A stretch of DNA of 61,137 bases, taken from the NCBI GenBank assembly GCA_016209985.1, contig JACQVB010000209.1, positions 1 to 61,137 on the forward strand. The letters run 5' to 3'. The stretch is from Gemmatimonadota bacterium. GTDB taxonomy: Bacteria; Gemmatimonadota; Gemmatimonadetes; Gemmatimonadales; GWC2-71-9. The notes below the pieces were generated by a model. That model was not told the origin of the DNA. It worked only from the letters and a program-made list of their open reading frames with translations, and did not search any database. The position numbers and the translations under genes were made by a program. Shown piece after piece: positions 1 to 61,137 of this stretch (positions within the stretch are counted from its first letter, which is position 1; every line of letters starts with the position of its first letter).

Positions 1-2
1 AA

Positions 3-95
3 TGGAAGGAGATCTACGACACGCTCGAGACGACGGTCGACTACGCTGAAGACGTCGCGAACGATCTCGAGTCCATCGCCCTCAAGCACGCCTGA
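3..95 (+). CDS. C-terminal end of a DUF47/PhoU-like phosphate transport accessory protein (partial)
   Basis: The reading frame open from the left edge gives 30 residues ending in LESIALKHA and a TGA that overlaps the next ATG (TGATG). This tail, with an acidic VDYAEDVANDLES helix, is the usual C-terminus of DUF47 proteins, which are encoded directly upstream of Pit phosphate transporters and are thought to regulate them. The 1-base overlap with pit indicates translational coupling. The N-terminal part lies outside the window, so the assignment rests on the tail and on the neighbour. Confidence 0.75.
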   Translation, partial: WKEIYDTLETTVDYAEDVANDLESIALKHA

Positions 96-1129
96 TGCCC
101 GGCGGCGTCTGGTTAGTCCTCGCTATTGTCGGCGTCGCCTTTGTCTTTGATTTCATTAACGGCTTTCACGACAGCGCCAACAGTATTGCGACGGTCGTTT
201 CCACCCGGGTCCTGTCGCCCAAGTTCGCGGTGGCGTGGGCCGCGTTCTTCAACTTTGTCGCGGCCTTCGGTTTCGGAACGGCGGTGGCGAAAACGATCGG
301 GAGCGGGATGATCGACATTTCCATTGTCGACCCGCACGTCATCCTTGCCGGCCTGATCGGCGCGATACTCTGGAACCTCGCCACCTGGTACTACGGTCTC
401 CCCTCCAGCTCTTCTCACGCCATCATCGGGGCTTACGGTGGGGCGGCGGTGGCGAAAGCGGGAGTGAGCGCCCTGCTGCTCGCTGGCTGGGTCAAGCCGA
501 TTCTCTTCATCTTTCTGTCGCCCCTGATCGGGATGGCGCTGGGTTTTGGCATGATGGTGGGCGTGGCGTGGACCTTCCGGCGAGCGACGCCGCGGGCGGT
601 GGATGTCTGGTTCCGCCGGATGCAGCTGGTATCCGCTGCCGCCTACAGCCTGAGCCACGGTACCAACGATGCGCAGAAGACGATGGGGATCGTCGTGGGG
701 TTGCTGGTATCCGCGCAGCAGCTGTTCGCGAACTTCCCGATCCGGGCGCTGCATCTCACCGATCCGAAAGTCATCCCACTCTGGGTCATTCTCTGGGCCC
801 ACGCGGCCATCGCGCTCGGCACGTTTTTCGGCGGCTGGCGCATCGTGAAGACCATGGGATCGCGCCTGACCAAGCTGCAACCGGTGCACGGCTTTTGTGC
901 GGAGACCGCCGGCGCGGCGGCCATTTTCCTGGCGTCGTGGCAGGGAATTCCCGTCTCGACCACTCACACGATCACCGGTTCCATTGTGGGCGTGGGAAGC
1001 GCGCAGCGGGTCTCGGCCGTGCGTTGGGGGATCGCGGGACGGATCGTGTGGGCCTGGGTGCTGACGATTCCCGCCGCCGCCGGCATAGCGGGAATCTCCT
1101 ACCTGCTGCTGCACGCCTTCCTGGGCTGA
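95..1129 (+). CDS. pit: Pit-family inorganic phosphate transporter
   Basis: Low-affinity phosphate permease of the inner membrane (PHO-4/PiT family), which takes up metal-phosphate complexes using the proton gradient. The 344-residue product has about ten hydrophobic segments and the two inverted family repeats: GFHDSANS near residues 23-30 and SHGTNDAQKTMG near residue 187, each carrying the conserved Asn-Asp/Ser signature. The short length is normal for the DUF47-associated bacterial subclass. The ATG overlaps the stop of the DUF47 gene, so the two form one transcript. It ends base-to-base against the stop of the convergent histidine kinase gene. Start choice is fixed by the overlap. Confidence 0.93.
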   Translation: MPGGVWLVLAIVGVAFVFDFINGFHDSANSIATVVSTRVLSPKFAVAWAAFFNFVAAFGFGTAVAKTIGSGMIDISIVDPHVILAGLIGAILWNLATWYYGLPSSSSHAIIGAYGGAAVAKAGVSALLLAGWVKPILFIFLSPLIGMALGFGMMVGVAWTFRRATPRAVDVWFRRMQLVSAAAYSLSHGTNDAQKTMGIVVGLLVSAQQLFANFPIRALHLTDPKVIPLWVILWAHAAIALGTFFGGWRIVKTMGSRLTKLQPVHGFCAETAGAAAIFLASWQGIPVSTTHTITGSIVGVGSAQRVSAVRWGIAGRIVWAWVLTIPAAAGIAGISYLLLHAFLG

Positions 1130-1816
1130 CTACTGCTCCCGGGCGACCGCTGCCTTCAAATCAATCATCTGAATGCCGTGCGCGTATTCGGTCACCGGGG
1201 CATTCGCGAGGGAGGTGAGTTTCCGAACGTCGCCCGCGATCCGTAGCGCCGCTTGATGGATGGAACGAGCGGCGGCCTTGCCTTCCGGTGACAGCCCAGA
1301 CTCGGTCTCGCTCAGCAGCTGGCTCTCCGCCACGATCGATGTAAGGGCGTTGTTGACTTCGTGCCGGATGGTAACGGCAAATTCTCCGATCGCTGCCAGT
1401 CTGGCATCGCGCAGCATCCGCTGGTAATACCCGTGCAACTGCTCTGACAACCAGCCAACGCTGATCGCCAGCACCCCGTAGGCGACGTAGATGGGCACCG
1501 TCACCCGCCAATCGCTGGCAGAGTAGTTCAGGGCCACCACGATCTGAACGGTTATGAACAACGCCGTGCCCATGAGGAGGCCCGCGACTGCCCCCTTGAG
1601 TCCGTAATGCAGCGAGAGCAGAAAAGCTGGGGCCAGGGTGATCAACCAGACAAGCTCGTCATAGCCCGAAGGCTCACTCTCCGGAAGCACCACCTGGGTC
1701 ATCACGGGGATGAGGTACGCTGCCGCACAATACAGCCAGAACCGCGCGGTGAGCGGTGGGCGGTGGGCCAGAGGACCGAATCCGACCAGTTGGAGGAACC
1801 GACGCTGCAGCGACAT
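1130..1816 (-). CDS. Membrane histidine kinase-like protein with DHp domain only
   Basis: The first half holds about four hydrophobic segments (residues 25-125), forming a membrane sensor module. After it comes a DHp (HisKA-type) dimerisation helix with an H-box, TIRHEVNNALTSIV, putting the phospho-acceptor His near residue 152. The protein stops at residue 228 after the second DHp helix. No N, G1 or G2 boxes of a HATPase_c domain follow, and none is found downstream on this strand before pit. It therefore cannot autophosphorylate alone; it may be a phosphotransfer or dimerisation partner, or a truncated kinase. The gene follows the helicase gene by about 76 bases in the same direction. Confidence 0.7.
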   Translation of the reverse strand: MSLQRRFLQLVGFGPLAHRPPLTARFWLYCAAAYLIPVMTQVVLPESEPSGYDELVWLITLAPAFLLSLHYGLKGAVAGLLMGTALFITVQIVVALNYSASDWRVTVPIYVAYGVLAISVGWLSEQLHGYYQRMLRDARLAAIGEFAVTIRHEVNNALTSIVAESQLLSETESGLSPEGKAAARSIHQAALRIAGDVRKLTSLANAPVTEYAHGIQMIDLKAAVAREQ

Positions 1817-1892
1817 TTAAAGCCTCGGAAATAGGCCGTATGGAGACGGGAACTTGCCACCCCTTTGCGAGGGAAGAAAGGGGGGCCGCCCT

Positions 1893-4277
1893 TTACGAGG
1901 CGGAACCGAAGAGTACCGCCTCAAGACGGACGACCCAGGGACCCGGGAAGAGCCTGGGATAATCCTCCAGCCAGCGGGCCAACTCGGCTGACCCGCAGCC
2001 GTGCTCCCGGAGCGCGCCCGCCAGCCGGCGTTTTCCTCCTTCGTTGGTTCCGGCGCCGATCCGATCGAGTATCTGATCCAACCGGGACAGCAATTCCGCG
2101 TCGCGGCGACGGGCGGCGACCGCAGCGCGCCCAAGGACGAGGCGGGAGAGCCTCCGACTCTGCTCATCGGCCGCGAGACGGTCGATCAGACCGAGGCGAC
2201 GGCGTGCCAGGGCACAGATGCAGTCGAGGTCCTTTCGGGCAGGATTGGCATCTATCGGCTTCGCCGCGATCAACTCCCTGATGAGATGGTTGCGCCGGTC
2301 TTCATCCAACACCTCGAGGCCGTTCTCGATTACGACGACTTCAGGAATCGTCCAACTTTTCGCGCACCACTCGAGCGCCAAAAGGGCTGCGCGGGGCCCG
2401 GCAACCACCGCGTGGACCGGAGCCGGGGGCGGCTCCCGGGCGGCGCGCGCCGCAAACTCTTCGCGCCATGCGAGCGCCGTTCCGAGTATCCGGGCCCGTC
2501 CCACGCGGCTCGAGACGGTGACGCCGAGTTTCAATTGCTCGCGTGCCTTGTGGGAAATCCGGCGAGAGAGCGCCAGGTCTGACTCCAGCTCGCGGGGCGG
2601 CACGAACCACCAGACCTCGACCCGATGGTGGGTCGAGCCCAGGCGGGCCACCCGGCCTACCCGCTGCTCCAATCGCAGGGGATTCCACGGAAGGTCGTAA
2701 TGGACGACTGCGTCGGCATCCTGCAAATCGAGTCCCTCGCTGGCGAGGTCGGTGGCAAGCAAGACGTTCACCTGTTCGGCGGCGCCGGGAGGGGTGCCTC
2801 CTCGCGCGGCGGGCGCAAACAGGCGAAGCGCGTCTTCCAGGGGTAGCGCGCCGGAAGCAATCCAGGCACCGCGTCCCGACACCACGGCGACGCGCCGCCA
2901 ACCCAGCCGTCGCGCGAGGTCGTGTGCCGTCGCGACCGCAGTCGTGAAGACGATGGTCTTGCGGGGCTCGCGCGCCGCGAGAATCTGCCCCAGCCGGGAG
3001 GCCTTCGGATCGCCTCCAGCAGCGGTAGCGAAGAAGCGGATGATCCCTTCCAGGCGCGCTTTTTCTTCCATCAGCTCCTTGGCGTCGATCGGCGAGGCGA
3101 CCGGCCCGGTGGAGAGATCGAGCGTCAACTGGAGCTCGTCGTCCATGCCGAAAAGCATCCGGGCCGCCCGCCGGGAGAGTCGTTCACCATTCACGGCGGC
3201 CGAAGCTGCGCGGTCGAGATAGACTACATGCCTCCGCAGCGTCTCCAGGCATGCGGCGACGGAGGACGAGAGCCGGTGGCGGAGATGGAGTGCCAGCAGG
3301 GCGGCGGCGGTACGGTCGGCGACAGCGGGAAAGCGAAGTTCGCCCATCAACTGCAATACCCGAGCCATCAGCGGTAGCTCGAGCGCCGGCAACGGCAGGA
3401 CGGGTGAATCACTGGCCGTGGGAATGGATACCGAGGGCGCGAGGACGCGGGGTGAACGTCCCACGGCGACCGCGGAGGCGGCGTGCGCGATTCTCCAGTA
3501 GTCTCCGCGGGCGGCCGCCGCGCGGAGCGAAGGAAGTCCGAGTGGGGCGAGGGCGTTGTCGGCGAGGAACAACTCGAGGAGGGACACCAGATCGCTCGCC
3601 GCGTTTACCACCGGCGTGGCGGTAAGCAAGAGGAGAGTGGGGTTGCCGGGACGCATCGCGAGCGCGTGATAGCGGCGGGTGTCGGACTTCCGAAAACGAT
3701 GCGCCTCATCGACGATGAGGAGATCAGCGGCGGGAGCCCCGCGGCCGCGACTCAGCCAGTGATCTGAATGGATGGCCACCGGCACGCGCAGCGCGTCCAC
3801 CACCCGGCGCCATTGGGTGAGCAGAGAAGGCGGCGCCAGGACAGCGCTACGTTGATAACGGGTCGCGACCGCGAGCGCGACATAGGTCTTCCCCAGACCC
3901 ACGGCGTCGGCCAGCAGCGCACCGTGGAACACTTCGAGCCGCCCGGCTATCCGGCGGGCCGCATCCACCTGGTGCGGGAGCAGCCACGACGGCGGAAGCC
4001 AATCGTCCTTGCCGGGGCCGCGAAACGCCAGCCGCAAGACGTCGGCCACGCGGCCGGGTTCGGTGCGCTCGCCGGCCGACAGGGACCAGCGGAGCGGCTC
4101 CCTGACGACCTGCAACGCGTCAGCGGCGATGCGCGGCCAGCGAACGGAGCGTTTGGCGGACGGCTGCCGGGAGATCGAAAGCGTCGGCGACCGCTTCGTC
4201 GAGGTCGTCGGCGGAGACATCAGTTCGTTCATGGGCGGATGCGGAGAGAGACGCGAGGCGAAGGGTGCCGGGTCCAA
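1893..4277 (-). CDS. SNF2/RapA-like DEAH-box helicase paired with a DNA methyltransferase
   Basis: Superfamily 2 ATPase of about 740-794 residues. Visible motifs: Walker A in LADAVGLGKTY (about residue 133), DEAH box in LLIVDEAHRF (about 188), motif III-like LLLLTATPV, and C-terminal motifs V and VI in DLASEGLDLQDAD and LEQRVGRVARLGS (about 540). This layout matches SNF2/RapA-type translocases. No nuclease motif is evident. The longest frame begins at a TTG inside the methyltransferase gene; ATG codons at 4232 and 4220, or a TTG at 4115 just after the methyltransferase stop, are alternatives. The overlap implies co-translation with the methyltransferase. Likely role is DNA translocation in a restriction or phage-defence complex (inference). 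Confidence 0.82.
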   Translation of the reverse strand: MDPAPFASRLSPHPPMNELMSPPTTSTKRSPTLSISRQPSAKRSVRWPRIAADALQVVREPLRWSLSAGERTEPGRVADVLRLAFRGPGKDDWLPPSWLLPHQVDAARRIAGRLEVFHGALLADAVGLGKTYVALAVATRYQRSAVLAPPSLLTQWRRVVDALRVPVAIHSDHWLSRGRGAPAADLLIVDEAHRFRKSDTRRYHALAMRPGNPTLLLLTATPVVNAASDLVSLLELFLADNALAPLGLPSLRAAAARGDYWRIAHAASAVAVGRSPRVLAPSVSIPTASDSPVLPLPALELPLMARVLQLMGELRFPAVADRTAAALLALHLRHRLSSSVAACLETLRRHVVYLDRAASAAVNGERLSRRAARMLFGMDDELQLTLDLSTGPVASPIDAKELMEEKARLEGIIRFFATAAGGDPKASRLGQILAAREPRKTIVFTTAVATAHDLARRLGWRRVAVVSGRGAWIASGALPLEDALRLFAPAARGGTPPGAAEQVNVLLATDLASEGLDLQDADAVVHYDLPWNPLRLEQRVGRVARLGSTHHRVEVWWFVPPRELESDLALSRRISHKAREQLKLGVTVSSRVGRARILGTALAWREEFAARAAREPPPAPVHAVVAGPRAALLALEWCAKSWTIPEVVVIENGLEVLDEDRRNHLIRELIAAKPIDANPARKDLDCICALARRRLGLIDRLAADEQSRRLSRLVLGRAAVAARRRDAELLSRLDQILDRIGAGTNEGGKRRLAGALREHGCGSAELARWLEDYPRLFPGPWVVRLEAVLFGSAS

Positions 4278-7188
4278 ACGGTGGGACCGGGAAGGCAGCG
4301 GCGACCCGCACGTTGATCCGGCGATAGCCGCCGCGGGCTTCGTCGGCGGTCACGCGCGCGAGCGCGGCACACCAGACCGAGTTGAAAACCGCCGCGATCG
4401 CGAGCGCGGTGTCCCGATCGCCGGTCCCCAGCGTGTAGCAGGTGTTCAAGGGGACGGCGCGCGGAACGCCGCAGGCTTCGAGCAGCGCGGCGACGGGCCG
4501 GCGCGCGATGTCGGACCACACCATCCGGCAGCCCGAGGGCCGGGCGGGTGTTCGAAAAAGGGTCCAGGGAGGCCCGTCCTGGTAGTCGGCACGGGCCTGC
4601 AGCCGCGGCAAATGGGACCGAAAGTACGCTGCCGCGAGCGGCGGCAAGGATTCGAGCGGAGCTCCTCCGGCGTCGTGGGTCCAGATGAGCGCCTTGTCGA
4701 GACGGACCCCGAAGCGCCGCACGTCCCGGCCGCGAATAGCAGGCCGCAGCATTTCCCACTCGATGCTCACTTCCTGAGCGGCAAGTCTGAGCCGCGCGAT
4801 GGGCCCATGCCGCCCGATCAGCGCGCCGACGAAGAGATCGTCGGCCCCGGTTTTCACGCCCAGGGCGGGCGGCGCGATCTCCCGGAGCGGGCGCCCGGCG
4901 GCAAGAAGCTGCTCCAGCGCGTCACGCTGGCGATCGGGAACGAGGATCCACGGCCCAGGCACGGCAAGGCGCGACTGGGTCAGCGCTTCCCCGCTCCGAA
5001 AACCGAGCTTCACGTGCTGGCTGGAGCTCGGCCGACTCTTGCTCAATACCACCGCGAGCGGATAGGTCGTGGCGCCGAAGGAATCCGCTTCGCGCTCCGG
5101 TATGCGATGCAGATACGCGAGACGGGTTTCGGCCACGAGGTGTCGCCGCGCGGTCTCGCCGTAATCGGCCGACGCGAGCTTGGCGGGAACCAGCATGGCG
5201 ACGACGCCGCCAGGGGCCGCGAGCTCGAGGGCACGCTCGAGAAACGCCACCGAGAGATCGGGGAGGTGGGCGAATCCGCGCCCTCCCGAGCTCCGCCACC
5301 AGCCGAATCGCTGGCGCAAGGTGTCCCGCAGTCCTGCCGGTACCCGCTCGGCGCGCACCCAGGGCGGGTTCCCGACCACGATGTCGAAGCCACCGGCGGC
5401 CATCACCTCGGGCGCATGGACCTCGAACGCGAAGAACGGAACCTGTCCGTCGGCGATGGCGACCTGGACACTCTGGAGAGCGGCGCGATGGCGGAGGAGC
5501 AGACGGCAGCGCTCCCGTTGCGATTTGCTGAGGCCGCTGGAACGCCCGAAGAGGTCCGGGTTGCGGGCGAGCGAGGCGAGCTCCCGAAGTGCGCGATCGG
5601 CGGTCTCCGCGGCGCGGGTGACCAGCACCCCGGCAAGGTCGCACTCCTTCCCGCGCAGGCGGGCGGTGGCGTGGTGCAGACCTTCGCCCGATGCGCCGAA
5701 GAGCGCCCGCCTGGCGAGTGACACGGCGCGCGCGGTCGCGGCCGCCGGAAGCCGGGCGCCGGCGTACCAGGCGCGCGCCGCACCAACCGGATCCAGCAGC
5801 GAATCCCCTTGGCGGACGACACCGTCGAGGTTGGGCAGCGGTGTCACGTGGGCGATCTCGGCGGTGGGATCGTCGGCGATGACGGCGAGCCAGAGCCGGA
5901 GCTCGGCCAAACGTACCGCGATCGGGCTCAGGTCGACGCCGAAAAGGTTGGCGGCCAGAATGTCGCGACGGACCCGGGAGCGATCCCGCCCGAGCTCCGG
6001 ATCCAATGCCACCCGTATCTCGGTAAGGCGGTCGAGAGCGCCGAGCAGGAACGCGCCGGATCCTGCGGCCGGATCCAGCAACTTCAGACGTTGCAGGGCG
6101 GTGCGCGCCAGGTCCCGGTTGGCGAGGTCCTGCGCGGATCCCTGGAGCAGGCGGCGCACATCGACGGAGCCCAACCTGGTGGTGAGGGAGCTTTCGATCG
6201 CGGCATCCACGATCTGGCGAACCACGGATTCAGGGGTGTAGAAGGTGCCGGTGTCCTTGCGATCGCGATCGTCCATCACGCGCTCGAAAACGCGACCCAG
6301 CATGTCGGGCGCGATGGCGTCGACCTCGTCGGCTTCGCGGACACAGAACCGGAATCGCTCGAACAACAGGTCGAACGCGTCGCGCCAGAGGTTGTTGGGG
6401 AAGAGAATGGGGCCAAAACGCCGCTCGACCGGATGGGGCTCGAACAGGCCGCCGTTCAAGTAGGGAATGGCTCCGAGGCGCGCGACTCCGGTGCGCCGGG
6501 CGGACGGGCGGTTCAGGCTTCCGAAGAACAGCGGGTGGAGCGCGCTGCGATGAAAATGCTTCCGTCGGGCGAGAGAGGCATCGAGCAGGCGGCGGAGATA
6601 GTCCGGCCGACCGTCGAGCCAACCCTTGGCCTGCACGAAATAGAGGAAAAGGATGCGGGTGAGCGGGAGTAACGCCGCGGTGCGGCGTTCCACCGGTGTA
6701 CCGCGCCGCGGGAGGACCGCGGCCATGCGCCCGAGTATCTGGCGGAAGGCCACAAAGAACCGTTCGCCGACGGTCTCGGTGCTGAGGAGCTCGGCGACGC
6801 GAATGGCGTGCGCCAATGCATTGGGGCAGCCGTCCGGCCGCAACGACTCCAGCAAGCGCAGCGCACCGGCCTGCGGCTTATCCAAAGAGACCGACTGGAC
6901 GCGGGTGCTGCCGCCGGTGCCGAGCCGGGGGGCGGCGAGCGCCAGCTCGCCGGCGCCGATGGCGGCGACCAGAGCGCGGCGGGAGGAGGATTCGAGTTTG
7001 GCGGCGAGCGAGCGCGCTCCAGCCCGGGGATCCGGCGCCTCGCAGGCCAGGACCTCGAATGTTCGCCAGCGGCCGACCAGCCAGCTGGCGTCTTCGAGGG
7101 GTTGGGGATCGCAGGCATAGCCGAGCGCCGCGAAGAGCGGGGCAGCGTCACGCGCCGTGCGAATGGAAGCGAGAAGGTCTCCGAGCAC
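4120..7188 (-). CDS. N6-adenine DNA methyltransferase (Eco57I/type IIG-like)
   Basis: Large (1022 residues) class I SAM-dependent DNA methyltransferase. SAM-binding motif I reads LLDPAAGSGAF (about residue 371) and the catalytic motif IV is VVGNPPWV (about 604), both typical of gamma-class adenine methylases. Upstream of motif I is the DTGTFYTPESVVRQIV segment seen in HsdM/Eco57I-like enzymes. The C-terminal 350 residues should be target recognition. No PD-(D/E)XK motif stands out in the first 300 residues, so it is probably not a full type IIG nuclease. GTG start at 7188 after a G-rich stretch. With the helicase gene it forms a two-gene unit resembling minimal DISARM/BREX-type or R-M modules. 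Confidence 0.85.
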   Translation of the reverse strand: MLGDLLASIRTARDAAPLFAALGYACDPQPLEDASWLVGRWRTFEVLACEAPDPRAGARSLAAKLESSSRRALVAAIGAGELALAAPRLGTGGSTRVQSVSLDKPQAGALRLLESLRPDGCPNALAHAIRVAELLSTETVGERFFVAFRQILGRMAAVLPRRGTPVERRTAALLPLTRILFLYFVQAKGWLDGRPDYLRRLLDASLARRKHFHRSALHPLFFGSLNRPSARRTGVARLGAIPYLNGGLFEPHPVERRFGPILFPNNLWRDAFDLLFERFRFCVREADEVDAIAPDMLGRVFERVMDDRDRKDTGTFYTPESVVRQIVDAAIESSLTTRLGSVDVRRLLQGSAQDLANRDLARTALQRLKLLDPAAGSGAFLLGALDRLTEIRVALDPELGRDRSRVRRDILAANLFGVDLSPIAVRLAELRLWLAVIADDPTAEIAHVTPLPNLDGVVRQGDSLLDPVGAARAWYAGARLPAAATARAVSLARRALFGASGEGLHHATARLRGKECDLAGVLVTRAAETADRALRELASLARNPDLFGRSSGLSKSQRERCRLLLRHRAALQSVQVAIADGQVPFFAFEVHAPEVMAAGGFDIVVGNPPWVRAERVPAGLRDTLRQRFGWWRSSGGRGFAHLPDLSVAFLERALELAAPGGVVAMLVPAKLASADYGETARRHLVAETRLAYLHRIPEREADSFGATTYPLAVVLSKSRPSSSQHVKLGFRSGEALTQSRLAVPGPWILVPDRQRDALEQLLAAGRPLREIAPPALGVKTGADDLFVGALIGRHGPIARLRLAAQEVSIEWEMLRPAIRGRDVRRFGVRLDKALIWTHDAGGAPLESLPPLAAAYFRSHLPRLQARADYQDGPPWTLFRTPARPSGCRMVWSDIARRPVAALLEACGVPRAVPLNTCYTLGTGDRDTALAIAAVFNSVWCAALARVTADEARGGYRRINVRVAAAFPVPPFGPGTLRLASLSASAHERTDVSADDLDEAVADAFDLPAAVRQTLRSLAAHRR

Positions 7189-7306
7189 CCCCCACGGTGC
7201 GAAGTGGGGAGTGAAAGTACATCGCCGGATTTACGCGCGACGGTTCAAAAAAACGCGTACCTCAGCCCTGTTCCCTCTCCCCTCCGCCTGCGGCTCAGGG
7301 CGGCTG

Positions 7307-7744
7307 TCACCGGCGGGGGGGACGAGCGGCCGGAAAGGTGAGATCCGTGTTGCGGCAAATGTCGGGTGGCCAAGCACGGCGACGTAGCAGCGACTCGAGC
7401 TCGTTTCGGGCTTCCCGTGCGGCCGATGCGAGGTGGGGGGAAAGGATCCCCGACGTCACCGCCTGATCGAACTCGACTTCGTCGAGCCACTCAGGATCGC
7501 CCTCGACCGGCTGCCAGAGGTCGAGAAAAAGATCGGTGATACGCCAATGGTCTTTCCCCATCACGGCCGGCGTGCAGATGTCGGTGTACCAACCCGTGAA
7601 GGTGCCATCGGCCAGATGGAATCGGGCGACGTCGTACCACCGATCGGGAAACACGAACCAGACGATCGGCGCCGTTGGCTCGAGTACGGTCTGGTCGCGG
7701 ACCCGGAGGGTGGTGCCGGCGGGTTCCAGCAGCAGGACCTTCAC
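7307..7744 (-). pseudogene. DUF402-family protein with N-terminal amber codon
   Basis: The 145-residue frame has the DUF402 core: a Trp-rich strand region, TFTGWYTDICTP, then an acidic ITDLFLDLWQPV and LDEVEFDQAV, the region that binds metal in FomD-like phosphatases. DUF402 proteins normally begin with a strand ending in a YHRP motif. Here that segment exists in the same frame (YHRPGKSRIAYRERL) but is cut off by TAG at 7808-7810. In front of the TAG is a GTG at 7828 that overlaps the tauE stop as GTGA, the expected coupled start. The only start after the amber is GTG 7744, which would lose about 28 residues. The gene is probably damaged, or read through. Confidence 0.65.
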
Positions 7745-7824
7745 GTCGCCACGGTCGGCAATCAGCCGCTCCCGATAGGCGATCCGGCTCTTGCCGGGAC
7801 GGTGGTACTAGATGACGACTTCGG

Positions 7825-8637
7825 TCACCTGATCAGCAGAATGCGAACACCGACGAACGCGAGTCCCAGTCCCAGGCTGCGAATGATCCATTTAGCGTGG
7901 ACCCGCTCGGACATCCGTGCGCCTACCTGGGCACCAATGAGTGCACCGAGGCCAAGCGAGGCGGCCCGCTGGACGCCGCTGGCGAGCGCGCCATCGGCGA
8001 TATGGACGGTGGTTCCCGCCAGGGCCATGAAGGCGAGGATGAAGTGCGAGGTGGCGGTAGCGATGTGGGTGGGGAAATTCAGCCAATAGACGAGTGCGGG
8101 AACGTGAATGATGCCGCCGCCGATGCCCAGGAGACTGGAAACGAATCCCACGAACACACTGAGCGGGATCCCCACCGCGGACCGGTAGGAGAACTGGTGA
8201 CGGGTGCCGTCGCCTTCGACGACGATGCGCAAGGTCCGGCCAGGCACGGGTTCGGCCGGGTGCTCGTGGGGCTCCTTTTCGCCCGCGATGAGGAGTGCCA
8301 CCCCCACGATGATGAGCACGACGCCGAAAATCTGGTCGAAGGTGCGGCGCGGCAGATAGTTGGTGACGATCGCCCCCGACACCGCTCCCGGGATGGTCGC
8401 GACCGCGAAGCGGATCCCCGAGACGTAATCGATCCGCTTCATGCGAGCGTAGGCGACCGAGCCCGACAAGGCATTGAAGAAAACCACGGCCAGCGAGATG
8501 CTGGTGATGGTCTCGGGGCGTTCGTCGGGATAGAGGAGAATCAGAGCCGGGACGAGCAAAAAGCCTCCTCCGGCACCGATCAAGGTGCCGAAGGAGCCGA
8601 CCATGACGCCCAGGAGCAAAAGCAGGAGAAAAGACAC
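7825..8637 (-). CDS. TauE/SafE (TSUP) family membrane transporter
   Basis: 270-residue integral membrane protein with eight predicted hydrophobic segments and the family pattern of glycine-rich helices, VGSFGTLIGAGGGFLLVPAL near the N-terminus and VSSLLGIGGGIIHVPAL in the second half, an internal repeat characteristic of sulfite/sulfonate-exporter (TSUP) proteins. A hydrophilic loop rich in Glu, His and Pro separates the halves. GTG start at 8637 is preceded by a strong Shine-Dalgarno, GGAGGT, 6 bases upstream. The substrate cannot be read from sequence; family members move sulfite, sulfoacetate or other sulfur anions across the inner membrane. The stop overlaps the ancestral GTG of the DUF402 gene. 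Confidence 0.88.
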   Translation of the reverse strand: MSFLLLLLLGVMVGSFGTLIGAGGGFLLVPALILLYPDERPETITSISLAVVFFNALSGSVAYARMKRIDYVSGIRFAVATIPGAVSGAIVTNYLPRRTFDQIFGVVLIIVGVALLIAGEKEPHEHPAEPVPGRTLRIVVEGDGTRHQFSYRSAVGIPLSVFVGFVSSLLGIGGGIIHVPALVYWLNFPTHIATATSHFILAFMALAGTTVHIADGALASGVQRAASLGLGALIGAQVGARMSERVHAKWIIRSLGLGLAFVGVRILLIR

Positions 8638-8673
8638 GTTCCGACCTCCGGCGGAACATACTAGGTTGGCGCG

Positions 8674-10512
8674 CTACTCCTCGTTTCGGCCGCCCAGATG
8701 CCGGGCGAGGAAACGCTCGGCGGCGCGGTAAAACGTGAGCCGGTTCTCCGGCTTGGCGAAACCGTGGCCTTCGTCGGGAAACAGGAGGTACTCGTGATCG
8801 ATTCTCTTCGCTTTGAGCGCCGCCACGATCTGTTCCGACTCGGATTGCTTGACCCGGGGATCGTTGGCACCTTGCGCGATCAACAGCGGAATGCGAATGC
8901 GCTCCACCGCATTCAACGGTGAGCGCGACAGCAGCAGCTCGCGGTCCTTCTCGGGATGACCCACCCGCCGGTGCATCATCGAGAGGTAGGCCGACCAGTA
9001 CGGCGGGATGGTATCGATGAACGTCAGCAGATTGCTCGGTCCCACGATGTCGACGGCGCAGCGGAAGAGCTCAGGGGTGAACGCGGCTCCCACTAACGCC
9101 GCGTAACCGCCGTAGGACCCGCCGTAAATGGCGACGCGGGCAGGGTCGGCGAATCTCTGTGCTGTCGCCCAACGCACGGCGTCGACCAGGTCGTCGTGCA
9201 TCTTGCCACCCCATTCGCGGTCGCCCGCGTTGAGAAAGCGTTTTCCGTAGCCGGTCGAGCCCCGATAATTCACTTGCAGGCAGAGATAGCCCCGGTTGGC
9301 GAGCCACTGCGCTTCCGGGTCGTAACCCCACATATCTCTCGCCCACGGCCCACCGTGCACGTTCAGCACCGTAGGCAGCGACCGCCGTCCGGCGCCGGGC
9401 GGGAACGTGGCATATCCATGGACCGTCAGTCCGTCGCGGGCCGCAAAGCGGATGGGCTCCATGGGTGCCAACGTGTAGCCCGAGAGCGCGGGACGGTTGA
9501 AGAACAGAAATCGGCCGGCACGGGTCGGGCGATCGAACGCGTAGTAGGCGGCCGGGCCGGTGTCCAGGTCGAAGCCGGCCAGCCAGACGTCATCGGCGTG
9601 CGTGCGATCGTAGATGGCGAAGTCACCCTGGTGGAGCTTTCGGACCGCGTCCACGTCCGCGCGAATGCTTGGGTCCAGCACGGTCCATTCCCGCCGCTCG
9701 CGGATGAATGCCACCATTTGGATCTCGTGGGTATCCGGGTGCTCCATGATGGCGTCGACGTCGTATTCCGGGTCGGCGGCGATCACCTGGGTTTTACCGG
9801 TCGCGATCTCCAACTGCACCAACCTGGCGGAGTTGGCCTCGCGGGAATCTTCCAAATACAGGGATTTGCCGTCGGCGCTGAAGCCCAGCGGCGCGCTGTT
9901 GAGGCTGTCATCAGCGCTCCAGGAAATCAGGTCCCGCCAGTCGCTTTGCGCGCGCTCGCGGACGAGCAGATCGAACCCGCCGTCCGGCCGCGCCGCCATG
10001 GCGGCGCGCACCTGCAGCGCATGGTCCATCAGCCAGCCGATCACGTTGCCGGGGTTTTTGGCCGCGATGGTAAGCACGCCCGAGCGCAGATCGACGTGGT
10101 AGACGTCATGTAGCCGCGGATCGTCGCGGTTCATGCCGATCAGGATCTCGTGCGGGAAATGCTTGTCATGTCCCACGACCTGCACCTGGACGTTTTCGAA
10201 AGGGGTCAGCTCGCGAGTAGCGCCTGACGTGACGTCCACGGCGTAGAGGCGCCAATTCTCGTCCCCACCCGCGTCCTGCAGATAGAGGACATGACCCCCG
10301 TCGTGCCCCCAGAAGTAGGTGCGGATTCCCCGGTCGCGATCGTGGGTGATGGGGCGGTAGTCGCCGCCCCCGGTCGAGCCGGCCCAGACGTTGAGCACGC
10401 CGTCCACCGGTGCGAGATACGTCATCATCGAGCCGTCGGGGGAAATCTGTGGACTGGCGCGCTCGGGGTTGCCGAAGAGCACTTCGCGAGGAATGAGGGG
10501 TGGGAGAGGCAT
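8674..10512 (-). CDS. S9 family prolyl oligopeptidase/acylaminoacyl peptidase
   Basis: 612-residue serine peptidase. The N-terminal 350 residues show repeated strand patterns of a WD40-like beta-propeller (for example [17 protein letters not shown]). The C-terminal alpha/beta-hydrolase domain has the nucleophile elbow GGSYGGYA with Ser near residue 466, a charge-relay Asp in GANDPRVK (about 550) and His in DEGHGFA (about 582). The oxyanion region [13 protein letters not shown] is present. It cleaves short peptides or acyl-amino acids, probably in the cytoplasm because no signal peptide is visible. ATG start. It lies 10 bases from the right end of the tauE start region and may share a promoter on the minus strand. 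Confidence 0.92.
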
Positions 10513-10513
10513 G

Positions 10514-10553
10514 AGTCAGAAGTGAGAAGTAAGAAGTGAGAAGTGCGAGAAGG
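10514..10553. repeat. Heptamer array, GTGAGAA-type
   Basis: Five imperfect copies of a 7-base unit (GTCAGAA, GTGAGAA, GTAAGAA, GTGAGAA, GTGCGAG) sit in the short gap between the S9 peptidase start and the stop of the EEP gene. No inverted partner is present here. Confidence 0.75.
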
Positions 10554-10559
10554 CCAAGG

Positions 10560-11372
10560 TTACGCGAGACGGAGCGTCGCGAGCAGCCCGAAGTGATCTG
10601 AAACTGGGGGTTCGTGGAGACACAAACTCGGCGACTGCGGCACTGAAATCCCGTCGCCCCGGAAGAACACGTGCGTGAGCCGGCGTTCCGGCCTGCGCCA
10701 GGGTGAGTAGCGCGCGAAACGGTTCCGGCTGGGGGACATGGTGGCGATCGATCCGGTCACTCCGCCGGCGATCTCCGTGAAGCCCGCTTCGCGCATCAAG
10801 TCGAAACCGGTCGGGCCGGCGGCTGGGCGCTCGTCCTCGATGGCCATGTTGAAATCGCCGGCGATGATGGTTGGTATGCGGGGCCTCCGGCCGAGCTGAT
10901 GAAGCAGGTGGCGAACCTGGAGGGTGCGCGCTCGTGCCGGGCGCGCACCGAGGCCGGCGTAGAGATGTGCGTTCCCGATAAGCACCCGGGTGCCATTCGT
11001 TTCGTATTCCGTCCAGAGACAGCCCTTCCGGCCGATTCGTTCGTCGGGTTTCATCCCGCTCCAGCAGCGGAATGGCTGGTAATCAGACCGTACCAGCGGG
11101 AGTCGCGAAAAAGTGATGAGTCCGCCTGAGGTGTCCATGGGCAACACGAAATACCGGCGGCGGCCGGAGAAGAAATGATCGGGCCGATGTCCATCGAGCA
11201 CTTCCGCCAGGCGAGGCCGGAAGGACGGGAGGAACGACTCCTGGATGAGCACCAGGTCGGCATCGTTGCGCGGAAGTGATTCGAGCAGCAACCGCCGCCG
11301 GGAGCGGCGCTCGAAGCCGGGAAGCGGAACCGGAAGGTCCCAGATGTTGATACTCAAGAGACGGATCAGCAT
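10560..11372 (-). CDS. Endonuclease/exonuclease/phosphatase (EEP) superfamily protein
   Basis: 270-residue metal-dependent phosphodiesterase-fold protein. Family motifs are all present: the LLSINIWDL first strand with its Asn, LVLIQESF with the metal-binding Glu, GNAHLYAG, the IIAGDFNMA motif with Asp and Asn, and a C-terminal PPVSDHFGLLATL with the Ser-Asp-His catalytic end. These proteins hydrolyse phosphodiester or phosphomonoester bonds in nucleic acids, inositol phosphates or sphingomyelin; the substrate is not evident. No signal peptide. ATG start at 11372. Divergent from the SDR gene with only about 80 bases between, which must contain both promoters. Confidence 0.85.
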   Translation of the reverse strand: MLIRLLSINIWDLPVPLPGFERRSRRRLLLESLPRNDADLVLIQESFLPSFRPRLAEVLDGHRPDHFFSGRRRYFVLPMDTSGGLITFSRLPLVRSDYQPFRCWSGMKPDERIGRKGCLWTEYETNGTRVLIGNAHLYAGLGARPARARTLQVRHLLHQLGRRPRIPTIIAGDFNMAIEDERPAAGPTGFDLMREAGFTEIAGGVTGSIATMSPSRNRFARYSPWRRPERRLTHVFFRGDGISVPQSPSLCLHEPPVSDHFGLLATLRLA

Positions 11373-11455
11373 GACGATTCTCGTCTACCAATTAAAGCAC
11401 GCCGCATGCCAATGGCGATGGTGTTCGCCCCCCTGTAATTTCCCGCACTCTTCAT

Positions 11456-12268
11456 GTGGTGGAGGGCAGGTTGGCACACGCTCAGACGACCAGTCCGCGT
11501 TGGGCACTCATTCTTGGCGCCTCGAGTGGTTTCGGCGAAGCCTGCGCCAAGGCGCTCGCCGCCGCAGGGTATGACATCGCCGGGGTGCATCTGGACCGCA
11601 AGGCGGGGATGGCGCACGTGGAAGAAATCAAGTCGGACATCTCCCGGGCCGGCCGCCGCGCGCTGTACTTCAACGTCAACGCGGCGGATGAAGAGAAGCG
11701 GCGGGAGGTGCTGGACGCGGTGGCCGCCGATATCAAGCAGAACGGCAGCACCGTCGCGGTGTTGATGCATTCGCTGGCCTTCGGCACCCTCAAGCCCTAC
11801 ATCGGCGAGGATCAGCTGAGCAAGGCCAACATCGACATGACGCTGGACGTCATGGCCCACTCGCTGGTGTACTGGGCCCAGGACTGCGTCCAACGGGGCC
11901 TGCTCACCACCGGCGGCCGGATCTTCTCGATGACTTCGTCGGGTTCCACCCGGGTGATACCGTCGTACGGCGCCGTGTCGGCGGCCAAATGCGCCCTGGA
12001 GTCCCACACCCGGCAACTGGCGCTGGAGCTCGCTCCGCTCGGCATCACGGTCAATGCGCTGCGGGGTGGGGTCACGCGAACCCCGGCCTCCGAGCGCATT
12101 CCGGGCAGTGATGTTCTCTTTACCGAGGCGGCCCGGAGAAACCCGCACCGGCGCCTCACGACGCCGCCGGACGTCGCCAAAGCGGTGGTGGCGCTCTGCT
12201 CGCCCGGCACCGATTGGATTACCGGCAATGTGATCAATGTCGATGGCGGAGAAGAAGTCACGGCATGA
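11456..12268 (+). CDS. Short-chain dehydrogenase/reductase with enoyl-ACP reductase-type Y-x6-K site
   Basis: Rossmann-fold oxidoreductase of 265-270 residues. The cofactor loop is ILGASSGFGEAC near residues 20-30. The active site reads SMTSSGSTRVIPSYGAVSAAK: Tyr (about 170) and Lys (about 177) are separated by six residues, the arrangement of FabI/FabL enoyl-ACP reductases rather than the YxxxK of classical SDRs. The C-terminal NVINVDGG motif is also typical of this group. It may therefore reduce enoyl-ACP in fatty acid synthesis, though a related ketoreductase cannot be excluded. GTG 11456 is the longest start; TTG 11471, placed after the GGAGGGCAGG stretch, is a better-spaced alternative. 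Confidence 0.82.
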   Translation: MVEGRLAHAQTTSPRWALILGASSGFGEACAKALAAAGYDIAGVHLDRKAGMAHVEEIKSDISRAGRRALYFNVNAADEEKRREVLDAVAADIKQNGSTVAVLMHSLAFGTLKPYIGEDQLSKANIDMTLDVMAHSLVYWAQDCVQRGLLTTGGRIFSMTSSGSTRVIPSYGAVSAAKCALESHTRQLALELAPLGITVNALRGGVTRTPASERIPGSDVLFTEAARRNPHRRLTTPPDVAKAVVALCSPGTDWITGNVINVDGGEEVTA

Positions 12269-12271
12269 GAC

Positions 12272-12353
12272 GAGTGCGGAGTTCGGAATTGGGAGTGCGG
12301 AGTTGATCTCAGGGCATTGTCACTCCGCACTCCGCACTCCGCGCTCCGCACTC
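12272..12353. repeat. Inverted heptamer array, GAGTGCG-type
   Basis: The left arm repeats GAGTGCG-like heptamers (12272-12303); the right arm (12331-12353) repeats the complement, ACTCCGC. Together they can fold into a long imperfect hairpin. The right arm runs into the 3' end of the convergent RsbRD-like gene and supplies its last codons. Confidence 0.8.
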
Positions 12354-12940
12354 GTTTCTCCCTCTTCCCTCGCCGCTACCGCGCGCACCTGCTCGAGCTC
12401 GGCTTCCAACTGTTCCAACCGGCTACCGATTTCCGGATCGGGTTGATCATGCACGAAAACTGGCACGCCATTCTGGTTGAAGAGGGTCTCGACCAGGGCG
12501 TCGGTGTATCCGACCACGGCCTGGGCGATTCCCTTGTCGAGCTGCCGGTTCAGGCGAAGGACGGTTGCCATGGAGTAACGCGCCGGAAGGGCTGCGATAA
12601 TATCCGAGAGATGGCGAATCAGCAGCTCGCGAAGATGCTGCATTTCCTCGACCACTTCCCCAGCCGCCAGTCCGCGGGCGGCCGCGATGCGGCCGTAATG
12701 CTCACAGGTATCGAACCAGAGCTGGGCCGCTTTGCGGCGAACCGGGCCGGCCAGCTGGATGACGATTCCGACCAGCAGCCGGAGCTGGCGCTCGAGTATC
12801 GGCCGGTCCAAGTGCGGTCCCTGGGCAGTCCGATGCACGATCCAGGCGGCCCAGTCTCGCACCAAGTCGTCCCGGCCCGCGGCCATGGCCCTGCTGACCG
12901 CAGTGAGCGATGTGTTGGAGGGGCGCATCGTCAGGCCCAT
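12320..12940 (-). CDS. RsbRD N-terminal-domain-like protein
   Basis: 206 residues, mostly helical. The first 165 residues resemble the all-helical, globin-like N-terminal domain of RsbT co-antagonist (RsbRD)-type and some bacterial sensor proteins: regularly spaced Leu, Trp and Arg (RDDLVRDWAAWI, EVVEEMQHLRELLIRHL, QLDKGIAQAVVGYTDALVE). No STAS or kinase domain follows. After a short coiled-coil (PEIGSRLEQLEAELEQVRAV) the C-terminus is encoded by the heptamer repeat arm, so the last 12 residues are probably not functional. ATG 12940 has GGAG 8 bases upstream. The family assignment is by pattern only. Confidence 0.55.
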   Translation of the reverse strand: MGLTMRPSNTSLTAVSRAMAAGRDDLVRDWAAWIVHRTAQGPHLDRPILERQLRLLVGIVIQLAGPVRRKAAQLWFDTCEHYGRIAAARGLAAGEVVEEMQHLRELLIRHLSDIIAALPARYSMATVLRLNRQLDKGIAQAVVGYTDALVETLFNQNGVPVFVHDQPDPEIGSRLEQLEAELEQVRAVAAREEGETSAERGVRSAE

Positions 12941-12987
12941 CCCTACGCTCCTTTCGGCGGACGCGCGCCAGTCACCGGGAACGCCTG

Positions 12988-13830
12988 ATGGCCACGATAA
13001 AGAGAACGCCTTTCGAGCTTCGGGGAGCCGATGGCGGCCCGCTGCGCGGCGATGTGCGAACCGCCGGCTCGAGCCGGCCGGCCGTGGTCATCTGCCATGG
13101 ATTCAAGGGCTTCAAGGACTGGGGGATGTTTCCTCCCCTGGCTGAGCGCCTCGCCCGGGCCGGGCTTACGGCGGTGTCTTTCAACTTCTCGGGCAGCGGC
13201 GTCGGCGCGGACCATGAATCGTTTAGCGAGCCCCAGCGGTTTGCCCACGATACCTACACCCGCCAGTTGGACGACCTTTCCGAGGTCCTGCGCGCGCTCT
13301 CTGCAGCAAGGCTCGTTCCCGGTCTGGGCGTTCCACCCAAACGCGGACTTTTTGGCCACAGCCGCGGCGGTGGCGTGGCGATACTCAAGACTGCGGAAGA
13401 CCCCTCCATCGGCGCCCTGGTGACCTGGTCTGCGATTTCGACCGGACACCGCTGGGATGCCCAGGTGGTGCGCGATTGGCGCGCCAGCGGAGAGCTGGAG
13501 GTGGTGAATTCGAGAACCGGAGACGTGCTTCACATGTCGACCGACATGCTGAACGATCTGGAGGCCGATGCCGGCCGCGGGCGGTTGGACGTTCAGGGCG
13601 CGGCCGCGCGAATCGGGGTTCCCTGGCTCATCGTTCACGGGAGCGAAGACGAGTCGGTGCCCCTCGCCGAAGCGGAAACTCTGGCGCAGGCGAATACGCG
13701 GGCCTCGCTTCGGGTCATCCGAGGAGCGGGGCATACATTCGGTGCCCGTCACCCATGGCGGGGAAGCACCCGGGAACTGGACGAAGCGATGGAGGCGACA
13801 GTGGCTTGGTTTGGGCGGGAGCTGTTATGA
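12988..13830 (+). CDS. Alpha/beta hydrolase (serine aminopeptidase S33-like)
   Basis: 280-residue alpha/beta-hydrolase. The oxyanion region is VICHGFKGFKDWGMF, the nucleophile elbow LFGHSRGGGVAI (Ser about residue 127), the acid is in WLIVHGSEDESVP and the base in IRGAGHTFGA. The pattern is that of YqiA/dienelactone-hydrolase or S33-like esterases that act on small esters or amides in the cytoplasm. The frame is open upstream to 12910, but ATG 12988 begins the conserved domain. Divergent from the RsbRD-like gene, 47 bases away. Specific substrate unknown. Confidence 0.88.
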   Translation: MATIKRTPFELRGADGGPLRGDVRTAGSSRPAVVICHGFKGFKDWGMFPPLAERLARAGLTAVSFNFSGSGVGADHESFSEPQRFAHDTYTRQLDDLSEVLRALSAARLVPGLGVPPKRGLFGHSRGGGVAILKTAEDPSIGALVTWSAISTGHRWDAQVVRDWRASGELEVVNSRTGDVLHMSTDMLNDLEADAGRGRLDVQGAAARIGVPWLIVHGSEDESVPLAEAETLAQANTRASLRVIRGAGHTFGARHPWRGSTRELDEAMEATVAWFGRELL

Positions 13831-13835
13831 GACGG

Positions 13836-13867
13836 AAAAAGGCAGGGCGGTCCGCTGAGGACCGCCC
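13836..13867 (-). terminator. Intrinsic terminator after the 52-aa membrane protein gene
   Basis: Perfect 9-bp stem (GGGCGGTCC / GGACCGCCC, 13845-13853 and 13859-13867) with a 5-base loop. On the minus strand it is followed by TGCCTTTTT, a proper U-tract. It lies 5 bases after the stop of the minus-strand small gene, which supports that gene as real. On the plus strand there is no U-tract. Confidence 0.85.
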
Positions 13868-13871
13868 CGGT

Positions 13872-14030
13872 TCAGAGACCGGCTGCGTACAGATCGTCCA
13901 CCGGTTGGCGGGCCTGCCCACCGTGCAGTGCCGTGAGTGACGGGCGGCGTCGCACGAGGAGGAAACCCGCCGCCGCGATCGCGGCGAGGGCCAACAGTCC
14001 GACAGCAAAGCGACGAATAGGAGCCTCCAT
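13872..14030 (-). CDS. Small single-span membrane protein (52 aa)
   Basis: A short frame starting at ATG 14030 reads MEAPIRRFAVGLLALAAIA, continues through one strongly hydrophobic segment (residues 9-26) into an Arg-rich stop-transfer patch (LLVRRRP), and ends with a polar tail containing VDDLYAAGL. N-in or N-out topology is uncertain. An ideal rho-independent terminator follows at once on the same strand, and the region has no competing gene. There is no clear Shine-Dalgarno. I do not recognise the family. It is divergent from the Nudix gene. Confidence 0.7.
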   Translation of the reverse strand: MEAPIRRFAVGLLALAAIAAAGFLLVRRRPSLTALHGGQARQPVDDLYAAGL

Positions 14031-14159
14031 GTTCGAGGGGCCAACGGGAACCGGGACAAATATACACGTCGGCGCAAGATCGGCTGCCGACGCTCTCCGG
14101 TGGCTGCAAAGGTATCACTCATCGTCGGCCGTGTCCGTCATGCTGGTTGCCTCGGGCCG

Positions 14160-14735
14160 GTGACTGAGATCACCCTCGACAGACTCCGCCGGGGCTTGTC
14201 CGGTCACACGCCCGTTCGAATCGATGACCCGGCGGCGGCCCAGGCTGCCGTGGCTCTCGTGGTGGTCCCGGCGGCCGGCGATCTCGACGTTCTGTTCATC
14301 CGGCGCGCGGAAATGCCTGGCGATCCCTGGTCTGGTCACATTGCGCTCCCGGGCGGCCGCCGCCACTCGGCCGATGAAGATCTTCGGGAGACCGCGACGC
14401 GCGAAGCGCGGGAAGAAGTAGGCGTCACGCTCACTCCCGGCGACTTTGTGGCCGAGCTCGATGAGGTTACCCCTCGGAGCCGGGTTCTGCGACCCATCGT
14501 CGTCCGGCCCTATCTCTTCGGCCTTGGCCACCGACCCGACCTCAGCCTTTCGAGCGAGGTGGCGGACTGGCTGTGGGTGCCGCTGACGGTGTTATGCCGC
14601 TCGCGTGGTGAGGCGGTCGTAGAGGTTCAGGGGAGTTCGTTGCGGGTGCCGGCCTTTACGATCGGCTCCACAGTCGTATGGGGCCTGACCGAGCGTATCG
14701 TCAATCATTTCATAAACTTGCTGGACATGATCTAG
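14160..14735 (+). CDS. Nudix hydrolase, CoA-pyrophosphatase type
   Basis: Hydrolyses nucleoside diphosphate derivatives, most likely CoA or its esters. The Nudix box is at LPGGRRHSADEDLRETATRE followed by AREEVGV: the REAREEVGV helix is canonical, while the Gly-to-Glu spacing is longer than in the standard box, as in the NUDT7/CoA subfamily. Length about 190 residues fits this group. GTG 14160 (VTEITLDRLRRGL) is chosen because it starts the folded domain; an in-frame GTG at 14100 would add 20 residues with little domain character. It precedes the DtxR regulator by 75 bases but seems a separate unit. Confidence 0.85.
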   Translation: MTEITLDRLRRGLSGHTPVRIDDPAAAQAAVALVVVPAAGDLDVLFIRRAEMPGDPWSGHIALPGGRRHSADEDLRETATREAREEVGVTLTPGDFVAELDEVTPRSRVLRPIVVRPYLFGLGHRPDLSLSSEVADWLWVPLTVLCRSRGEAVVEVQGSSLRVPAFTIGSTVVWGLTERIVNHFINLLDMI

Positions 14736-14773
14736 TAACCCAGCACCACGGACCTTGTTTTTTGTCGTGCCTT

Positions 14774-14796
14774 TATCCAAAGTTAGGCAAGACGAA
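14774..14796 (+). promoter_or_regulatory. Candidate DtxR/MntR-type operator
   Basis: TTAGGCAAGACGAA (14783-14796) resembles half of the TTAGGNNAGNCTAA-like boxes bound by DtxR-family repressors. It lies 15 bases before the GTG of the DtxR-family gene, where autoregulation would be expected. A TGCCT copy upstream (14768-14773) gives a weak inverted repeat. Position and resemblance only. Confidence 0.35.
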
Positions 14797-14810
14797 TTCA
14801 GGAGTAAGCC

Positions 14811-15509
14811 GTGGCTTCAGCGATGCGGTCTTCGCTCTCGCGCTCGATCGAAGACTATCTCAAGGCAATCCTCGAGCTGCAATCCGAAGGAACGCCGGCG
14901 CAGACGTCGGCCATCGCCGATTCGCTGGCGGTCGCGCCCCCTTCGGTCAGCGGAATGCTCAAGCGGCTCTCGGAGGCCGGTTTCATCGAGTATGAGCCCT
15001 ATAAGGGAGTGGTGCTGACGGCCGTCGGGCGCCGCGCTGCTCTCAAGATCGTCCGCCGGCACCGCATTCTCGAATCCTATCTCATGTCCAAGCTCGGTTA
15101 TGACTGGGACACGGTCCATGACGAGGCCGAGCGGTTGGAGCACGCTGTTTCGGATCAGTTGATCGAGCGAATGGCCATGGCGCTGGGACATCCGCGATAC
15201 GATCCGCACGGGGCACCCATCCCGACGACTGCGGGCGATATCGAGCGGCCGGATCACGTGTCGCTCACGGACATTCCGGTCGGCCGAATTGCCGAGTTGA
15301 GAATGGTGGGTGACAAGGATCCGGAGCGTCTGCGTTACCTGGCGACTCTCGGTCTCAAGCCAGGCGCGACGTTCGAAGTGCTCAGCCGGCAACCGTTCCA
15401 TGGTCCGGTCGCCATCCGGGTGGCTGGTCCGATGCCTCGAGACCAGATCGTTGGGTACGAGCTGGCGGAAACCCTCTGGTGCTCGATGGTGGAAGAGGAG
15501 GTTGGTTGA
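14811..15509 (+). CDS. DtxR/MntR-family metal-dependent transcriptional regulator
   Basis: 232 residues in the three-part layout of the family: winged helix-turn-helix (about 10-70, SAIADSLAVAPPSVSGMLKR as recognition region), helical dimerisation and metal-binding domain (about 75-145, with RRHRILESYL, DEAERLEHAVSDQLIERM and ALGHPRYDPHG), and an SH3/FeoA-like C-terminal domain (155-232, ending in VAIRVAGPMPRDQIVGYELA). It represses metal uptake genes when Mn or Fe is bound. GTG 14811 has AGGAG 6 bases upstream. It heads an operon with a multicopper oxidase, ZIP, NRAMP and UspA, which makes manganese or iron the likely co-repressor. Confidence 0.92.
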   Translation: MASAMRSSLSRSIEDYLKAILELQSEGTPAQTSAIADSLAVAPPSVSGMLKRLSEAGFIEYEPYKGVVLTAVGRRAALKIVRRHRILESYLMSKLGYDWDTVHDEAERLEHAVSDQLIERMAMALGHPRYDPHGAPIPTTAGDIERPDHVSLTDIPVGRIAELRMVGDKDPERLRYLATLGLKPGATFEVLSRQPFHGPVAIRVAGPMPRDQIVGYELAETLWCSMVEEEVG

Positions 15510-15511
15510 CC

Positions 15512-16501
15512 ATGAATCGTCGGGATCTGCTGAAGCGAGGCGTCGGAGCGGCGGGAGTGGCCGGACTCGCCGCGTCGAGCCAACTGCTCAAAGCTGCGCA
15601 GTCGGTCGTCGCGCCTCCGGTGCACCTACACCTCAGTGGGACAGTCGGAGAGGTGACCAGTGCGTCCATTGACCCCTTGGTATTCCTGGAGACCTTCGAC
15701 TACGGCCAAGTGAGCCGCCTGCCGTCCGGCAAGACGCTGCGCGAGTTCCAGCTCAGCGCGTTCGACAGGGAAATCGAGATCGCTCCCGGTGTGTTCTTTC
15801 CGGCCTGGACCTACAACGGCCAGGTGCCCGGTCCCACGCTGCGCGCCACCGAGGGCGACATCGTGCGGGTCCGATTCCGCAACGCCGGGTCCCATCCGCA
15901 CACCATTCACTTTCACGGCATTCATCCCGCCAGGATGGATGGCTCGTTCGAGGCGGTGGCACCCGGCGAGAGCTTCGTGTACGAGTTCGAGGCGAAGCCG
16001 TTCGGCCTGCAGCTGTATCACTGTCACGCGGTTCCGCTCAAGAAGCACATCGCCAAGGGACTCTACGGCGTGTTCATCATCGACCCGAAAACGCCTCGGC
16101 CGAAGGCGCGCGAAATGGTCATGGTGATGAACGGGTTCGATACCAATTTCGACGGAGAGAACGAGGTGTACGCGGCCAACACGGTCGCGTTTGCGTACCA
16201 GAAGACGCCCATTCCGGTGAAGCAGGGGCAGCTACAGCGGCTCTATCTGTTGAACGCGCTCGAGTTCGACCTGATCAATTCCATTCATTTACACGCAAAC
16301 TTCTTCCACGTCTTTCGAACCGGTTCGTCGCTCACCCCGCACGACTATACGGACACGCTGATGATGTGCCAGGCGGAGCGCCACATCCTCGAGTTTACCT
16401 ACGATGAGCCAGGTGACTACATGTTTCATGCGCACCAGGCCGAATTCAACGAGCTGGGATGGATGGGTGTCTTCCGGGTAACGGAGGACGTCACCGCGTG
16501 A
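15512..16501 (+). CDS. Tat-exported two-domain multicopper oxidase
   Basis: The N-terminus MNRRDLLKRGVGAAGVAGLAA is a twin-arginine signal, so the folded enzyme is exported. Two cupredoxin domains follow. Copper ligands visible: HTIHFHGIHPA and LQLYHCHAVPLKKHI in the first domain, LHANFFHVF and YMFHAHQAEFNELGWMG in the second. About 330 residues, the size of two-domain laccases or nitrite-reductase-like oxidases. In this operon it may oxidise Mn(II) or Fe(II) outside the membrane before uptake (inference). ATG 15512 lies 2 bases after the regulator's stop, so the two are co-translated. An upstream in-frame GTG/TTG region is inside the regulator gene and is rejected. Confidence 0.88.
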   Translation: MNRRDLLKRGVGAAGVAGLAASSQLLKAAQSVVAPPVHLHLSGTVGEVTSASIDPLVFLETFDYGQVSRLPSGKTLREFQLSAFDREIEIAPGVFFPAWTYNGQVPGPTLRATEGDIVRVRFRNAGSHPHTIHFHGIHPARMDGSFEAVAPGESFVYEFEAKPFGLQLYHCHAVPLKKHIAKGLYGVFIIDPKTPRPKAREMVMVMNGFDTNFDGENEVYAANTVAFAYQKTPIPVKQGQLQRLYLLNALEFDLINSIHLHANFFHVFRTGSSLTPHDYTDTLMMCQAERHILEFTYDEPGDYMFHAHQAEFNELGWMGVFRVTEDVTA

Positions 16502-17664
16502 GCGCAGATCGTCGGAGCGCCTGGGCCTGGGCGCTGATTCCCCTCCTGCTCCTGGTGCTGCTGTCCGGACTCATCGCGCGCGGCGGACTGGTGGACTTCT
16601 TTCGCCAGGGCACTCCACCGGTGGAAGAGCTGACGTTTGAACGTGTGGCGTTGGCTCCGGGACGCATCACGGTGGACGTGGTAAACGGTGGACCCGACCC
16701 CGTCACGGTTGCTCAAGTCATCGTGGACGAGGCGTTCTGGGATTTCTCGATCAGTCCCGCGCGAACGATTCCACGCTTGGGGCGGGCCAGCATCGAGATT
16801 CCCTACCCCTGGGTGTTGTATGAAGCGCATCAGATAAAGTTGTTGTCTTCTACCGGCCTCACGTTCGAGCACGAGATCGCGGTGGCGGCGGAGACTCCGC
16901 GCGCGGATGCCCGGTTCTTCGGCGTCTTCACCCTGATCGGGCTGTTCGTCGGTCTGCTCCCGGTAGGTATCGGGCTGCTCTGGTTTCCGTTCCTGCGCCG
17001 GCTGGAGCGACGATGGATCCAGTTCGTCCTGGCGCTCACCGCCGGACTGCTGCTCTTTCTCGGTGCCGAGGCGATCCACGAGGCGCTCGAGGCCGCTAGC
17101 CGCGTCGCCGGTGCGTTTCAGGGCACCCTGATGGTGGTGATGGGCGCCCTGGGAACGCTGCTCCTCCTGCAACTCGGTGCCGGGCGCAAGCTAGCCGGGG
17201 AGGGGCCCGAGAGCCGTCGCGCAGTGGCATACCTCATCGCCCTGGGAATCGGGCTTCACAACCTGGGAGAAGGACTGGCGATCGGGGCGGCCTACTCGCT
17301 GGGCGAGGCCGCGCTCGGGGCATTCCTCATGATCGGCTTCATGCTCCACAACTCCACCGAGGGCCTGGGAATCGTCGCGCCGATCGCGCGAGATGGGCCG
17401 TCGACGAAAACGCTCATCGGTTTGGGCCTGCTAGCCGGTGCTCCAACCATCCTCGGCGCGTGGATTGGCGGGCTGGCGTACTCCCCGCTGTACGCCACGA
17501 TCTTCCTTGCAGTGGGGGCCGGCGCGATCGCGCAAGTGATCATCGCACTTTACCGCGTCGTGTCGCGCGAAAGCGAAGGAACCTTGTGGACGCCCTTCAC
17601 CGCCGGCGGCGTAGTCGCCGGGATGCTGGTGATGTATGCCACGGGACTACTCGTTGCCGCCTGA
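16498..17664 (+). CDS. ZIP-family metal transporter with an N-terminal extracytoplasmic domain
   Basis: About 388 residues. One transmembrane helix (10-25) is followed by about 110 residues of beta-rich sequence (VEELTFERVALAPGRITVDV to LTFEHEIAV), then seven or eight further helices. The ZIP signature helices are clear: IGLHNLGEGLAIGAAYSLG and IGFMLHNSTEGLGIVAP, each with the His-Asn and Glu metal-binding residues. ZIP proteins import Zn, Fe or Mn. The extra outside domain looks like a beta-sandwich and is not part of the standard ZIP fold; it may receive metal from the upstream oxidase. GTG start at 16498 overlaps the oxidase stop (GTGA), so the start is well supported. Confidence 0.85.
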   Translation: MSADRRSAWAWALIPLLLLVLLSGLIARGGLVDFFRQGTPPVEELTFERVALAPGRITVDVVNGGPDPVTVAQVIVDEAFWDFSISPARTIPRLGRASIEIPYPWVLYEAHQIKLLSSTGLTFEHEIAVAAETPRADARFFGVFTLIGLFVGLLPVGIGLLWFPFLRRLERRWIQFVLALTAGLLLFLGAEAIHEALEAASRVAGAFQGTLMVVMGALGTLLLLQLGAGRKLAGEGPESRRAVAYLIALGIGLHNLGEGLAIGAAYSLGEAALGAFLMIGFMLHNSTEGLGIVAPIARDGPSTKTLIGLGLLAGAPTILGAWIGGLAYSPLYATIFLAVGAGAIAQVIIALYRVVSRESEGTLWTPFTAGGVVAGMLVMYATGLLVAA

Positions 17665-17706
17665 GCAAACCTGTGCTCCGGTCCTCGCGGTTGCAACGGA
17701 GGACGG

Positions 17707-19050
17707 ATGACTGACGCCAAACTCGCCACTACCCAGCCCGAGCCAGGGTGGCGGCGGGTCCGGGTCACTCCGAGCCTCGCTGAGGTCTATCGGACCATCC
17801 CGATCAAAGGCAGCGGCTGGCGCAAGGCCCTGGCGTTCCTGGGGCCGGGCTATCTGGTGGCTGTCGGATACATGGATCCCGGCAATTGGGCCACCGACCT
17901 CGCCGGCGGATCCGCATACGGCTATACCCTTCTCTCGGTGGTCATGATCTCGAATCTCATGGCCATCCTGCTTCAGTCGTTGGCGGCCAGACTCGGTATC
18001 GCGACGGGGCGGGACCTGGCCCAGGCGGTGCGGGACCACTACTCTCGTCCGGCGGTGATCTTCCACTGGCTGGCGTGCGAGCTGGCGATCGCCGCGTGCG
18101 ACCTCGCCGAAGTCATCGGGTCGGCGATCGCGTTGAATCTGCTCTTCGGGATCCCGATTGCGATTGGTGTTGTCGTCACGGCGCTGGACGTGCTGATCGT
18201 GCTGTTGCTGCAGAATCGTGGCTTCCGGCTGCTCGAAGCACTCGTCATCGCGATGATCGGCACCATCGCCGGCTGCTTCTTGTTCGAAATCGTGCTGGCG
18301 CGGCCTGATCTGGGAGCGGTCGCCCGCGGCTTTGTGCCGTCAGTGGAGATCATACGCAACCCCGCGATGCTGTACATCGCAATCGGCATCCTGGGAGCTA
18401 CCGTCATGCCGCATAACCTCTACCTCCACTCGTCGATCGTGCAGACGCGGCGCTATGATGAGACGAGCGCCGGGAAGCGGGAAGCGATCCACTACGCGAC
18501 TCTCGACTCGACGGTCGCGCTCATGGGAGCGCTCTTCATCAATGGGGCGATCCTGGTCATGGCGGGGGCAGTCTTCAACCGTACCGGACACACCCGGGTG
18601 GCGGAGATCCAGAACGCCTATCAGCTGCTCAGTCCGCTCCTCGGCGTGGGGGCGGCGAGCACCGTATTCGCCCTGGCCCTCCTGGCTTCGGGGCAGAATT
18701 CGACCATCACCGGAACGCTGGCCGGCCAGATCACGATGGAAGGCTTTCTCAACATCCGGCTGCGTCCCTGGCTGCGGCGGTTGATTACCCGAGGAATCGC
18801 GATCATCCCGGCGGTGATCGTTGCCGGGCTCTTCGGCGAAGGCGGCACGGCCAAGCTGCTGATCCTGAGCCAGGTGATCCTCAGCATGCAGCTCTCGTTC
18901 GCGGTCTTTCCGCTGGTGCAGTTCACCTCCGAGCGCGCCAAGATGGGAGAGTTTGTCAATCCGCGCTGGCTCAAACGGCTCGCATACGTGGTTGCCTACT
19001 TCATCGCGGCGCTTAATCTTTGGCTTCTCCTCCAGATCTTCCGGGGATGA
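17707..19050 (+). CDS. mntH: NRAMP-family divalent metal transporter (MntH-like)
   Basis: 447-residue proton-coupled Mn(II)/Fe(II) importer with eleven hydrophobic segments. Both metal-site motifs are intact: DPGN in [11 protein letters not shown] (about residue 57) and the [10 protein letters not shown] helix (about 234). GGAGGACGG precedes the ATG. It is the fourth gene of the DtxR-led operon, 42 bases after ZIP, so two different metal importers are expressed together under one regulator. The first 30 residues are polar and would be cytoplasmic. Subclass naming as mntH is by family resemblance. Confidence 0.93.
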
Positions 19051-19057
19051 CCGGGCA

Positions 19058-19522
19058 ATGTACTCGCGCATTCTGGTCACACTCGACCATAGCCCGACCG
19101 ACGAGAGCATTCTCGCCCACATCCGGAAACTGGCGCATTACTGCCATGCCTCGGTGCTGCTGATTCACGTGGCGGATGGTTGGGCCGCGCGGTATGCCGC
19201 TTCACTGACGCTGCGCGAGTCAGAGGAGATGCGGGAGGACCGCGCCTACCTCGAGCGCCGGCGCGCGGAGCTGGCGGCCGACGGCATCACTACCGACGCG
19301 CTGCTGGCCTCGGGCGATCCCGGGCAGGAAATCACCGAGGCGGCCGAGCGCGAACACGTTGACCTGATCGCGATGGCGACGCACGGTCATGGCTTCGTGA
19401 ACGACATCGTGCTGGGAAGCGTGGCGAATGCGGTAAGGCACAAGTCGCTGATCCCGGTGCTGCTCGTGCGAGCGACCAAAGAAGAAACTAGGGAAGAGGG
19501 AAGAGGGAAGACGCAACACTAA
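19058..19522 (+). CDS. Universal stress protein (UspA family)
   Basis: 154 residues with the Usp fold: first strand YSRILVTLDHSPTDES and the ATP-binding loop ATHGHGFVNDIVLGSVANAV (G-x2-G-x9-G-S type). It probably binds ATP and helps survival during metal or oxidative stress; it is the last gene of the metal operon, 7 bases after mntH. The C-terminal 14 residues (about EETREEGRGKTQH) come from the left arm of the GAAGAGG heptamer array, so the natural end of the domain is near VLLVRATK. An upstream open frame overlaps mntH and is not used. Confidence 0.9.
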   Translation: MYSRILVTLDHSPTDESILAHIRKLAHYCHASVLLIHVADGWAARYAASLTLRESEEMREDRAYLERRRAELAADGITTDALLASGDPGQEITEAAEREHVDLIAMATHGHGFVNDIVLGSVANAVRHKSLIPVLLVRATKEETREEGRGKTQH

Positions 19523-19549
19523 AACCCTTTTCCCTCTTCCCTCTTCCCC
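19491..19549. repeat. Inverted heptamer array, GAAGAGG-type
   Basis: Left arm GGGAAGAGGGAAGAGGGAAG (19491-19510) and right arm TTCCCTCTTCCCTCTTCCCC (19530-19549) can pair over about 19 bp with a 19-base loop. It lies between convergent genes and encodes the UspA tail; it could act as a two-way terminator. Confidence 0.88.
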
Positions 19550-19552
19550 GTC

Positions 19553-20503
19553 TCATTCCTGTCGTGCCTGTTCCAATCCCCGAAGAATCCCGGCCAGTCG
19601 GCGATCCCGCGCTGTGCGCAATTGCTCGACCTGTCCCTCATAGGCGCGCTCGATGGCTCCGACCAGTTGCCGTTGCTGCTCGGGCTCGAGTTTGGACCAG
19701 GTCGGCAGGCCGGACCACAGGTTCTCGAAGGTGCCCAGCAGCTGTTGCAGGAAACCGGTGACCCCGCGATTTCCGGCGGCGAGGTGATAGGTGAGATGGG
19801 GCCCGGCGGCTGCCCAGCCCAGGGCGGGCCCGACCGAAACCGCCCGATCGAGATCAGCCACATCGATGACGCCGGTGAGGACGAGATCGATCGCTTCCCG
19901 CCATACGGCGGCGGCGATGCGCCCAGCGACGTTTCCGGGCACCTGCTTCCGGATGGTGACCGGGATCCGGTTCAAGGCGCGAAGCCAGCCCTTGAGAACC
20001 TCCAGGAGCGCGCCGTCGGTGTGAGGCCCGGGAATGAGCTCGACCAGGGGAATGAGCTCGGGTGGGTTCAACGGATGCGCGATGGCGACGCGGTCCGGCC
20101 TCCGGCAGCGAGCCGCGATGTCCTTCACCAGCAGGCTGCTCGAAGAGCTGGTCACGATGCGCGCGTTTGGCGCCACCGATTCCACCGCTTCGAAGAGCTT
20201 CTGCTTGATGATCAGATCTTCGGGGACCGCTTCGATGATCCACTGAGCGTCGGCGCAGGCTTGGAGCAGGCTACGTCCCACTTGAAGTGAATGAACGCCC
20301 TCCTCCACGTCGCGGTAGAGAGCGCGGTCGAGCGTAACCAGCCGGCGCGCGCGCTCGGCGATCTCAGCGGATGCACTCTCGACCGCCTGCGCTTCGTGGT
20401 CGAAGATCCAGACCGGCCAGCCAGCGGCGACGCACAACGCGGCCCACCCACGACCGATGTCGCCGGTTCCGATGACCGCGACAGTGACTTTGGAGTCGCT
20501 CAC
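19553..20503 (-). CDS. 3-hydroxyacyl-CoA dehydrogenase family protein
   Basis: 316-residue NAD-dependent dehydrogenase of the HCDH/lambda-crystallin family. The dinucleotide fold is VAVIGTGDIGRGWA at residues 7-20. The active-site region shows TSSSSSLLVKDIA and AHPLNPPELIPLVELI, where His of HPxNPP is catalytic. The C-terminal helical domain (from about residue 185) includes VPGNVAGRIAAAVWREAI. Substrate may be 3-hydroxybutyryl-CoA, carnitine or L-gulonate. The single C-terminal domain length is typical of stand-alone enzymes. GTG 20503 has AAGGAG 9 bases upstream. Convergent with uspA across a hairpin repeat. Confidence 0.88.
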   Translation of the reverse strand: MSDSKVTVAVIGTGDIGRGWAALCVAAGWPVWIFDHEAQAVESASAEIAERARRLVTLDRALYRDVEEGVHSLQVGRSLLQACADAQWIIEAVPEDLIIKQKLFEAVESVAPNARIVTSSSSSLLVKDIAARCRRPDRVAIAHPLNPPELIPLVELIPGPHTDGALLEVLKGWLRALNRIPVTIRKQVPGNVAGRIAAAVWREAIDLVLTGVIDVADLDRAVSVGPALGWAAAGPHLTYHLAAGNRGVTGFLQQLLGTFENLWSGLPTWSKLEPEQQRQLVGAIERAYEGQVEQLRTARDRRLAGILRGLEQARQE

Positions 20504-20522
20504 GTGATATCTCTCCTTGATT

Positions 20523-20666
20523 GAGCCGTCAGCCGTCAGCCATCAGCCCTGAGCCATCAGCCATCGGCCATCAGCCATCAGTAGTTCCATCGGAAGGCCC
20601 GCCCCCTCCAGTTCGGATCTGCGGCTCGACGTACCTGATGGCTGGCGGCTCACGGCTGACGGCTCT
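20523..20666. repeat. Inverted heptamer array, GTCAGCC/ATCAGCC-type
   Basis: About eight heptamers (GCCGTCA, GCCATCA and variants) at 20523-20582 and an inverted arm GGCTGGC, GGCTCAC, GGCTGAC, GGCTC at 20640-20665. The array covers the 3' end of the nucleoside hydrolase gene and supplies part of its C-terminal codons. Confidence 0.75.
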
Positions 20667-21596
20667 TCCCAACACCCGGGTAAGCAACACTCGCATCCTT
20701 CCCACGTCCACATCCATCGCCACCTGCACCGGTGCGCCCTCCGGTGCGCGTCGAGTGTGTCCGCGATGGTCACCGTCGCCCAGATCGACGCTCAGCCACA
20801 TCGGCTGGAAGGCGAGGAGTCCCGGATCGAGAATTTCTCCGATGGTCAGAACGTCGTTCACCACGCACCCGTCGAGTCGCTCCTGGACACGGTGGAACTC
20901 GACATAAAACCGCAGGGCGAAACCAAGCCACGATACCAGAGGGTCCGGCGATGCCGCGAATCCCTCGACTTCCTTGGCAGAGAAGATCATGCGCCGCGTG
21001 ACGTCCAGCCCCACCATTTCGGTTCGCAGCCCGGCCCGCAGAACCCGGTCGGTTGCCTCCGGGTCGCACCAGGCATTGAAGTCGGCCCAGCGGTTGGTGT
21101 TTCCCACGGCTTCGATGGTGCCGAACATCCCGATGTGGCGTGAGACGCGTGCACGCATGAACGCCGCGTCGGCTTCCAGGGCCAGCGCGAGATTGGTGAG
21201 CGGTCCGAGGGTGACGAGCGTTATGGGACGCCCCGCAGGCGAGACGGCGTCGAGCAGGGCATGAGAGGCATGAGGGGCATGAGAAGCAGAAGGGATCGGC
21301 GCCTCGGGTACCGGAGCATACCCCACGCCGGTTTCGCCGTGGGTTTCGGGCGCGGTGACCAGGGGTCGCCGCAGCGGGCGCTCGGCTCCCGGATAAACCG
21401 GAATCTCGGGGCGGCCGGCGAGGGCGAGTGCTGTCCGGGTGTTCCGCGTGGTAGCGGCGAGCGTGGCATTCCCGTAGGTCGTGGTCACCGCCACGATCTC
21501 CAACTCGGGAGAGCGGGCGGCGAGGGCGAGGGTCACGACGTCATCGATGCCGGCATCGGTGTCGATGATGAGACGGTCGGACGGTCGGACGGTCAC
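20571..21596 (-). CDS. Inosine-uridine-preferring nucleoside hydrolase (IUNH family)
   Basis: Cleaves the N-glycosidic bond of ribonucleosides for salvage. The Ca-binding DTDAGIDDVV motif starts at residue 12, followed by IVAVTTTYGNA and the TLVTLGPLTNLALAL segment, and a later FNAWCDPEAT with the second Asp. 341 residues, normal for the family. Two repeat invasions are visible: a GGCATGAGG nonamer tract encodes SASHAPHASHALLD in a surface loop (about residues 102-115), and the last 30 residues lie in the GTCAGCC array. The start GTG is itself within a third repeat (21572-21596). The catalytic core appears intact. Confidence 0.9.
   Translation of the reverse strand: MTVRPSDRLIIDTDAGIDDVVTLALAARSPELEIVAVTTTYGNATLAATTRNTRTALALAGRPEIPVYPGAERPLRRPLVTAPETHGETGVGYAPVPEAPIPSASHAPHASHALLDAVSPAGRPITLVTLGPLTNLALALEADAAFMRARVSRHIGMFGTIEAVGNTNRWADFNAWCDPEATDRVLRAGLRTEMVGLDVTRRMIFSAKEVEGFAASPDPLVSWLGFALRFYVEFHRVQERLDGCVVNDVLTIGEILDPGLLAFQPMWLSVDLGDGDHRGHTRRAPEGAPVQVAMDVDVGRMRVLLTRVLGRAVSREPPAIRYVEPQIRTGGGGPSDGTTDG
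21258..21290. repeat. GGCATGAGG nonamer tract inside the nucleoside hydrolase gene
   Basis: Three to four units of GGCATGAGG (some degenerate) lie in frame within the IUNH gene and encode an Ala-His-rich loop. The same unit is repeated in mutY at 29890-29921. Confidence 0.75.
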
Positions 21597-21644
21597 GAGT
21601 AGTCACGTGCGGACTGACCGACTGACCGACCGTCCGTCTGACCG
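21572..21644. repeat. Inverted GACGGTCG/CGACTGAC array
   Basis: Left arm of GACGGTCG-like 8-mers (21572-21593) and an inverted arm CTGACCGACTGACCGACCGTC (21613-21634, overlapping). It surrounds the GTG start of the IUNH gene and fills most of the divergent gap to the SnoaL gene, so it may affect both promoters. Confidence 0.75.
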
Positions 21645-21686
21645 CCCGGGTGGCGAGGTGGGGGGCAGGGCGTCTATGCTTCCCTC

Positions 21687-22109
21687 ATGGTCCAGGCCAC
21701 GATCGGCGGCAGTTCCGTGCCTGCTCCCGACCCGACGCGGGCACGGTTCGAGCATGTGGTCAACTCGTTCGGCAAGGCATGGGAAGCGGGCAAGCCGGCC
21801 GCGATGGGCGAGCTCTTCACGGATGATGCTACCTTCATTCCCGGCCCGTTTGAAGCGCCGTTGAAAGGGCGGTCCGCGATCGTCGCGTATTGGAGCGACG
21901 TGCCCCGGGAGCAGTCGGCCATTTCGTTCCGGTTCGGCGAGATCTTCGTGGCGGGGCCATGGTTCGCGACCGAGTTCAGTTGCACCTACCGCCGGATCAA
22001 GACCGGCGACTGGATTCGCGTGAGCGGCGCGCTCTTCTGTGAAACGGTCACCGAGAAGATAAGCGAAATGCGAATGTACTGGGATCGAACCGCCGTTCGA
22101 GCGCCCTAG
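21687..22109 (+). CDS. SnoaL-like/NTF2-fold protein
   Basis: 140 residues with the cone-shaped NTF2-like fold: N-terminal helix RFEHVVNSFGKAWEAGKP, the AMGELFTDDATFIPGPF strand-turn typical of SnoaL-like domains, and later strands (IVAYWSDV, GDWIRVSGALFC). These domains are used as small ligand pockets, polyketide cyclases or simple binding proteins; catalytic function cannot be told. The ATG at 21687 is taken because it precedes the first helix. Its stop overlaps the GTG of the DUF72 gene by one base, so the two are co-translated. Confidence 0.75.
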   Translation: MVQATIGGSSVPAPDPTRARFEHVVNSFGKAWEAGKPAAMGELFTDDATFIPGPFEAPLKGRSAIVAYWSDVPREQSAISFRFGEIFVAGPWFATEFSCTYRRIKTGDWIRVSGALFCETVTEKISEMRMYWDRTAVRAP

Positions 22110-22921
22110 TGGGAGCAACATTCCTGCTGGGCACCCAGGGCTGGAATCACCCGGGTTGGACCGGATCGTTCTACCCGTACGGCGCCAAGACGCAAGATTT
22201 CCTCAGCCTGTATGCCAAAGCGTTCCCCACCGTCGAAGTCGATTCTACTTTCTATGCGATTCCCGCGGAGCCGGTCGTCGCCGGCTGGCGCGAGCACGCC
22301 CCACCCGGCTTCCTGTTCGCGCTCAAGGTCCCGCAGGAGATCACACATGAGAGGCGCCTGGTCGACGTGGAGCAGCGGCTGGCGCGGTTCCTCTACCGCG
22401 CGAAGGGCCTGGAAGACCGGCTGGGCCCGCTGCTGCTGCAGTTGAGCCCGGACTTCCGCGCCACCGATACGACGCGCGGCATCCTGCGGGCTTTCGTCAG
22501 GTCGTTGCCCACCGGGTTTCAGTGGGCGATGGAATTTCGCCAGCCCCAGTGGCTCACACCGGATACGATGGACCTGCTCCGCGGGCGGGGCGTCGCGTTG
22601 GCGCTTACCGACGGGCGCTGGATCAAACGGGGAATCGTGCTGGATCTGGCACTCGAGCCGACCGCCGATTTCGCGTACGTCCGCTGGACCGGGACTCCGC
22701 GGAAGGCCACCCCCGGCGGCGAGCCGGTGGACCGCACGCGGGAGCTGGCGGTGTGGGCGGGCGCATTGAAGCCGCTCGCCGACCGGGTCCGTGCGGTATA
22801 CGGTTATTTCAGCAACCAGTTCCAGGGCCACGCGCCCGCGAGCGCGCGGCAAATGCAGCGGCTCCTCGGGATCGAGCCGGTGGAGCCGTCGATGTTGCGG
22901 GAGCAGGCGGAACTATTCTAA
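22109..22921 (+). CDS. DUF72 domain protein
   Basis: 270 residues with the TIM-barrel-like DUF72 pattern: FLLGTQGWNHPGWTGSFYP at the N-terminus, EVDSTFYAIPAE, FLFALKVPQEITHE, GPLLLQLSPDF, WAMEFRQPQW, FAYVRWTGTP and a C-terminal VYGYFSNQFQGHAPASARQM. The conserved Asn, Glu and Arg line a barrel pocket resembling sugar-phosphate isomerases. No activity is established for the family. GTG start overlaps the SnoaL stop. Complete compared with other members. Confidence 0.9.
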   Translation: MGATFLLGTQGWNHPGWTGSFYPYGAKTQDFLSLYAKAFPTVEVDSTFYAIPAEPVVAGWREHAPPGFLFALKVPQEITHERRLVDVEQRLARFLYRAKGLEDRLGPLLLQLSPDFRATDTTRGILRAFVRSLPTGFQWAMEFRQPQWLTPDTMDLLRGRGVALALTDGRWIKRGIVLDLALEPTADFAYVRWTGTPRKATPGGEPVDRTRELAVWAGALKPLADRVRAVYGYFSNQFQGHAPASARQMQRLLGIEPVEPSMLREQAELF

Positions 22922-22926
22922 ACTAG

Positions 22927-22995
22927 GTGTCAGGTGTCAGGTTTCAGGTGCGATCTTCCCTGGCACCTGGCACCTGGCACCTGACACCTGACACC
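22927..22995. repeat. Inverted heptamer array, GTGTCAG-type
   Basis: Left arm of three GGTGTCA-like units (22927-22950) and a right arm CCTGGCACCTGGCACCTGAC continuing to 22995. The arms are complementary and can form a hairpin between the DUF72 stop and the response regulator start. Confidence 0.88.
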
Positions 22996-23008
22996 CCTCA
23001 GAGGACCA

Positions 23009-23551
23009 TTGGCACGCTACCGCGTTCTCTTCGTCGACGATGAGCCGGCGATCCTCAAATCGCTCGGCGACTACTTTGAAAAACTCGGCCATGACGTCTA
23101 CCGGGCGGACACGGGCAAGGGCGGCATCGCCATGTTCGAGAAGGTCAAGCCCGACGTGACGGTCCTGGACCTCAAACTACCGGACATCTCAGGGCTGGAA
23201 GTGCTCAAGGACATTCGCCGGCACAACGCGACGGTCCTCATGCTGACCGGCTACGGCGAGGTCGAGACGGCGGTCGAGGCGATGCGACTCGGCGCCGAAA
23301 ACTTTCTCACCAAGCCGGTGGACATGGGCCACCTCGCCGCCACCGTGGAGAAGGCCGCGGAGAAGAACCAGCTCCGTCGCGAGAACGTCGAGCTGCGGTC
23401 CCGCCTTCCCAGCCTGCGGCGCCAACTGGTCCGTTGGGGCACGGTCGTGATTTTGCTGGCGGCCTCGGTCTGGGTGGGAAGGTGGATCGGCAAGGAACGG
23501 GAGCGGCCGCTGAGCCCGATTCCGGTGCCGATCGACAGCACGACGCGCTAA
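23009..23551 (+). CDS. Response regulator with a C-terminal membrane anchor
   Basis: Receiver domain in residues 1-120: VLFVDDEPA (acidic pair), phospho-Asp in VTVLDLKLPD (about residue 53), the Thr in VLMLTGYGE and Lys in NFLTKPVD, so all switch residues are present. A charged coiled stretch follows (ENVELRSRLPSLRRQLVR) and then one hydrophobic helix, VVILLAASVWVGRWIG (about 149-164), and a short tail. There is no DNA-binding or enzymatic output domain. It should be a membrane-tethered receiver, an unusual layout. TTG start with GAGG 4 bases upstream. No kinase gene is adjacent. Convergent with the DUF190 gene with a 4-base overlap. Confidence 0.82.
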   Translation: MARYRVLFVDDEPAILKSLGDYFEKLGHDVYRADTGKGGIAMFEKVKPDVTVLDLKLPDISGLEVLKDIRRHNATVLMLTGYGEVETAVEAMRLGAENFLTKPVDMGHLAATVEKAAEKNQLRRENVELRSRLPSLRRQLVRWGTVVILLAASVWVGRWIGKERERPLSPIPVPIDSTTR

Positions 23552-23943
23552 TCCTCCGCTTCCAATCCCTCGATTCGATGCAGCTCCTGCTGCGAGGGCC
23601 GGACGTTGGCGGGGCGGTACATGATCACGTTGGCGCGCTCGAGCGTGATCAGGCCGCCGCCGATCAAGCGGTCGAGGTCGGGGAGCACGCTGTCGATGGT
23701 TTCCTGAGTCTCCACTACTTCGACTATGATCGGAAGGTCGAGTGAGAGGCGAAGGACTTTTTCAGTGTGCATCTTGGCGCTGGCGCCGAAACCAGCTATG
23801 CCGCGCAACACGGTCGCTCCGGCCAAGCCCCGGCGGCGAAAGAGCTCGAGCAATGCCTCGTACAGCGGTTTGCCTTCATACTTGTCGCTCTCGCCGATGA
23901 AGATCCGCATGAGGGTACGGTCGCCCTTGAACCGATGGGTCAT
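23548..23943 (-). CDS. DUF190 domain protein
   Basis: 131-residue GlnB-like fold protein. Conserved segments: MRIFIGESDKYEGKPLYEAL, LFRRRGLAGATVLRGIAGFG, and DLPIIVEVVETQETIDSVLP with LIGGGLITLE. DUF190 genes are often found beside crcB fluoride channel genes, as here. The function is not known, but the PII-like fold suggests ligand-dependent regulation of a partner. It is third in the fluoride riboswitch operon, 21 bases after crcB. ATG start. Confidence 0.9.
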   Translation of the reverse strand: MTHRFKGDRTLMRIFIGESDKYEGKPLYEALLELFRRRGLAGATVLRGIAGFGASAKMHTEKVLRLSLDLPIIVEVVETQETIDSVLPDLDRLIGGGLITLERANVIMYRPANVRPSQQELHRIEGLEAED

Positions 23944-23964
23944 CGTTCCTCCGATCCGGCTGGT

Positions 23965-24339
23965 CTAAAGCAGCTTCCGGGCGGCCAACAGTCCCGCCGC
24001 CGTGGCGGTGAGATTCCCGCCGATGGATGCGAGCAGATACCACCCCGCCCGCCCGTACTCGCCGCCGTTCACCAGGATGACGGTCTCATAGGCGAAGGTG
24101 CTCATGGTGGTGAACGCGCCGCAAAAACCGATCGTGGCCGCCGCCCGAAGCTCGGGGGTGGCGATGCCTGAACCGAGCAGGTACCGCATCAGAAATCCGA
24201 GCGCAAAAGAGCCCAGCAGGTTGACGACCAGCGTGCCCCACGGGAAAGACCCGCCCTGCGGCTGGATGAGACCCTGAAGGCCATATCGGGCCAGGGTGCC
24301 GAGCACGCCGCCCAGCGCGAGATAGATCACCAGTCTCAT
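23965..24339 (-). CDS. crcB: Fluoride ion channel CrcB (Fluc)
   Basis: 124 residues, four transmembrane helices. Signatures: LGGVLGTLARYGLQG near the start, the PWGTLVVNLLGSFALGFLM helix with the pore Asn, and GFCGAFTTMSTFAYE, the Na-site and phenylalanine-box helix. It works as a dual-topology homodimer that exports toxic fluoride. Its ATG overlaps the stop of the upstream 129-aa gene by 4 bases (24336-24339). A fluoride riboswitch precedes that gene, so expression is fluoride-controlled. Confidence 0.95.
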   Translation of the reverse strand: MRLVIYLALGGVLGTLARYGLQGLIQPQGGSFPWGTLVVNLLGSFALGFLMRYLLGSGIATPELRAAATIGFCGAFTTMSTFAYETVILVNGGEYGRAGWYLLASIGGNLTATAAGLLAARKLL

Positions 24340-24725
24340 TCGCGACGCCCTTCGAATCTGTAGAGCAGAGCACGGACCGCGTCCTCCAAGGCCACAACTT
24401 TCGGATCCAGGTGCGGACTCAAGGCTGGAGAAACGGGGCCGTAGGCCGCGAGCTTGGTCGCGTGCAGATCATGCAGGTGGACCAGCCACGCTCCGCACAG
24501 CGCGGACAGCCGTCTCCACGGATCGGCTCCAGTCGGCAAATCGAGCCCAATGGTCGCGAGAATGCTTTCCGCGCGCTCGCGAATCAGTTTGATCTCGCTT
24601 CGCGATTCGATCGTGCGGGGCCCTGCCGGGAGAGTGGACGCCAAATCCTCAAAGTCTTCCACCAACAGCCGCAGCATGACGCCGAGGTGCCGTTGTTGGT
24701 TGGGGTTGAGGAGGTTCGCGGACAT
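24336..24725 (-). CDS. Unknown 129-aa protein, first gene of the fluoride riboswitch operon
   Basis: Helical, soluble protein with no membrane span. Segments such as QRHLGVMLRLLVEDFEDL and ALEDAVRALLYRF suggest a helical bundle; HLHDLHATKLAAYGP contains three His in ten residues. I do not recognise the family. It is translated directly from the fluoride riboswitch leader (GGAG 7 bases before ATG 24725) and is coupled to crcB by a 4-base overlap, so a role in fluoride tolerance is likely (inference). Confidence 0.8.
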   Translation of the reverse strand: MSANLLNPNQQRHLGVMLRLLVEDFEDLASTLPAGPRTIESRSEIKLIRERAESILATIGLDLPTGADPWRRLSALCGAWLVHLHDLHATKLAAYGPVSPALSPHLDPKVVALEDAVRALLYRFEGRRE

Positions 24726-24747
24726 GAGACGACTCCTACCTTAATGT

Positions 24748-24803
24748 GAGCAGGAGTCATCAGCCCGCGGATGCGGACGGGTGACGGCGAACTCCATCGC
24801 CGG
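24748..24803 (-). promoter_or_regulatory. Fluoride riboswitch (crcB motif)
   Basis: On the minus strand the leader carries all aptamer parts: GGCGATGGAGTTCGCC (P2 with internal P1 5' strand), a linker, a P3 hairpin CCCG...CGGG, and the conserved 3' CTGATGACTCCTGC. GGAGT pairs with ACTCC to close P1. The 3' strand GACTCCT is also an exact complement of AGGAGTC (24731-24737), which contains the Shine-Dalgarno of the next gene. Without fluoride the two can pair and hide the ribosome site; with fluoride P1 forms and translation starts. The switch logic is inference from complementarity. Confidence 0.93.
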
Positions 24804-24863
24804 CGCCGAGGGCGCGACAGAAATGATAATTGGTGTATCTCGCAATCGAGGGCTGCACCCCTC

Positions 24864-24884
24864 GGCGGTCTGACCGCCTATATT
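24864..24884 (+). promoter_or_regulatory. Palindrome and -10-like box before nadE
   Basis: GGCGGTCTGACCGCC (24864-24878) is a 6-bp inverted repeat directly followed by TATATT (24879-24884), 10 bases before the nadE ATG. It may be an operator overlapping a promoter with a nearly leaderless transcript. No matching -35 box is clear. Confidence 0.35.
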
Positions 24885-24893
24885 CTGCTAATC

Positions 24894-26723
24894 ATGCCGT
24901 CCATTCGCATCGCCGTCGCGCAGATCCGGCCAACCAAGGGCGAATACGCCGCGAATCTCGACCGGCTGGCGGGGGTTCTTCAACAGGTGACCGAGTCAGA
25001 ACCCCCGGTGCAATTGGTGGTCGCGCCTGAAACCGCGACGTCCGGCTATTTCCTCGAGGGCGGCGTACGTGACGTCGCGGTCACCGCCGGAACGTTGTTC
25101 CAGGATTTGCAGGACCGCTACGCCGGCATCAGCGAGGCGCCCATCGATGTCGCGGTGGGCTTTTACGAAGTCTTTCAGAACCGCCATTACAACGCCTGCC
25201 TGTACGCCACGCTGGGAAAAAAGGGAAAAGTCCGGCACGTGCACCGGAAGGTATTCCTCCCGACGTACGGTGTGTTCGACGAAGAGCGGTTCGTGGACCA
25301 TGGCCATGACATCACGGCTTTCGACACTGGGTGGGGTGGTCGGGCCGCGATCCTGATCTGCGAGGACGCGTGGCACTCGCTGTCGGGAACCATCGCCGCG
25401 CTCGGCGGGGCACAGGTGGTGATCGTGCCGAGTGCGGCGCCGGCCCGCGGCACCGGCTCGGCGGAAGACGGGACCAGGTTGCCGGCCAGCGTGGTGCGCT
25501 GGGAGCGCCTGCTGCGGGGAATCGCGGAGGAGCATGGCGTGTACGTGGTGCACGCAAACCTGGTCGGCTTCGAGGGCGGAAAAGGTTTTCCCGGCGGATC
25601 GTCGGTGATCGGACCGTCGGGAGAGATGGTGGTGCGGGGACCGTTGTTCGAAGAAGCGGTCTTCACCGCCGATCTCGATCCCGACGCTATCACGCGGGCC
25701 CGGGTCGATACGCCACTCCTCGCCGATCTCGAGCTGGTCTTGCCGCACATCGCCAAGAACCTGGGGAAGAGGGAAGAGGGAAGAGGGAAGAGTAAGACGG
25801 TCAAATTCGATCCCGCGGTGAATGGAGCGGATCGAGAAGCTGCTGAGCATCCTCTTCCCTCTTCCCTCTTCCCTCTTCCCCCGGCGGGGCGAGGCGTGGA
25901 GGTAAGCGATCCGTTGCGGATGGATTGCGAGCTGGTTCGCCGCTGGCTGGTAAGCTTCCTGCGGGATGAAATCGTTCTGCGGAGAGGATACGCCAAGGGG
26001 ATCGTGGGGCTTTCGGGCGGGGTGGATTCGGCGCTGACCGCGTTCCTCGCGGCGGAGGCGCTGGGACGGGAGAACGTGATCGGCGTGCGCCTGCCGTACC
26101 GCACCTCGAGTCCCGAGAGCCTGGCTCACGCGCAGTTGGTGATCGACAAGCTGGGAATCATCGGGCTTACGATCGACATCAGCGCCGCGGTCGACGGTTA
26201 CCTGAATGCGCTGGATGGCCCGGTGGAGGATTCCCGCCGCGCAAACGTGACCGCGCGCGAGCGGATGATCGTGGTGTTCGACCTCTCAGCCAAGCACCGG
26301 GCCCTGCCGGTCGGCACGAGCAACAAGTCCGAGCGCCTGCTCGGCTATTTCACCTGGCATGCGGATGATGCCCCTCCGGTGAACCCGCTCGGCGACCTGT
26401 TCAAGAGCCAGGTCTGGGCGCTGGCCCGGCACGTAGGCGTGCCCGAGGAGATCGTGCGGAAGCCGGCTACCGCCGACCTGATCCAGGGCCAGACGGACGA
26501 GGGCGATTTCGGCATCTCGTATCCCAGGGCGGACCTCATCCTCTACTACCTGCTGCAAGGCTTCAAAAAGGACGAGATCCTGGCTCGCGGGTTTACCGAT
26601 GAGGAAATCGACACCGTGCAGAAACGGCTGGAGGGAACCCATTGGAAGCGGAAACTCCCCACCGTGGCGATGGTGAGCCAGACGGCGATAGGCGAATACT
26701 ATTTGAGGCCCGTTGACTACTGA
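24894..26723 (+). CDS. nadE: Glutamine-dependent NAD synthetase
   Basis: Last step of NAD synthesis: deamido-NAD plus glutamine and ATP to NAD. The N-terminal nitrilase domain has Glu in VVAPETATSGY (about residue 45), Lys in VHRKVFLP (about 117) and Cys in ILICEDAW (about 156). The C-terminal synthetase domain starts with GIVGLSGGVDSALT (about 374). Between them, residues about 290-330 are encoded by an inverted GAAGAGG heptamer array (KREEGRGKS at one side, PLPSSLFPLPP at the other), in frame. ATG 24894 starts the nitrilase domain; the open frame upstream to 24771 crosses the riboswitch and is not used. Both active sites look intact. Confidence 0.95.
   Translation: MPSIRIAVAQIRPTKGEYAANLDRLAGVLQQVTESEPPVQLVVAPETATSGYFLEGGVRDVAVTAGTLFQDLQDRYAGISEAPIDVAVGFYEVFQNRHYNACLYATLGKKGKVRHVHRKVFLPTYGVFDEERFVDHGHDITAFDTGWGGRAAILICEDAWHSLSGTIAALGGAQVVIVPSAAPARGTGSAEDGTRLPASVVRWERLLRGIAEEHGVYVVHANLVGFEGGKGFPGGSSVIGPSGEMVVRGPLFEEAVFTADLDPDAITRARVDTPLLADLELVLPHIAKNLGKREEGRGKSKTVKFDPAVNGADREAAEHPLPSSLFPLPPAGRGVEVSDPLRMDCELVRRWLVSFLRDEIVLRRGYAKGIVGLSGGVDSALTAFLAAEALGRENVIGVRLPYRTSSPESLAHAQLVIDKLGIIGLTIDISAAVDGYLNALDGPVEDSRRANVTARERMIVVFDLSAKHRALPVGTSNKSERLLGYFTWHADDAPPVNPLGDLFKSQVWALARHVGVPEEIVRKPATADLIQGQTDEGDFGISYPRADLILYYLLQGFKKDEILARGFTDEEIDTVQKRLEGTHWKRKLPTVAMVSQTAIGEYYLRPVDY
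25763..25883. repeat. Inverted GAAGAGG heptamer array inside nadE
   Basis: Left arm, about four units of GAAGAGG (25763-25792); right arm, about four units of CCTCTTC (25851-25881). The arms are complementary. The insertion keeps the reading frame and falls in the linker between the two NadE domains. Confidence 0.9.
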
Positions 26724-26724
26724 A

Positions 26725-26793
26725 TGGGTCTTAGGTCTTAGGTCTTGGGTCTTGGCGTACCCAAAGACCCAAGACCCACTGCCAAAGACCCCC
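26725..26793. repeat. Inverted heptamer array, GGTCTTA/GGTCTTG-type
   Basis: Four GGTCTTA/G units at 26727-26755 and an inverted arm CCAAAGACCCAAGACCCA at 26761-26778, with a third partial arm to 26791. It fills the gap between nadE and the thioesterase gene and can form a hairpin. Confidence 0.88.
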
Positions 26794-26804
26794 GATTCGT
26801 GACA

Positions 26805-27284
26805 ATGAATCTCGCGTCGCGTCCCGTCCGCGAATCTCAAGCGACCATGTCAGAGTTGATGATGCCGAACATGGCCAATAACATGGGCAATGTCTTCGGG
26901 GGCGTGATCCTGTCGCTGGTGGATCGGGCGGCCGCGGTGGCGGCCACGCGTCATGCACGCAGGCCGTGCGTCACGGTCTCCGTGGACCGGGTCGATTTTC
27001 ACGAGCCGATCTACCTGGGAGAGCTGGTGACGGCACTGGCCAGCGTCAACTACACCGGGCGGACCTCCATGGAAGTGGGAGTGCGGATCGAGGCCGAGAA
27101 TCTGTTGACCGGCCGGCGCCGGCATACCAACAGCTGCTACGTCACGTACGTGGCCATTGACGAGAAAGGCCATCCGACCGCGGTCGTCCCGGTCCTGCCG
27201 GAAACCGATACCGAGAAGCGCCGCTACGCGGCGGCGGAACAGCGGCGGCGGCGCCGCCTGGAAGACGCCCAGGGCGGCGGCTGA
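26805..27284 (+). CDS. Hotdog-fold acyl-CoA thioesterase (YciA/BFIT type)
   Basis: 159 residues with the single hotdog domain. The active-site helix region reads SELMMPNMANNMGNVFGGVIL, where the Asn-x-x-G-x-x-F-G-G pattern with an acidic residue in LVDRAAAVAA is typical of acyl-CoA thioesterases. Strands VTVSVDRVDFHEPIYLGELV and RTSMEVGVRIEAEN follow. The C-terminal tail is very Arg-rich (AAAEQRRRRRLED). ATG 26805 is used; the upstream frame is repeat sequence. Its stop overlaps the ATG of the patatin gene, so the two lipid-linked hydrolases are co-translated. Confidence 0.88.
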   Translation: MNLASRPVRESQATMSELMMPNMANNMGNVFGGVILSLVDRAAAVAATRHARRPCVTVSVDRVDFHEPIYLGELVTALASVNYTGRTSMEVGVRIEAENLLTGRRRHTNSCYVTYVAIDEKGHPTAVVPVLPETDTEKRRYAAAEQRRRRRLEDAQGGG

Positions 27285-28117
27285 TGCGCTACTCCAGAGT
27301 CGTGTGCGTTCTCTCCGGCGGCGGTGCGAAAAGCGCGGCTCACGTCGGCGCGCTCAGGGCGCTGGAGGAGTGGGGCCTGGCACCCGGTCATTATATCGGG
27401 ACCTCGATGGGGGCGGTGATCGCCGCCTGCTTCGCCAGCGGACTGAGTTACGAAGAAGTGCTGGTGCGCGTCAGCCAGGTGACCCGGCGGGATGTGGCCC
27501 GGTGGTCGCCGCTGGCGGTCCTGGGAACGTTCTCGCCGGCCCTGCTCCGCGGTGATCCGCTGCGGGAGACCATCGGCGCCCTGGTGCCGGCGACCCGCTT
27601 CGACGAATTGAAGACCCCGCTCACCGTGACCGCGACTGACGCGGCGTCGGGACAGCTCGTCTTGTTCGGCGCCGGCGGCTGGTCCGACGTGTCGCTGGTC
27701 GATGCGCTCTATGCGTCCTGCGCGCTGCCGGTGTTCTACCCTCCCGCGCAGATCGACGGGCGGGCTTTCATCGACGGCGGCCTGCGGGCGGTCCTGCCGC
27801 TCGATGCCGTCGAGCAGTTCGACCCCGATCTCATCTTCGCGGTCAATGTGGGTCCGGTCCTGGAAAAGAGCGCGGTAGAAGAGACGTTCCTGCCGGCCAT
27901 GGTTCGCGCGCACGATATGTCGACCAGGATCATGATGGCCGAGCAGATTGCCGAAACTATCGAGCGCTGGCGGCAGAGCCGGGTGCCGCTCATTCTGGTT
28001 GAGCCCCTCCTGGAGCCGGGAACGTTCGCCGTGGCCAGGGCGCTGGGCCACGTCGAAGAAGGTTATCGTACGGCGTACCGCGAGCTGGCAAAGTGGAGTG
28101 AGGAACGAGAGAAGTGA
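27284..28117 (+). CDS. Patatin-like phospholipase
   Basis: 277 residues. Patatin motifs: oxyanion loop VCVLSGGGAKSAAHVGAL (residues 7-24), nucleophile elbow YIGTSMGAVIAA (Ser about 45), and the catalytic Asp in AFIDGGLRAVLP (about 165). It probably hydrolyses acyl esters of membrane lipids in the cytoplasm or at the inner membrane, as in RssA/YlbK proteins. ATG overlaps the thioesterase TGA. The last 12 residues begin to enter the GAGAAGT repeat that follows. Confidence 0.9.
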   Translation: MRYSRVVCVLSGGGAKSAAHVGALRALEEWGLAPGHYIGTSMGAVIAACFASGLSYEEVLVRVSQVTRRDVARWSPLAVLGTFSPALLRGDPLRETIGALVPATRFDELKTPLTVTATDAASGQLVLFGAGGWSDVSLVDALYASCALPVFYPPAQIDGRAFIDGGLRAVLPLDAVEQFDPDLIFAVNVGPVLEKSAVEETFLPAMVRAHDMSTRIMMAEQIAETIERWRQSRVPLILVEPLLEPGTFAVARALGHVEEGYRTAYRELAKWSEEREK

Positions 28118-28216
28118 GAAGTGAGAAGTGCGTGGTGCGTGGTGCGTGGTGCGTGGTGCGTGGTGCGTGGTGCGTGGTGCGTGGTGCGTGGTGCGTGGTG
28201 CGTGGTGCGTGGTGCG
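28106..28216. repeat. GTGCGTG heptamer tandem array (about 12 copies)
   Basis: Three GAGAAGT units (28106-28127) merge into about 12.7 perfect copies of GTGCGTG (28128-28216). It is the longest and purest array in the window, with no spacers and no inverted arm. Likely variable in copy number. Confidence 0.95.
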
Positions 28217-28258
28217 AAGGGGGCAGGATGACTCGATGCAGATAGTCAAGGTCTTCTG

Positions 28259-28699
28259 ATGGCGGTTAAGTATTTCACGCTGGAACAGGCGAATCGGACG
28301 CTGCCGCTGGTCCGGCGGATCGTCACCGACATCGTGGACGAGTACGGGCGATGGAAGGAGCACGTGTTTCGCTACGAGCTGGTCGCCGCGGGGAGCAGCG
28401 CGACGAAAGGTGAGTCGGCAGAGCAGGTCGCGTTGCGGGAGAAAGTCGACGACTCGGCCCAGCGAATCAACAATTTTGTCGAAGAATTGAGCCGGATCGG
28501 CTGCGTCTTCAAGGGGTTCGAGGAAGGGTTGGTGGACTTCCACGCCCGGATGGACGATCGGGACGTGTTGCTGTGCTGGAAACTGGGCGAAGAGGCGATC
28601 GAATACTGGCACGAGATGGACACCGGATTCGTCGGGCGGCAACCGATTGTTCGGGGACTAGGCGTCAGGGGCCAGGGGTCAGGGAGACGCCAGCAGTGA
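28259..28699 (+). CDS. DUF2203 family protein
   Basis: 146 residues. The DUF2203 pattern is plain: KYFTLEQANRTLPLVRRIV at the N-terminus, a central helical coiled region, then GCVFKGFEEGLVDFHARMD and VLLCWKLGEEAIEYWHEMD ending in TGFVGRQPI. The family is widespread in Actinobacteria, Thermus and related groups, and has no known function. The last 15 residues (GLGVRGQGSGRRQQ) come from a GTCAGGG-type repeat. ATG start 28259. Confidence 0.88.
   Translation: MAVKYFTLEQANRTLPLVRRIVTDIVDEYGRWKEHVFRYELVAAGSSATKGESAEQVALREKVDDSAQRINNFVEELSRIGCVFKGFEEGLVDFHARMDDRDVLLCWKLGEEAIEYWHEMDTGFVGRQPIVRGLGVRGQGSGRRQQ
28660..28694. repeat. Short GTCAGGG/GCCAGGG array at the DUF2203 gene end
   Basis: Units GGCGTCA, GGGGCCA, GGGGTCA, GGGAGAC, GCCAG. 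It overlaps the last codons of the DUF2203 gene. Imperfect heptamers. Confidence 0.55.
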
Positions 28700-28747
28700 A
28701 ACCGGTGCCGATTCAGGCGCCGTCATTCTCGGAAATGAAAGGGCACG

Positions 28748-29191
28748 ATGATACGGTTTCTACACTACTTCGGGTTTGCACTCTGGATGGGTGGTGGTTG
28801 GGCCACCATGGCGCTTGTGGTCAAGTCCAGAAAAGAAACGGCCGCCACCCGCGTCGGTCTCTTTCGTCTCCTCCCCGCGTCATTTGGCGTGATGGCAGGG
28901 GGAGCGGCGATTACCGTCTTGTCCGGGGTCGCTCTCGCGATGCGGCTCAGCCGTCTGGGGCTCGGCGCGCGGCTCGGCGAGCCGGGACTCATCCTCATGC
29001 AGGCCGCGGGGCTTCTCGGCGCCGTTATGGTGCTGGCCCTGGGCGCGCCTACCGCGAGGAAGCTCGCCAAGCTCGCCGCGATCGAGCCGTTGCCTCCGGA
29101 ATTCGAGCGACTGAGAAAGAGACAGGCGGCGGTGTCATCCGTCGCGGGAGTGCTGGGACTCCTCGCGCTGGTGGGAGCGACACTGATGTGA
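28748..29191 (+). CDS. Four-helix membrane protein (DUF2269/CopD-like)
   Basis: 147 residues with four hydrophobic segments, IRFLHYFGFALWMGGGWAT at the N-terminus, then near 48-66, 82-100 and 128-147. The FLHYFGFALWMGGG motif, with a His followed by a Trp-Gly patch, is seen in DUF2269 and CopD-like integral membrane proteins, some of which bind heme or copper. No further function can be read. ATG 28748 preceded by GGGCACG only. Separate from the DUF2203 gene. Confidence 0.65.
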   Translation: MIRFLHYFGFALWMGGGWATMALVVKSRKETAATRVGLFRLLPASFGVMAGGAAITVLSGVALAMRLSRLGLGARLGEPGLILMQAAGLLGAVMVLALGAPTARKLAKLAAIEPLPPEFERLRKRQAAVSSVAGVLGLLALVGATLM

Positions 29192-29232
29192 GAAAGGCGT
29201 GAAGAGTTGAGAGTGAAGAGGGAAGAGTAAGA
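29192..29232. repeat. GAAGAGG-type heptamers after the membrane protein gene
   Basis: GAAGAGT, TGAGAGT, GAAGAGG, GAAGAGT units. The complementary units lie inside mutY at 29420-29455. Confidence 0.7.
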
Positions 29233-29238
29233 CAAATT

Positions 29239-29985
29239 CTAACGTTGCTTTCCGGTCCTGCACGCGCTCTGGACGGGGCACATCTGGCATTTCGGCTTGC
29301 GAGCGATGCAGACGGTTGCCCCAAGATCCATCAGCGCCTGATTGAATTCCCAGACGGTTCGGCCCTTTCGAGGCAATAATGTTTCGGCAAGAGCCCAGAT
29401 CTCCTTCGTGCGGTTAGTACTCTTCCCTCTTCCCTCTTCACGCTTCACGCCTTTGAAGAAGACGCGCCGCAACACCCTCGCCACGTTCGTATCTACCGCC
29501 GCTTCCCGGCGCTCATACGCGAAGCTGGCGACCGCGCCGGCGGTATATGCTCCCACCCCCGGGAGGGTAACGAGTGTGGCCGGGTCTGCTGGAATCGTCC
29601 CCCGGTGCTCGTCCACGACGACCCGCGCGAGGCGATGGAGATTCTCCGCGCGGCGGTAATACCCCAGGCCGTCCCACGCTTCGCGCACCGCCGAGGCCGG
29701 CGCTCGCGACAGGGCTTCGAGAGTGGGATACCGGGCCAGAAATCGCGGGTAATACTGTTCCACTCGTGAAACCTGGGTTTGCTGGAGCATGAATTCGGAT
29801 ACGATGACGCGATATGGGTCGCGGGTGAGGCGCCAGGGGAGGTCTCTGGCCTGGTTTCGATACCACTTCAAGAGACGGCGCTTGAAAGTGGCATGAGGGG
29901 CATGAGGGGCATGAGGGGCATCCATCCCCTGCCTCTTCTGCCTCTCATGCCGCCGACGTCGCTGCGGTCCCTGGCGTCGCTTCAT
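29239..29985 (-). CDS. mutY: A/G-specific adenine glycosylase, short form
   Basis: Removes A mispaired with 8-oxoG. Catalytic core: FMLQQTQVSRVEQYYPRFL with the catalytic Glu region, helix-hairpin-helix LVTLPGVGAYTAGAVASF, catalytic Asp in VDTNVARVLRR, and the 4Fe-4S loop CIARKPKCQMCPVQSAC (C-x6-C-x2-C-x5-C). At 248 residues it lacks the C-terminal Nudix-like 8-oxoG recognition domain. Two repeat invasions are in frame: GGCATGAGG nonamers encode APHAPHAPHAT at residues about 21-32, and CCTCTTC heptamers encode KREEGRGKS near 178-188, in a loop before the WALAETLLP helix. ATG 29985 or 29925. Confidence 0.9.
   Translation of the reverse strand: MKRRQGPQRRRRHERQKRQGMDAPHAPHAPHATFKRRLLKWYRNQARDLPWRLTRDPYRVIVSEFMLQQTQVSRVEQYYPRFLARYPTLEALSRAPASAVREAWDGLGYYRRAENLHRLARVVVDEHRGTIPADPATLVTLPGVGAYTAGAVASFAYERREAAVDTNVARVLRRVFFKGVKREEGRGKSTNRTKEIWALAETLLPRKGRTVWEFNQALMDLGATVCIARKPKCQMCPVQSACRTGKQR
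29420..29455. repeat. CTCTTCC heptamer array inside mutY
   Basis: Units CTCTTCC, CTCTTCC, CTCTTCA, CGCTTCA, CGC. In frame in mutY. Inverted relative to the units at 29192-29232. Confidence 0.8.
29890..29949. repeat. GGCATGAGG nonamer array inside mutY start region
   Basis: Three perfect GGCATGAGG units and a partial fourth (29890-29921), followed by an inverted partial arm GCCTCTTCTGCCTCTCATGCC (split, 29931-29950). In frame with mutY. Confidence 0.8.
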
Positions 29986-30023
29986 TTGCCCCGAAGATAC
30001 AAAACGATGTAGGGTTAGTACCT

Positions 30024-30860
30024 ATGCCTGAGCCCGAAACTCGCGAATCCTGGCGTCTCACGGGCACGTACCGGTCACCGGTGGTGACCATTGACGTTCG
30101 GCAGATCGTCGGCCGTGCCAGCCTCATGGCCGCCAGCCACATCGGTCGCGTTGCTCTGCTCCTGATCGAGATTCTGCGCGGTCTGGTCGAGTGGCGGATA
30201 TGGGTGCCGCGCGCCTTCGAGCAGGCCCAGAACGTGGGGTATGGCTCGCTCTTCGTGGTGATGCTGACGGCCGCGTTCGCCGGGGCGGTCACCTCGCTCC
30301 AGGCCGGCTATCAGTTTACCGGTAGCATTCCCATCTACTACGCCGCAGGCGTGATCGTCGAGTCGATCATTCTGGAGCTGGGCCCGGTGCTCACGGCGTT
30401 GCTGCTGGCCGGGCGAATCGGCGCGCGCTACGCCGCCGAGCTCGGCAGCATGCGGGTAACCGAGCAAATCGATGCCCTGGAAAGTCTGGGCCGGAATGCG
30501 GTTTCTTTCCTTATTATCCCGCGGGTTGTGGCAGGCACCGTGATGCTGCCGGTCCTGGTGGTCGTTGCCGACATCGTCGGCATCACCGCGGGTTACCTCG
30601 CCTCCAAGTCTTCGCTGGGAATGACCCACGCCGACTTCGTCCATGGGGCCAATTTCTTCTTCCGGCCGCTCGACGCCTGGTACTCCATGATCAAGTCGGT
30701 GGCGTTCGGGCTGGCGGTCACGGTCGTGCCCTGCTATCTCGGGCTCTCCACGAAACAGGGCGCCGAGGGCGTCGGCCGTTCGACCACGTCGGCGGTGGTG
30801 AGTGCTTCGGTGCTCATCCTGTTCCTCGACGCCGTGCTGACCCAACTCCTGCTCCAGTGA
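30024..30860 (+). CDS. mlaE: ABC transporter permease, MlaE/YrbE family
   Basis: 278-residue inner membrane permease of an Mce/Mla lipid transport system. After a cytoplasmic N-terminus come five or six helices. The diagnostic loop ELGPVLTALLLAGRIGARYA followed by AELGSMRVTEQIDALESL is present around residues 115-155. It forms the membrane core that passes phospholipids between MlaD and the outer layers. ATG 30024. The stop overlaps the GTG of mlaF, so the operon order is E-F-D. Confidence 0.92.
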   Translation: MPEPETRESWRLTGTYRSPVVTIDVRQIVGRASLMAASHIGRVALLLIEILRGLVEWRIWVPRAFEQAQNVGYGSLFVVMLTAAFAGAVTSLQAGYQFTGSIPIYYAAGVIVESIILELGPVLTALLLAGRIGARYAAELGSMRVTEQIDALESLGRNAVSFLIIPRVVAGTVMLPVLVVVADIVGITAGYLASKSSLGMTHADFVHGANFFFRPLDAWYSMIKSVAFGLAVTVVPCYLGLSTKQGAEGVGRSTTSAVVSASVLILFLDAVLTQLLLQ

Positions 30861-31639
30861 TCGAGCTCAAGAACGTCTACAAGCGATTCGGCGAGCACGT
30901 GGTCTTGGACGGCGTGGACTTCGTGGTCCAACCGGGGGAGACGGTGGCGCTGCTCGGGCCCTCGGGCGTGGGAAAGAGCGTTCTGCTGAAGCACATCAAT
31001 GGATTGATTCACCCCGACGCGGGCGAAGTCTTCGTGGAGGGAATGGATGTCCGGCTGCTCAAGCGGCGCGAGCTGTCGCGGCTGCGGAGTCAGGTGGGGT
31101 ATGTCTTCCAGTATGGGGCGCTCTTCGACTCGGAAAATGTCTTCGAGAACATCCGCCTGGGAATCACCGACGACGAGGCGGCCAAAGACCGCGCCTTCTG
31201 TGAGCGGCGCGTGGTCGAGTGTCTCGGGCTGGTCAATCTCCCGCCCGATACGGCGGAGAAGTATCCCGCCGAGCTGTCGGGCGGCATGCGGAAGCGGGTT
31301 GGCATCGCCCGGGCAATCGCGGGTCAGCCGATGTACTTACTTTATGACGAGCCGACGTCGGGGCTCGACCCGGTGAATGCCAGCATCATCGACTCCCTGG
31401 TGGAGAAGCTACGGGATGAGCTAGGGGTCACCAGCGTGGTGGTGACCCACGATGTGCGGAGTGCGTTCCAGATCGCCAACCGGATCGCGCTGCTGCACGA
31501 GGGCAAGATCCGGGCGGAGGGGAATCCGGAACAGCTGCTGGCGGTGGAAGACGAAGCGGTGCAGCGTTTCCTGGGCCGCGACCTGGACATCACCCTGGCC
31601 CAACTCAAACGATATCGGACGCATGGATCTTCACTATAA
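30857..31639 (+). CDS. mlaF: ABC transporter ATP-binding protein, MlaF family
   Basis: 260 residues with a full ABC ATPase set: Walker A LLGPSGVGKSVLLKHIN (about 35-50), signature ELSGGMRKRVGIARAIA (about 140), Walker B LLYDEPTSGLDP (about 160) and the switch His in VVVTHDVRSAF. Energises the Mla/Mce lipid transporter. The C-terminal extension QRFLGRDLDITLAQL is a dimer handshake typical of MlaF. GTG start overlaps the mlaE stop (GTGA). Confidence 0.93.
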   Translation: MIELKNVYKRFGEHVVLDGVDFVVQPGETVALLGPSGVGKSVLLKHINGLIHPDAGEVFVEGMDVRLLKRRELSRLRSQVGYVFQYGALFDSENVFENIRLGITDDEAAKDRAFCERRVVECLGLVNLPPDTAEKYPAELSGGMRKRVGIARAIAGQPMYLLYDEPTSGLDPVNASIIDSLVEKLRDELGVTSVVVTHDVRSAFQIANRIALLHEGKIRAEGNPEQLLAVEDEAVQRFLGRDLDITLAQLKRYRTHGSSL

Positions 31640-32516
31640 GCAGGAAGTCAGCGTCGGCCTGATGGTGATCGCCGCGACGGCGCTGTTCGCGGCGGGGCTC
31701 GCCTGGCTTTCCGGGAAACGCATCGGTCCGTCCTCCACCGCACGGGTGCCGGTCCGGTTCACTGACGTGCTGGGGCTCCGCTCTGGTGACCCGGTACAGA
31801 CCTCCGGGGTAAAGGTGGGCCGGGTGGAGGACGTGGTACTGGAAGACGTGGGCCGGGTCATGGTCTATCTCAGTGTCGACGCCGATGCGCGCCCCCACGC
31901 CGATGCGCGCGCGGCGGTCGCCGCCCTGGACCTGCTGGGCGCCAAGTACATCGATTATTCACCGGGCAAATCCGCCGAGCTGTTGCGGCCCGGCCAGGCG
32001 ATTACCGGGGCACGAGAGATGGCGCTGGCAGAGGGCGCGGCGGGCCTGGCCCAGCGGGCGACCGAGGCGATCGCGTCGGCGCAGACGATTTTCTCGCAGC
32101 GCACCGCCGACGACATCCACAACACCATGGTGGCCGCCACCCGCGCGCTCGACATGGCGACCAGGATCGGGGGCGGGCCGCAGCTGCAGCAGGCGGCGGA
32201 GGCGGTGCGCTCGCTCCAGGTCATCGCCACCCGGCTCGATTCCATTCTGGGCAATCCGGCGATCAACAAATCGCTGGACCAGCTGGACGAGCTGACCACG
32301 AGTCTCAATGAAATGGCGCAGGGCCTCGCGTCCACCAGCCAGTCGCTGGGCTCGATTCTCAAGAAGATGGACGAGGGCCAAGGCATGTTCGGGAAGATGG
32401 CCAACGACACGACCCTCTACCACGACCTGCACGAGACCATGCTCAAGATCCAGCAGTTGATTGACGACATTCAGAAGAACCCGCGCCGGTACGTGCCGCC
32501 GATGAAAGTGTTCTAG
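31623..32516 (+). CDS. mlaD: MlaD/MCE-domain lipid-binding protein
   Basis: 297 residues. An N-terminal membrane anchor (VGLMVIAATALFAAGLAWLSG) is followed by the MCE domain: ARVPVRFTDVLGLRSGDPVQ, SGVKVGRVEDVVLED and the LDLLGAKYIDYSPG segment. The second half is a long helical region with heptad-like repeats (TRALDMATRIGG, LDELTTSLNEMAQGL, MLKIQQLIDDIQ) that would form a tube or tunnel across the periplasm. Overlaps mlaF by 17 bases. ATG 31623; the ORF open further upstream is a shadow of mlaF. Confidence 0.92.
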   Translation: MDLHYKQEVSVGLMVIAATALFAAGLAWLSGKRIGPSSTARVPVRFTDVLGLRSGDPVQTSGVKVGRVEDVVLEDVGRVMVYLSVDADARPHADARAAVAALDLLGAKYIDYSPGKSAELLRPGQAITGAREMALAEGAAGLAQRATEAIASAQTIFSQRTADDIHNTMVAATRALDMATRIGGGPQLQQAAEAVRSLQVIATRLDSILGNPAINKSLDQLDELTTSLNEMAQGLASTSQSLGSILKKMDEGQGMFGKMANDTTLYHDLHETMLKIQQLIDDIQKNPRRYVPPMKVF

Positions 32517-32530
32517 GTTGTACGGGAGTG

Positions 32531-32592
32531 AGTAGTGCGTGGTACGTGGTGCGTGGCGAAACCTCGACCCTAATGCCACGCACCACGCACGG
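32531..32592. repeat. Inverted GTGCGTG/CACGCAC array
   Basis: Left arm GTGCGTGGTACGTGGTGCGTG (split, 32536-32556), right arm CCACGCACCACGCAC (32577-32591). Stem of about 15 bp with a loop of about 20 bases, between mlaD and rnz. Confidence 0.88.
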
Positions 32593-32621
32593 GTAACCCT
32601 TCCCACCCTTAGATTCGTCCC

Positions 32622-33581
32622 ATGCTGTCCCTAACGTTCCTCGGTACTTCCGCCGCGCGGCCCACGGTCGAGCGCAACGTGTCGTCCATCGCGCTGGTGC
32701 GCGAAGGTGAGACGCTGCTCTTCGAGTGCGGCGAAGGCACCCAGCGGCAGATGATGCGCTACGGCGTGAGCTTCGCTCTTTCCGAAATTTTCATCACCCA
32801 TTTTCACGCCGATCACTTTCTGGGCGTCATCGGGCTGATCCGCACGCTCGGCCTGCAGGGCCGCACCGATCCGCTGCACCTCTACGGCCCGCCCGGGGGG
32901 AAGCGCATCCTGTCCCGGGCGGTTGAGCTGGGAGTAGAGCGTGCGCCTTTTTCCATTGAACTGCACGAGCTCGACGCCGGCGACAAGTTGCGGCGCAAGG
33001 ACTACGACCTCGAGGTCATTCCCGCAGACCATGGGAAGGGTGCGGTCGCCTTCGCCTTGCGCGAGCACGCCAGACTGGGACGATTCGATCCGGACAAGGC
33101 AAAGGCGATGGGAATTCCGGAAGGCCCGTTGTGGGGCAGGATCCACAAAGGTGAAGCGGTGGAAGTTGAGGCACCGGAGCTCGGCGGGTCGGCGGGTCGG
33201 CGGGTCGTCAGTCCGTCGGAGCTGGTGGGGCCGCCGCGGCCGGGACGGCTGGTCGTCTTCAGCGGCGACACACGGCCGAGTCCGGCAATCGTGGAGGCGG
33301 CCACGGGCGCCGATTTGCTGGTGCACGAGGCGACGTTCGGTGATGAAGAGAAGGAACGAGCCAAGGAAACGGGTCATTCGACCGCGGTCGACGCGGCGCA
33401 GGTCGCACTCGCCGCGCGGGCCAGGCAATTGGTGATCACCCACCTCTCGGCCCGCTACTCGGCGAGTGGAGACGTTCTTCTCAAGGAAGCGCAGGCGGTG
33501 TTTCCGGCGACGGTTGTGGCGCGGGATGGGATGACGATTGAGGTGCCGTACCGGGACCTCACCCCTGTCCCCTCTCCCTGA
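32622..33581 (+). CDS. rnz: Ribonuclease Z
   Basis: tRNA 3'-end processing endonuclease of the metallo-beta-lactamase fold, 319 residues. Zinc motif HFHADHFLG (about residues 60-66), FLGTSAARPTVERNVSS at the N-terminus, IPADHGKGAVAFAL, SGDTRPS (about 215) and HEATF, with the last His in VITHLSARYS. An 8-mer tract (GGCGGGTC three times, 33183-33208) encodes GGSAGRRV in the exosite-side loop. tRNA-Ala and tRNA-Gln genes without encoded CCA lie just downstream, which suits the enzyme's job. ATG 32622. Confidence 0.95.
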   Translation: MLSLTFLGTSAARPTVERNVSSIALVREGETLLFECGEGTQRQMMRYGVSFALSEIFITHFHADHFLGVIGLIRTLGLQGRTDPLHLYGPPGGKRILSRAVELGVERAPFSIELHELDAGDKLRRKDYDLEVIPADHGKGAVAFALREHARLGRFDPDKAKAMGIPEGPLWGRIHKGEAVEVEAPELGGSAGRRVVSPSELVGPPRPGRLVVFSGDTRPSPAIVEAATGADLLVHEATFGDEEKERAKETGHSTAVDAAQVALAARARQLVITHLSARYSASGDVLLKEAQAVFPATVVARDGMTIEVPYRDLTPVPSP

Positions 33582-33592
33582 CGGGAGAGGGG
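33569..33592 (+). terminator. Hairpin at the rnz stop
   Basis: Perfect 10-bp stem CCCCTCTCCC/GGGAGAGGGG with a 4-base loop (33579-33582), spanning the stop codon. No U-tract, so it is a transcription pause or rho-type end, or a dispersed repeat. A related C/T-rich stretch is at 7265-7285. Confidence 0.5.
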
Positions 33593-33623
33593 AACGAGAG
33601 AGCGCCCGGATTAAGAACGGCTT

Positions 33624-33935
33624 TTACTGAACGATCACTTCTCCCGCCATGACGCTGTCGCCGAGGACGGTTGATCGGTACCGATAGGTTTCCGGCGGCA
33701 CTGAAGGAGCGCAGGAAGGTCCCCGACGTCTTCACGCCCGAATCGCGGCCGTCGCTAAAGGTCACCGAATGCGCCCGGGTGCCCGCCCGTTGCCGGCGCC
33801 GTTGCCTCCGCCGGTGTTGACGCCGGGGCCGATGGTGGGCCGGCGATTGCCGTCAGCCGGACCCAGCGACTGGGTACAGGACAACGCGCCTGCCACCAGT
33901 AGGGCGGAACAGAGGAGGGTGCGAGCGCGGTTCAT
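33624..33935 (-). pseudogene. Decayed lipoprotein cupredoxin (plastocyanin-like) gene
   Basis: ATG 33935 opens a signal peptide, MNRARTLLCSALLVAGALSC, and a Gly-rich linker, but the frame stops at 33762-33764. Further on, in another frame, the cupredoxin end is visible: AHSVTFSDGRDSGVKTSG, then after one more shift TYRYRSTVLGD and MAGEVIVQ-stop (33624). Deleting a single A in GGAAACC (about 33690) restores SFSAAGTYRYRSTV. The middle strands are missing and the expected Cys and second His copper ligands are replaced (Ser, Leu). So a cupredoxin gene that has lost function through a deletion and frameshifts. Confidence 0.65.
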
Positions 33936-34057
33936 ACTTTGACAGACACCGGTGCCGGGCGCGGGTCCGCCGGCCGGAGCGAGGCCTGGGCGCCACGGTT
34001 ATCAGGGTTTACAGTGCGCGGTGGCCCGTCTAAGTTCCCAACCCGCACTGGAATAGC

Positions 34058-34130
34058 GGGGCTGTAGCTCAGCTGGGAGAGCGCCTGGATCGCACCCAGG
34101 AGGTCAGGGGTTCGAGCCCCCTCAGCTCCA
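34058..34130 (+). tRNA. tRNA-Ala (anticodon CGC)
   Basis: 73 bases. Acceptor GGGGCTG/CAGCTCC (one G-T pair), D-arm with AGCTCAGCTGGGAGAGC, anticodon stem CCTGG/CCAGG enclosing loop ATCGCAC (anticodon CGC), T-arm with GTTCGAGCC. Discriminator A; CCA is not encoded. Confidence 0.95.
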
Positions 34131-34135
34131 TGAAA

Positions 34136-34202
34136 CAGGTGTCAGGGGTCAGGGCCCGGAGGCGAGGTTTTCCTGACACCTGGAACCTGACACCTGGCAC
34201 CT
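34136..34202. repeat. Inverted GTGTCAG-type heptamer array between two tRNAs
   Basis: Left arm CAGGTGTCAGGGGTCAGGG (34136-34154), right arm CCTGACACCTGGAACCTGAC and continuing CACCTGGCACCTG to 34202. Similar in sequence to the array at 22927-22995. Confidence 0.88.
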
Positions 34203-34208
34203 GCTCTC

Positions 34209-34281
34209 TGCCCCTTGGTGTAACTGGCAACACGCCTGACTCTGGATCAGGAGAGTCCTGGTTCGAGCCCAGGAGGGGCAA
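34209..34281 (+). tRNA. tRNA-Gln (anticodon CTG), island integration site
   Basis: 73 bases. Acceptor TGCCCCT/AGGGGCA, anticodon stem CCTGA/TCAGG with loop CTCTGGA (anticodon CTG), T-arm CCTGG TTCGAGC CCAGG. Discriminator A, no encoded CCA. The integrase gene ends 78 bases downstream, so its 3' end is the probable attachment site. Confidence 0.95.
34255..34281. other. Putative attL (3' end of tRNA-Gln)
   Basis: Tyrosine integrases of this type commonly recombine at the T-arm and acceptor end of a tRNA gene. The integrase gene lies next to it and points towards the tRNA. The exact core cannot be set because the second copy (attR) is not in the window. Confidence 0.5.
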
Positions 34282-34283
34282 CT

Positions 34284-34320
34284 CGAAGCCCGATCTCACG
34301 ATGAGTGGGGTCGGGCTTCG
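34284..34320 (+). terminator. Hairpin after tRNA-Gln
   Basis: Perfect 10-bp stem CGAAGCCCGA/TCGGGCTTCG with a 17-base loop, 2 bases after the tRNA. Followed by TACTCTCC rather than a U-run. Probable processing or termination hairpin for the tRNA, or part of the attachment region. Confidence 0.5.
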
Positions 34321-34359
34321 TACTCTCCATGCCCGCTGCTACCGTTTTGCTACCGTTTC

Positions 34360-35616
34360 TCAGGCGCTCTTGCTCGTCTTCCGGCTCATCAGCTTCACCG
34401 GCGAGGCCATGACGCGGAGCATCGTTTCCTCGTCCGCCTGCTGGTAACAGGTCAGCAGAGTCTGCGTGTCCCGCCAGCCTCCTGCGGCCTTCACGTCCAC
34501 CAGCGGCATGTCTTTCCGCTCCGTCGCCCACTTTCTGCGGTAGGCGTGCCACCGCCCACCTGCGAGCTTTCCGACCTTCGCCTGTGCCTCGGCTCGATCG
34601 AGCAACTCCCCGAAGATGTCGCGCGGCCAGGGCTCGTCCCGGGACCTGCTCGGAAACAACCATCCGTCTCCGATGACCCCCAGCCTGACCTTGAAGGTTC
34701 TAACCTCTTCGGCCAGGTGCTCGGGGATTGGCACGACGCTCTCGCGGCCACGCTTGTCGAACCCGGCCCGCCACCTAATAGCCGGCGGATCGAATTCGAT
34801 GTCCGACCACCTCAGGCCTCGGATCGCGCCGATTCTGCGACCAGTGCCCTCGGCCAGGACCAGCGCGAGCTCGAACCGCACCCACCGCTCGCGCCCGCGT
34901 TTCTGCGGCGCGCTGCCCGCGAGTTCCCGTGCTGCTTCCCGCACCCTCACGAACCGGTCATACGTCGCGACCGGCCTTCGCGGGTTTTCCTCCTTAGGAA
35001 GCCTCATCCCGCGGAGGGGATTCTCCGTGAGAAGCCACGACCCATTGGGCTTGCGTTCCCTGGTTGCCCAGAGGATCATCGCGCGAAGCACGCACAGGTC
35101 GTCACGGACGGCCGTAGCGCGAACCGGCTTGGTTCTTCGACCGTCAGGCCATCCTGCCCCGTTTCGCCGGATCTGGACATACCGGTCAACGTCGTTCAGG
35201 GTCAGGTGCTCCACGCGCTTGGTGGTGCCGAGGCCCGCGATCAGCCGTTCAGCGGCGCTCTTCTTCTGGCGTTGCGTGCGCTTGGTATTCTGTCGGTATC
35301 CTGAAGCCTCCCGCTGGTAGAGTTCCCAGAGTTCCCCGAGCGTCAGGGGTCGGTCGGACGCTTCATTCTCGCCGTTTACGACGGCGCGGTAGAACGCTTC
35401 CGCCCGCTTGAGCGCCTCCGTGCGGCTCTTCGTCTTGAGCGAGGCCCAATTCGCGCCGCGCCCCGGGATCCACGTTATCCGAACGAATTCGCCGCCTGGA
35501 CTGCGCTGAGTGACCCGGACCCGGCATCCACGCTCTCCAAGCGAGGCTGACCAGCATCCACCCCCGCTCTTATGCCACGGCGTCCGAATCGAAACCTTAG
35601 GCAACCGTCTCTCCAT
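34360..35616 (-). CDS. Tyrosine recombinase/site-specific integrase
   Basis: 418 residues. N-terminal arm-binding part, SAM-like core-binding domain (about 95-200, LTLGELWELYQREASGY), then the catalytic domain: Arg in EGTGRRIGAIRGLRWSDI (about 255), HAYRRKWATE with His-x-x-Arg (about 357), GWRDTQTLLTCYQQ with nucleophile Tyr near 391. The His/Trp box is Trp (GGWRD). Responsible for inserting and excising this island at tRNA-Gln. ATG 35616; its first codons overlap the end of the HTH gene by 20 bases, so excisionase and integrase are co-expressed. Confidence 0.93.
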   Translation of the reverse strand: MERRLPKVSIRTPWHKSGGGCWSASLGERGCRVRVTQRSPGGEFVRITWIPGRGANWASLKTKSRTEALKRAEAFYRAVVNGENEASDRPLTLGELWELYQREASGYRQNTKRTQRQKKSAAERLIAGLGTTKRVEHLTLNDVDRYVQIRRNGAGWPDGRRTKPVRATAVRDDLCVLRAMILWATRERKPNGSWLLTENPLRGMRLPKEENPRRPVATYDRFVRVREAARELAGSAPQKRGRERWVRFELALVLAEGTGRRIGAIRGLRWSDIEFDPPAIRWRAGFDKRGRESVVPIPEHLAEEVRTFKVRLGVIGDGWLFPSRSRDEPWPRDIFGELLDRAEAQAKVGKLAGGRWHAYRRKWATERKDMPLVDVKAAGGWRDTQTLLTCYQQADEETMLRVMASPVKLMSRKTSKSA

Positions 35617-35992
35617 CTGTTGCGCCCTTTCTACGGCGCCAGACGGTCACCAAGTGCCGAGCATCGGCGTCGACATCGTACGAGCTGTCGCCCGTCGAGT
35701 CAACTCGATGCGGCTTTCTGGGAAGGTCTGCGGCGCGGAAGAACAGCCTACGGCCGCGGCGGAAGGCGGTGAGTCGGCCGAGCCGGGCCATGCGGCGGAG
35801 GTGGTCGGGCGAGTAACCCGTGGCCTGGGACGCCTCGTCCAGCGAGAGTTCGGCCTGGTCCTCGGCATTCCAGAGCAGTTCGAGCTCGGCCAGGATCTGA
35901 TCGCAGAGCCTCGCCCCGTCCACGAGCGCGCCGAGCCGGTTGAGCTCATCGCGCCGCTTCCGAAGCTCTTGAACAAACTGCTGCCGGGTCAT
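35597..35992 (-). CDS. Excisionase-like helix-turn-helix protein
   Basis: 131 residues. A helical N-terminal half (MTRQQFVQELRKRRDELNRL) leads to a MerR/Xis-type winged helix: LSLDEASQATGYSPDHLRRM then ARLGRLTAFRRGRRLFFRAADLPRKP. This is the excisionase/AlpA DNA-binding pattern. It overlaps the integrase start by 20 bases, a common Xis-Int arrangement. The tail is basic. It probably controls the direction of recombination or integrase expression. Confidence 0.7.
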   Translation of the reverse strand: MTRQQFVQELRKRRDELNRLGALVDGARLCDQILAELELLWNAEDQAELSLDEASQATGYSPDHLRRMARLGRLTAFRRGRRLFFRAADLPRKPHRVDSTGDSSYDVDADARHLVTVWRRRKGATDGETVA

Positions 35993-36290
35993 CGTGTCAC
36001 CGTTCCGGACTCGCGCTTCTCATTTCTCGTTTCACGTCCCGTTTCTCAGCTCTCCAACACCCCTCTCACAACACCTTCACCCATCACCAGTTACCAACTT
36101 CATTTCAGCTTCATTCCAGCGTTTCACGCTCTGCCGCAGATGCCACTTCGCCCGCTCGAGGGCGCTGCGAGAGCCCCATCCGAGCAGTTCAACGGACGTG
36201 TCGCGACCGTTGGGGCTCCGCTCAACCGCCTGGCATCTGCCGTTTCCCAAAGGCCTCTGGGCCGCCTTGGCGCTTCGCACACGCGAGCGC
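35993..36290. other. Non-coding stretch with C/T-rich heptamer-like tract
   Basis: 36012-36063 has loosely heptameric units (CTTCTCA, TTTCTCG, TTTCACG, TCTCAGC). The minus-strand frame at 36077-36337 ends in ERAKWHLRQSVKRWNEAEMK, which looks protein-like, but it starts inside the neighbouring gene, crosses a likely terminator and lacks a ribosome site. I see no convincing gene here. Confidence 0.5.
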
Positions 36291-36316
36291 AAAAAAAGGG
36301 GCCCCTCACTGGGGGG
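36291..36316 (-). terminator. Likely intrinsic terminator at the end of the 128-aa gene
   Basis: On the minus strand: CCCCCC, AGTGA loop, GGGG, CCCC, then TTTTTTT (36291-36297). The stem overlaps the stop codon at 36306. The T7 run is unusual in this GC-rich sequence. Confidence 0.45.
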
Positions 36317-36692
36317 TGGCGCGGAGCCACTGCTCAAAACGAGCAGCCACCTTCAGGACAGATTCGACATCCGATTCTGTCCAGCACAGCGCCGCTGCCG
36401 CCTTTAGCGCCACGGCGCGCGCGATCCGCGCGTCCACGGACGCTTCTTGCGCGTGGCGCTCGACACTGGCGTCCTCGACGCCCATTTCTTCGGCGGGCTC
36501 CGACACTCGGATCTCCTCGATGCTCCGGAACCTGCCGGACTCCGAGTACGCGATCTCGACCTCAGCGCCGCGCTCGACCGGGCACTGACCCGCGCCGTCG
36601 AACCACGAGCGGCCGATACGGACACCGTAGCGGTCCTCGGAGTTCTGGGCGGTCGCGACGACCACGCCCCTGGCCTGCTTCAGTTCGCTCAT
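36306..36692 (-). CDS. Unknown 128-aa protein, possible OB-fold
   Basis: The first 65 residues have a strand-rich pattern with a Trp-Phe patch, RIGRSWFDGAGQCPVERGAEV then IAYSESGRFRSIEEI, which resembles small OB-fold nucleic-acid-binding proteins of phages and islands. The second half is helical and Ala-rich (ARIARAVALKAAAALC, VLKVAARFEQWL). ATG 36692 has an almost perfect Shine-Dalgarno, GGAGGTGATTGT, so it is strongly translated. It lies downstream of the HerA operon, on the same strand. Function not recognised. Confidence 0.65.
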   Translation of the reverse strand: MSELKQARGVVVATAQNSEDRYGVRIGRSWFDGAGQCPVERGAEVEIAYSESGRFRSIEEIRVSEPAEEMGVEDASVERHAQEASVDARIARAVALKAAAALCWTESDVESVLKVAARFEQWLRATPQ

Positions 36693-36715
36693 ACAATCAC
36701 CTCCGCTGCTTGATA

Positions 36716-36735
36716 GGCGGGTCGCGAAACCCGCC
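36716..36735 (-). terminator. Hairpin between the HerA gene and the 128-aa gene
   Basis: Stem GGCGGGT/ACCCGCC with a 6-base loop, 23 bases upstream of the 128-aa gene's ATG. No U-tract. It may reduce read-through from the HerA operon or protect the 3' end. Confidence 0.4.
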
Positions 36736-36789
36736 GCCCAACCGCGGGGCTTCGCGCCTCGTCGACGCCAGCGGATGACGAACTGAAGG

Positions 36790-38838
36790 TCATGCCGATG
36801 CCTCGGGGCGATCCTGCGGACCGCCCTCGTCGAACTCAGGCTGGAACTCGCGCAGCAGCTTGAAGCGGACCTTCTCGAGCACGACCGCTGCCTCGGGCCC
36901 GAGCGTCGCGGTGATTGTGCGCTTCAGCTTCGCGGCCTCGTCTTCGGACTTCACGCAGTACCACACTTGGTTGAAGCCGACCTCGAGGTCTCGCAAGTTC
37001 GCGATCTCCTTTTGCACGCCCTCGATGAGTACCTCTGCGGCTATCGCGACGCCGTCCTTCTGGAGGCTCACGTCCACGCTCTTGCCATCCACGAAGTGCT
37101 CAACCGTGGCGTGGTAGCCGTTCCTTCGGGCCCAAGCAGCAATGACGTGCTGATGGTAGATGTGCTCCAGGCTGCCCCTGCCAGCGGGCCGTTGGCAGGC
37201 CACGCCGATCGATTTAAGGAACTGCACGCCTTTATTGGTCACGACCGTGAGCTTGAACCCGCGCGACTTGTTGTGCGTCCTGACTTCCTGAAGCTCAATC
37301 AGGTCCGAAGACGCGAGTTCGCTGCGGAGCGCGGTTCCCTGCGAAAGCGGGACCTGTAACCTGCGGTCGCGCCAGGTGACGGGCACCAGCTGGTCCTTGC
37401 TGATCTCGACCAGGTAGTCCAGTGCGCCCTTCGAGACGAGCGGCAGTTTCTCCTCCTTCGGCGGCTCCGCTGCAGCCGGGCGGCCTCCCTCAAGCGGGAT
37501 GAAGCTCAAGCTGTTGATCGTGTCGTGGATCCTCTTCTCGATCTCCGCGGGCTCCGGAGCCCTCACCGGGCAGTCGTGGACCCTCACCAGGAAAGGCTCG
37601 GGCCACGACGGGTTGTTGTACTGCACCACGCACACCTGCCGAGGGAGCCGTGAAAGCGCGGCGCGCTGCTCGTGGTTCAAGCTCAGGCTGCGTTGGATCG
37701 CATCCTGGTCCCTGCCTTCAATCGTCGAGAAGACGAACCGCGAGGTGCAGTTCGCGACGATCTGTGTCGGCAGCTCGCTCGGCACCTGGTCAGTGCAGAG
37801 CAGCGCCACGCGGCACTTCGCAAGCGTTCGCGCGGCGTCCAAGACCACCGGTTCAGCGATGTCCGCGCGGCGCAGCCGCTCGCGGTTGGTGAGGCGGTGC
37901 AGCTCCTCCACCACCAGCATGAGCTTCGGCACCGGGTGGGGATCGGGCTGGAAGTGGCAGCTGATGCGCAGAAGCAGGTCGTTGACAGCCAGGCAGTAGT
38001 CGTCCGCGTTCATGCCGCGGAAGCGGAGCAGCGTGCTTGTCGAGGTGAGATCGGCAATGTCGTGGCCGGACGCGCAGCTGAACACCGGGCTCGTGAGCAA
38101 TCCCTCAAACCGGTTTTTCAGGCTCTCGTAGAAACCGTACTCGCGGCCTGCGCGCTGGAGCTTGAAACGCAGCTGCATCAGCGCCTCGTACAGGTCCGCG
38201 ATGCTCACAGGACGCGATGGGTTCAGCCCCTTGCAGTGCTTGAGGAGGAAGCGGAGCATGGACTTTGAGCCGTCGCGGAGGTACAGCGACTCGCCCATGT
38301 TTCGAATCGCGTAGCCCCACCAGACCTCATCAGGAACACCGGCAGGGGGGCCGAACAACCCAATCCGCAGGTTCTGCCAGTCGATGACCTGCCAGCCCCC
38401 GCTGAGCGCGAGGTCGGCGTAGGCCGGGTCGTCCTCGGGGTCGATGATGAAGCACAGCTGCCCATCTACCAGCCGCCGGGCCGCCATGGACTTGCCGCCG
38501 CGCGTGGCGCCAACGAACAGCCGGTGGACGGTAACGTGCGGAACGCTCATCTCTCCGCACGCCTCGAGCCCCTGGACCGTCGGCTTGACTGCGGTCCCGA
38601 AACCCAGATAGGGAACGTGCTCCGCGCCTGGAACGATGAAGTCCCTGCTGGTAGGCGTCTTGAACGGCTGAGGGCTGTACGCCTCATCGCCTGCCTCCGC
38701 CGTGAGCTTGCGCAGGAGCGACTCTTCGAGCCTGGGGTCCGGATACATGGCGAGCCGCCGCATCAGGGCCCTGAAACCCGGCTCCCGGTGGCGGCCCGTG
38801 ATTTCCGCCAGCTCGAGGATCCGCGGGAGTGCGCTCAC
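36790..38838 (-). CDS. HerA/FtsK-like ATPase with nuclease-like C-terminal domain
   Basis: 682 residues. P-loop LFVGATRGGKSMAARRLV (about 112-128), a following LCFIIDPEDDPAYADL, Walker B-type LMLVVEELHRLTN (about 308) and sensor region VALLCTDQVPSELP match the HerA/VirD4 class of hexameric DNA pumps. From about residue 455 a winged-helix segment follows, then TVEHFVDGKSVDVSLQKDG and AIAAEVLIEGVQKEIANL, whose Asp, Glu and Lys spacing recalls PD-(D/E)XK-like domains. No transmembrane helices, unlike conjugation coupling proteins. GTG 38838 overlaps the upstream stop by 4 bases. Last gene of the coupled operon. Confidence 0.82.
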   Translation of the reverse strand: MSALPRILELAEITGRHREPGFRALMRRLAMYPDPRLEESLLRKLTAEAGDEAYSPQPFKTPTSRDFIVPGAEHVPYLGFGTAVKPTVQGLEACGEMSVPHVTVHRLFVGATRGGKSMAARRLVDGQLCFIIDPEDDPAYADLALSGGWQVIDWQNLRIGLFGPPAGVPDEVWWGYAIRNMGESLYLRDGSKSMLRFLLKHCKGLNPSRPVSIADLYEALMQLRFKLQRAGREYGFYESLKNRFEGLLTSPVFSCASGHDIADLTSTSTLLRFRGMNADDYCLAVNDLLLRISCHFQPDPHPVPKLMLVVEELHRLTNRERLRRADIAEPVVLDAARTLAKCRVALLCTDQVPSELPTQIVANCTSRFVFSTIEGRDQDAIQRSLSLNHEQRAALSRLPRQVCVVQYNNPSWPEPFLVRVHDCPVRAPEPAEIEKRIHDTINSLSFIPLEGGRPAAAEPPKEEKLPLVSKGALDYLVEISKDQLVPVTWRDRRLQVPLSQGTALRSELASSDLIELQEVRTHNKSRGFKLTVVTNKGVQFLKSIGVACQRPAGRGSLEHIYHQHVIAAWARRNGYHATVEHFVDGKSVDVSLQKDGVAIAAEVLIEGVQKEIANLRDLEVGFNQVWYCVKSEDEAAKLKRTITATLGPEAAVVLEKVRFKLLREFQPEFDEGGPQDRPEASA

Positions 38839-39686
38839 GGCAGCTGCTTTCTCCCGCCGGGGAGCTGCTTCTCGCGCCGCGCGGCATCCAGGCCAGCCTT
38901 GGCGATCTCGCGCTGCAGCGCCTCGGTTTCCAGCCGGGAGTCCAAGGCCCGGCGCTCAAGCTCGTTTCGGGCGGCTGCTTGCGACGCCTCGACGAGCAGG
39001 CGCTTGTGCTGCAGCTCTAGATTCGCGTCCTGCAGCCTGATGTTCGCGTAGGCCGTCTCCTCCTGGGCCGTGATGAGCCGCCGTTGCGCTTGTTCGCGTG
39101 CGTCCTCCAGTTCCAGTCTCCTTTCTTCAAACCCCACGCGGCGCTCCTCGAACTCCAGCCTGCGCTCCTGATGCCGCATGTCCAACCGGAGCTTCTCAAT
39201 GCCCGTTTTCGCGGCCTGGACCTGGGCCTCGGCGAGGGACACCTGCTGCCGAGCTGCGGCCAGCCTGGCCACGGCCAAGCCCTCCTCAGCCGCCCGCTTG
39301 AACACCGCGTGCCTTCGGTGCGGCTCAGCGCAGCTCCGGTGGTACCAGGCCTGCTCAGGAGTCCCCTGTCCGACGAGCTCGCCGGTGCCGGGCAGGATCT
39401 GCGACCCGCAGGATGGGCAGCGATGGATGCACCGGACGCACCAGATCTTTCCGTCCAGCTCGACCGTCTCTTTCGGGTCATCGACCACGTGCCCGCACGC
39501 CAGCGGCGCGACCCGCACGTCCAGGCGCTTGTTGCCTGAGTCGTCGAAGACTTCGTGAGCTTCCTTCAGGAAGACGGGATTGCCGTCCACCATGAGGTAG
39601 AAGTTCGTGCGGGTGTGCATGCCCGGCGCTTCGAGGGGCCCGCGCCCGGTTTCGGCTGCCACGAGGAACGCCTTCTTGTCCATCAC
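38835..39686 (-). CDS. LIM-like zinc-binding protein with long coiled coil
   Basis: 283 residues. Residues 60-120 hold a Cys/His cluster: ACGHVVDD, IWCVRCIHRCPSCGSQILP, and AWYHRSCAE. The C-x2-C, C-x2-C and W-Y-H-x2-C pattern resembles LIM or treble-clef zinc domains. Residues 125-270 are a charged coiled coil (RLEFEERRVGFEERRLELED). No membrane span. It overlaps both neighbours by 4 bases, so it is made in step with the ATPase and the membrane protein. A paralogue is encoded at 45058-45714. Function unknown; adaptor role is inferred. Confidence 0.75.
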   Translation of the reverse strand: MMDKKAFLVAAETGRGPLEAPGMHTRTNFYLMVDGNPVFLKEAHEVFDDSGNKRLDVRVAPLACGHVVDDPKETVELDGKIWCVRCIHRCPSCGSQILPGTGELVGQGTPEQAWYHRSCAEPHRRHAVFKRAAEEGLAVARLAAARQQVSLAEAQVQAAKTGIEKLRLDMRHQERRLEFEERRVGFEERRLELEDAREQAQRRLITAQEETAYANIRLQDANLELQHKRLLVEASQAAARNELERRALDSRLETEALQREIAKAGLDAARREKQLPGGRKQLP

Positions 39687-41260
39687 CGCCTCCCGGATGC
39701 GACAAGCCGCAGGTTGGGGTTGCTGCCCGCCAGGGCGAAGCGCCCGCCGCCCCAGCCAACCATCAGGACGCCGCGACCAACGCCGTGGTACGCCCTGCCC
39801 GCGCGTCCGCCCCTGGCCATGAGTGAGTACACGTACCGGCCCGGCGGCAGGGCAACGGTAGCAAGCCCGGAGCGGGGATCGGTCCTCACGCGAGTGCCGC
39901 CGATGGCCACTTCCAGGTCGACGTCGCCGGCCATGGGATTGACCAACGTCACGTCCACGGTGCCCGACTGGCGTTGAAGGTCCTGAAGCCGAGTCGCAGC
40001 TTCAGCCAGCTCGCGCACCTGGTTCTCCCGGTTCTCCAGCTGCGCTGACAGCTGGCTGAGTTCCGCGGACTCCTGCTGCAAACTTGCCTCCGTTGCGGCC
40101 ACGGCCGCGTCACGCCGTTCCAGCTCGGACCTGCGGGTGGCGAGCTGCTGCCGCCCGGCGCTGAGGTCTCGTTCCCACTGGATGAGAGTTGCTTCCCAAC
40201 TGCCGAACTGCTGCTCGGCCCGCTGAAGCTTCTGCTCCCGAGCGCCGAGAGCTCGCTCCGCCTCGCGAATCTCGGCCCGCTTGGCGTCCAGCCCGCTCGC
40301 TACCTGCTCCACCTGCCCGACGCGCGCCTGCACCACGTTCTCCCGCCTGTTGAGCTCTGCTTCCTTGCTAGCCAGCTTGTCCCGCCAACTGGTTAGCTCT
40401 CCCCTCTCACGCCAGAACTCCGCTCTGGCATCTACGTACGGAGCGACCAGCCTGTCCCTGACCGGCAGGAACGCTGCGCCCACCAGCACGATGAACGCCG
40501 CAACCTGCAGGCTGAGCCACCGCCGACCGGACTTGCGAACCGCCTGCTCTCGGCCCTGCAGCTCGGCGGCTTCCTTTCCGTGCCTCGCCTTCATCTCCTG
40601 CTCGCGCTTTCCCTGGGCCACCGTCGTCACCGTGAGCTCAGAGTTGCGGGTTGCCCACTCCCTTTCCAGCGCCTCGCGCCTGACGCGCATTTCCTCCTCC
40701 TGCCGTTGCTGCGCCGCCACCAGCTTGCCGTCGAAGGCCTCCCTGTCCGAAGCGAGCCTGGCCCGGCCAGCCTCTAGGTCCTCGAACGGCTTGAGCGCGG
40801 CGTCACGCCGGTCCAGCTCTGCAGCCCGGTGCTGGAGTTGCTGTTCTTTCTTGCGTGCCTTCCGTTCCCAAGCAGCGTGTTCTTCCGCAAGTCGTGCTTC
40901 GGCTCTTTGGTAGCCGTGAGCGGCTGTGGAAAGCCTTTCTCGTTCGTTCGTTACCGCCAGCTCCTGTTCGACGACGGATTTCGCGAGCTTCCGGTTGCCC
41001 TCGGCCAGCGCTTCCTTCTCAGCAGCCAGGCGCTGGAGTTCAGCCCGGCCGGCAGAGAGGCCCTCGTCAACTGGTGCGGACACGATCTCCGTCAGGAACT
41101 CCGGCGCCGCGACCCCGCGGCAGAGCGCGTACCAAGGCGAGAGGCCGATCGCGGTCCCGATCTCGTCTCCACGGCCGCAGAGCGTCGCGTAGTAGGCGAT
41201 CGTCCTCGCAGAGTCGCGTAGCTTGGCGATCATCTCGTCGTTCTTGAGCTCTTGCATCAT
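39683..41260 (-). CDS. Membrane coiled-coil protein with C-terminal beta domain
   Basis: About 525 residues from ATG 41260. A short N-terminal region with Cys (YYATLCGRGDEIG), then about 170 residues of coiled coil (LAAEKEALAEGNRKLAKSVV), one transmembrane helix (WLSLQVAAFIVLVGAAFLPV, near residue 270), a second coiled coil of about 150 residues, and a C-terminal beta-sandwich-like domain, TVDVTLVNPMAGDVDLEVAI with LPPGRYVYSLMARGG, similar to PEGA-like surface domains. It may bridge cytoplasm and periplasm. Starts at ATGA overlapping the previous stop; ends overlapping the next start. AGGAGGG lies directly before the two ATGs. Confidence 0.72.
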   Translation of the reverse strand: MMQELKNDEMIAKLRDSARTIAYYATLCGRGDEIGTAIGLSPWYALCRGVAAPEFLTEIVSAPVDEGLSAGRAELQRLAAEKEALAEGNRKLAKSVVEQELAVTNERERLSTAAHGYQRAEARLAEEHAAWERKARKKEQQLQHRAAELDRRDAALKPFEDLEAGRARLASDREAFDGKLVAAQQRQEEEMRVRREALEREWATRNSELTVTTVAQGKREQEMKARHGKEAAELQGREQAVRKSGRRWLSLQVAAFIVLVGAAFLPVRDRLVAPYVDARAEFWRERGELTSWRDKLASKEAELNRRENVVQARVGQVEQVASGLDAKRAEIREAERALGAREQKLQRAEQQFGSWEATLIQWERDLSAGRQQLATRRSELERRDAAVAATEASLQQESAELSQLSAQLENRENQVRELAEAATRLQDLQRQSGTVDVTLVNPMAGDVDLEVAIGGTRVRTDPRSGLATVALPPGRYVYSLMARGGRAGRAYHGVGRGVLMVGWGGGRFALAGSNPNLRLVASGRR

Positions 41261-41865
41261 CCCTCCTGCTCCCATTCCGACAACTGGAGCCAGGGATGGA
41301 GGCCACGGCCGAAGCAGCGTGGGCACTCCATCTCGCCTTCATCGTTGTGTTCTTTGATTTCTCCGCACTGGTCGCAGAACTCGATGTGGCACGCAGGGCA
41401 CTTGCCGCCGCCTTCCAGTTCCTTGCCGCACCGGTTGCATGTCCGGACGAAGCCGCGAGGGGCTCTCGGCATCCCGCCCCGGGCCGGTGTGACGGGGTGT
41501 GAGCTGGGAGCCCGGTACGGATGCCCTGTGGTTGGGTCGATCTCGAAAACCGGTGGCAGGCCAGGGTGCGACGCGTTAAGTGCCCTCATCCCGCTGAACC
41601 AGGCCTCGTCCGCGACGGGCACGCTCAATCCGCGCGGATGGACGGGGCCCGCCTCGTCCAGCGGGCCCGGCACCTGGGCGCCGTTCCCAGGGAGCAAGGG
41701 CCAGGACTCGGTGATCGGAGTGAAGAGCGCAGCGTCCCACGCTGGCAGCCCGGCCGAAGCGTCCACCGGCGGCGCCACGGGCGGCATGAGCGGCTCGGGG
41801 GTGGGCACGGCTGGGGACGGAAGGAACCAGGGGTCCCACGGGTGTTCGCCGAACGGATCGGTCAT
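41257..41865 (-). CDS. Pro-rich protein with eight-Cys RING- or double-zinc-ribbon-like end
   Basis: 202 residues. The first 140 are Pro-rich and disordered (PTPEPLMPPVAPPVDASAG). The C-terminal 60 residues hold four Cys pairs: CNRC, x9, CPACHIEFCDQC, x13, CPRC. The spacing C-x2-C-x9-C-x3-H-x3-C-x2-C-x13-C-x2-C fits the RING C3HC4 rule, but the same cysteines could equally make two zinc ribbons. ATG 41865. 4-base overlap with the membrane coiled-coil gene. Its role is probably protein-protein contact in the complex encoded by this operon. Confidence 0.7.
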   Translation of the reverse strand: MTDPFGEHPWDPWFLPSPAVPTPEPLMPPVAPPVDASAGLPAWDAALFTPITESWPLLPGNGAQVPGPLDEAGPVHPRGLSVPVADEAWFSGMRALNASHPGLPPVFEIDPTTGHPYRAPSSHPVTPARGGMPRAPRGFVRTCNRCGKELEGGGKCPACHIEFCDQCGEIKEHNDEGEMECPRCFGRGLHPWLQLSEWEQEG

Positions 41866-41890
41866 CGCGCCTCCTTGGGCTCTCCGCCTC

Positions 41891-42217
41891 CTATTGCTGC
41901 CAGCATTCCGGGCACCTCACGCCCGCTGGGTTCGTCTGTGCAGTGTTCGCCGACTCAGAGAAGGCGAACAGCGTTTCGCCGTCGCCCACCATGGACCACA
42001 CGTCGTCGCTCATCGCCAGGACCATTCCCTCAGCCGTGTGCAGGCGCAGACTGTCCATGTCCACGCCGTGGGCAACTCTAAGAACGGTCAGCAACTCGGA
42101 AGGGGTCTCGCCGCGGTGAATCACCGCAGGAACCATCCTGCCGCCAATGGTTACGGTGATCCAACGGATCCGGCTCGCTGGCCCGCCGGGAGCAACTGGC
42201 GATGTGCCTTGGCTCAT
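41891..42217 (-). CDS. Small beta-grasp (ubiquitin-like)-fold candidate
   Basis: 108 residues from ATG 42217 (a TTG at 42238 is possible). Residues 17-85 have the strand-turn-strand-helix-strand rhythm of a beta-grasp domain: WITVTIGGRMVPAVIHRG, helix SELLTVLRVAHG, then SLRLHTAEGMVLAMSDDVW and MVGDGETLFAFSE. This resembles bacterial Ubl/multiubiquitin domains. The C-terminus is RCPECWQQ and has no Gly-Gly, so conjugation through a diglycine is not expected. First gene of the operon, 26 bases before the zinc protein gene. Fold is by eye only. Confidence 0.6.
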   Translation of the reverse strand: MSQGTSPVAPGGPASRIRWITVTIGGRMVPAVIHRGETPSELLTVLRVAHGVDMDSLRLHTAEGMVLAMSDDVWSMVGDGETLFAFSESANTAQTNPAGVRCPECWQQ

Positions 42218-42302
42218 GCGGTCGCCGTCCTCGAACAAGGGGCACCCTCGGTCTATTGCGCTGAAGCAGCCTCCCTCTTATAGGTCCATGGGAGGCCGTA
42301 CC

Positions 42303-42334
42303 AAGACAGGGGATCGGGCCCACTAAGACAGGGG
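42303..42334. promoter_or_regulatory. Direct repeat AAGACAGGGG, 22-bp period
   Basis: Two exact copies at 42303-42312 and 42325-42334, starts 22 bp apart (two helical turns), in the divergent gap between the coupled operon and the 439-aa gene. A TATAAG-like box for the minus strand lies nearby (42279-42284). A dimeric repressor could bind here. Confidence 0.4.
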
Positions 42335-42345
42335 GTGCGACTCTC

Positions 42346-43665
42346 GTGCCGGCTGGGCGAAGAAGGCGCACGCGTCTGGTAAGCCTCGACGCTGAGCTGG
42401 AGCTTGAATCCGGCCAGCGCGTGAGTTGGCAATCTCGCCACGCCATCCCGATCGGCGAGTTCGTCGAGTCCGCCGGCGGACCACGAGGGTTCTTTGCCGA
42501 CTCAGAGGCGGGGCAACGCGTTGTCTCCTGCGCCGCGGGCCTCGCCGACCCATTCGTCGAGAGAATCTGGAACGCCGCGCCGGCGCTTCGCCCTTCAAGG
42601 GAGCAACGGAGGATTGCCGGATCGGTTCACGGGCGGCTCGCTTCTCTTGCGATGCCGTACCTGCTCGGCGAAGCACCCGCACGTTGGCTAGGCAGGCGCA
42701 AGTACGGGCCGGTGCTGAAGCCGCTCGCCGATGCGTCAGGCAGCAAGGCTTTCTATCAGAGCGCCAACACGCAGATCGAGCGCCTGGTTCCTCGTCTACG
42801 CGCGACGGTGACTCTAGTTCACGCGGCGCAAGGATCAGAGGATGAATTGGCTGCCTGCCTGTTGAAGTCAGCCACGGATGGGTGGAGGACGGGCCCGGTC
42901 GCAATGCTCTCGATGGTGCGGGAGCGGATATCGAGGGACCTTCCGGAGGTCGGCTCCAACCTGAGCGCTCTTGCGGGCGGCCTCGTGCGTCAAGCGTTTG
43001 TCGTGCTGGATAACTCGGTTCGTTGCAACGAAGTGGATTCCAGCATCGAAGCGTTCTTGAAGGTCTACCAGCTTTTGAGGCTCGCCGCGCTTTTCCACCC
43101 CGACCCGACTTCGCTTCGCGATCAGATTCGTGACAGGCTCAACCAGCTTTCCGACCGTGGTTCGACGAAGGTCACGTGGCTTGAACGGGCGATGAAGCGC
43201 CCGCTGCACCTTCTCCTCTCGGGGGAAGAGTGGAACACCTTCATCAACGAGCTCCTGGATTGGGCAACCGAGCCGGTTGGCTACGCAGCGTCATTCGCGG
43301 CGTACGAGGCCGGTTACTACCAGGATGATCTCAACGAGGACCTATGGGACAGAATCAGGAACCCGTACGCCCTGACTTCCCCGTGGACGCACGAGGCGCT
43401 TCACAAGGTCCTCGAGGAGTCGGACAAGAACACCCGAGAACCATGGTATGACAAGCCTCATCACGCGGCTATAAACGCCTTGCGAGTTGCAGTGTATCTC
43501 AGGGCGTGTCCGCCGCTTCCACTAGGTCACAGGCAGCGGATTGCGGTCACGCACATCGCGAGGCACGCAGCCTGCCGCGTTTCCCGCCTCGATCATCCAA
43601 GGCGACCTGAGGTCAGGGCCTGGGGGGTTCGCCTGGAGAACTACGCTCGATCCGGGGAGTGGTGA
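42346..43665 (+). CDS. Unknown 439-aa island protein
   Basis: Soluble, mostly helical after residue 110, with no recognisable motif. The N-terminus is basic (MPAGRRRRTRLVSL), then a strand-rich region (AELELESGQRVSWQSRHAIP). No P-loop, nuclease triad or membrane span is visible. GTG 42346 is the likely start; no strong Shine-Dalgarno. Transcribed away from the HerA operon across a gap containing a direct repeat. Its 3' end overlaps the convergent gene by 53 bases. Could be a sensor or effector of the neighbouring system. Confidence 0.65.
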   Translation: MPAGRRRRTRLVSLDAELELESGQRVSWQSRHAIPIGEFVESAGGPRGFFADSEAGQRVVSCAAGLADPFVERIWNAAPALRPSREQRRIAGSVHGRLASLAMPYLLGEAPARWLGRRKYGPVLKPLADASGSKAFYQSANTQIERLVPRLRATVTLVHAAQGSEDELAACLLKSATDGWRTGPVAMLSMVRERISRDLPEVGSNLSALAGGLVRQAFVVLDNSVRCNEVDSSIEAFLKVYQLLRLAALFHPDPTSLRDQIRDRLNQLSDRGSTKVTWLERAMKRPLHLLLSGEEWNTFINELLDWATEPVGYAASFAAYEAGYYQDDLNEDLWDRIRNPYALTSPWTHEALHKVLEESDKNTREPWYDKPHHAAINALRVAVYLRACPPLPLGHRQRIAVTHIARHAACRVSRLDHPRRPEVRAWGVRLENYARSGEW

Positions 43666-44398
43666 TCACCGCAGGGTACAAGAGCTCCAAAAAGGACTGA
43701 ACCGCGCCCCTCACGTCCGAGACGCTGGGATTGCCCAAACGAGCGTTCATGGCTGCCAGCGACCGCGAGGAGTAGTAGGCCGAGAGCGTGTCGCGCTCGT
43801 CCGATGAAATGATTCGAGCCTGCTCGAGAAGGTCCGCACGGTACGCGTGGTAGCGCCAGGGCGCCATCCCGCCCCGTTCACCTTTGAAGAATAGTGAGAG
43901 TCGGTAGAGGGCTTTGTCTGCGATTCTCCGTTCGGCTCTCGTCATGCGTGGTGATTCGCTCGTCCGGTAGCCATGTGGTTCCAAAGGTGGTTCTGGCTCC
44001 GTTGGCGGCGGCCCCCTGATGCTCGCTCCAACCCACCTGAGATAACGGCCGCGCCTCTCGGGGTTGAGAACACCATACATCCTGTCGAGCAGGTCTCGTT
44101 CGACTCGGTCCACAAGCCCGAAGGCAAACGATCTTCGGAGGTCTTGCTTCTCCCACAGGTGATAGCGAACCAAGAGGTAGTCCGGGCCGTACTGGAATGG
44201 CGGTGCGCTGTCCCGCACGAAATCCCGCTCGTACTCCCGAACGTTCGCTTTGTACAGGCCGCGTGCAGCGTCTCGCCATCGCACATCGTTCGCCTCCCGG
44301 CTCGAATGGAACAAGAATAGGGAATAGAGCACCTTCTGAGCCGCAATAGACACCTTGGCTGGGAAAGAATAAGAAGCCAACGACGGCCTGCCAGTCAC
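43613..44398 (-). CDS. Unknown 261-aa island protein
   Basis: The frame is open to 44812, but its first 138 codons lie antisense to another gene and look like shadow. From GTG 44398 the composition is normal: VTGRPSLASYSFPAKVSIAA, then helical and aromatic-rich (YLLVRYHLWEKQDLRRSFAF, WRYHAYRADLLEQARIISSD, LSAYYSSRSLAAMNARLG). No known domain. It ends overlapping the convergent 439-aa gene. The start is uncertain. Confidence 0.55.
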   Translation of the reverse strand: MTGRPSLASYSFPAKVSIAAQKVLYSLFLFHSSREANDVRWRDAARGLYKANVREYERDFVRDSAPPFQYGPDYLLVRYHLWEKQDLRRSFAFGLVDRVERDLLDRMYGVLNPERRGRYLRWVGASIRGPPPTEPEPPLEPHGYRTSESPRMTRAERRIADKALYRLSLFFKGERGGMAPWRYHAYRADLLEQARIISSDERDTLSAYYSSRSLAAMNARLGNPSVSDVRGAVQSFLELLYPAVITTPRIERSSPGEPPRP

Positions 44399-44478
44399 GC
44401 GGCTTGGACGTGTGCCAGCTGTTATCCAAATAAGCGTGTCGAAAGCTTTAAGCGGTTGCAGATGCAAAGAAGGACTTA

Positions 44479-44772
44479 GTGATCGATGTGCCAGATAGCG
44501 CACGTGTGATGGCGATTGTTCGGGAGATCTCAACCGAGATGCGGAAGTACTCCGAACATGGTGTAACGCGGAGTAACGTTGTAAGGATCTTGGCCCACAT
44601 AGATCTACTTCGGGTCGCGCACACTGAGCTGCTGGCTTCGTTTGCGCTAGGTCAGCGGAAATCGATGGACAAGGCCGGTGAAAGGCTCTACCGGGAGTCT
44701 CTGCTAGGAAGGTATTTTCCGAGAGAGGTCCGTCAGAATCGCGCGTCTCAAAGAAGACCGAAGCAACGCTAG
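44479..44772 (+). CDS. Small helical protein (97 aa)
   Basis: GTG start. Helical: VMAIVREISTEMRKYSEHGV and RSNVVRILAHIDLLRVAHTE, ending in a basic tail (RQNRASQRRPKQR). No family recognised. AAGGA lies 9-10 bases before the start. Divergent from the 261-aa gene. Confidence 0.5.
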   Translation: MIDVPDSARVMAIVREISTEMRKYSEHGVTRSNVVRILAHIDLLRVAHTELLASFALGQRKSMDKAGERLYRESLLGRYFPREVRQNRASQRRPKQR

Positions 44773-44822
44773 AAGAGACAACAACCGGGGCCGGAACTCG
44801 CCCGAGCCCCAAGAGAGGTCGA

Positions 44823-44975
44823 CTACCTCTCGTACCGCGCTGGGCAGTGCACGTTGTTGCACTCTCCGTAGCTCAGGCGATGGCCGCAGGATTCGCAGAA
44901 CCTCTTCTCGCCATATCGTCCGCAACGGCAGTCTTCCAACCGTTTTCCACAGTAGCCGCAGTACGCGTAATGCAC
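44823..44975 (-). CDS. Tiny zinc-ribbon protein (50 aa)
   Basis: GTG 44975 has AAAGGAG 7 bases upstream. The product reads MHYAYCGYCGKRLEDCRCG, then RFCESCGHRLSYGECNNVHC: eight to ten Cys in C-x2-C pairs, two zinc-binding knuckles. The longer frame upstream to 45050 is less likely. It lies downstream of the zinc/coiled-coil paralogue gene on the same strand (83-base gap). Probably a small adaptor. Confidence 0.68.
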   Translation of the reverse strand: MHYAYCGYCGKRLEDCRCGRYGEKRFCESCGHRLSYGECNNVHCPARYER

Positions 44976-45057
44976 GGCGCGCTCCTTTCGGTCGGAACCT
45001 CGGGTGAGAGTTGGTAAGGTCGTAACAACCTGCCGCGCGGCGCGCACCAACGACCAC

Positions 45058-45714
45058 CTAGTCGCGGATCACCGGGTGGTCCTCGTCAGGCAATATGTTT
45101 GCCACGTCCTGGACCGTGCGCTTGAATTTCTCGAACAAATCCGGCTCTCGTGCTCTTCTCGTGAAGTCGCTGCCTATCCTATCGAACTCCTGATGGCGGG
45201 AGGCCCGCATCTCCTGTATGGCCTGAGACTGGACGCGCAATGCGCTTTCCCGTTCCTCGATCTGACGCTCCGAGAGTTCGCGCTGGACAGCCATGTCGTG
45301 ACGCAGCGAGGCGATCTCGCTCTGCATCTGCCGGATGGCCCGGCGACTCTCACGCTCCTCTGCCCTTCTTCTCGCCTCGGCCTCCGCGGAGGCAAGGAGT
45401 GAGCAGTTGACGGGTTCTCGCCGTTTGGTGCGGTGGTACCAGGAACCATCCACGGAGACAGCCTCTCCCGGTTCTATGGTCTCGCCGCACTCAGCGCACA
45501 CAAGGAGGCACTTGGAGCAGACCAAACTGGCCTGGTCTGTCCGCTTGATGTGTGCCAGGTCGGCAACCTTGTGGCCGCAATTGAGCAGGACGGATAGTTT
45601 AGCGATCGTGTCGCCAGCCTTGTCCACCTCGATCTCGAAGCGGATAGGGGGAGTCTGGCTCTCGGCGCATTTAGCCTGCTCCCGTCTGATGGCTTCGAGG
45701 AGCGCGTCCCGCAT
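45058..45714 (-). CDS. Second zinc/coiled-coil protein (paralogue of 38835-39686)
   Basis: 218 residues from ATG 45714. Cys/His cluster: NCGHKVADL, LVCSKCLLVCAECGETIEP and GSWYHRTKRREPVNC, in the same order and spacing as the LIM-like domain of the operon protein. Then a coiled coil (EARRRAEERESRRAIRQMQ, LSERQIEERESALRVQSQ) and a short end region. The open frame continues to 45954 but that part is antisense to the TPR gene. Only about 30 bases separate its start from the divergent TPR gene, so the promoters overlap. Confidence 0.7.
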   Translation of the reverse strand: MRDALLEAIRREQAKCAESQTPPIRFEIEVDKAGDTIAKLSVLLNCGHKVADLAHIKRTDQASLVCSKCLLVCAECGETIEPGEAVSVDGSWYHRTKRREPVNCSLLASAEAEARRRAEERESRRAIRQMQSEIASLRHDMAVQRELSERQIEERESALRVQSQAIQEMRASRHQEFDRIGSDFTRRAREPDLFEKFKRTVQDVANILPDEDHPVIRD

Positions 45715-45744
45715 CGCCGCGTTGTGCTCGCGGTTCTGCGCGCT

Positions 45745-47892
45745 ATGCCCGTTGACCGCCTGAGAGCGATCGGCTACGCGCTCGGACGACAAGGTGTCCC
45801 GCCGGAGGTAGGCATCAGTGTGCTGCTCAAAAGTGACGCCTATCATGGCTTGCTGCAAGCTGGACGGTCGGCAGAGGAGGCTGCCCAGCTCGTTGCGGGG
45901 ATCCTCAACGACTCCTATCTGCGCGGCCTCGCAATATTCGAAAAGGAGCGTCACGATACGCTGTTTGCAGAAGCACAGGAATCAAAGGCGCAGCGACAAT
46001 ACTCGGACGCACTCGACCTTTACGGACAGGTACTTGAGATCAATCCGGTCAACGTCGAAGCACACATCGGAACCGGCGATTGCTTGCAGGGTCTGCGAAG
46101 GCACGCGGAGGCAGCGACGGCCTACGAAAGAGCGCTTGATCTCCGTCCGGGCGACGGGGACGTGCTGCTCGCAAAGGCAAGGAGCGAGCGGGATGCGGAC
46201 CACCTTGCCGAGGCAGTTCGCACGTACCGTACTGCCATCTCGGAAGCCCGACCGCCCGCTGGCTCACGTGCTGACAGGTGGGGGTACAACGTACGGCGCG
46301 AGCTGGTTGACGCTCTCTTCCGTCAGGCGAACTGGCAGGCCGCGCTGAATGAGATCGGCGTGCTTCGGTCTTCCTTGCGATCGCGCGCTCCATCAGGTCA
46401 GCACGAGGAAGGCGCCGCATTGCTCGGTCTGGAAGCGTTCGCGTTCACTAAACTCGGACAGTACAAGACGGCACTGGAACGTCACGAGGAGGCTCGCAGA
46501 CTGGACGGCGACTACGTGGCGAAGCTTCCAGGTGAGGTCAGCGGCTTTCTTGACGGGATCGGACCTTTCCGCAGCATATCGTACGGCGTATCTCGTCTTT
46601 GGTCTGGCGCGCGTAACTGGGCTCCGGTCAGCGTCGTTGCGGGGGGTGCTGCAGCCGTCCTCGCCGCGATCCTTCTGACGGACGCGGTACTTCTCTCCAC
46701 TCAGCCGGCACGGTTGTGGGTGGTGGCAGCGGCGTCCTTCAGCCTCGTGGGGATCGTGGGCTGGCTACTTTCGCTGGACCTGCGAACGGCTCCCGGCGCG
46801 CGGGCAGGATGGGCCTTCCTGACCGTGGCAGCTTTGGTCGGTTCAGCGTACGCAACTGCTCAGGGCCTGCCCCGTGGCTTCGAGGGCCGCGGTTCGAGCC
46901 CGTTTGCCGCAACTAGACAGCCTCCGTCGCGGGTGTCAGCGGTCCCTGGAGGCGGCCGGAGCATCGCGCCCCTTGGAAGAGACAATCGGACCAGAGTGCC
47001 AGCCAGCTCATCTCAAAGAGGCGCTGAACGCCCCTCCAGGGCGACCATCGCCGCAGTCGCGCCCGTGAGGGCCTGGGTTACGACGCCTGGGTTCGGGAGG
47101 CTGATGCGCGAGGTGTGGTGCGACATGCCGATCTATTGTTTCGCGGTAGGGGATGGGGGCGAAGTCCTGCTCTTTGACGGGCCGGGATGGACCCGAATGA
47201 GTACTCCAACAAGTGCGGACCTGAAGGCGATTTGGGGCTTCTCCCATACAGACGTTTTCGCGGTGGGTAACTCCGGCGTGATCTTGCGATACGATGGGAA
47301 CACCTGGACTCAGATGCGCAGTGGCACTACAAACCACCTGCTCGAAGTCTGGGGCCCGGCGCCTAACGTCGTGTTTGCGGGCGGTGTCTTTGGCACCCTC
47401 CTCCGGTACGACGGGGTCAGTTGGTCGGAAATGGCGACGCCGACAACTCAGGACCTGTGGGGTCTTTGGGGGAGCAGCTGGAGCAACGTTTACGCGGTCG
47501 GCGGGAGTGGCAGGGTGTTGCATTACGACGGCTCGGAGTGGCGGGTACAGCCGGTTGGTCGTTGGGAAACGCTCTTCGCTGTCTGGGGGAGCTCAGCATC
47601 CAATGTGTTTGCGGTCGGTGGTGGCGGCACGGTCCTGCATTTCGACGGTGCGACTTGGAGCCGCATGAGCAGCGGCACAACGGCCATCCTGAACGATATC
47701 TGGGGTTCTGGGCCGCAAGATGTTTACGCAGTCGGTTCCCGCGGTGTGATCATACGGTTTGACGGCATCCGCTGGACGGCCATGTCGAGCGGCACTGGCC
47801 TGGATCTCTCCGGCGTTCACGGAAGTGGTGGTCCTCCGGCGGACGTGTTCGCAGTTGGCTCTAACCGGGTCATTCTCAGGGGAAGGCGGTAG
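45745..47892 (+). CDS. TPR - membrane - beta-propeller protein
   Basis: 715 residues from ATG 45745 (GTG 45724 possible). Residues 60-240 are TPR-like helices (AEAATAYERALDLRPGDGDV). Three hydrophobic segments follow around 300-385. A low-complexity linker leads to six complete and one partial repeat of about 39-40 residues with consensus FAVG-x2-G-x-(V/I)-L-x-(Y/F)-D-G-x2-W then (V/I)WG-x4-(D/N)V. These would make a seven-bladed propeller, probably outside the membrane. Likely a scaffold or sensor with cytoplasmic TPR and external propeller. Divergent from the zinc/coiled-coil paralogue. Confidence 0.82.
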   Translation: MPVDRLRAIGYALGRQGVPPEVGISVLLKSDAYHGLLQAGRSAEEAAQLVAGILNDSYLRGLAIFEKERHDTLFAEAQESKAQRQYSDALDLYGQVLEINPVNVEAHIGTGDCLQGLRRHAEAATAYERALDLRPGDGDVLLAKARSERDADHLAEAVRTYRTAISEARPPAGSRADRWGYNVRRELVDALFRQANWQAALNEIGVLRSSLRSRAPSGQHEEGAALLGLEAFAFTKLGQYKTALERHEEARRLDGDYVAKLPGEVSGFLDGIGPFRSISYGVSRLWSGARNWAPVSVVAGGAAAVLAAILLTDAVLLSTQPARLWVVAAASFSLVGIVGWLLSLDLRTAPGARAGWAFLTVAALVGSAYATAQGLPRGFEGRGSSPFAATRQPPSRVSAVPGGGRSIAPLGRDNRTRVPASSSQRGAERPSRATIAAVAPVRAWVTTPGFGRLMREVWCDMPIYCFAVGDGGEVLLFDGPGWTRMSTPTSADLKAIWGFSHTDVFAVGNSGVILRYDGNTWTQMRSGTTNHLLEVWGPAPNVVFAGGVFGTLLRYDGVSWSEMATPTTQDLWGLWGSSWSNVYAVGGSGRVLHYDGSEWRVQPVGRWETLFAVWGSSASNVFAVGGGGTVLHFDGATWSRMSSGTTAILNDIWGSGPQDVYAVGSRGVIIRFDGIRWTAMSSGTGLDLSGVHGSGGPPADVFAVGSNRVILRGRR

Positions 47893-48240
47893 CCGCTTTC
47901 TCTGGCGGGTGCTCAGGCCCCGACGACATGCGCAAAGAGACTCAGCACTTCCGGGGTTCTGAATTTCGTTGACCAACCCGTTCTCTCCCAGATAGAACCT
48001 CACACGCCCGCCCGTTAAGACCAGTTCCCGGGCCCATGCAATGACCCCGTCAACCAGCTCCCTCCGAACCTCAACCAAGCACGTGCCCCAGCTACGGCAC
48101 CCTCAAAACTGCGACCACCTTCCCGCCTTCGACCCCAATGAAAGGGAACTTCTGAAGGCGCGCGGCGGTTGTCGCCCGGCGTATCTGGGCGCGGGTTGCG
48201 CCAGGCATAGCCACGCGCCCGCCGCCGTTTTGCTGTGTCC
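47893..48240. other. Gap with protein-like fragments on the minus strand
   Basis: At 48092-48208 a minus-strand frame starting MPGATRAQIRRATTAA ends in LQKFPFIGVEGGKVVAVLRVP and a stop, like the C-terminus of a longer protein; the frame differs by one from the end of the lipoprotein gene at 48241. At 47900-48078 another frame reads VRRELVDGVIAWARELVL and VRFYLGENGLVNEIQNPG but runs on antisense into the propeller gene. Both may be remnants. No complete gene. Confidence 0.4.
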
Positions 48241-48795
48241 CTACCGTATGACGATCCGCAGCCCGACTCGGTATATCGCCGGCTCCGATCCCCGTCCGCC
48301 GTTGTAACGCGCCACGATGGTCTCGAGCACCTGGACCGAGGCCGTGTAGGAGAGACCATCAACCACCAGGTACTCCGCTCCGCGCACCACCCTGAGCGGG
48401 AAGCCGGCAACAAGGCGAACGACGTGCTGGGAACCCGGATGTAAGAAGATGTCGATTACATTTGGCGCGGCCTGGTCAGAGTAGTGAACGACCGCCAAGA
48501 GCGTGAACGTCGGATCGACGCGGAGCTCCTGTTCTACGCTCCTCCCAGAGTACGGTTGCGGCGGCGTTATCACAAACGTCGAGTTGAGCAGCGTGGCTCG
48601 GCTCGCGTCTACTGCCGATTGCACATTGGACTCGTCGGTTCCCGCGTTCGTCGAGTCCTGGGGAAACCCAGCCAAGGCCTCCCTGATTCCCTCCCAGGTG
48701 GCTCGCGAGCAGCTGGCTGTGAGCGCGGCTACCAGCAGAGCGACTAGGGGAGAGCGACGGTGCAGGTATGTTGTGAAAGCGCGGGCGCGTGGCAT
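48241..48795 (-). CDS. Probable lipoprotein (184 aa)
   Basis: ATG 48795 starts a secretion signal, LVALLVAALTASC, with a lipobox-like Cys near residue 29. The mature part is strand-rich (LLNSTFVITPPQPYSGRSVE, FTLLAVVHYSDQAAPNVIDI, YLVVDGLSYTASVQVLETIV) without a family I recognise. The frame open to 48885 overlaps the next gene and is not used. It should be attached to the cell envelope. Neighbour of a secreted protein gene in the same direction. Confidence 0.62.
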   Translation of the reverse strand: MPRARAFTTYLHRRSPLVALLVAALTASCSRATWEGIREALAGFPQDSTNAGTDESNVQSAVDASRATLLNSTFVITPPQPYSGRSVEQELRVDPTFTLLAVVHYSDQAAPNVIDIFLHPGSQHVVRLVAGFPLRVVRGAEYLVVDGLSYTASVQVLETIVARYNGGRGSEPAIYRVGLRIVIR

Positions 48796-48845
48796 GGTAG
48801 CCTCCGTGAGTGCTGTGACGCGTTCTCCGACGCGTGCGGTCTCGG

Positions 48846-49265
48846 CTAGATGCCGTACATCCTGGGGCAGGCCAGCGATATCCACGTGGTGCCCGTGAAC
48901 CGGGACACCAGGCCGGTCATCTTCTTTGTGCGCCTGTCATACCCGCTCCACATTGCGACCGCGAGCGAATAGCCCGGCAGCTTCCGGTTGTCGCACGGCG
49001 CATCGGCGGTGCGGAAGCTGACCGAGCCGGACCCGCGCACCTGGGACGGCGGCAGGTCGATTTCGCGACCGTTCGGGGCCCGTATGGAAACGCCTATCCA
49101 GTACCCGGCCCGTGCGTTTTCGTAGTTCACCGTGATTTGGGTGCCCAGCACAACGTTCTGGGTCGTGACGCGGGTGATGCCCTGCGCCAAGACCGCCGGG
49201 CTTCTGGGAGGAAGAGCCGTGAGCGCAAACGTGAGCCAGAGCCAAGCCGGACCCTTGGTTGCCAT
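48846..49265 (-). CDS. Secreted protein of unknown function (139 aa)
   Basis: ATG 49265 with GGAGGG 7 bases upstream. Signal peptide WLWLTFALTALPPRSPAVLA with a likely cut after LAQG. The mature domain has a beta-sandwich rhythm (VVLGTQITVNYENARAGYWI, VSIRAPNGREIDLPPSQV, GSGSVSFRTADAPC) and two Cys (APCDNRK and SLACPRM) that may form a disulfide. No family recognised. Probably co-transcribed with the downstream lipoprotein gene. Confidence 0.65.
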   Translation of the reverse strand: MATKGPAWLWLTFALTALPPRSPAVLAQGITRVTTQNVVLGTQITVNYENARAGYWIGVSIRAPNGREIDLPPSQVRGSGSVSFRTADAPCDNRKLPGYSLAVAMWSGYDRRTKKMTGLVSRFTGTTWISLACPRMYGI

Positions 49266-49373
49266 CGCAACCCTCCGCGTGAGGGGCGGTCCGGACCGCC
49301 GAGTTGACGGATCCGGCCACCGCGTCACCAGACGACTGTCCGGGCCGTTGCCGGGCGGGGCTAATTCGGTGCC

Positions 49374-49403
49374 ACTTCTATGCTGTCGCTACTTCTATGC
49401 TGT
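49374..49403 (+). promoter_or_regulatory. 13-bp direct repeat upstream of the XRE gene
   Basis: ACTTCTATGCTGT occurs at 49374-49386 and 49391-49403, a 17-bp period. It ends 20 bases before the XRE start codon. Autoregulating XRE repressors often bind such paired sites. Confidence 0.55.
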
Positions 49404-49423
49404 GTCAATAGCGTGGTGGCGGC

Positions 49424-49690
49424 ATGGCATCTCACCGGCAGCCGCTCCGCGCAATCATTGGCGCCCGCCTGAGGGAATTGCGGGGCAGGGCAGGGATTAA
49501 GTCACAGGAGAAGCTTGGCCACCTGGCAGGCGTGCACAGGACCTACGTCGGCAGGCTGGAGCGGGGCGAGAGCGGGGTGACGGTGGACATGCTCGCAGCC
49601 ATTCTCGCGGCAATGTCGGTCAGCCTTGCTGAATTCTTCAGACCGTTTGAGCAGGTGGTCAGGCCTAAGACGCCGAGGAAGCGCGACTAG
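49424..49690 (+). CDS. XRE-family helix-turn-helix regulator
   Basis: 88 residues. Single HTH_3 domain: LRELRGRAGIKSQEKLGHLA, then GVHRTYVGRLERGESGVTVD and MLAAILAAMSVSLAEFF. Typical of small repressors in restriction and defence loci (C-protein-like). The basic tail VVRPKTPRKRD follows. A 13-bp direct repeat in its promoter suggests autorepression. It is followed after 79 bases by the DUF3644 gene, which it probably controls. Confidence 0.9.
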   Translation: MASHRQPLRAIIGARLRELRGRAGIKSQEKLGHLAGVHRTYVGRLERGESGVTVDMLAAILAAMSVSLAEFFRPFEQVVRPKTPRKRD

Positions 49691-49769
49691 CCTAGACCGA
49701 CACGAGTTCAAAGGAGCGAGTTGCGGGCACTGACTGGCATCATCCTGCCCGAGAGGGGACCGAGCGTAA

Positions 49770-50807
49770 ATGTCCACCAGGCGACGCCGTGAATACCTTC
49801 AGCTCTTGGATGCCGCCAAGGCCGCAGCCGAGTCCGCCATCGACGCCTTCAACCGAGTATGGCACCCATACCGATATGAAGCCACGCTCATTCTCCTCAC
49901 GAACGCGTGGGAGCTGTTGGCGAAGGCGGTTCTCGTCCAGCAGCGAGAGTCGATAGTAAAAGGCCAACGGGGAGACACAATCACGGCCGAGACAGCGGTC
50001 CACCGGCTCCAGCTAAGGAAGTTACTCGACGAAACCCAAGTAGCGACGATCCAGCAGGTTGTCTCCCTGCGTCACGCCGCAACCCACCACCTATTACCCG
50101 AAGTCCCACCGGAAGTCATGCAACATCTGTTGTACTTCGCGTCCAAGTTCTTTCGATACGTGGTAGGTAAGGTATTCCCCGCTCATCTGAGAACAATGAA
50201 CGAGGATTATCTGTCGCTGTCGTTCTCAGACCTCACTACATATGCCGACAAGGTGCAGAAATCCGTGTCTCGCGTGAAGAAAAGTGCTGGTCACAAGCGA
50301 TTGGTGTGGCTCTTGGAGCGCGGTATCCAATTCGACGGCAGCCAATACATCACTGAGGCCCAATTCGAGCAGAAATACAAGGGAAAGAAGCGAGTGCTGC
50401 CGCACCTCGCACTAAGTCGGTTCATTCGAGGCGCTGAAATGGTCAGGATCGTACCCATCCAGGCGCCGCGAAACTTCACCGCTGACATCTCCCTCAGAAA
50501 AGGCAGTGCGGCCGATGCATCGCTGCCCGTTCTGGTCAAGCGAACAGAGATTGAGAGTGACTACCCGTATCTTACCCGTGAACTCGGACAGAAACTGGGC
50601 AAGAATCAAAACTGGGTGGCGCGAGCGGCAACGGTCCTCGGGTTGAAGGGTGTTCCAACGTTCCATCAGGCTGTGAGGGCCTCTACCACCAGTACAATCC
50701 AGCGATACTCGGAGGCGGCGCTGCAAAAGCTGCAGCAGAAGCTCGCGACAAGCCCTGACTTCGATCCGTACCACGCCCCGCCCGTTCCGCAGGCCCGACC
50801 GGCGTGA
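49770..50807 (+). CDS. DUF3644 (HEPN-like) protein
   Basis: 345 residues. The N-terminal helical domain matches DUF3644: HPYRYEATLILLTNAWELLA, a charged helix, and VVSLRHAATHHLL. The last carries an R-x4-H motif (Arg about residue 101), the hallmark of HEPN ribonuclease domains, a superfamily that includes DUF3644. The C-terminal part has a predicted HTH-like segment (LTRELGQKLGKNQNWVARAA). May be an RNase effector or toxin under the upstream XRE regulator. ATG 49770. Confidence 0.78.
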   Translation: MSTRRRREYLQLLDAAKAAAESAIDAFNRVWHPYRYEATLILLTNAWELLAKAVLVQQRESIVKGQRGDTITAETAVHRLQLRKLLDETQVATIQQVVSLRHAATHHLLPEVPPEVMQHLLYFASKFFRYVVGKVFPAHLRTMNEDYLSLSFSDLTTYADKVQKSVSRVKKSAGHKRLVWLLERGIQFDGSQYITEAQFEQKYKGKKRVLPHLALSRFIRGAEMVRIVPIQAPRNFTADISLRKGSAADASLPVLVKRTEIESDYPYLTRELGQKLGKNQNWVARAATVLGLKGVPTFHQAVRASTTSTIQRYSEAALQKLQQKLATSPDFDPYHAPPVPQARPA

Positions 50808-50945
50808 TCCGCTGTTAGCGACATTGAGCGGGCAAAGCGGCACCCGACCTGGGATCTCGTCGAACGCGTGCTGACGACCATGGACGTGGGATGGGAAGAA
50901 TTCGGGCAGGTCTTGGACCGCGAGACGCACCGGCAGGGGCGGTGA
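50808..50945 (+). pseudogene. Remnant of an XRE regulator, in frame after the DUF3644 stop
   Basis: Directly after the DUF3644 TGA and in the same frame comes SAVSDIERAKRHPTWDLVER, then VLTTMDVGWEEFGQVLDRET and a TGA at 50945. This is the recognition helix and C-terminal half of an XRE domain, lacking the first 30-35 residues and a start codon. Either a deletion fused its remains to the DUF3644 gene end, or rare stop readthrough adds it to DUF3644. Confidence 0.68.
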
Positions 50946-50967
50946 TTGACTACCGCTCCCCATTGAC

Positions 50968-52092
50968 GTGCGAGGCCTCCGTCGGTTAGGTGACCGCTAC
51001 TTGGTCCCGCCGCTGCAGTCCGACGATCTTATTGGTATGCCGCCTACTTCAAGCGCTCCGGGTCCTGCTCACCTCAAGCTCCTCCAGCTGGTCTACGATC
51101 GCTTTCTCCAAACTGGGGAATGGCCCAAGACTCGCTCCGTGCGCCTGGCAATTCGGCACGAAGGGGACCTGTTCGAACTGGGTCAGGAGATCGGCCCGGA
51201 GCTCATGGTCACCGGCAGCACGGACAGTCCGAACGCGACCTGCCAACTTCGCATCCGGGCGCTTCGGGTTCTGGAACACGCAGAGCGCGACATCGAAAAA
51301 GTGGGTGCGGCCATTCCGTATCTGGTTAGCCGGTACCTCGAAGGCGCGGGGGAAGGGGAGCCTCGAATCTCGCCGGCGGAAGTCCAGCAGGCATTGGAGT
51401 TGTCCGAGCTTGAGACACGGCGTGTGCTAAGCTGGCTCGCCTACGCCCCCAGGCTGCTCCGAGGTTTCGGCTCAGGGCCCGACGGGCAGATTACGGACTT
51501 CACGCTTTCGGACGACATCTTGCGCCTTGAAGGAGTGACCACTCTCCAGGAATACCTTGAGCGCACTGACAGGCTGGACGAGGATTGGAGGCGCAAGGTG
51601 GCCGAAGTGTCCCCGCCACCGCGCGCACTCTCGTCGCGTCCGCCTAGGCTGGGCCTGAGGCAGAGCTCCTCAACGTTGGGCCTGGATCTCCTCGAGTTGC
51701 ACGAGGACATCCGACAACACGTTGAGAAGCTATTTGCGGACGAGCACTATGCAGACGCCGTGCGGAGAGCCCTTACGGTTTTCGAGGTCCGCGTTCGAGA
51801 AATGGTCGCTTCTCGGCTTCGTTCAGGCGAGGGAGCGCCGTATGGTGTGGACCTGATGGGCAAAGCCTTCTCGGCAAAGGAGCCGCTTATCAGGCTCAAC
51901 GATGGCGCGACGCCGACACAACGAGACGAGCAACGGGGCTTCCAGTTCCTCGCTCAAGGGGCCATGGCCTGGCTCCGCAACTGCCTGACACATGAACTAA
52001 CGAATCTCCAGCCTTCCGAAGCGTTAGAGCGCCTTGGCTTTGTGAGCATGCTTATGAAGCGACTGGAGGCAGCGGCGAACAAAGAGCAGTAG
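50968..52092 (+). CDS. TIGR02391 (Ymh) HEPN-like protein
   Basis: 374 residues from GTG 50968 or about 351 from ATG 51037. The C-terminal 140 residues match the TIGR02391/Hypoth_Ymh family: LDLLELHEDIRQHVEKLFAD, HYADAVRRALTVFEVRVREM, and GAMAWLRNCLTHELTN with an R-x4-H HEPN motif (about residue 336). The N-terminal half is helical and contains a winged-helix-like stretch (EVQQALELSELETRRVLSWL). Probably an RNA-cleaving or nucleotide-acting defence effector. It follows the DUF3644 gene and XRE remnant in the same direction. Confidence 0.78.
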   Translation: MRGLRRLGDRYLVPPLQSDDLIGMPPTSSAPGPAHLKLLQLVYDRFLQTGEWPKTRSVRLAIRHEGDLFELGQEIGPELMVTGSTDSPNATCQLRIRALRVLEHAERDIEKVGAAIPYLVSRYLEGAGEGEPRISPAEVQQALELSELETRRVLSWLAYAPRLLRGFGSGPDGQITDFTLSDDILRLEGVTTLQEYLERTDRLDEDWRRKVAEVSPPPRALSSRPPRLGLRQSSSTLGLDLLELHEDIRQHVEKLFADEHYADAVRRALTVFEVRVREMVASRLRSGEGAPYGVDLMGKAFSAKEPLIRLNDGATPTQRDEQRGFQFLAQGAMAWLRNCLTHELTNLQPSEALERLGFVSMLMKRLEAAANKEQ

Positions 52093-52214
52093 CAGCGCCG
52101 CCGGCATTGGTGGTAATGGGCACCGGGCTTGCGCTGTGATTGACGGCGGGGGCGGTGTTGCGCGGAATTCGGTGGAGGAACAGGTTGAATGCATCGCGGC
52201 CCTCAGGAGTTGTC

Positions 52215-52577
52215 ATGCTCATCTCAATGGACACGGGTAAGAAAGTGAAGCGGATCCCGCACCGCGTCGACTACGAGCGTTGGATTTCCCGACTCACCAC
52301 GCAAGAGCTAGACGACATTCGCGCCGAGCTGACGCGCAGAATAACAGGTGGCGAGGTGCATACCTCGAGCTGGATTCCCGGCAGCGACTGGAGAGGCACT
52401 GTATTTCAGCCGATCTACGAGAGGGCGTGCAACAAGGACGAAAGGGCAGCCGCACTGTGTTTCGGCCTGATACTTTGGGTTCTCATGATGGATCGTCCTG
52501 ACAGATGGAGCTACGGACGGTACGAAAAGAACGGAATTCCAATCGAAGGACTCACCTATTTTCGCCTCGATGGTTGA
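52215..52577 (+). CDS. Unknown 120-aa protein
   Basis: ATG 52215 or 52227 (MDTGKKVKRIPHRVDYERWI). Helical, with TTQELDDIRAELTRRITGGE and ERAAALCFGLILWVLMMDRP, then an aromatic tail (WSYGRYEKNGIPIEGLTYF). No domain recognised. The upstream open frame to 52140 has poor composition. A single-gene unit after the Ymh gene. Confidence 0.55.
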   Translation: MLISMDTGKKVKRIPHRVDYERWISRLTTQELDDIRAELTRRITGGEVHTSSWIPGSDWRGTVFQPIYERACNKDERAAALCFGLILWVLMMDRPDRWSYGRYEKNGIPIEGLTYFRLDG

Positions 52578-52762
52578 TGGCTTTCAGTTCGCTCGGCGGC
52601 GTCGATTCGCGTAGCAATAAGTAGGGTATCAGCCCACATCGAGGCTAATGGTTCCTCCACGGCAGCCTCGCCCCAACAAACGCGACGGCCGAGGGCCTCG
52701 CTGGAGCGCCGCATCATCACGACGCTAGAGAACCGCTCCCGGCTCGGCGGCCGGAGTCTGCG

Positions 52763-53446
52763 TCACGGCACGCAGGCGACCGGTGTTCCGATGCACGGGA
52801 AAGGGTGTGTCATGAGCCGGAATTCGTGCGTCGGTCGAACGTATCCTGTGTACCTATGGTCGGACGCACGGAGCAGGAGTCGGTTCTTCTGCTGGAAAGA
52901 GATTACTGCCACGACCGTCTCTGCACCGTAGACGCCGTCTTTTAGCGGTTCTTTTTCACCGGCCGCCTCGAAGCAACGCAACGTTGCCAGCCTTTCCTGA
53001 ACAAAACGAACATGGTCACCGGTATCTCCCTGTGAAATGTCGGCTCGGGGTGCCGGCATCAATGGAACGTTCGACAGTAGGATAGACAAGGCGACGCAGC
53101 ACAGCGTCAACCACGGTCTCGCCCAAGCGAGTGTGGAGACGCCGAGGAATGCAACCACGGTTGCGACCAGGAACACGATAAAGACGACTTCAGGCAACCA
53201 GGGCAGGGTCCCGGCCAAGGGAATGTACCGGCGTCCCTGCCAGAGGAGCCAATAGGCAAAGCACCACGAAACTGTTGCCACAAGTGTCGAGCTGACGAGA
53301 AACCAACGGTGGTTCAGCGCCAACCGCACCCGCCCTATGCGCCCCTGGTTCTTCGGCGTGCCCAGGTACGCGAGCCAGCCCGCAAGCAGCACCAAGGTCG
53401 CCCATATGCCGCCCAACCGCACCAGGTTGACGATCGGTTCCGGCAT
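52763..53446 (-). CDS. Four-helix membrane protein with a peptidoglycan-binding-like domain
   Basis: 227 residues. Four hydrophobic segments in residues 5-125 (IWATLVLLAGWLAYLG, FLVSSTLVATVSWCFAYWLL, VVFIVFLVATVVAFLGVSTL, LTLCCVALSILLSNVPLM). From about 140 a PG_binding_1-like fold: DISQGDTGDHVRFVQERLAT, DGVYGAETVVAVISFQQKNR. This domain binds cell-wall peptides, so it should face outwards. ATG 53446. It lies 6 bases after the frameshifted gene on the same strand, suggesting one operon. Confidence 0.72.
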   Translation of the reverse strand: MPEPIVNLVRLGGIWATLVLLAGWLAYLGTPKNQGRIGRVRLALNHRWFLVSSTLVATVSWCFAYWLLWQGRRYIPLAGTLPWLPEVVFIVFLVATVVAFLGVSTLAWARPWLTLCCVALSILLSNVPLMPAPRADISQGDTGDHVRFVQERLATLRCFEAAGEKEPLKDGVYGAETVVAVISFQQKNRLLLRASDHRYTGYVRPTHEFRLMTHPFPCIGTPVACVP

Positions 53447-53452
53447 CGGGCG

Positions 53453-54305
53453 CTATCGACTGTCTAGCGGAATCGCTATGACGTTGCTTGGCTGCTTCTG
53501 GCGATTGACGACATAGGCCGATGCGATGACGAGGGGCCAGTACCTCGCACTTCTTGTCCGTTGCTCGATCTCGATTGCTTTGTAGCGAGCATGTTCTGGG
53601 AGCCGACAGGGTACCCGCTGTCTCGACTGGATCTCTACTGTGTCGGTGTCAGTGGAGCCGTCGGGATGTGTAAGCTTTGTGAAAATGAGCCAGAGCGGTA
53701 CGTCAGACTGCGCGTCATTCAGGCAAACGTGATGCTGCAGCGTCTGGCTTGGGCCCCATTGCAACGGCCGGACATCGTAGCCTGCAAGCATCCGCGGAAG
53801 CTGTGGGTCCTCCAGTCGGGAAATGGGCTCGAAGAGTACAACCGTCTTGACCACGGGTCCGCGCAGCTCAATCGGGGGCGCGTTCGGTACTCTCAGCTCA
53901 AGGGCGCGACCGAAACGTGCTGCCAGTCGGTCAGCGTCGACATCCAACGATCCAAACAAGAACACCGGGCTTGCACCGAAGGTCTCCAGTCCTCTTCTGT
54001 AGGCGTCGAGATCGATGTCAAGCCGTCGAAGTACAACATCGGCTTCCTCGGGAGACGTCGATCGAAGGACCTCTCCAAATGCCGCTGCTGGTCAGCTGCC
54101 TCGAGGCGAGCTTCACCAAGAACGCCAGCGAGGAGTCCACTACGGGGAACGCTTGGACTTCCTGCTGCAGCGTCTGTAACCCTTCAGTCGCGTGGTGGAT
54201 CTGCCGGAACACGACAGTTGCCGGGCCAACGACCCATCCAAGCAACGCAAGTGAGATGATGGTGCTGGGGGAAACGAAGGTGGCAGGGCCTGCACGCGAT
54301 GACAT
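53453..54305 (-). pseudogene. Frameshifted membrane protein gene
   Basis: ATG 54305 opens a frame with a transmembrane helix (TIISLALLGWVVGPATVVFR) and helix SLAFLVKLASRQL. Near 54095-54115 the coding sense moves to another frame: AFGEVLRSTSPEEADVVLRR, then LDIDLDAYRRGLETFGASPV and on to the 170-residue frame ending at 53453 (VFLFGSLDVDADRLAARFG). The second frame has no start codon between its stop (near 54100) and GTG 53965. So one gene of about 280 codons broken by a frameshift, or a sequencing error. Confidence 0.6.
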
Positions 54306-54822
54306 GGATCTGGCGCTCTGAGCTGTCTGGTCGCCGCCCAACGTACGGTGCCGAAATTGCCCTGGCTAGAGGCCTTGGTGACCTACGGCCCAAGGGCCAT
54401 GGCGCCAGCGTTTGACGCCAGCGTTTGCTAAGACGGTGACCAAGCCCGACATCTGCCAAGCCAGCCCCGAAGAGCCCTGCACGCCCGGCCCCGTGTAACC
54501 CCCGGCCTTTAAGCCCCGCCGATTTCAAGTAGGCCGTGAGGTGATTTCCACGACGGACTATGAACTCAGAAATCAAGGAGACGAACTGGTGCAGGGCAGG
54601 GCACGGCCCGCGGTTGCGCTTTCGCCGCAAGGCGGCTGCGGCCTCGAGCGCTTCCGCTTCCCGTACTGGCAACCCGAAGGGCGCGATGATCGCCCGACCT
54701 ACAGCGACTCAGGAAACCAAGCGTGGGGCTGCAGCGGCCAGAGTTGGGGATGAGGCGTCTCCAAGCTCAGCCGCCGGTGCTGTTGGCGCGTCGAGGGTGT
54801 GGTCCGTCACCAGGGTCTCGGT
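54306..54822. other. Stretch without a convincing gene
   Basis: Holds a 12-bp direct repeat CGCCAGCGTTTG at 54403-54414 and 54416-54427. A plus-strand frame from ATG 54560 (MNSEIKETNWCRAGHGPRLR) has Ala/Ser-rich low-complexity composition and no clear ribosome site; overlapping frames on both strands are equally long. I do not call a gene. Confidence 0.5.
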
Positions 54823-55695
54823 TTAGCCCCTTTCCCTCGGACGTCTGGGTTTCCGCCGTCTTGCGGCCTTGTCCCTGGAGCAGGTCGGGATTAGCTGCGT
54901 CCGATAGTACAGCAGCGCATTTCGAACGATCTGTCGACGGCAGTCAGTGAGGAGGGAGAGGATCGCCGCGACGGCACTTGCTCGCGCCGCAGCGAGAAGG
55001 AACGCGACCAGAGCCATGATGAATATGAACAGCACTAACGGAGTCGGTCCGGTGCCTGGCAGCAGTAGCGCTGCCACCGCCAACAGGGCCATCGCGAGGA
55101 CCAACTGATCCAGTGCTGCCCGGAGCTGAACCTGCAGCTGTGCGCGTCGCGCCAGCTCGGCGGAAAGTCTGGCGTTGATTGCAGCGAGTTGCGCCTGCTT
55201 CTCGATCAAACACTCGCAAGGCTTGCCACTGCCCGTGAAGGGCCGCTGCAGAGCGGGCAGCGCGGTGTTGTCGATGAAGGCGTCCATGCTCTCCGCGAGC
55301 TGCTCCAGCTTAGCAACTGTCGCATCGAGCTCGTTCTCCCACCGGCGCATCTCTTGCCTGAGGCGCCTCAACGCTCGCGTGTACCGCTGGCGATCTTGCG
55401 GCGTCGCAGTTCCGTCTCGGAGCCGATCGTGCGCCTCCCCCATTTCGCGCCGCCAGATCTGCATGGCGCGTATGCGGCGCTCGTTCTCTCTTGAGATAGA
55501 CCCGATCTTGCGATCATCGAGGTCGATGGCGAGCAAAGCTCGCTCCATTTCGCCCGTGGTCACATCTCGGACGTCGGCCGGACGCACCGCTTGTCCATTT
55601 CGCAGGCCGCAGCCGAAGCCAGCGTGTTCACTGCACGACGCACCCTGCGGAGTCGTTGTAGGACAGTCACAGTATCCCCACCAGCACCTCGGCAT
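54823..55695 (-). CDS. Coiled-coil membrane protein with Cys-rich N-terminus
   Basis: 290 residues from ATG 55695 (frame open to 55746). N-terminus MPRCWWGYCDCPTTTPQGAS followed by more Cys (SCSEHAGFGCGLRNG), possibly a metal site. Residues 60-190 are helical and coiled (RRIRAMQIWRREMGEAHDRL, RRLRQEMRRWENELDATVAK). Two hydrophobic helices follow at about 208-250 (VLAMALLAVAALLLPG and LVLFIFIMALVAFLLAAA), and the tail is very basic. No family recognised. Confidence 0.65.
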   Translation of the reverse strand: MPRCWWGYCDCPTTTPQGASCSEHAGFGCGLRNGQAVRPADVRDVTTGEMERALLAIDLDDRKIGSISRENERRIRAMQIWRREMGEAHDRLRDGTATPQDRQRYTRALRRLRQEMRRWENELDATVAKLEQLAESMDAFIDNTALPALQRPFTGSGKPCECLIEKQAQLAAINARLSAELARRAQLQVQLRAALDQLVLAMALLAVAALLLPGTGPTPLVLFIFIMALVAFLLAAARASAVAAILSLLTDCRRQIVRNALLYYRTQLIPTCSRDKAARRRKPRRPRERG

Positions 55696-55916
55696 GTAGC
55701 CTCCGATCCCCAGTCTCCTCAACGTCGTGAGCGGGGGTCCGTCCAAGTCTTCGTCCCCGTGCCCGAAGGCGCCTGAAACTATCCCAGGCGGCAGGCGTCG
55801 GCGAGCTTGTGCGAGGCGCCGGGTGGTTCTCTATCCTGCCCAAGGGACAACGTGTCGTTCTCCACTTGCGCGCTGTGTCCGAGGCATTACAGTGAATGGC
55901 AGGAGGATTTCGAACG

Positions 55917-56072
55917 ATGAGAAGCAACGCGTCGTCAGGTGCTGCGTGGGGTTTCGTCGCCTTCATCGGCGGCCTGATCCTGCTGTCGGATCCCGGCTGC
56001 AAGCACGGCTGCAAGACGTTGGCCGAGCACCTGGTCATCAGCGGCGCCAGGCTCTTCACCGGCCGGGCCTAA
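55917..56072 (+). CDS. Small membrane protein (51 aa)
   Basis: ATG 55917 preceded by AGGAGG with 10-base spacing. Reads MRSNASSGAAWGFVAFIGG, a hydrophobic stretch to residue 24, then DPGCKHGCKTLAEHLV and ISGARLFTGRA. One helix plus a C-x3-C pair. No known family. The good ribosome site supports it. It overlaps the convergent 60-aa gene by 4 bases. Confidence 0.6.
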   Translation: MRSNASSGAAWGFVAFIGGLILLSDPGCKHGCKTLAEHLVISGARLFTGRA

Positions 56073-56251
56073 CCGCAATCCCTCTTTTCCGCACGGCCAC
56101 CGCCTCGGTGGTCGGTCGGCACGGAGTGCGCCAGAGCTGCGCTCTCGCTCCCCAGGATCAGCCGCTCGAACTCTTCCGTCCCAAGCAGCTCTCGTAGGAG
56201 CGGATAGTCGCCCAGCCAATAGGGCGGCAGCGGCCATTCGTCGTTGTCCAT
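56069..56251 (-). CDS. Small acidic protein (60 aa)
   Basis: ATG 56251, AGGAA 9 bases upstream. Reads MDNDEWPLPPYWLGDYPLLR then ELLGTEEFERLILGSESAAL. Soluble; no family recognised. The start lies 3 bases after the stop of the 66-aa gene, so the pair is probably co-translated. Confidence 0.5.
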   Translation of the reverse strand: MDNDEWPLPPYWLGDYPLLRELLGTEEFERLILGSESAALAHSVPTDHRGGGRAEKRDCG

Positions 56252-56254
56252 CGC

Positions 56255-56452
56255 TCAGTTCCTGCTGAGTTCGCCACCGAGCGCTCTCGCGTAGTCCAGC
56301 AGCAGCTCAGCCACCAGCACGAACCGCACCGCGACCCTGCTCAACTCGGCAAGCTGCTCCTTCGTGAGCGGCCGGTCCTCGGGACAACGGTCGAGCGCGG
56401 CGGAGACGGCGGGAAGTGCGTCATCAACCGGAATCATAATCAGGTCGGGCAT
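56255..56452 (-). CDS. Small helical protein (65 aa)
   Basis: ATG 56452 with GGAGAG just upstream (GTG 56464 is an alternative). Reads MPDLIMIPVDDALPAVSAAL, DRCPEDRPLTKEQLAELSRV and AVRFVLVAELLLDYARAL. Helical, possibly binds a partner. No family recognised. Coupled to the 60-aa gene. Confidence 0.5.
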   Translation of the reverse strand: MPDLIMIPVDDALPAVSAALDRCPEDRPLTKEQLAELSRVAVRFVLVAELLLDYARALGGELSRN

Positions 56453-56622
56453 CCACTCTCCCACGTATCGAGCCCACGCGAAACGTGGCGTTAGGCTGTC
56501 AACGCAGCGTCAACGGCCGTGGCGCCAGCTTCAACCCAGCCCTGAGCAGTGGGGCAGAGTCGGGCGTGAAACCTCAGCCGGAGTCCCACCGTTACCTCCT
56601 GCCAGATACGGCTTGCCTGGGC

Positions 56623-56985
56623 CTATTCCTGAAGCGGTATTCCCAACTGTGCTGCCTCCCAGATGATGTAGGCCGTGACGAGCAGGTAGAACGGGTAGGA
56701 GTGTGGCGCCGATTCGCCCGCGCCCGCAGCCTGTGCGACTCCCCGAACAATCTCGAGTGCGTTCTGGTGCCGCGCCCTCCTAAGGTCTTGGACTGCGCGC
56801 CGGTACATGCTGAATTCAAACTTCGACAGATGAGCGCCTCCGGATCCTTCCCCCGAACTCCGTGCCGCGTCCTCGTCCTTCTTGATCACGAAGTCCAATA
56901 GGTCTGCCAAATGGCTCTTTGGTGCGCTTTTCCCCAACGGTTGCTCCTCCTTTCCCCACAATCCCAGGCCGACCCACGCTACCAC
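56623..56985 (-). CDS. Unknown protein with a hydrophobic C-terminus (120 aa)
   Basis: GTG start. Polar, charged first half (SHLADLLDFVIKKDEDAARS, FEFSMYRRAVQDLRRARHQN) and a C-terminal hydrophobic stretch, YPFYLLVTAYIIWEAAQLGI, that could be a membrane tail anchor. No family recognised. A G/A-rich stretch, GGGAAAGGAGGAG (56945-56957), lies inside the early codons and may be the site for a shorter start. Confidence 0.5.
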   Translation of the reverse strand: MVAWVGLGLWGKEEQPLGKSAPKSHLADLLDFVIKKDEDAARSSGEGSGGAHLSKFEFSMYRRAVQDLRRARHQNALEIVRGVAQAAGAGESAPHSYPFYLLVTAYIIWEAAQLGIPLQE

Positions 56986-57006
56986 TCAGAGGGACTGCAC
57001 GGGAGC

Positions 57007-57588
57007 TCAATGCGTGTCGAAGTCGTTGTACGGGGTCTTCAGGACAGTCGCCACGTAGATCTCGAGCAGCGCCTGTTTCACGGGGTCCGATTCCTCGACG
57101 TACCGCACGTGCATGCGCCTGATGCGAGCCTTGGCGCGAACAAACGCTGCTGCGAATCTTCGGTTCTTCAAGAGGGCAGAACGGGACCCCTCGGTCTTGT
57201 ACGTCGCCTTCAAGTAACCTGTGGCTTCCCGCGCCAGCCGGAAGGCGAAGGCGCCCATTCGGTGCGTGGCACCCAGGCGACAATGACGACCAATGCGCCG
57301 GCGCAGGCGGTTGCTCCGTCCCACGTAGAGGTGGCGGCCCCGTTCGGAGAACAGATAGACGCCAGCCAGTGGCATATCGGAAGGCAGCTCCGCCGGCAAC
57401 ACGGGCTTGGCCTTGAGTAGGTGACGGAGGCCGGTGTCCAAATCCGCCACGTACTTCTTGAACCGAGGATGCATGCCAGCTGCTCGGATCATTGTTGCGT
57501 TCGTTCGTGTCACCTCGGCTGAAAAGGTGTGCCACGGCAGGTGCGCGCGATAGACCGTGCATCGGTTATTCGGTGGCACGTCATCCAC
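57007..57588 (-). CDS. GIY-YIG nuclease-domain protein
   Basis: 193 residues. The GIY-YIG module is at about 74-165: AGVYLFSERGRHLYVGRSNR with the two Tyr-containing strands, LRRRIGRH with the catalytic Arg, and further on ALLEIYVATVLKTPYNDFDTH with a late Glu and the Asn-Asp pair. The N-terminal 70 residues are helical. Single-strand DNA cleavage is the family activity. GTG 57588 overlaps the zinc-ribbon gene by 8 bases. With the adjacent type IIG-like enzyme it may belong to a restriction locus. Confidence 0.8.
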   Translation of the reverse strand: MDDVPPNNRCTVYRAHLPWHTFSAEVTRTNATMIRAAGMHPRFKKYVADLDTGLRHLLKAKPVLPAELPSDMPLAGVYLFSERGRHLYVGRSNRLRRRIGRHCRLGATHRMGAFAFRLAREATGYLKATYKTEGSRSALLKNRRFAAAFVRAKARIRRMHVRYVEESDPVKQALLEIYVATVLKTPYNDFDTH

Positions 57589-57787
57589 GCGTTTCCCGCA
57601 CGGCTCCGCACTCCGGGCACCTGATGAACTGGTAGCGGGCCTTGAAGCCGCAAGCGGGGCAGGTCACTTCGTCCCGCGTGATCTCCTTGTCAGCGGGTTC
57701 CTGGAAACGTTTCTCCTGCGCGTGACGCGCTGCTGACTTGCGCACGCGGATTTCAACCCTTCTGTCGTACATTCTTGCGCGGCCCAT
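57581..57787 (-). CDS. Zinc-ribbon protein (68 aa)
   Basis: ATG 57787 or 57772. Basic N-terminal half (RVEIRVRKSAARHAQEKRF) and a zinc ribbon, VTCPACGFKARYQFIRCPEC. It starts 6 bases after the type IIG-like gene stop and overlaps the GIY-YIG gene start, so the three genes form one transcript. Probably a DNA- or protein-binding accessory factor. Confidence 0.75.
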   Translation of the reverse strand: MGRARMYDRRVEIRVRKSAARHAQEKRFQEPADKEITRDEVTCPACGFKARYQFIRCPECGAVRETRG

Positions 57788-57793
57788 TCAGAA

Positions 57794-60439
57794 TCACCCA
57801 ACCAGGACGTTCTTGTCCCTGCGTCGCGAACGCATTAGCTGGGCGCTCCTTGCAGCGGCTTGGACCTCATTCGCTTCAGCCTCGGACAGGCCAAGAATCT
57901 GGAAGACCAGCCGGTCCACCTCGCCCTGAACGTCTGAAGTCGTTGACGCCGCCAGTCGTTTGAAGAGCTCGTTCATCTTATCCCTCTCGGCTTGAGTCAG
58001 ACTGGTGGGGTCCAGCACTGGCAGTTTCGAGGCCTCGTATACGGCGAGTTCCAGAACACCTCCACCGTAAGACCTGCCGTGCAGCTCGAAGAACAGGGCC
58101 GTTACTGAGGATCTCAACGATATGAGAATTGGCAGAGCGTCGTCGTCCCTTAGCGGCGTGATTTCGTAGAAAGGCTGATCCGCGAATGCCTGGGCTGTGT
58201 TGAGCGTGCAGATGATGTCCTTCCATATCTTTCTCGCGAAGAGTATCGCCCCAGGCGTCTTCAATCCCAGATCGTACCAGTATGCTCTGTTCGCAACCGT
58301 CGGCAGTCTGTGAAGCTTCTCGTCTTCACCGTGCGCGATGTACTTCAGTACGCCGGTCCCCTGCAGGCCCGCTTTGGCGGTGGGAACGTTCAGGACCAGG
58401 CTTGAGCAATCCTCCTTGCCCAGGGCTAAGCCGCGTACCTCACGCGGCGATTTCACCAGTGGCCGTAGGAAGCGTTTCTCAACGCCCCATGCTCTTGCTG
58501 TCTCGGCGGTCAGGTAGAAGAACCCGTTCGCACCGGAGGTAATGCCGCGATTGATGTGAGCAACCTTCTCAAGTGTCGTCATCTTCGGATGATTCAGAAT
58601 CTTGTGATAGATGGGAGGGGCGCGGATGTAGAGGCTCCATTTTGTGTTGTCGTGCAATTCGCTCTGCTGAACCAGCGCCAGCCGATACGCGGCGGTCTCT
58701 CTTGAACTGGTGGCGCCTTCGACCATTCGCACCAGATCGTCAGTCGGCAGCGGCTTTTTCACCCTGACGAACCTGACCTGGTTCGCATCCCGCGCGGCTA
58801 CGTCTTTCTCCTTCTCAAGGATCACGACGCACGTGTTCACTAGGGCTTCCTCGAATGCCCCTGCATCGAACTCGATGATGGCCAGGATACGGTGATTGGC
58901 GAGGAAGAACTTCTGGAGGCTCTCGCCGTACTTGACCTCCAGCCACTTGTTCGAGGTTATGAAGCCCAGCCTGCCGTTCGGCTTCAGGAAGTGCGAGGCG
59001 TGGGCGAAGAAGTACGAGTAGATGTCGCTCGTCCTGTCCAGCTTCACGCCGTAGTGCTTCATGAGCTGCAGGAGCTTCTCCTTCTGGGTGATCTGCTCCT
59101 GGCGGATGTACGGCGGATTGGCAACGACGGCGTCGAAGAAGCGGTACGTGGCGCCGTGCGCGTCCGGCTTGTCCAGGCTCGCCAGCCTGTGCCGGTTGTT
59201 GAAGCCGAAGTTGTTCACGTCGAAGAAGTCACTCACGAGCACGTTTATCCGGTCGCTCTTGAAGCCGATGTTCTGCATCTCGAGGTTGATGACCGAGAGG
59301 TGGGCGGGGAACTGGTTGATCTCCACGCCGACGAGCTGGTCCAGGACCTGCTGGTGCTCCTTCTGGTTGGCCGCGCGTGCCTTGCCCTTCAGCTCCAGGA
59401 AGCGATGGTACGCCTTGACCAAGAAGCTGCCTGAGCCGCAGGCCGGGTCCAGAACTTTCGCGTTCGGGTCTTTGAGAGTGAGCCGGACCATGAGATCCAC
59501 TATCTGGGGAGGCGTATAGTACTGGCCGAGCGCCTTGCGTTCGGCGAGCGGTATAAGGCGCTCGTAGATCCTCCCGATTACGTCGCTCTTGATCTTCGAG
59601 AAGTCGTAGCCCTCAAGCTCCGTGATGAATTTCGCGAGCGTTTCGGCCACGTCCGCGGGTATGGGGATTTCGTCGAAGACTCCGCGCTCGAAGACCGCGC
59701 GGTAGTCGATGCTCAGGACGGCGTCGAAGTGCCTCTGGAGCTGGGCCTCGATGCGGCTGGCTGACGCGATGCGAAGCCTGGGAAGCTGGGCGTAGCCGGT
59801 TTCGAGGACCTTGTAGAAGAGAATCTTGTTGACCCGCAGGTACGAGGCCTGGGACGCGATGATGCTGAGCGTCTGCTCCCGCTCCTTCGCTTTCTCGAAC
59901 GCGAAGCCCTGCTCCTGGACCCACTGCTCAAACAACGTCCTGAACCCAGCTGACTTGAGCTGATCGCGGAGCGCGTCGGCGGTGGCCGGCGTAATGACTT
60001 CGTGAAGAGCGCCGAGTCGTGCAAGGAACGCGTCGTCCAGCTCCAGCCACCTCACACCCTCGGTGATCTGGACGCGGACCTCTTCGGCGAGCTTGTCCGC
60101 GACGCGGAACGCCTTCAGTCGGCGCTGCATCAGAGGGACGCCCGCACGGAACGTCTCGAAGAGGATGAAACGCCGGCCGTTCGTGGTGGCGAAGTACTCG
60201 GCGCCGCTCGCGACCGCATAGCCAGCTGCCTGGTTTATCACGTCCAGGTCAAAGGGGTCGATAGATTGGCGCTTGACCTCGATGATCACGCGGGGCTTGC
60301 TGTCCGAGTAGATGACGAGGTCAGCCCTGCCCCCGTCTATCGGCACATCCGAGCGGATGTCCTTGAAATCCTGCACTTCCTCGAAGAGTCGTTTCAGGTA
60401 GTGCTCTACGTCGCGCTCGGTGAGAAACTGCTGCGGCAC
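57794..60439 (-). CDS. Type IIG-like restriction-modification enzyme
   Basis: 881 residues combining nuclease and methyltransferase. N-terminus: HsdR_N-like PD-(D/E)XK domain, with Asp in GGRADLVIYSDSK (D40) and VIIEVKRQ (E54, K56). Then a helical linker, ERKALGQYYTPPQIVDLMVR, SAM motif I AKVLDPACGSGSFLV (about 333) and catalytic AVVANPPYIRQEQ (about 440), of the adenine type. The last 300 residues should hold the target-recognition domain. Single-chain R-M of this kind cuts at a distance from its site. GTG 60439. First gene of an apparent operon with a zinc-ribbon and a GIY-YIG gene. Confidence 0.9.
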   Translation of the reverse strand: MPQQFLTERDVEHYLKRLFEEVQDFKDIRSDVPIDGGRADLVIYSDSKPRVIIEVKRQSIDPFDLDVINQAAGYAVASGAEYFATTNGRRFILFETFRAGVPLMQRRLKAFRVADKLAEEVRVQITEGVRWLELDDAFLARLGALHEVITPATADALRDQLKSAGFRTLFEQWVQEQGFAFEKAKEREQTLSIIASQASYLRVNKILFYKVLETGYAQLPRLRIASASRIEAQLQRHFDAVLSIDYRAVFERGVFDEIPIPADVAETLAKFITELEGYDFSKIKSDVIGRIYERLIPLAERKALGQYYTPPQIVDLMVRLTLKDPNAKVLDPACGSGSFLVKAYHRFLELKGKARAANQKEHQQVLDQLVGVEINQFPAHLSVINLEMQNIGFKSDRINVLVSDFFDVNNFGFNNRHRLASLDKPDAHGATYRFFDAVVANPPYIRQEQITQKEKLLQLMKHYGVKLDRTSDIYSYFFAHASHFLKPNGRLGFITSNKWLEVKYGESLQKFFLANHRILAIIEFDAGAFEEALVNTCVVILEKEKDVAARDANQVRFVRVKKPLPTDDLVRMVEGATSSRETAAYRLALVQQSELHDNTKWSLYIRAPPIYHKILNHPKMTTLEKVAHINRGITSGANGFFYLTAETARAWGVEKRFLRPLVKSPREVRGLALGKEDCSSLVLNVPTAKAGLQGTGVLKYIAHGEDEKLHRLPTVANRAYWYDLGLKTPGAILFARKIWKDIICTLNTAQAFADQPFYEITPLRDDDALPILISLRSSVTALFFELHGRSYGGGVLELAVYEASKLPVLDPTSLTQAERDKMNELFKRLAASTTSDVQGEVDRLVFQILGLSEAEANEVQAAARSAQLMRSRRRDKNVLVG

Positions 60440-60529
60440 CCATCATCACTGAGTTTTCCTTGGTGGCGAATGCTTAAAAGACCAAGCGGGCAGTCACGTT
60501 ACGCCGCAGGGGCGTGGGGGAGTGGCGCG

Positions 60530-61120
60530 TTACTTCTTCAGCTCGCTCTGCAGGCGTTCTAGGTTCACGGCCAGGTCTTGATAGAAGGGATGCAATGCCT
60601 CCTCCGTGCTTCCGAGTTCCCGCGAGACCTCCGGCGGCAGGGCTTCCTTCTCCCACCGGTTCCACACCTCGACAAAGTGCACCAACGCGTCGAAGTGCAG
60701 CCTTGTGGCCTGTTCCGCAAGCCCGAGATGAGTCGTGAAATGTTCGACCATCTTCCGGTACAGCGGCAGGATCTCCTCTTTGTGCTGCTGATTCTCATAC
60801 TGGATGATCTTCTCAAGGCCCGGCACATGCTCTTTCTCAATCGCCATCTGCTGTTCGGGATCCCGACCCGAAATCAGCCGATGCCATGCCGTTCCCGCTG
60901 CCTCTCCAACCTTGACCCTCGTGACGCTCTTCGCCAGGATGAGCCCCCGCATCCCGAGCATCGGGGAATAGAACTCATCCAGCTGGCGGCGGAGCCATGC
61001 GTGCCTTCGTTCCTGTTTCTGGCCCCGGCTCGTCATCCATGCGCCGACCAACACGCCGGCTAGGCCTGCCAGGGCGGGCACCAGGATGTCGGCGATCTTT
61101 AGGATGGTCTGATTGTCCAT
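60530..61120 (-). CDS. Membrane-anchored helical protein of unknown function
   Basis: 196 residues. N-terminal anchor ILVPALAGLAGVLVGAWMTS (about 12-31), then a charged cytoplasmic helical domain (ERRHAWLRRQLDEFYSPMLG, EKEHVPGLEKIIQYENQQHK, FDALVHFVEVWNRWEKEALP). This anchor-plus-helical pattern with RRHAWLRRQLDEFYSPMLGM is found in many unassigned bacterial proteins near defence genes, but I cannot name a family. ATG 61120. About 90 bases upstream of the type IIG-like gene. Confidence 0.7.
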   Translation of the reverse strand: MDNQTILKIADILVPALAGLAGVLVGAWMTSRGQKQERRHAWLRRQLDEFYSPMLGMRGLILAKSVTRVKVGEAAGTAWHRLISGRDPEQQMAIEKEHVPGLEKIIQYENQQHKEEILPLYRKMVEHFTTHLGLAEQATRLHFDALVHFVEVWNRWEKEALPPEVSRELGSTEEALHPFYQDLAVNLERLQSELKK

Positions 61121-61137
61121 GGCGCAAACCTTTCGCC

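Follow-up and report, generated by a model that had tools for sequence, protein, structure and literature searches.

The leader of a three-gene operon on the minus strand of the window (the whole stretch of 61,137 nucleotides analysed here, contig JACQVB010000209.1 of a Gemmatimonadota bacterium) is very probably a translational fluoride riboswitch of the ON type, as predicted from covariance matching, folding and comparison with relatives. The operon consists of ORF129 (24336–24725), a member of an uncharacterised family recognised by alignment (LNxNQxRH ... LxGYGxV), followed by crcB (23965–24339), which encodes a Fluc fluoride channel (Pfam CRCB 6.8e-27; TIGR00494 over its cut-off), and a DUF190 (COG1993) gene (23548–23943; Pfam DUF190 1.2e-37). 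The aptamer lies in the 5′ leader of this operon and is thus associated with fluoride-export genes; a glutamine-dependent NAD synthase gene is transcribed in the opposite direction from 24894.

A preliminary description had reported the parts of a crcB aptamer in this region, without stating the strand, and had proposed an Infernal search. This search (cmscan) bears out the identification: the full RF01734 model (positions 1–64 of 64) matches minus-strand coordinates 24810–24744 at 48.3 bits (E 2.5e-10; gathering score 34). No other match in the source genome (4.64 Mb, 289 contigs scanned) passes the cut-off, and the runner-up scores 15.3 bits. P1, P3 and a pseudoknot between the P1 loop and a 3′ strand are all present. 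The P1 hairpin GGCGATGGAGTTCGCC (GGCG...CGCC; 24786–24801) carries the 5′ pseudoknot strand GGAGTT in its loop (24795–24790), P3 (24763–24778) pairs GTCC (24778–24775) with GGGC (24766–24763), and the 3′ pseudoknot strand is GACTCC (24753–24758), all on the minus strand. The pseudoknot GGAGUU/GACUCC comprises six pairs with a duplex energy of −6.7 kcal/mol. The cmscan alignment contains one deviation from the consensus, in the A before P3 (AACC to ACCC), and the same change is present in a same-genus relative (locus L024).

The ribosome-binding site AGGAGTC (24731–24737, minus) precedes the ORF129 ATG at 24725, with 7 nt separating GGAG from the start codon. In the minimum free energy (MFE) fold it lies within a Shine-Dalgarno (SD)-sequestering hairpin (24728–24761, minus) with 13 base pairs (24761–24749 with 24740–24728) and an 8-nt loop (24748–24741), and the same 13 pairs are present in the fold of the leader. 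The core of the 5′ arm is the 3′ pseudoknot strand, such that the SD is paired in the predicted ligand-free fold by a strand that the aptamer also uses. The 44-nt hairpin stretch folds with −17.2 kcal/mol, compared to a mean of −8.0 for shuffled sequences (0/200 shuffles as stable; z −3.85), and the fold of the whole 116-nt leader has a z-score of −4.2. Complementarity of the core is partly automatic, because the conserved aptamer ACUCC resembles an anti-Shine-Dalgarno sequence, and the AGGAGTC 7-mer is no rarity, with 11 occurrences in the window versus 8.3 expected; it is the extension to a 13-bp helix, rather than the 7-mer core, that goes beyond chance. Since the hairpin uses all six pseudoknot bases together with the flanking A, U and U, which we take to be part of the aptamer core (the linchpin pair), the aptamer and sequestering folds are mutually exclusive.

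Several elements of the preliminary description require adjustment in light of this structure. It had noted that GACTCCT is perfectly complementary to AGGAGTC 13 bases further on; the match is exact (GACUCCU 24758–24752 with AGGAGUC 24737–24731, both on the minus strand), with 14 bases between the two, and the anti-SD helix is predicted to form as described, over 13 bp rather than 7. It had also proposed that P1 formation frees the ribosome site. The switching strand is instead the 3′ strand of the pseudoknot, so formation of the pseudoknot would free the site. The proposal of translational control with fluoride as the ON signal is consistent in sign with the computations, which predict anti-SD pairing and no terminator.

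In the absence of fluoride, the 3′ strand of the pseudoknot and the neighbouring AU and U would leave the aptamer and pair with the SD region, and the resulting 13-bp hairpin would prevent ORF129 from being translated; coupling of translation across the ATGA overlap with crcB would keep crcB low as well. With Mg2+ and fluoride, presumed to be bound by the aptamer, the pseudoknot would be locked during RNA synthesis, the hairpin could not nucleate, and the ribosome site would be expected to open. Fluoride probably acts co-transcriptionally, because the bare pseudoknot helix (−6.7 kcal/mol) is weaker than the hairpin (−17.2 kcal/mol), and would stabilise the pseudoknot ahead of transcription of the SD arm, in a kinetic choice. 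As the hairpin outweighs the bare pseudoknot helix at equilibrium, the switch would work only with strong fluoride binding or a kinetic choice of this type.

The hairpin arm in the window is followed by UCGUCUC and then AUG, the longest U-run is 1, and a search for terminator-like sites gave none at the hairpin. An intrinsic terminator in the window was rejected, as the U-tract is absent, and dual attenuation of transcription and translation, which calls for a terminator hairpin with a U-tract no more than ~10 nt from the start codon, does not describe the hairpin, which is close to the start codon but has no U-tract. The situation in relatives is more varied. Among 395 Gemmatimonadota genomes sampled, 57 have a riboswitch match. 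The 59 places over the cut-off in this sample, together with two in genome G024 from another scan, make up 61 loci with 58 distinct leaders. In 56/61 loci the same strand pairs downstream in the MFE fold (three or all four of the CUCC bases), with no such pairing in the simple MFE fold of the other five, and in 36/61 loci an ORF of at least 75 aa begins 3–15 nt after the arm. Some of these assignments are doubtful, as folding misplaces the arm at a few loci (e.g. G206, G064 and G046:C48) and a TTG start within a U-tract is not a secure one. Scoring a U-run as at least four within 9 nt after the arm, the 58 distinct leaders include 19 in which the hairpin is merged with the ribosome site and has a U-run, 14 merged without one, 10 with hairpin and ribosome site apart and a U-run, 10 apart without one, and five that are armless. 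One genome (G024, contig 147; locus L088) contains two fluoride riboswitches facing each other ~3 kb apart, at 1587–1656 (+) and 4613–4679 (−), one followed by a U-tract and ORF129-crcB-DUF190 and the other, which has no U-tract, by another long ORF.

A T-run of at least four is present inside the SD–start spacer in 16/33 merged leaders, as against 1/70 control GGAG–ATG spacers, which were restricted to ATG starts and ORFs of at least 150 aa. Loci L010, L038, L041 and L081 are examples, and the same-genus genome G001 has the spacer TCTTTTC with crcB directly behind it; many relatives with a U-tract at this position are, judged by sequence, putative combined terminators and sequestrators. These U-runs, and in particular the UCUUUUC of the same-genus relative, would fit a reading in which the window hairpin acts at transcription, either as a poor intrinsic terminator or by hiding or exposing a Rho entry site, with translation affected secondarily. 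We regard this as unlikely for the window itself, where the spacer is TCGTCTC with no U-run longer than 1 and nothing resembling a terminator coincides with the hairpin.

The predicted cost of opening the SD supports sequestration by the pseudoknot strand. In the window it falls from 15.2 to 6.0 kcal/mol once the pseudoknot strand and the loop are withheld, and masking the pseudoknot bases likewise lowers the predicted cost in 32 of the 33 distinct leaders that have a start codon close by. The residual 6.0 kcal/mol corresponds to pairing of the SD with early codons, and the predicted ON-state SD is not bare, with this weaker pairing to the early coding region persisting. A CCUCCU sequence (minus strand, 24714–24709; ORF129 codons 4–6) can pair with the SD if the pseudoknot strand is unavailable, and is a possible second brake on translation. 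The OFF-state cost in the window is the highest among the 33 leaders, which together with the altered consensus A could indicate a decayed riboswitch, its hairpin too stable or its aptamer too changed to respond and ORF129-crcB simply kept low. Decay is nonetheless very unlikely: all of the helices and the pseudoknot are intact, the covariance score is well above the cut-off, the operon genes are intact, and the aptamer change is common to the same-genus relative.

Comparison across leaders indicates that pseudoknot strands and SD regions are matched to each other. Across the 33 distinct leaders whose start codon lies close by, the pairing of each pseudoknot arm with its own SD region averages −15.9 versus −13.0 when arms are swapped, with 0/20000 permutations as good; the arm positions here, and in the three-way covariation below, were taken from predicted folds, a choice that biases the result towards own pairing. 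The own pairing beats the swap mean in 28/33 leaders, with the reverse outcome in G070, G005, G064, G093 and G028, and for the pseudoknot strand of the window none of the 32 arms from other loci pairs better. Three-way covariation is seen among 53 distinct leaders, with loop U/pseudoknot A/arm U in 34, loop C/pseudoknot G/arm C in seven, and other combinations in 12 (Fisher 4.6e-4, without correction for relatedness), and a fold-free choice of arm gives weaker covariation (p 0.02; 53 leaders, five dropped, also without correction for relatedness). Chance complementarity is disfavoured by the extended helix and the arm-swap test. That the complementarity is a by-product without regulatory meaning, any AGGAG ribosome site matching the aptamer ACUCC, is scarcely credible: the core of the match is indeed consensus against consensus and swapped arms still pair appreciably, but the helix reaches 13 bp, own arms outperform swapped ones, and the three positions covary.

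The stop codon of ORF129 overlaps the crcB start codon (ATGA), and this overlap recurs at other loci (e.g. L046, L050, L053, L059 and L063) and is absent from the ORF129 loci L011, L027 and L073, which suggests translational coupling of ORF129 and crcB in many loci, if not all. Hiding a single SD could therefore control both genes. The ORF129 protein of the window has no match in Pfam or NCBIfam. A profile search of the fetched loci identified 19 distinct full-length members as well as shortened remnants, and an alignment of 18 members has invariant residues Q10, R12 and G96. A single-protein search places ORF129 in 11/395 genomes of the phylum, and in 8/58 distinct leaders the riboswitch is followed first by ORF129. 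Operons of the form riboswitch-crcB-DUF190 often have ORF129 first (the window, L046, L047, L050, L053, L059, L063, L011 and L027). Among the 18 aligned members, a DinB_2 identity was rejected as an isolated weak match (1/18, 9.7e-4), as were NCBIfam identities, for which the matches are likewise weak and isolated; the best PDB profile matches are to apolipoproteins (E 0.007 and above) and were taken to reflect generic helix similarity. The AlphaFold2 model (three-row alignment) is poor, with a mean pLDDT of 60.5 and helices only. ORF129 represents an undescribed family of small, probably helical proteins, and may take part in fluoride resistance. A remnant of ~70 aa lacking the middle of the protein is situated between the riboswitch and crcB in L031, and a 28-aa remnant occupies the same position in L105, whose leader is identical to that of L041; it is as if the leader were retained while the ORF129 gene is being lost.

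Similar leaders are present outside the phylum. A strict sequence pattern, running from the aptamer loop and pseudoknot strand through GGAGTC and five bases to a start codon, was used to scan a species-level genome collection and yielded 15 stretches, six of them from Gemmatimonadota; the remainder are from two Syntrophus, one each of Smithella, Rhodanobacter, an acidobacterium, an Acetobacteraceae member and an alphaproteobacterium, and two Planctomycetota. Like that of the window, the hairpins of the leaders from Syntrophus, Smithella and the acidobacterium lack a U-tract. In L094 and L103 the hairpin is not seen in a 42-nt fold, and some of the ORFs there are short.

A broader interpretation for the Gemmatimonadota, which we offer tentatively and hold at somewhat less than even chances, is that the pseudoknot strand doubles as an intrinsic anti-Shine-Dalgarno sequence and that the expression platform may pass, over a short course of evolution, from a terminator, through a terminator merged with the ribosome site, to a pure sequestrator such as that of the window, by gain or loss of a U-run in the SD–start spacer; the riboswitch would also control the undescribed ORF129 family, translationally coupled to crcB. 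The phylum offers a natural series in which the same aptamer strand occurs with and without a U-tract, even inside one genus, and lets one ask how a riboswitch shifts between transcription termination and occlusion of a ribosome site. Most work on this class has treated it as a transcriptional switch, and the window contributes a clear translational example. A literature search, in which few subscription journals were covered, found no paper on fluoride riboswitch leaders in Gemmatimonadota or on this crcB operon with DUF190, its results being a soil-metagenome paper for the former and an unrelated review for the latter.

The individual components of the proposed switch have precedents. Weinberg 2010 (PMC2864571) described terminators overlapping the crcB motif, with an ON response expected, and a 2022 paper (PMC8814607) states that fluoride riboswitches sometimes act by terminators and sometimes presumably by translation. 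In Hertz 2026 (PMC13273304), covariation is reported for a pseudoknot and a terminator stem sharing one strand, the exchange of six pseudoknot nucleotides into the platform is already described, and the P. syringae and B. pseudomallei fluoride riboswitches are used as translational controls. The window resembles these translational riboswitches of Pseudomonas syringae and Burkholderia in aptamer family, expected response to fluoride (ON) and presumed control of ribosome access, and differs from them in phylum and in the first gene regulated. With the transcriptional switches of Bacillus cereus and Thermotoga petrophila (PMC11077080, PMC13273304) it shares the exchange of the pseudoknot 3′ strand with a downstream hairpin; whereas their hairpin has a U-tract and terminates transcription, that of the window ends in the SD–start spacer and has none. 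Barrick and Breaker 2007 (PMC2258182) described ribosome-binding sites within terminator hairpins as dual platforms, and the window is similar in having its ribosome-binding site on the 3′ side of the hairpin. The relatives L010, L038, L041 and L081 fit the dual-platform description, and the window, which lacks the U-tract, therefore belongs to the plain translation-attenuation class of the same paper. Because strand exchange, translational fluoride riboswitches and dual platforms have all been published, the window leader is best viewed as a further case of a known kind of switch.

Follow-up and report, generated by a model that had tools for sequence, protein, structure and literature searches.

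Five minus-strand genes, genes 1 to 5, form a tightly coupled operon in a genomic island of the window, which is the whole 61,137-nt stretch of DNA analyzed here. With a probability of roughly 0.45, this operon is a cargo of an island integrated at a tRNA-Gln gene, and its products make up a HerA DNA-motor complex tethered to the membrane, most likely directed against invading DNA. Formation of the complex, its tethering to the membrane, the pumping of DNA, and a function in defense are suggested by the domains of the encoded proteins.

A check of the open reading frames of the window reproduced exactly the gene coordinates and the three 4-base overlaps given in a preliminary description of this DNA (Table 1). 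Genes 2 and 3 overlap at 41257-41260, genes 3 and 4 at 39683-39686, and genes 4 and 5 at 38835-38838, and the gap between genes 1 and 2 comprises 25 bases. Shine-Dalgarno-like motifs are positioned upstream of gene 2 (AAGGAGG), gene 3 (CAGGAGGG), and gene 4 (GGGAGG). The GC3 of the frames in the operon is 0.75 to 0.85 compared to a GC2 of 0.43 to 0.57, and since such a high GC3 combined with a low GC2 is typical for the GC-rich DNA here, the five frames were read as real coding sequences. The tight coupling argues for one complex. The five coupled genes had been regarded as the complete operon, but this is probably a unit of six genes, including a previously missed gene 6, which starts 97 bases past gene 5 and has a strong Shine-Dalgarno motif of its own (GGAGGTG). 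The gene 6 product matched PHROG_993, of unknown function, with an E value of 0.002. The terminator-like hairpin at the end of gene 6 had a z score of -2.1 for an 81-base stretch and was not listed by a consensus terminator scan.

Table 1. Positions of the operon genes and of island features in the window
Feature	Position	Strand	Remarks
Gene 1	41891-42217	-	108 aa, ATG at 42217
Gene 2	41257-41865	-	202 aa
Gene 3	39683-41260	-	525 aa
Gene 4	38835-39686	-	283 aa
Gene 5	36790-38838	-	682 aa
Probable gene 6	36306-36692	-	128 aa; from ORF, spacing, and Shine-Dalgarno motif
Terminator-like hairpin with T7 tail, at gene 6 end	36291-36328	-	GC-rich hairpin, then TTTTTTT
tRNA-Gln (CTG)	34209-34282	+	Presumed attachment site
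tRNA-Ala (CGC)	34058-34130		Beside tRNA-Gln
Tyrosine integrase of the island	34360-35616	-	Pfam Phage_integrase 4e-10, PHROG integrase 5e-32
Excisionase-like HTH_17 protein	35597-35992	-	Pfam HTH_17 1.6e-6, PHROG excisionase 0.002
Second LIM-like zinc and helix protein	45058-45954	-	Start uncertain; ATG near 45712 likelier

Gene 5 contains a Walker A (GATRGGKS) and a Walker B motif (LMLVVEE) and matched PADLOC profiles (mad8, 4.4e-7; HerA, 3.2e-5; covering only portions of the ATPase) as well as HerA_antiphage of NCBIfam (7e-4). It is below the detection of Pfam DUF87 and gave no Pfam match at all. The Walker A, Walker B, and C-terminal motifs are collinear with those of DUF87/HerA proteins of plasmids, including one HerA encoded beside SIR2. 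Matches to plasmids of Nocardia, Streptomyces, and Bradyrhizobium confirm only the HerA core, and the neighboring genes differ. Together, these motifs and profiles support gene 5 as encoding a divergent HerA-type ATPase of the FtsK-HerA superfamily. The N-terminal HAS-barrel of canonical HerA was not found: only approximately 100 residues precede Walker A, and they had no Pfam hit. The protein has no transmembrane segment.

A winged-helix-like segment in gene 5 is followed by a PD-(D/E)XK-like C-terminal domain. The HerA pump with a nuclease-like end that had been proposed is in agreement with this architecture, but the catalytic lysine is absent. Residues at about 546 to 650 align with the domain at the C terminus of TrwB/TraD-like ATPases from the same class (loci L007-L010, L125, and L127-L130) with 25 to 35% identity, and the domain is also common to L124. 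Asp40 and Glu53 are invariant in the alignment of this domain, and the lysine residue of PD-(D/E)XK is replaced by leucine or serine, so it is missing in gene 5 and in the TrwB/TraD-like ATPases alike. Without this residue, the nuclease-like end may only bind DNA. Beyond shared domains, no relative of gene 5 was found other than a decayed tail in another genome (G322). This fragment matched the 200 C-terminal residues of gene 5, among them the winged-helix-like part (phmmer, 1.7e-11 in this single comparison). Because broken reading frames follow, this fragment looks like the relic of a gene-5-type protein.

The proximity of gene 5 to the integrase gene and its C-terminal domain, which is common to coupling-type ATPases, mean that the operon may instead transfer the excised island to other cells, with gene 5 acting as a coupling-type or FtsK/TraB-like pump together with gene 3 and the adaptors, a possibility that is somewhat unlikely. 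Gene 5 adjoins the presumed gene 6, the excisionase-like gene, and the integrase gene, and the TrwB/TraD-like ATPases of related genomes with the shared domain (best E value about 1e-6 per genome) include one, L010, that is likewise followed by genes for an HTH protein and an integrase. In archaeal "dark matter" islands, HerA-like ATPases likewise belong to the most frequent genes (PMC4158269). However, the TrwB/TraD-like ATPases match T4CP Pfam models and gene 5 does not; most of them possess a long N-terminal domain, unlike gene 5, and most adjoin a membrane protein of roughly 220 aa and a second ATPase instead of genes for ubiquitin-like and zinc proteins. The missing transmembrane segment of gene 5 does not agree with transfer either, and no genes for a relaxase, VirB4, VirD4, or a T4SS occurred among the island proteins scanned up to position 61137.

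The tRNA pair, the integrase gene, and the excisionase-like gene constitute the downstream end of the island, a context that the preliminary description had not considered. Related integrases were checked in eight genomes, and all of them (8/8) had tRNA genes at a distance of 2 kb or less from their end; the excisionase-like gene is kept beside related integrases. A second att copy of the tRNA-Gln repeat was not found in the draft genome. In another genus (G380), a 65% identical integrase is located beside a tRNA-Gln/tRNA-Ala pair as well. It is followed by genes for type I restriction-modification, PDC-S11, and an RmrA-like protein, and this sister island contains none of the operon genes in the 18 kb read. 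The island in the window harbors genes for a DUF3644 protein, which matched PDC-S19 (4e-26), and for a TIGR02391 protein, which matched PD-Lambda-3_B (3e-10). It also encodes an Eco57I-like N6 methylase that contains an HSDR_N domain. The contig stops at position 61137, and the island was seen up to that point.

Defense-type genes at the same tRNA pair in two genera indicate that this integration site takes defense cargo, and the sister island devoid of operon genes places HerA outside the integration core. Both observations favor defense over self-transfer, and the defense setting assumed for the operon before fits an island with an integrase, a tRNA, and defense-type genes. The neighboring defense genes mark the island as defense-type, not the operon as one of its systems. 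Defense complexes in which HerA is paired with Sir2 or DUF4297 have been described (PMC12948488). Sir2-HerA/Nezha and DUF4297-HerA resemble the operon by a HerA-type ATPase in a defense-type island and a nuclease-like domain beside the motor. The operon differs from them by the absence of a Sir2 or DUF4297 partner, neither domain being found among the island proteins scanned, and by the fusion of the REase-like domain, with its missing lysine, to the ATPase. Its partners are different as well: a ubiquitin-fold protein, two zinc proteins, and a membrane rod.

The gene 1 product had been described as beta-grasp-like, and structural modeling agrees. A single-sequence AlphaFold2 model with a pLDDT of 61.5, about 70 to 75 in the core, displays the order beta-beta-alpha-beta-(beta)-beta, in which strands and helix follow one another as in ubiquitin. 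A Foldseek comparison of this model with the PDB yielded 162 matches at an E value of 1e-3 or below, and the best listed ones were ubiquitin, SUMO, and Ub-like domains (5e-5 and up). The rmsd to ubiquitin was about 1.4 A with target-normalized TM-scores of 0.82 to 0.86, and many viral ubiquitins were returned from a viral library. Gene 1 as a predicted ubiquitin-fold (beta-grasp) protein is supported by this model. Its C terminus, ...VRCPECWQQ, lacks the terminal Gly-Gly, and therefore classical ubiquitin-type conjugation by gene 1 is not supported, nor is any other link to Ubl conjugation.

The N-terminal part of the gene 2 product is proline-rich, and its C-terminal zinc domain contains eight cysteine residues in four CxxC pairs (positions 143, 146, 156, 159, 164, 167, 181, and 184). 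These residues are compatible with the RING-like C3HC4 pattern that had been proposed, as C143-C146-C156-H160-C164-C167-C181-C184, but this spacing results only when the extra Cys159 is ignored, and judged by spacing, the cysteines could equally form a sequential double zinc ribbon. No significant match was found in Pfam or the PDB, and none to a RING family. For the modeled zinc domain (pLDDT of 67), the best Foldseek match was a weak one to an IBR/RBR domain (E value of 0.33, probability of 0.54). A Pfam match to Anti-TRAP (0.0017) was below the cutoff and explained by the CxxC motifs, so this candidate was rejected.

A ubiquitin-like conjugation or E3 system with gene 1 as modifier and gene 2 as RING-type ligase would account for the ubiquitin fold, the cysteines that can be placed into the C3HC4 rule, and the faint resemblance to IBR/RBR domains. 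The missing Gly-Gly and the missing significant RING match make it most improbable, and no E1, E2, or JAB was found in Pfam scans of the main island open reading frames up to position 61137, which agrees for E1 and E2 with the earlier description. A Prok-JAB gene is present elsewhere in the genome, and such genes occur in many bacteria. The Bil-type ubiquitin-like systems share with the operon a ubiquitin-fold protein in a possible defense operon; they differ in that the operon has no adjoining E1, E2, or JAB and no Gly-Gly tail.

Type VII secretion, which uses EsaB/YukD and EssC, likewise combines an FtsK/HerA-superfamily ATPase and a membrane protein with a stand-alone ubiquitin fold that is apparently nonconjugated. 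Secretion depends on EsaB, and YukD, the homologue of EsaB, is not conjugated (PMC5845737, PMC1779556). A secretion-like protein exporter with gene 1 in the role of EsaB/YukD, gene 5 in that of EssC, and gene 3 as membrane rod is quite improbable nevertheless. In contrast to the multidomain EssC, gene 5 has a single ATPase domain, no transmembrane segment, and a DNA-type tail with the winged-helix and REase-like parts, and a search of the island for a plausible WXG100-like open reading frame found none.

As described before, gene 3 encodes a predicted transmembrane coiled-coil protein. Its single hydrophobic or transmembrane segment is at about 247 to 273, as judged from hydropathy, and significant heptad periodicity at positions 85 to 168 and 274 to 378 lies on either side of it. 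The layout is a helical rod, the transmembrane segment, a second helical rod, and a C-terminal beta-rich domain, the last assigned by eye. Weak coiled-coil matches to SMC/JetC were obtained. For gene 4, the LIM-like zinc pattern described before, C-x-H...C-x2-C-x3-C-x2-C...H-x2-C, was found in a domain at 64 to 119, but the proposed coiled coil was not: the long charged helical tail that follows was tested for heptad periodicity, and none was significant. The same island carries a second LIM-like gene, also overlooked before (Table 1). The zinc domains of both products are homologous, with an E value of 6e-8 for that single pair.

Conservation of the gene order in other genomes had been set beforehand as a test of the operon. 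The search for full-length relatives covered 198 genomes of the class and 288 of the order for gene 5, and 395 genomes of the phylum for genes 4 and 1. Gene 5 and the LIM domain were also sought by peptide patterns, a method of limited sensitivity, in a collection of 84,980 species. No full-length relatives of genes 5, 4, and 1 turned up in the genome samples, and the searches with gene 5 and the LIM domain in the 84,980-species collection, viral contigs, plasmids, and phages revealed none either. The five-gene set or order did not recur in any genome covered, comprising the samples of phylum, class, and order, the 84,980-species collection, viral contigs, plasmids, and phages, and the test for a conserved module thus had a negative outcome. 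Weak matches to L014, L020, L021, L041/L044, and L043/L046 were judged to be due to chance (threonine dehydratase-like proteins, kinases, and housekeeping contexts). E values from profiles containing the found sequence were left out as independent evidence.

With no homologous operon, there is no sign elsewhere of this set working as a unit. The genes may thus be a loose set of fast-evolving island genes of no common function, with the overlaps reflecting compact packing only. Four short junctions in succession with Shine-Dalgarno sites, a consistent coding signal, and the presence of another LIM-like zinc gene in this island render such a set unlikely. A rare or fast-evolving conserved module is possible.

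In the preferred defense complex, gene 5 would form a HerA-type ring pumping double-stranded DNA, and its winged-helix/REase-like tail would grip the DNA, or cut it should the domain retain an unusual active site. Gene 3 may be the anchor of the complex in the inner membrane with one rod per side, and gene 4, with its LIM-like zinc domain and helical tail, and the eight-cysteine zinc protein of gene 2 may serve as bridging adaptors. Gene 1 would be a nonconjugated ubiquitin-fold subunit docking on or gating the motor, as EsaB/YukD probably does in type VII secretion. The databases and open papers that were searched contained no system joining a HerA motor, a ubiquitin fold, zinc adaptors, and a membrane rod. 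It is tempting, if rather unlikely, that such a DNA pump, tethered by the transmembrane rod and gated by the ubiquitin-fold subunit and the zinc adaptors, is an anti-invader machine of a new kind and the DNA-directed counterpart of the Ubl-ATPase pairing in type VII secretion.

HerA motors and ubiquitin-fold proteins are each known from bacterial conflict systems. If the operon is indeed a defense system, a Ubl-gated DNA motor would be added to this repertoire; if it moves the island instead, it would represent a transfer module that lacks a recognizable relaxase.

The island carries defence-type cargo in the adjacent DUF3644 and TIGR02391/Hypoth_ymh genes (see the table), and the Eco57I-like N6 methylase with its HSDR_N domain is possibly a type IIG restriction enzyme. 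Besides the operon of the HerA-type ATPase, another gene cluster is present on the minus strand of the island (43613-45954). The start of the 439-aa ORF, divergent from the operon, is separated by 128 bases from gene 1, which encodes the ubiquitin-fold protein.

Features in and around the island
Feature	Position	Strand	Remark
Fluoride riboswitch	24744-24810	-	Rfam, 48 bits; flank, outside the island
439-aa ORF	42346-43665	+	No family match
Protein	43613-44812	-	Second cluster; no family match
Eight-Cys protein, 75 aa	44823-45050	-	Second cluster
LIM-like zinc/helix protein	45058-45954	-	Second cluster
DUF3644 (PDC-S19) and TIGR02391/Hypoth_ymh (PD-Lambda-3_B-like) genes	49770-52092	+	Adjacent
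GIY-YIG protein, zinc-ribbon protein, Eco57I-like N6 methylase with HSDR_N	57007-60439	-	

A three-gene set is repeated within the class of the host (loci L007-L009, L125 and L127-L130), composed of an ATPase of about 413 aa, a membrane protein of about 220 aa and a TrwB-like ATPase of about 1,030 aa with an REase-like domain without the lysine; HTH_17 is fused in several of these loci.

At locus L088 of G380, a genome of another genus, a 65% identical integrase, the site of which is tRNA-Gln/tRNA-Ala, as in the window, is followed by genes for defence: type I RM, PDC-S11 and RmrA-like.
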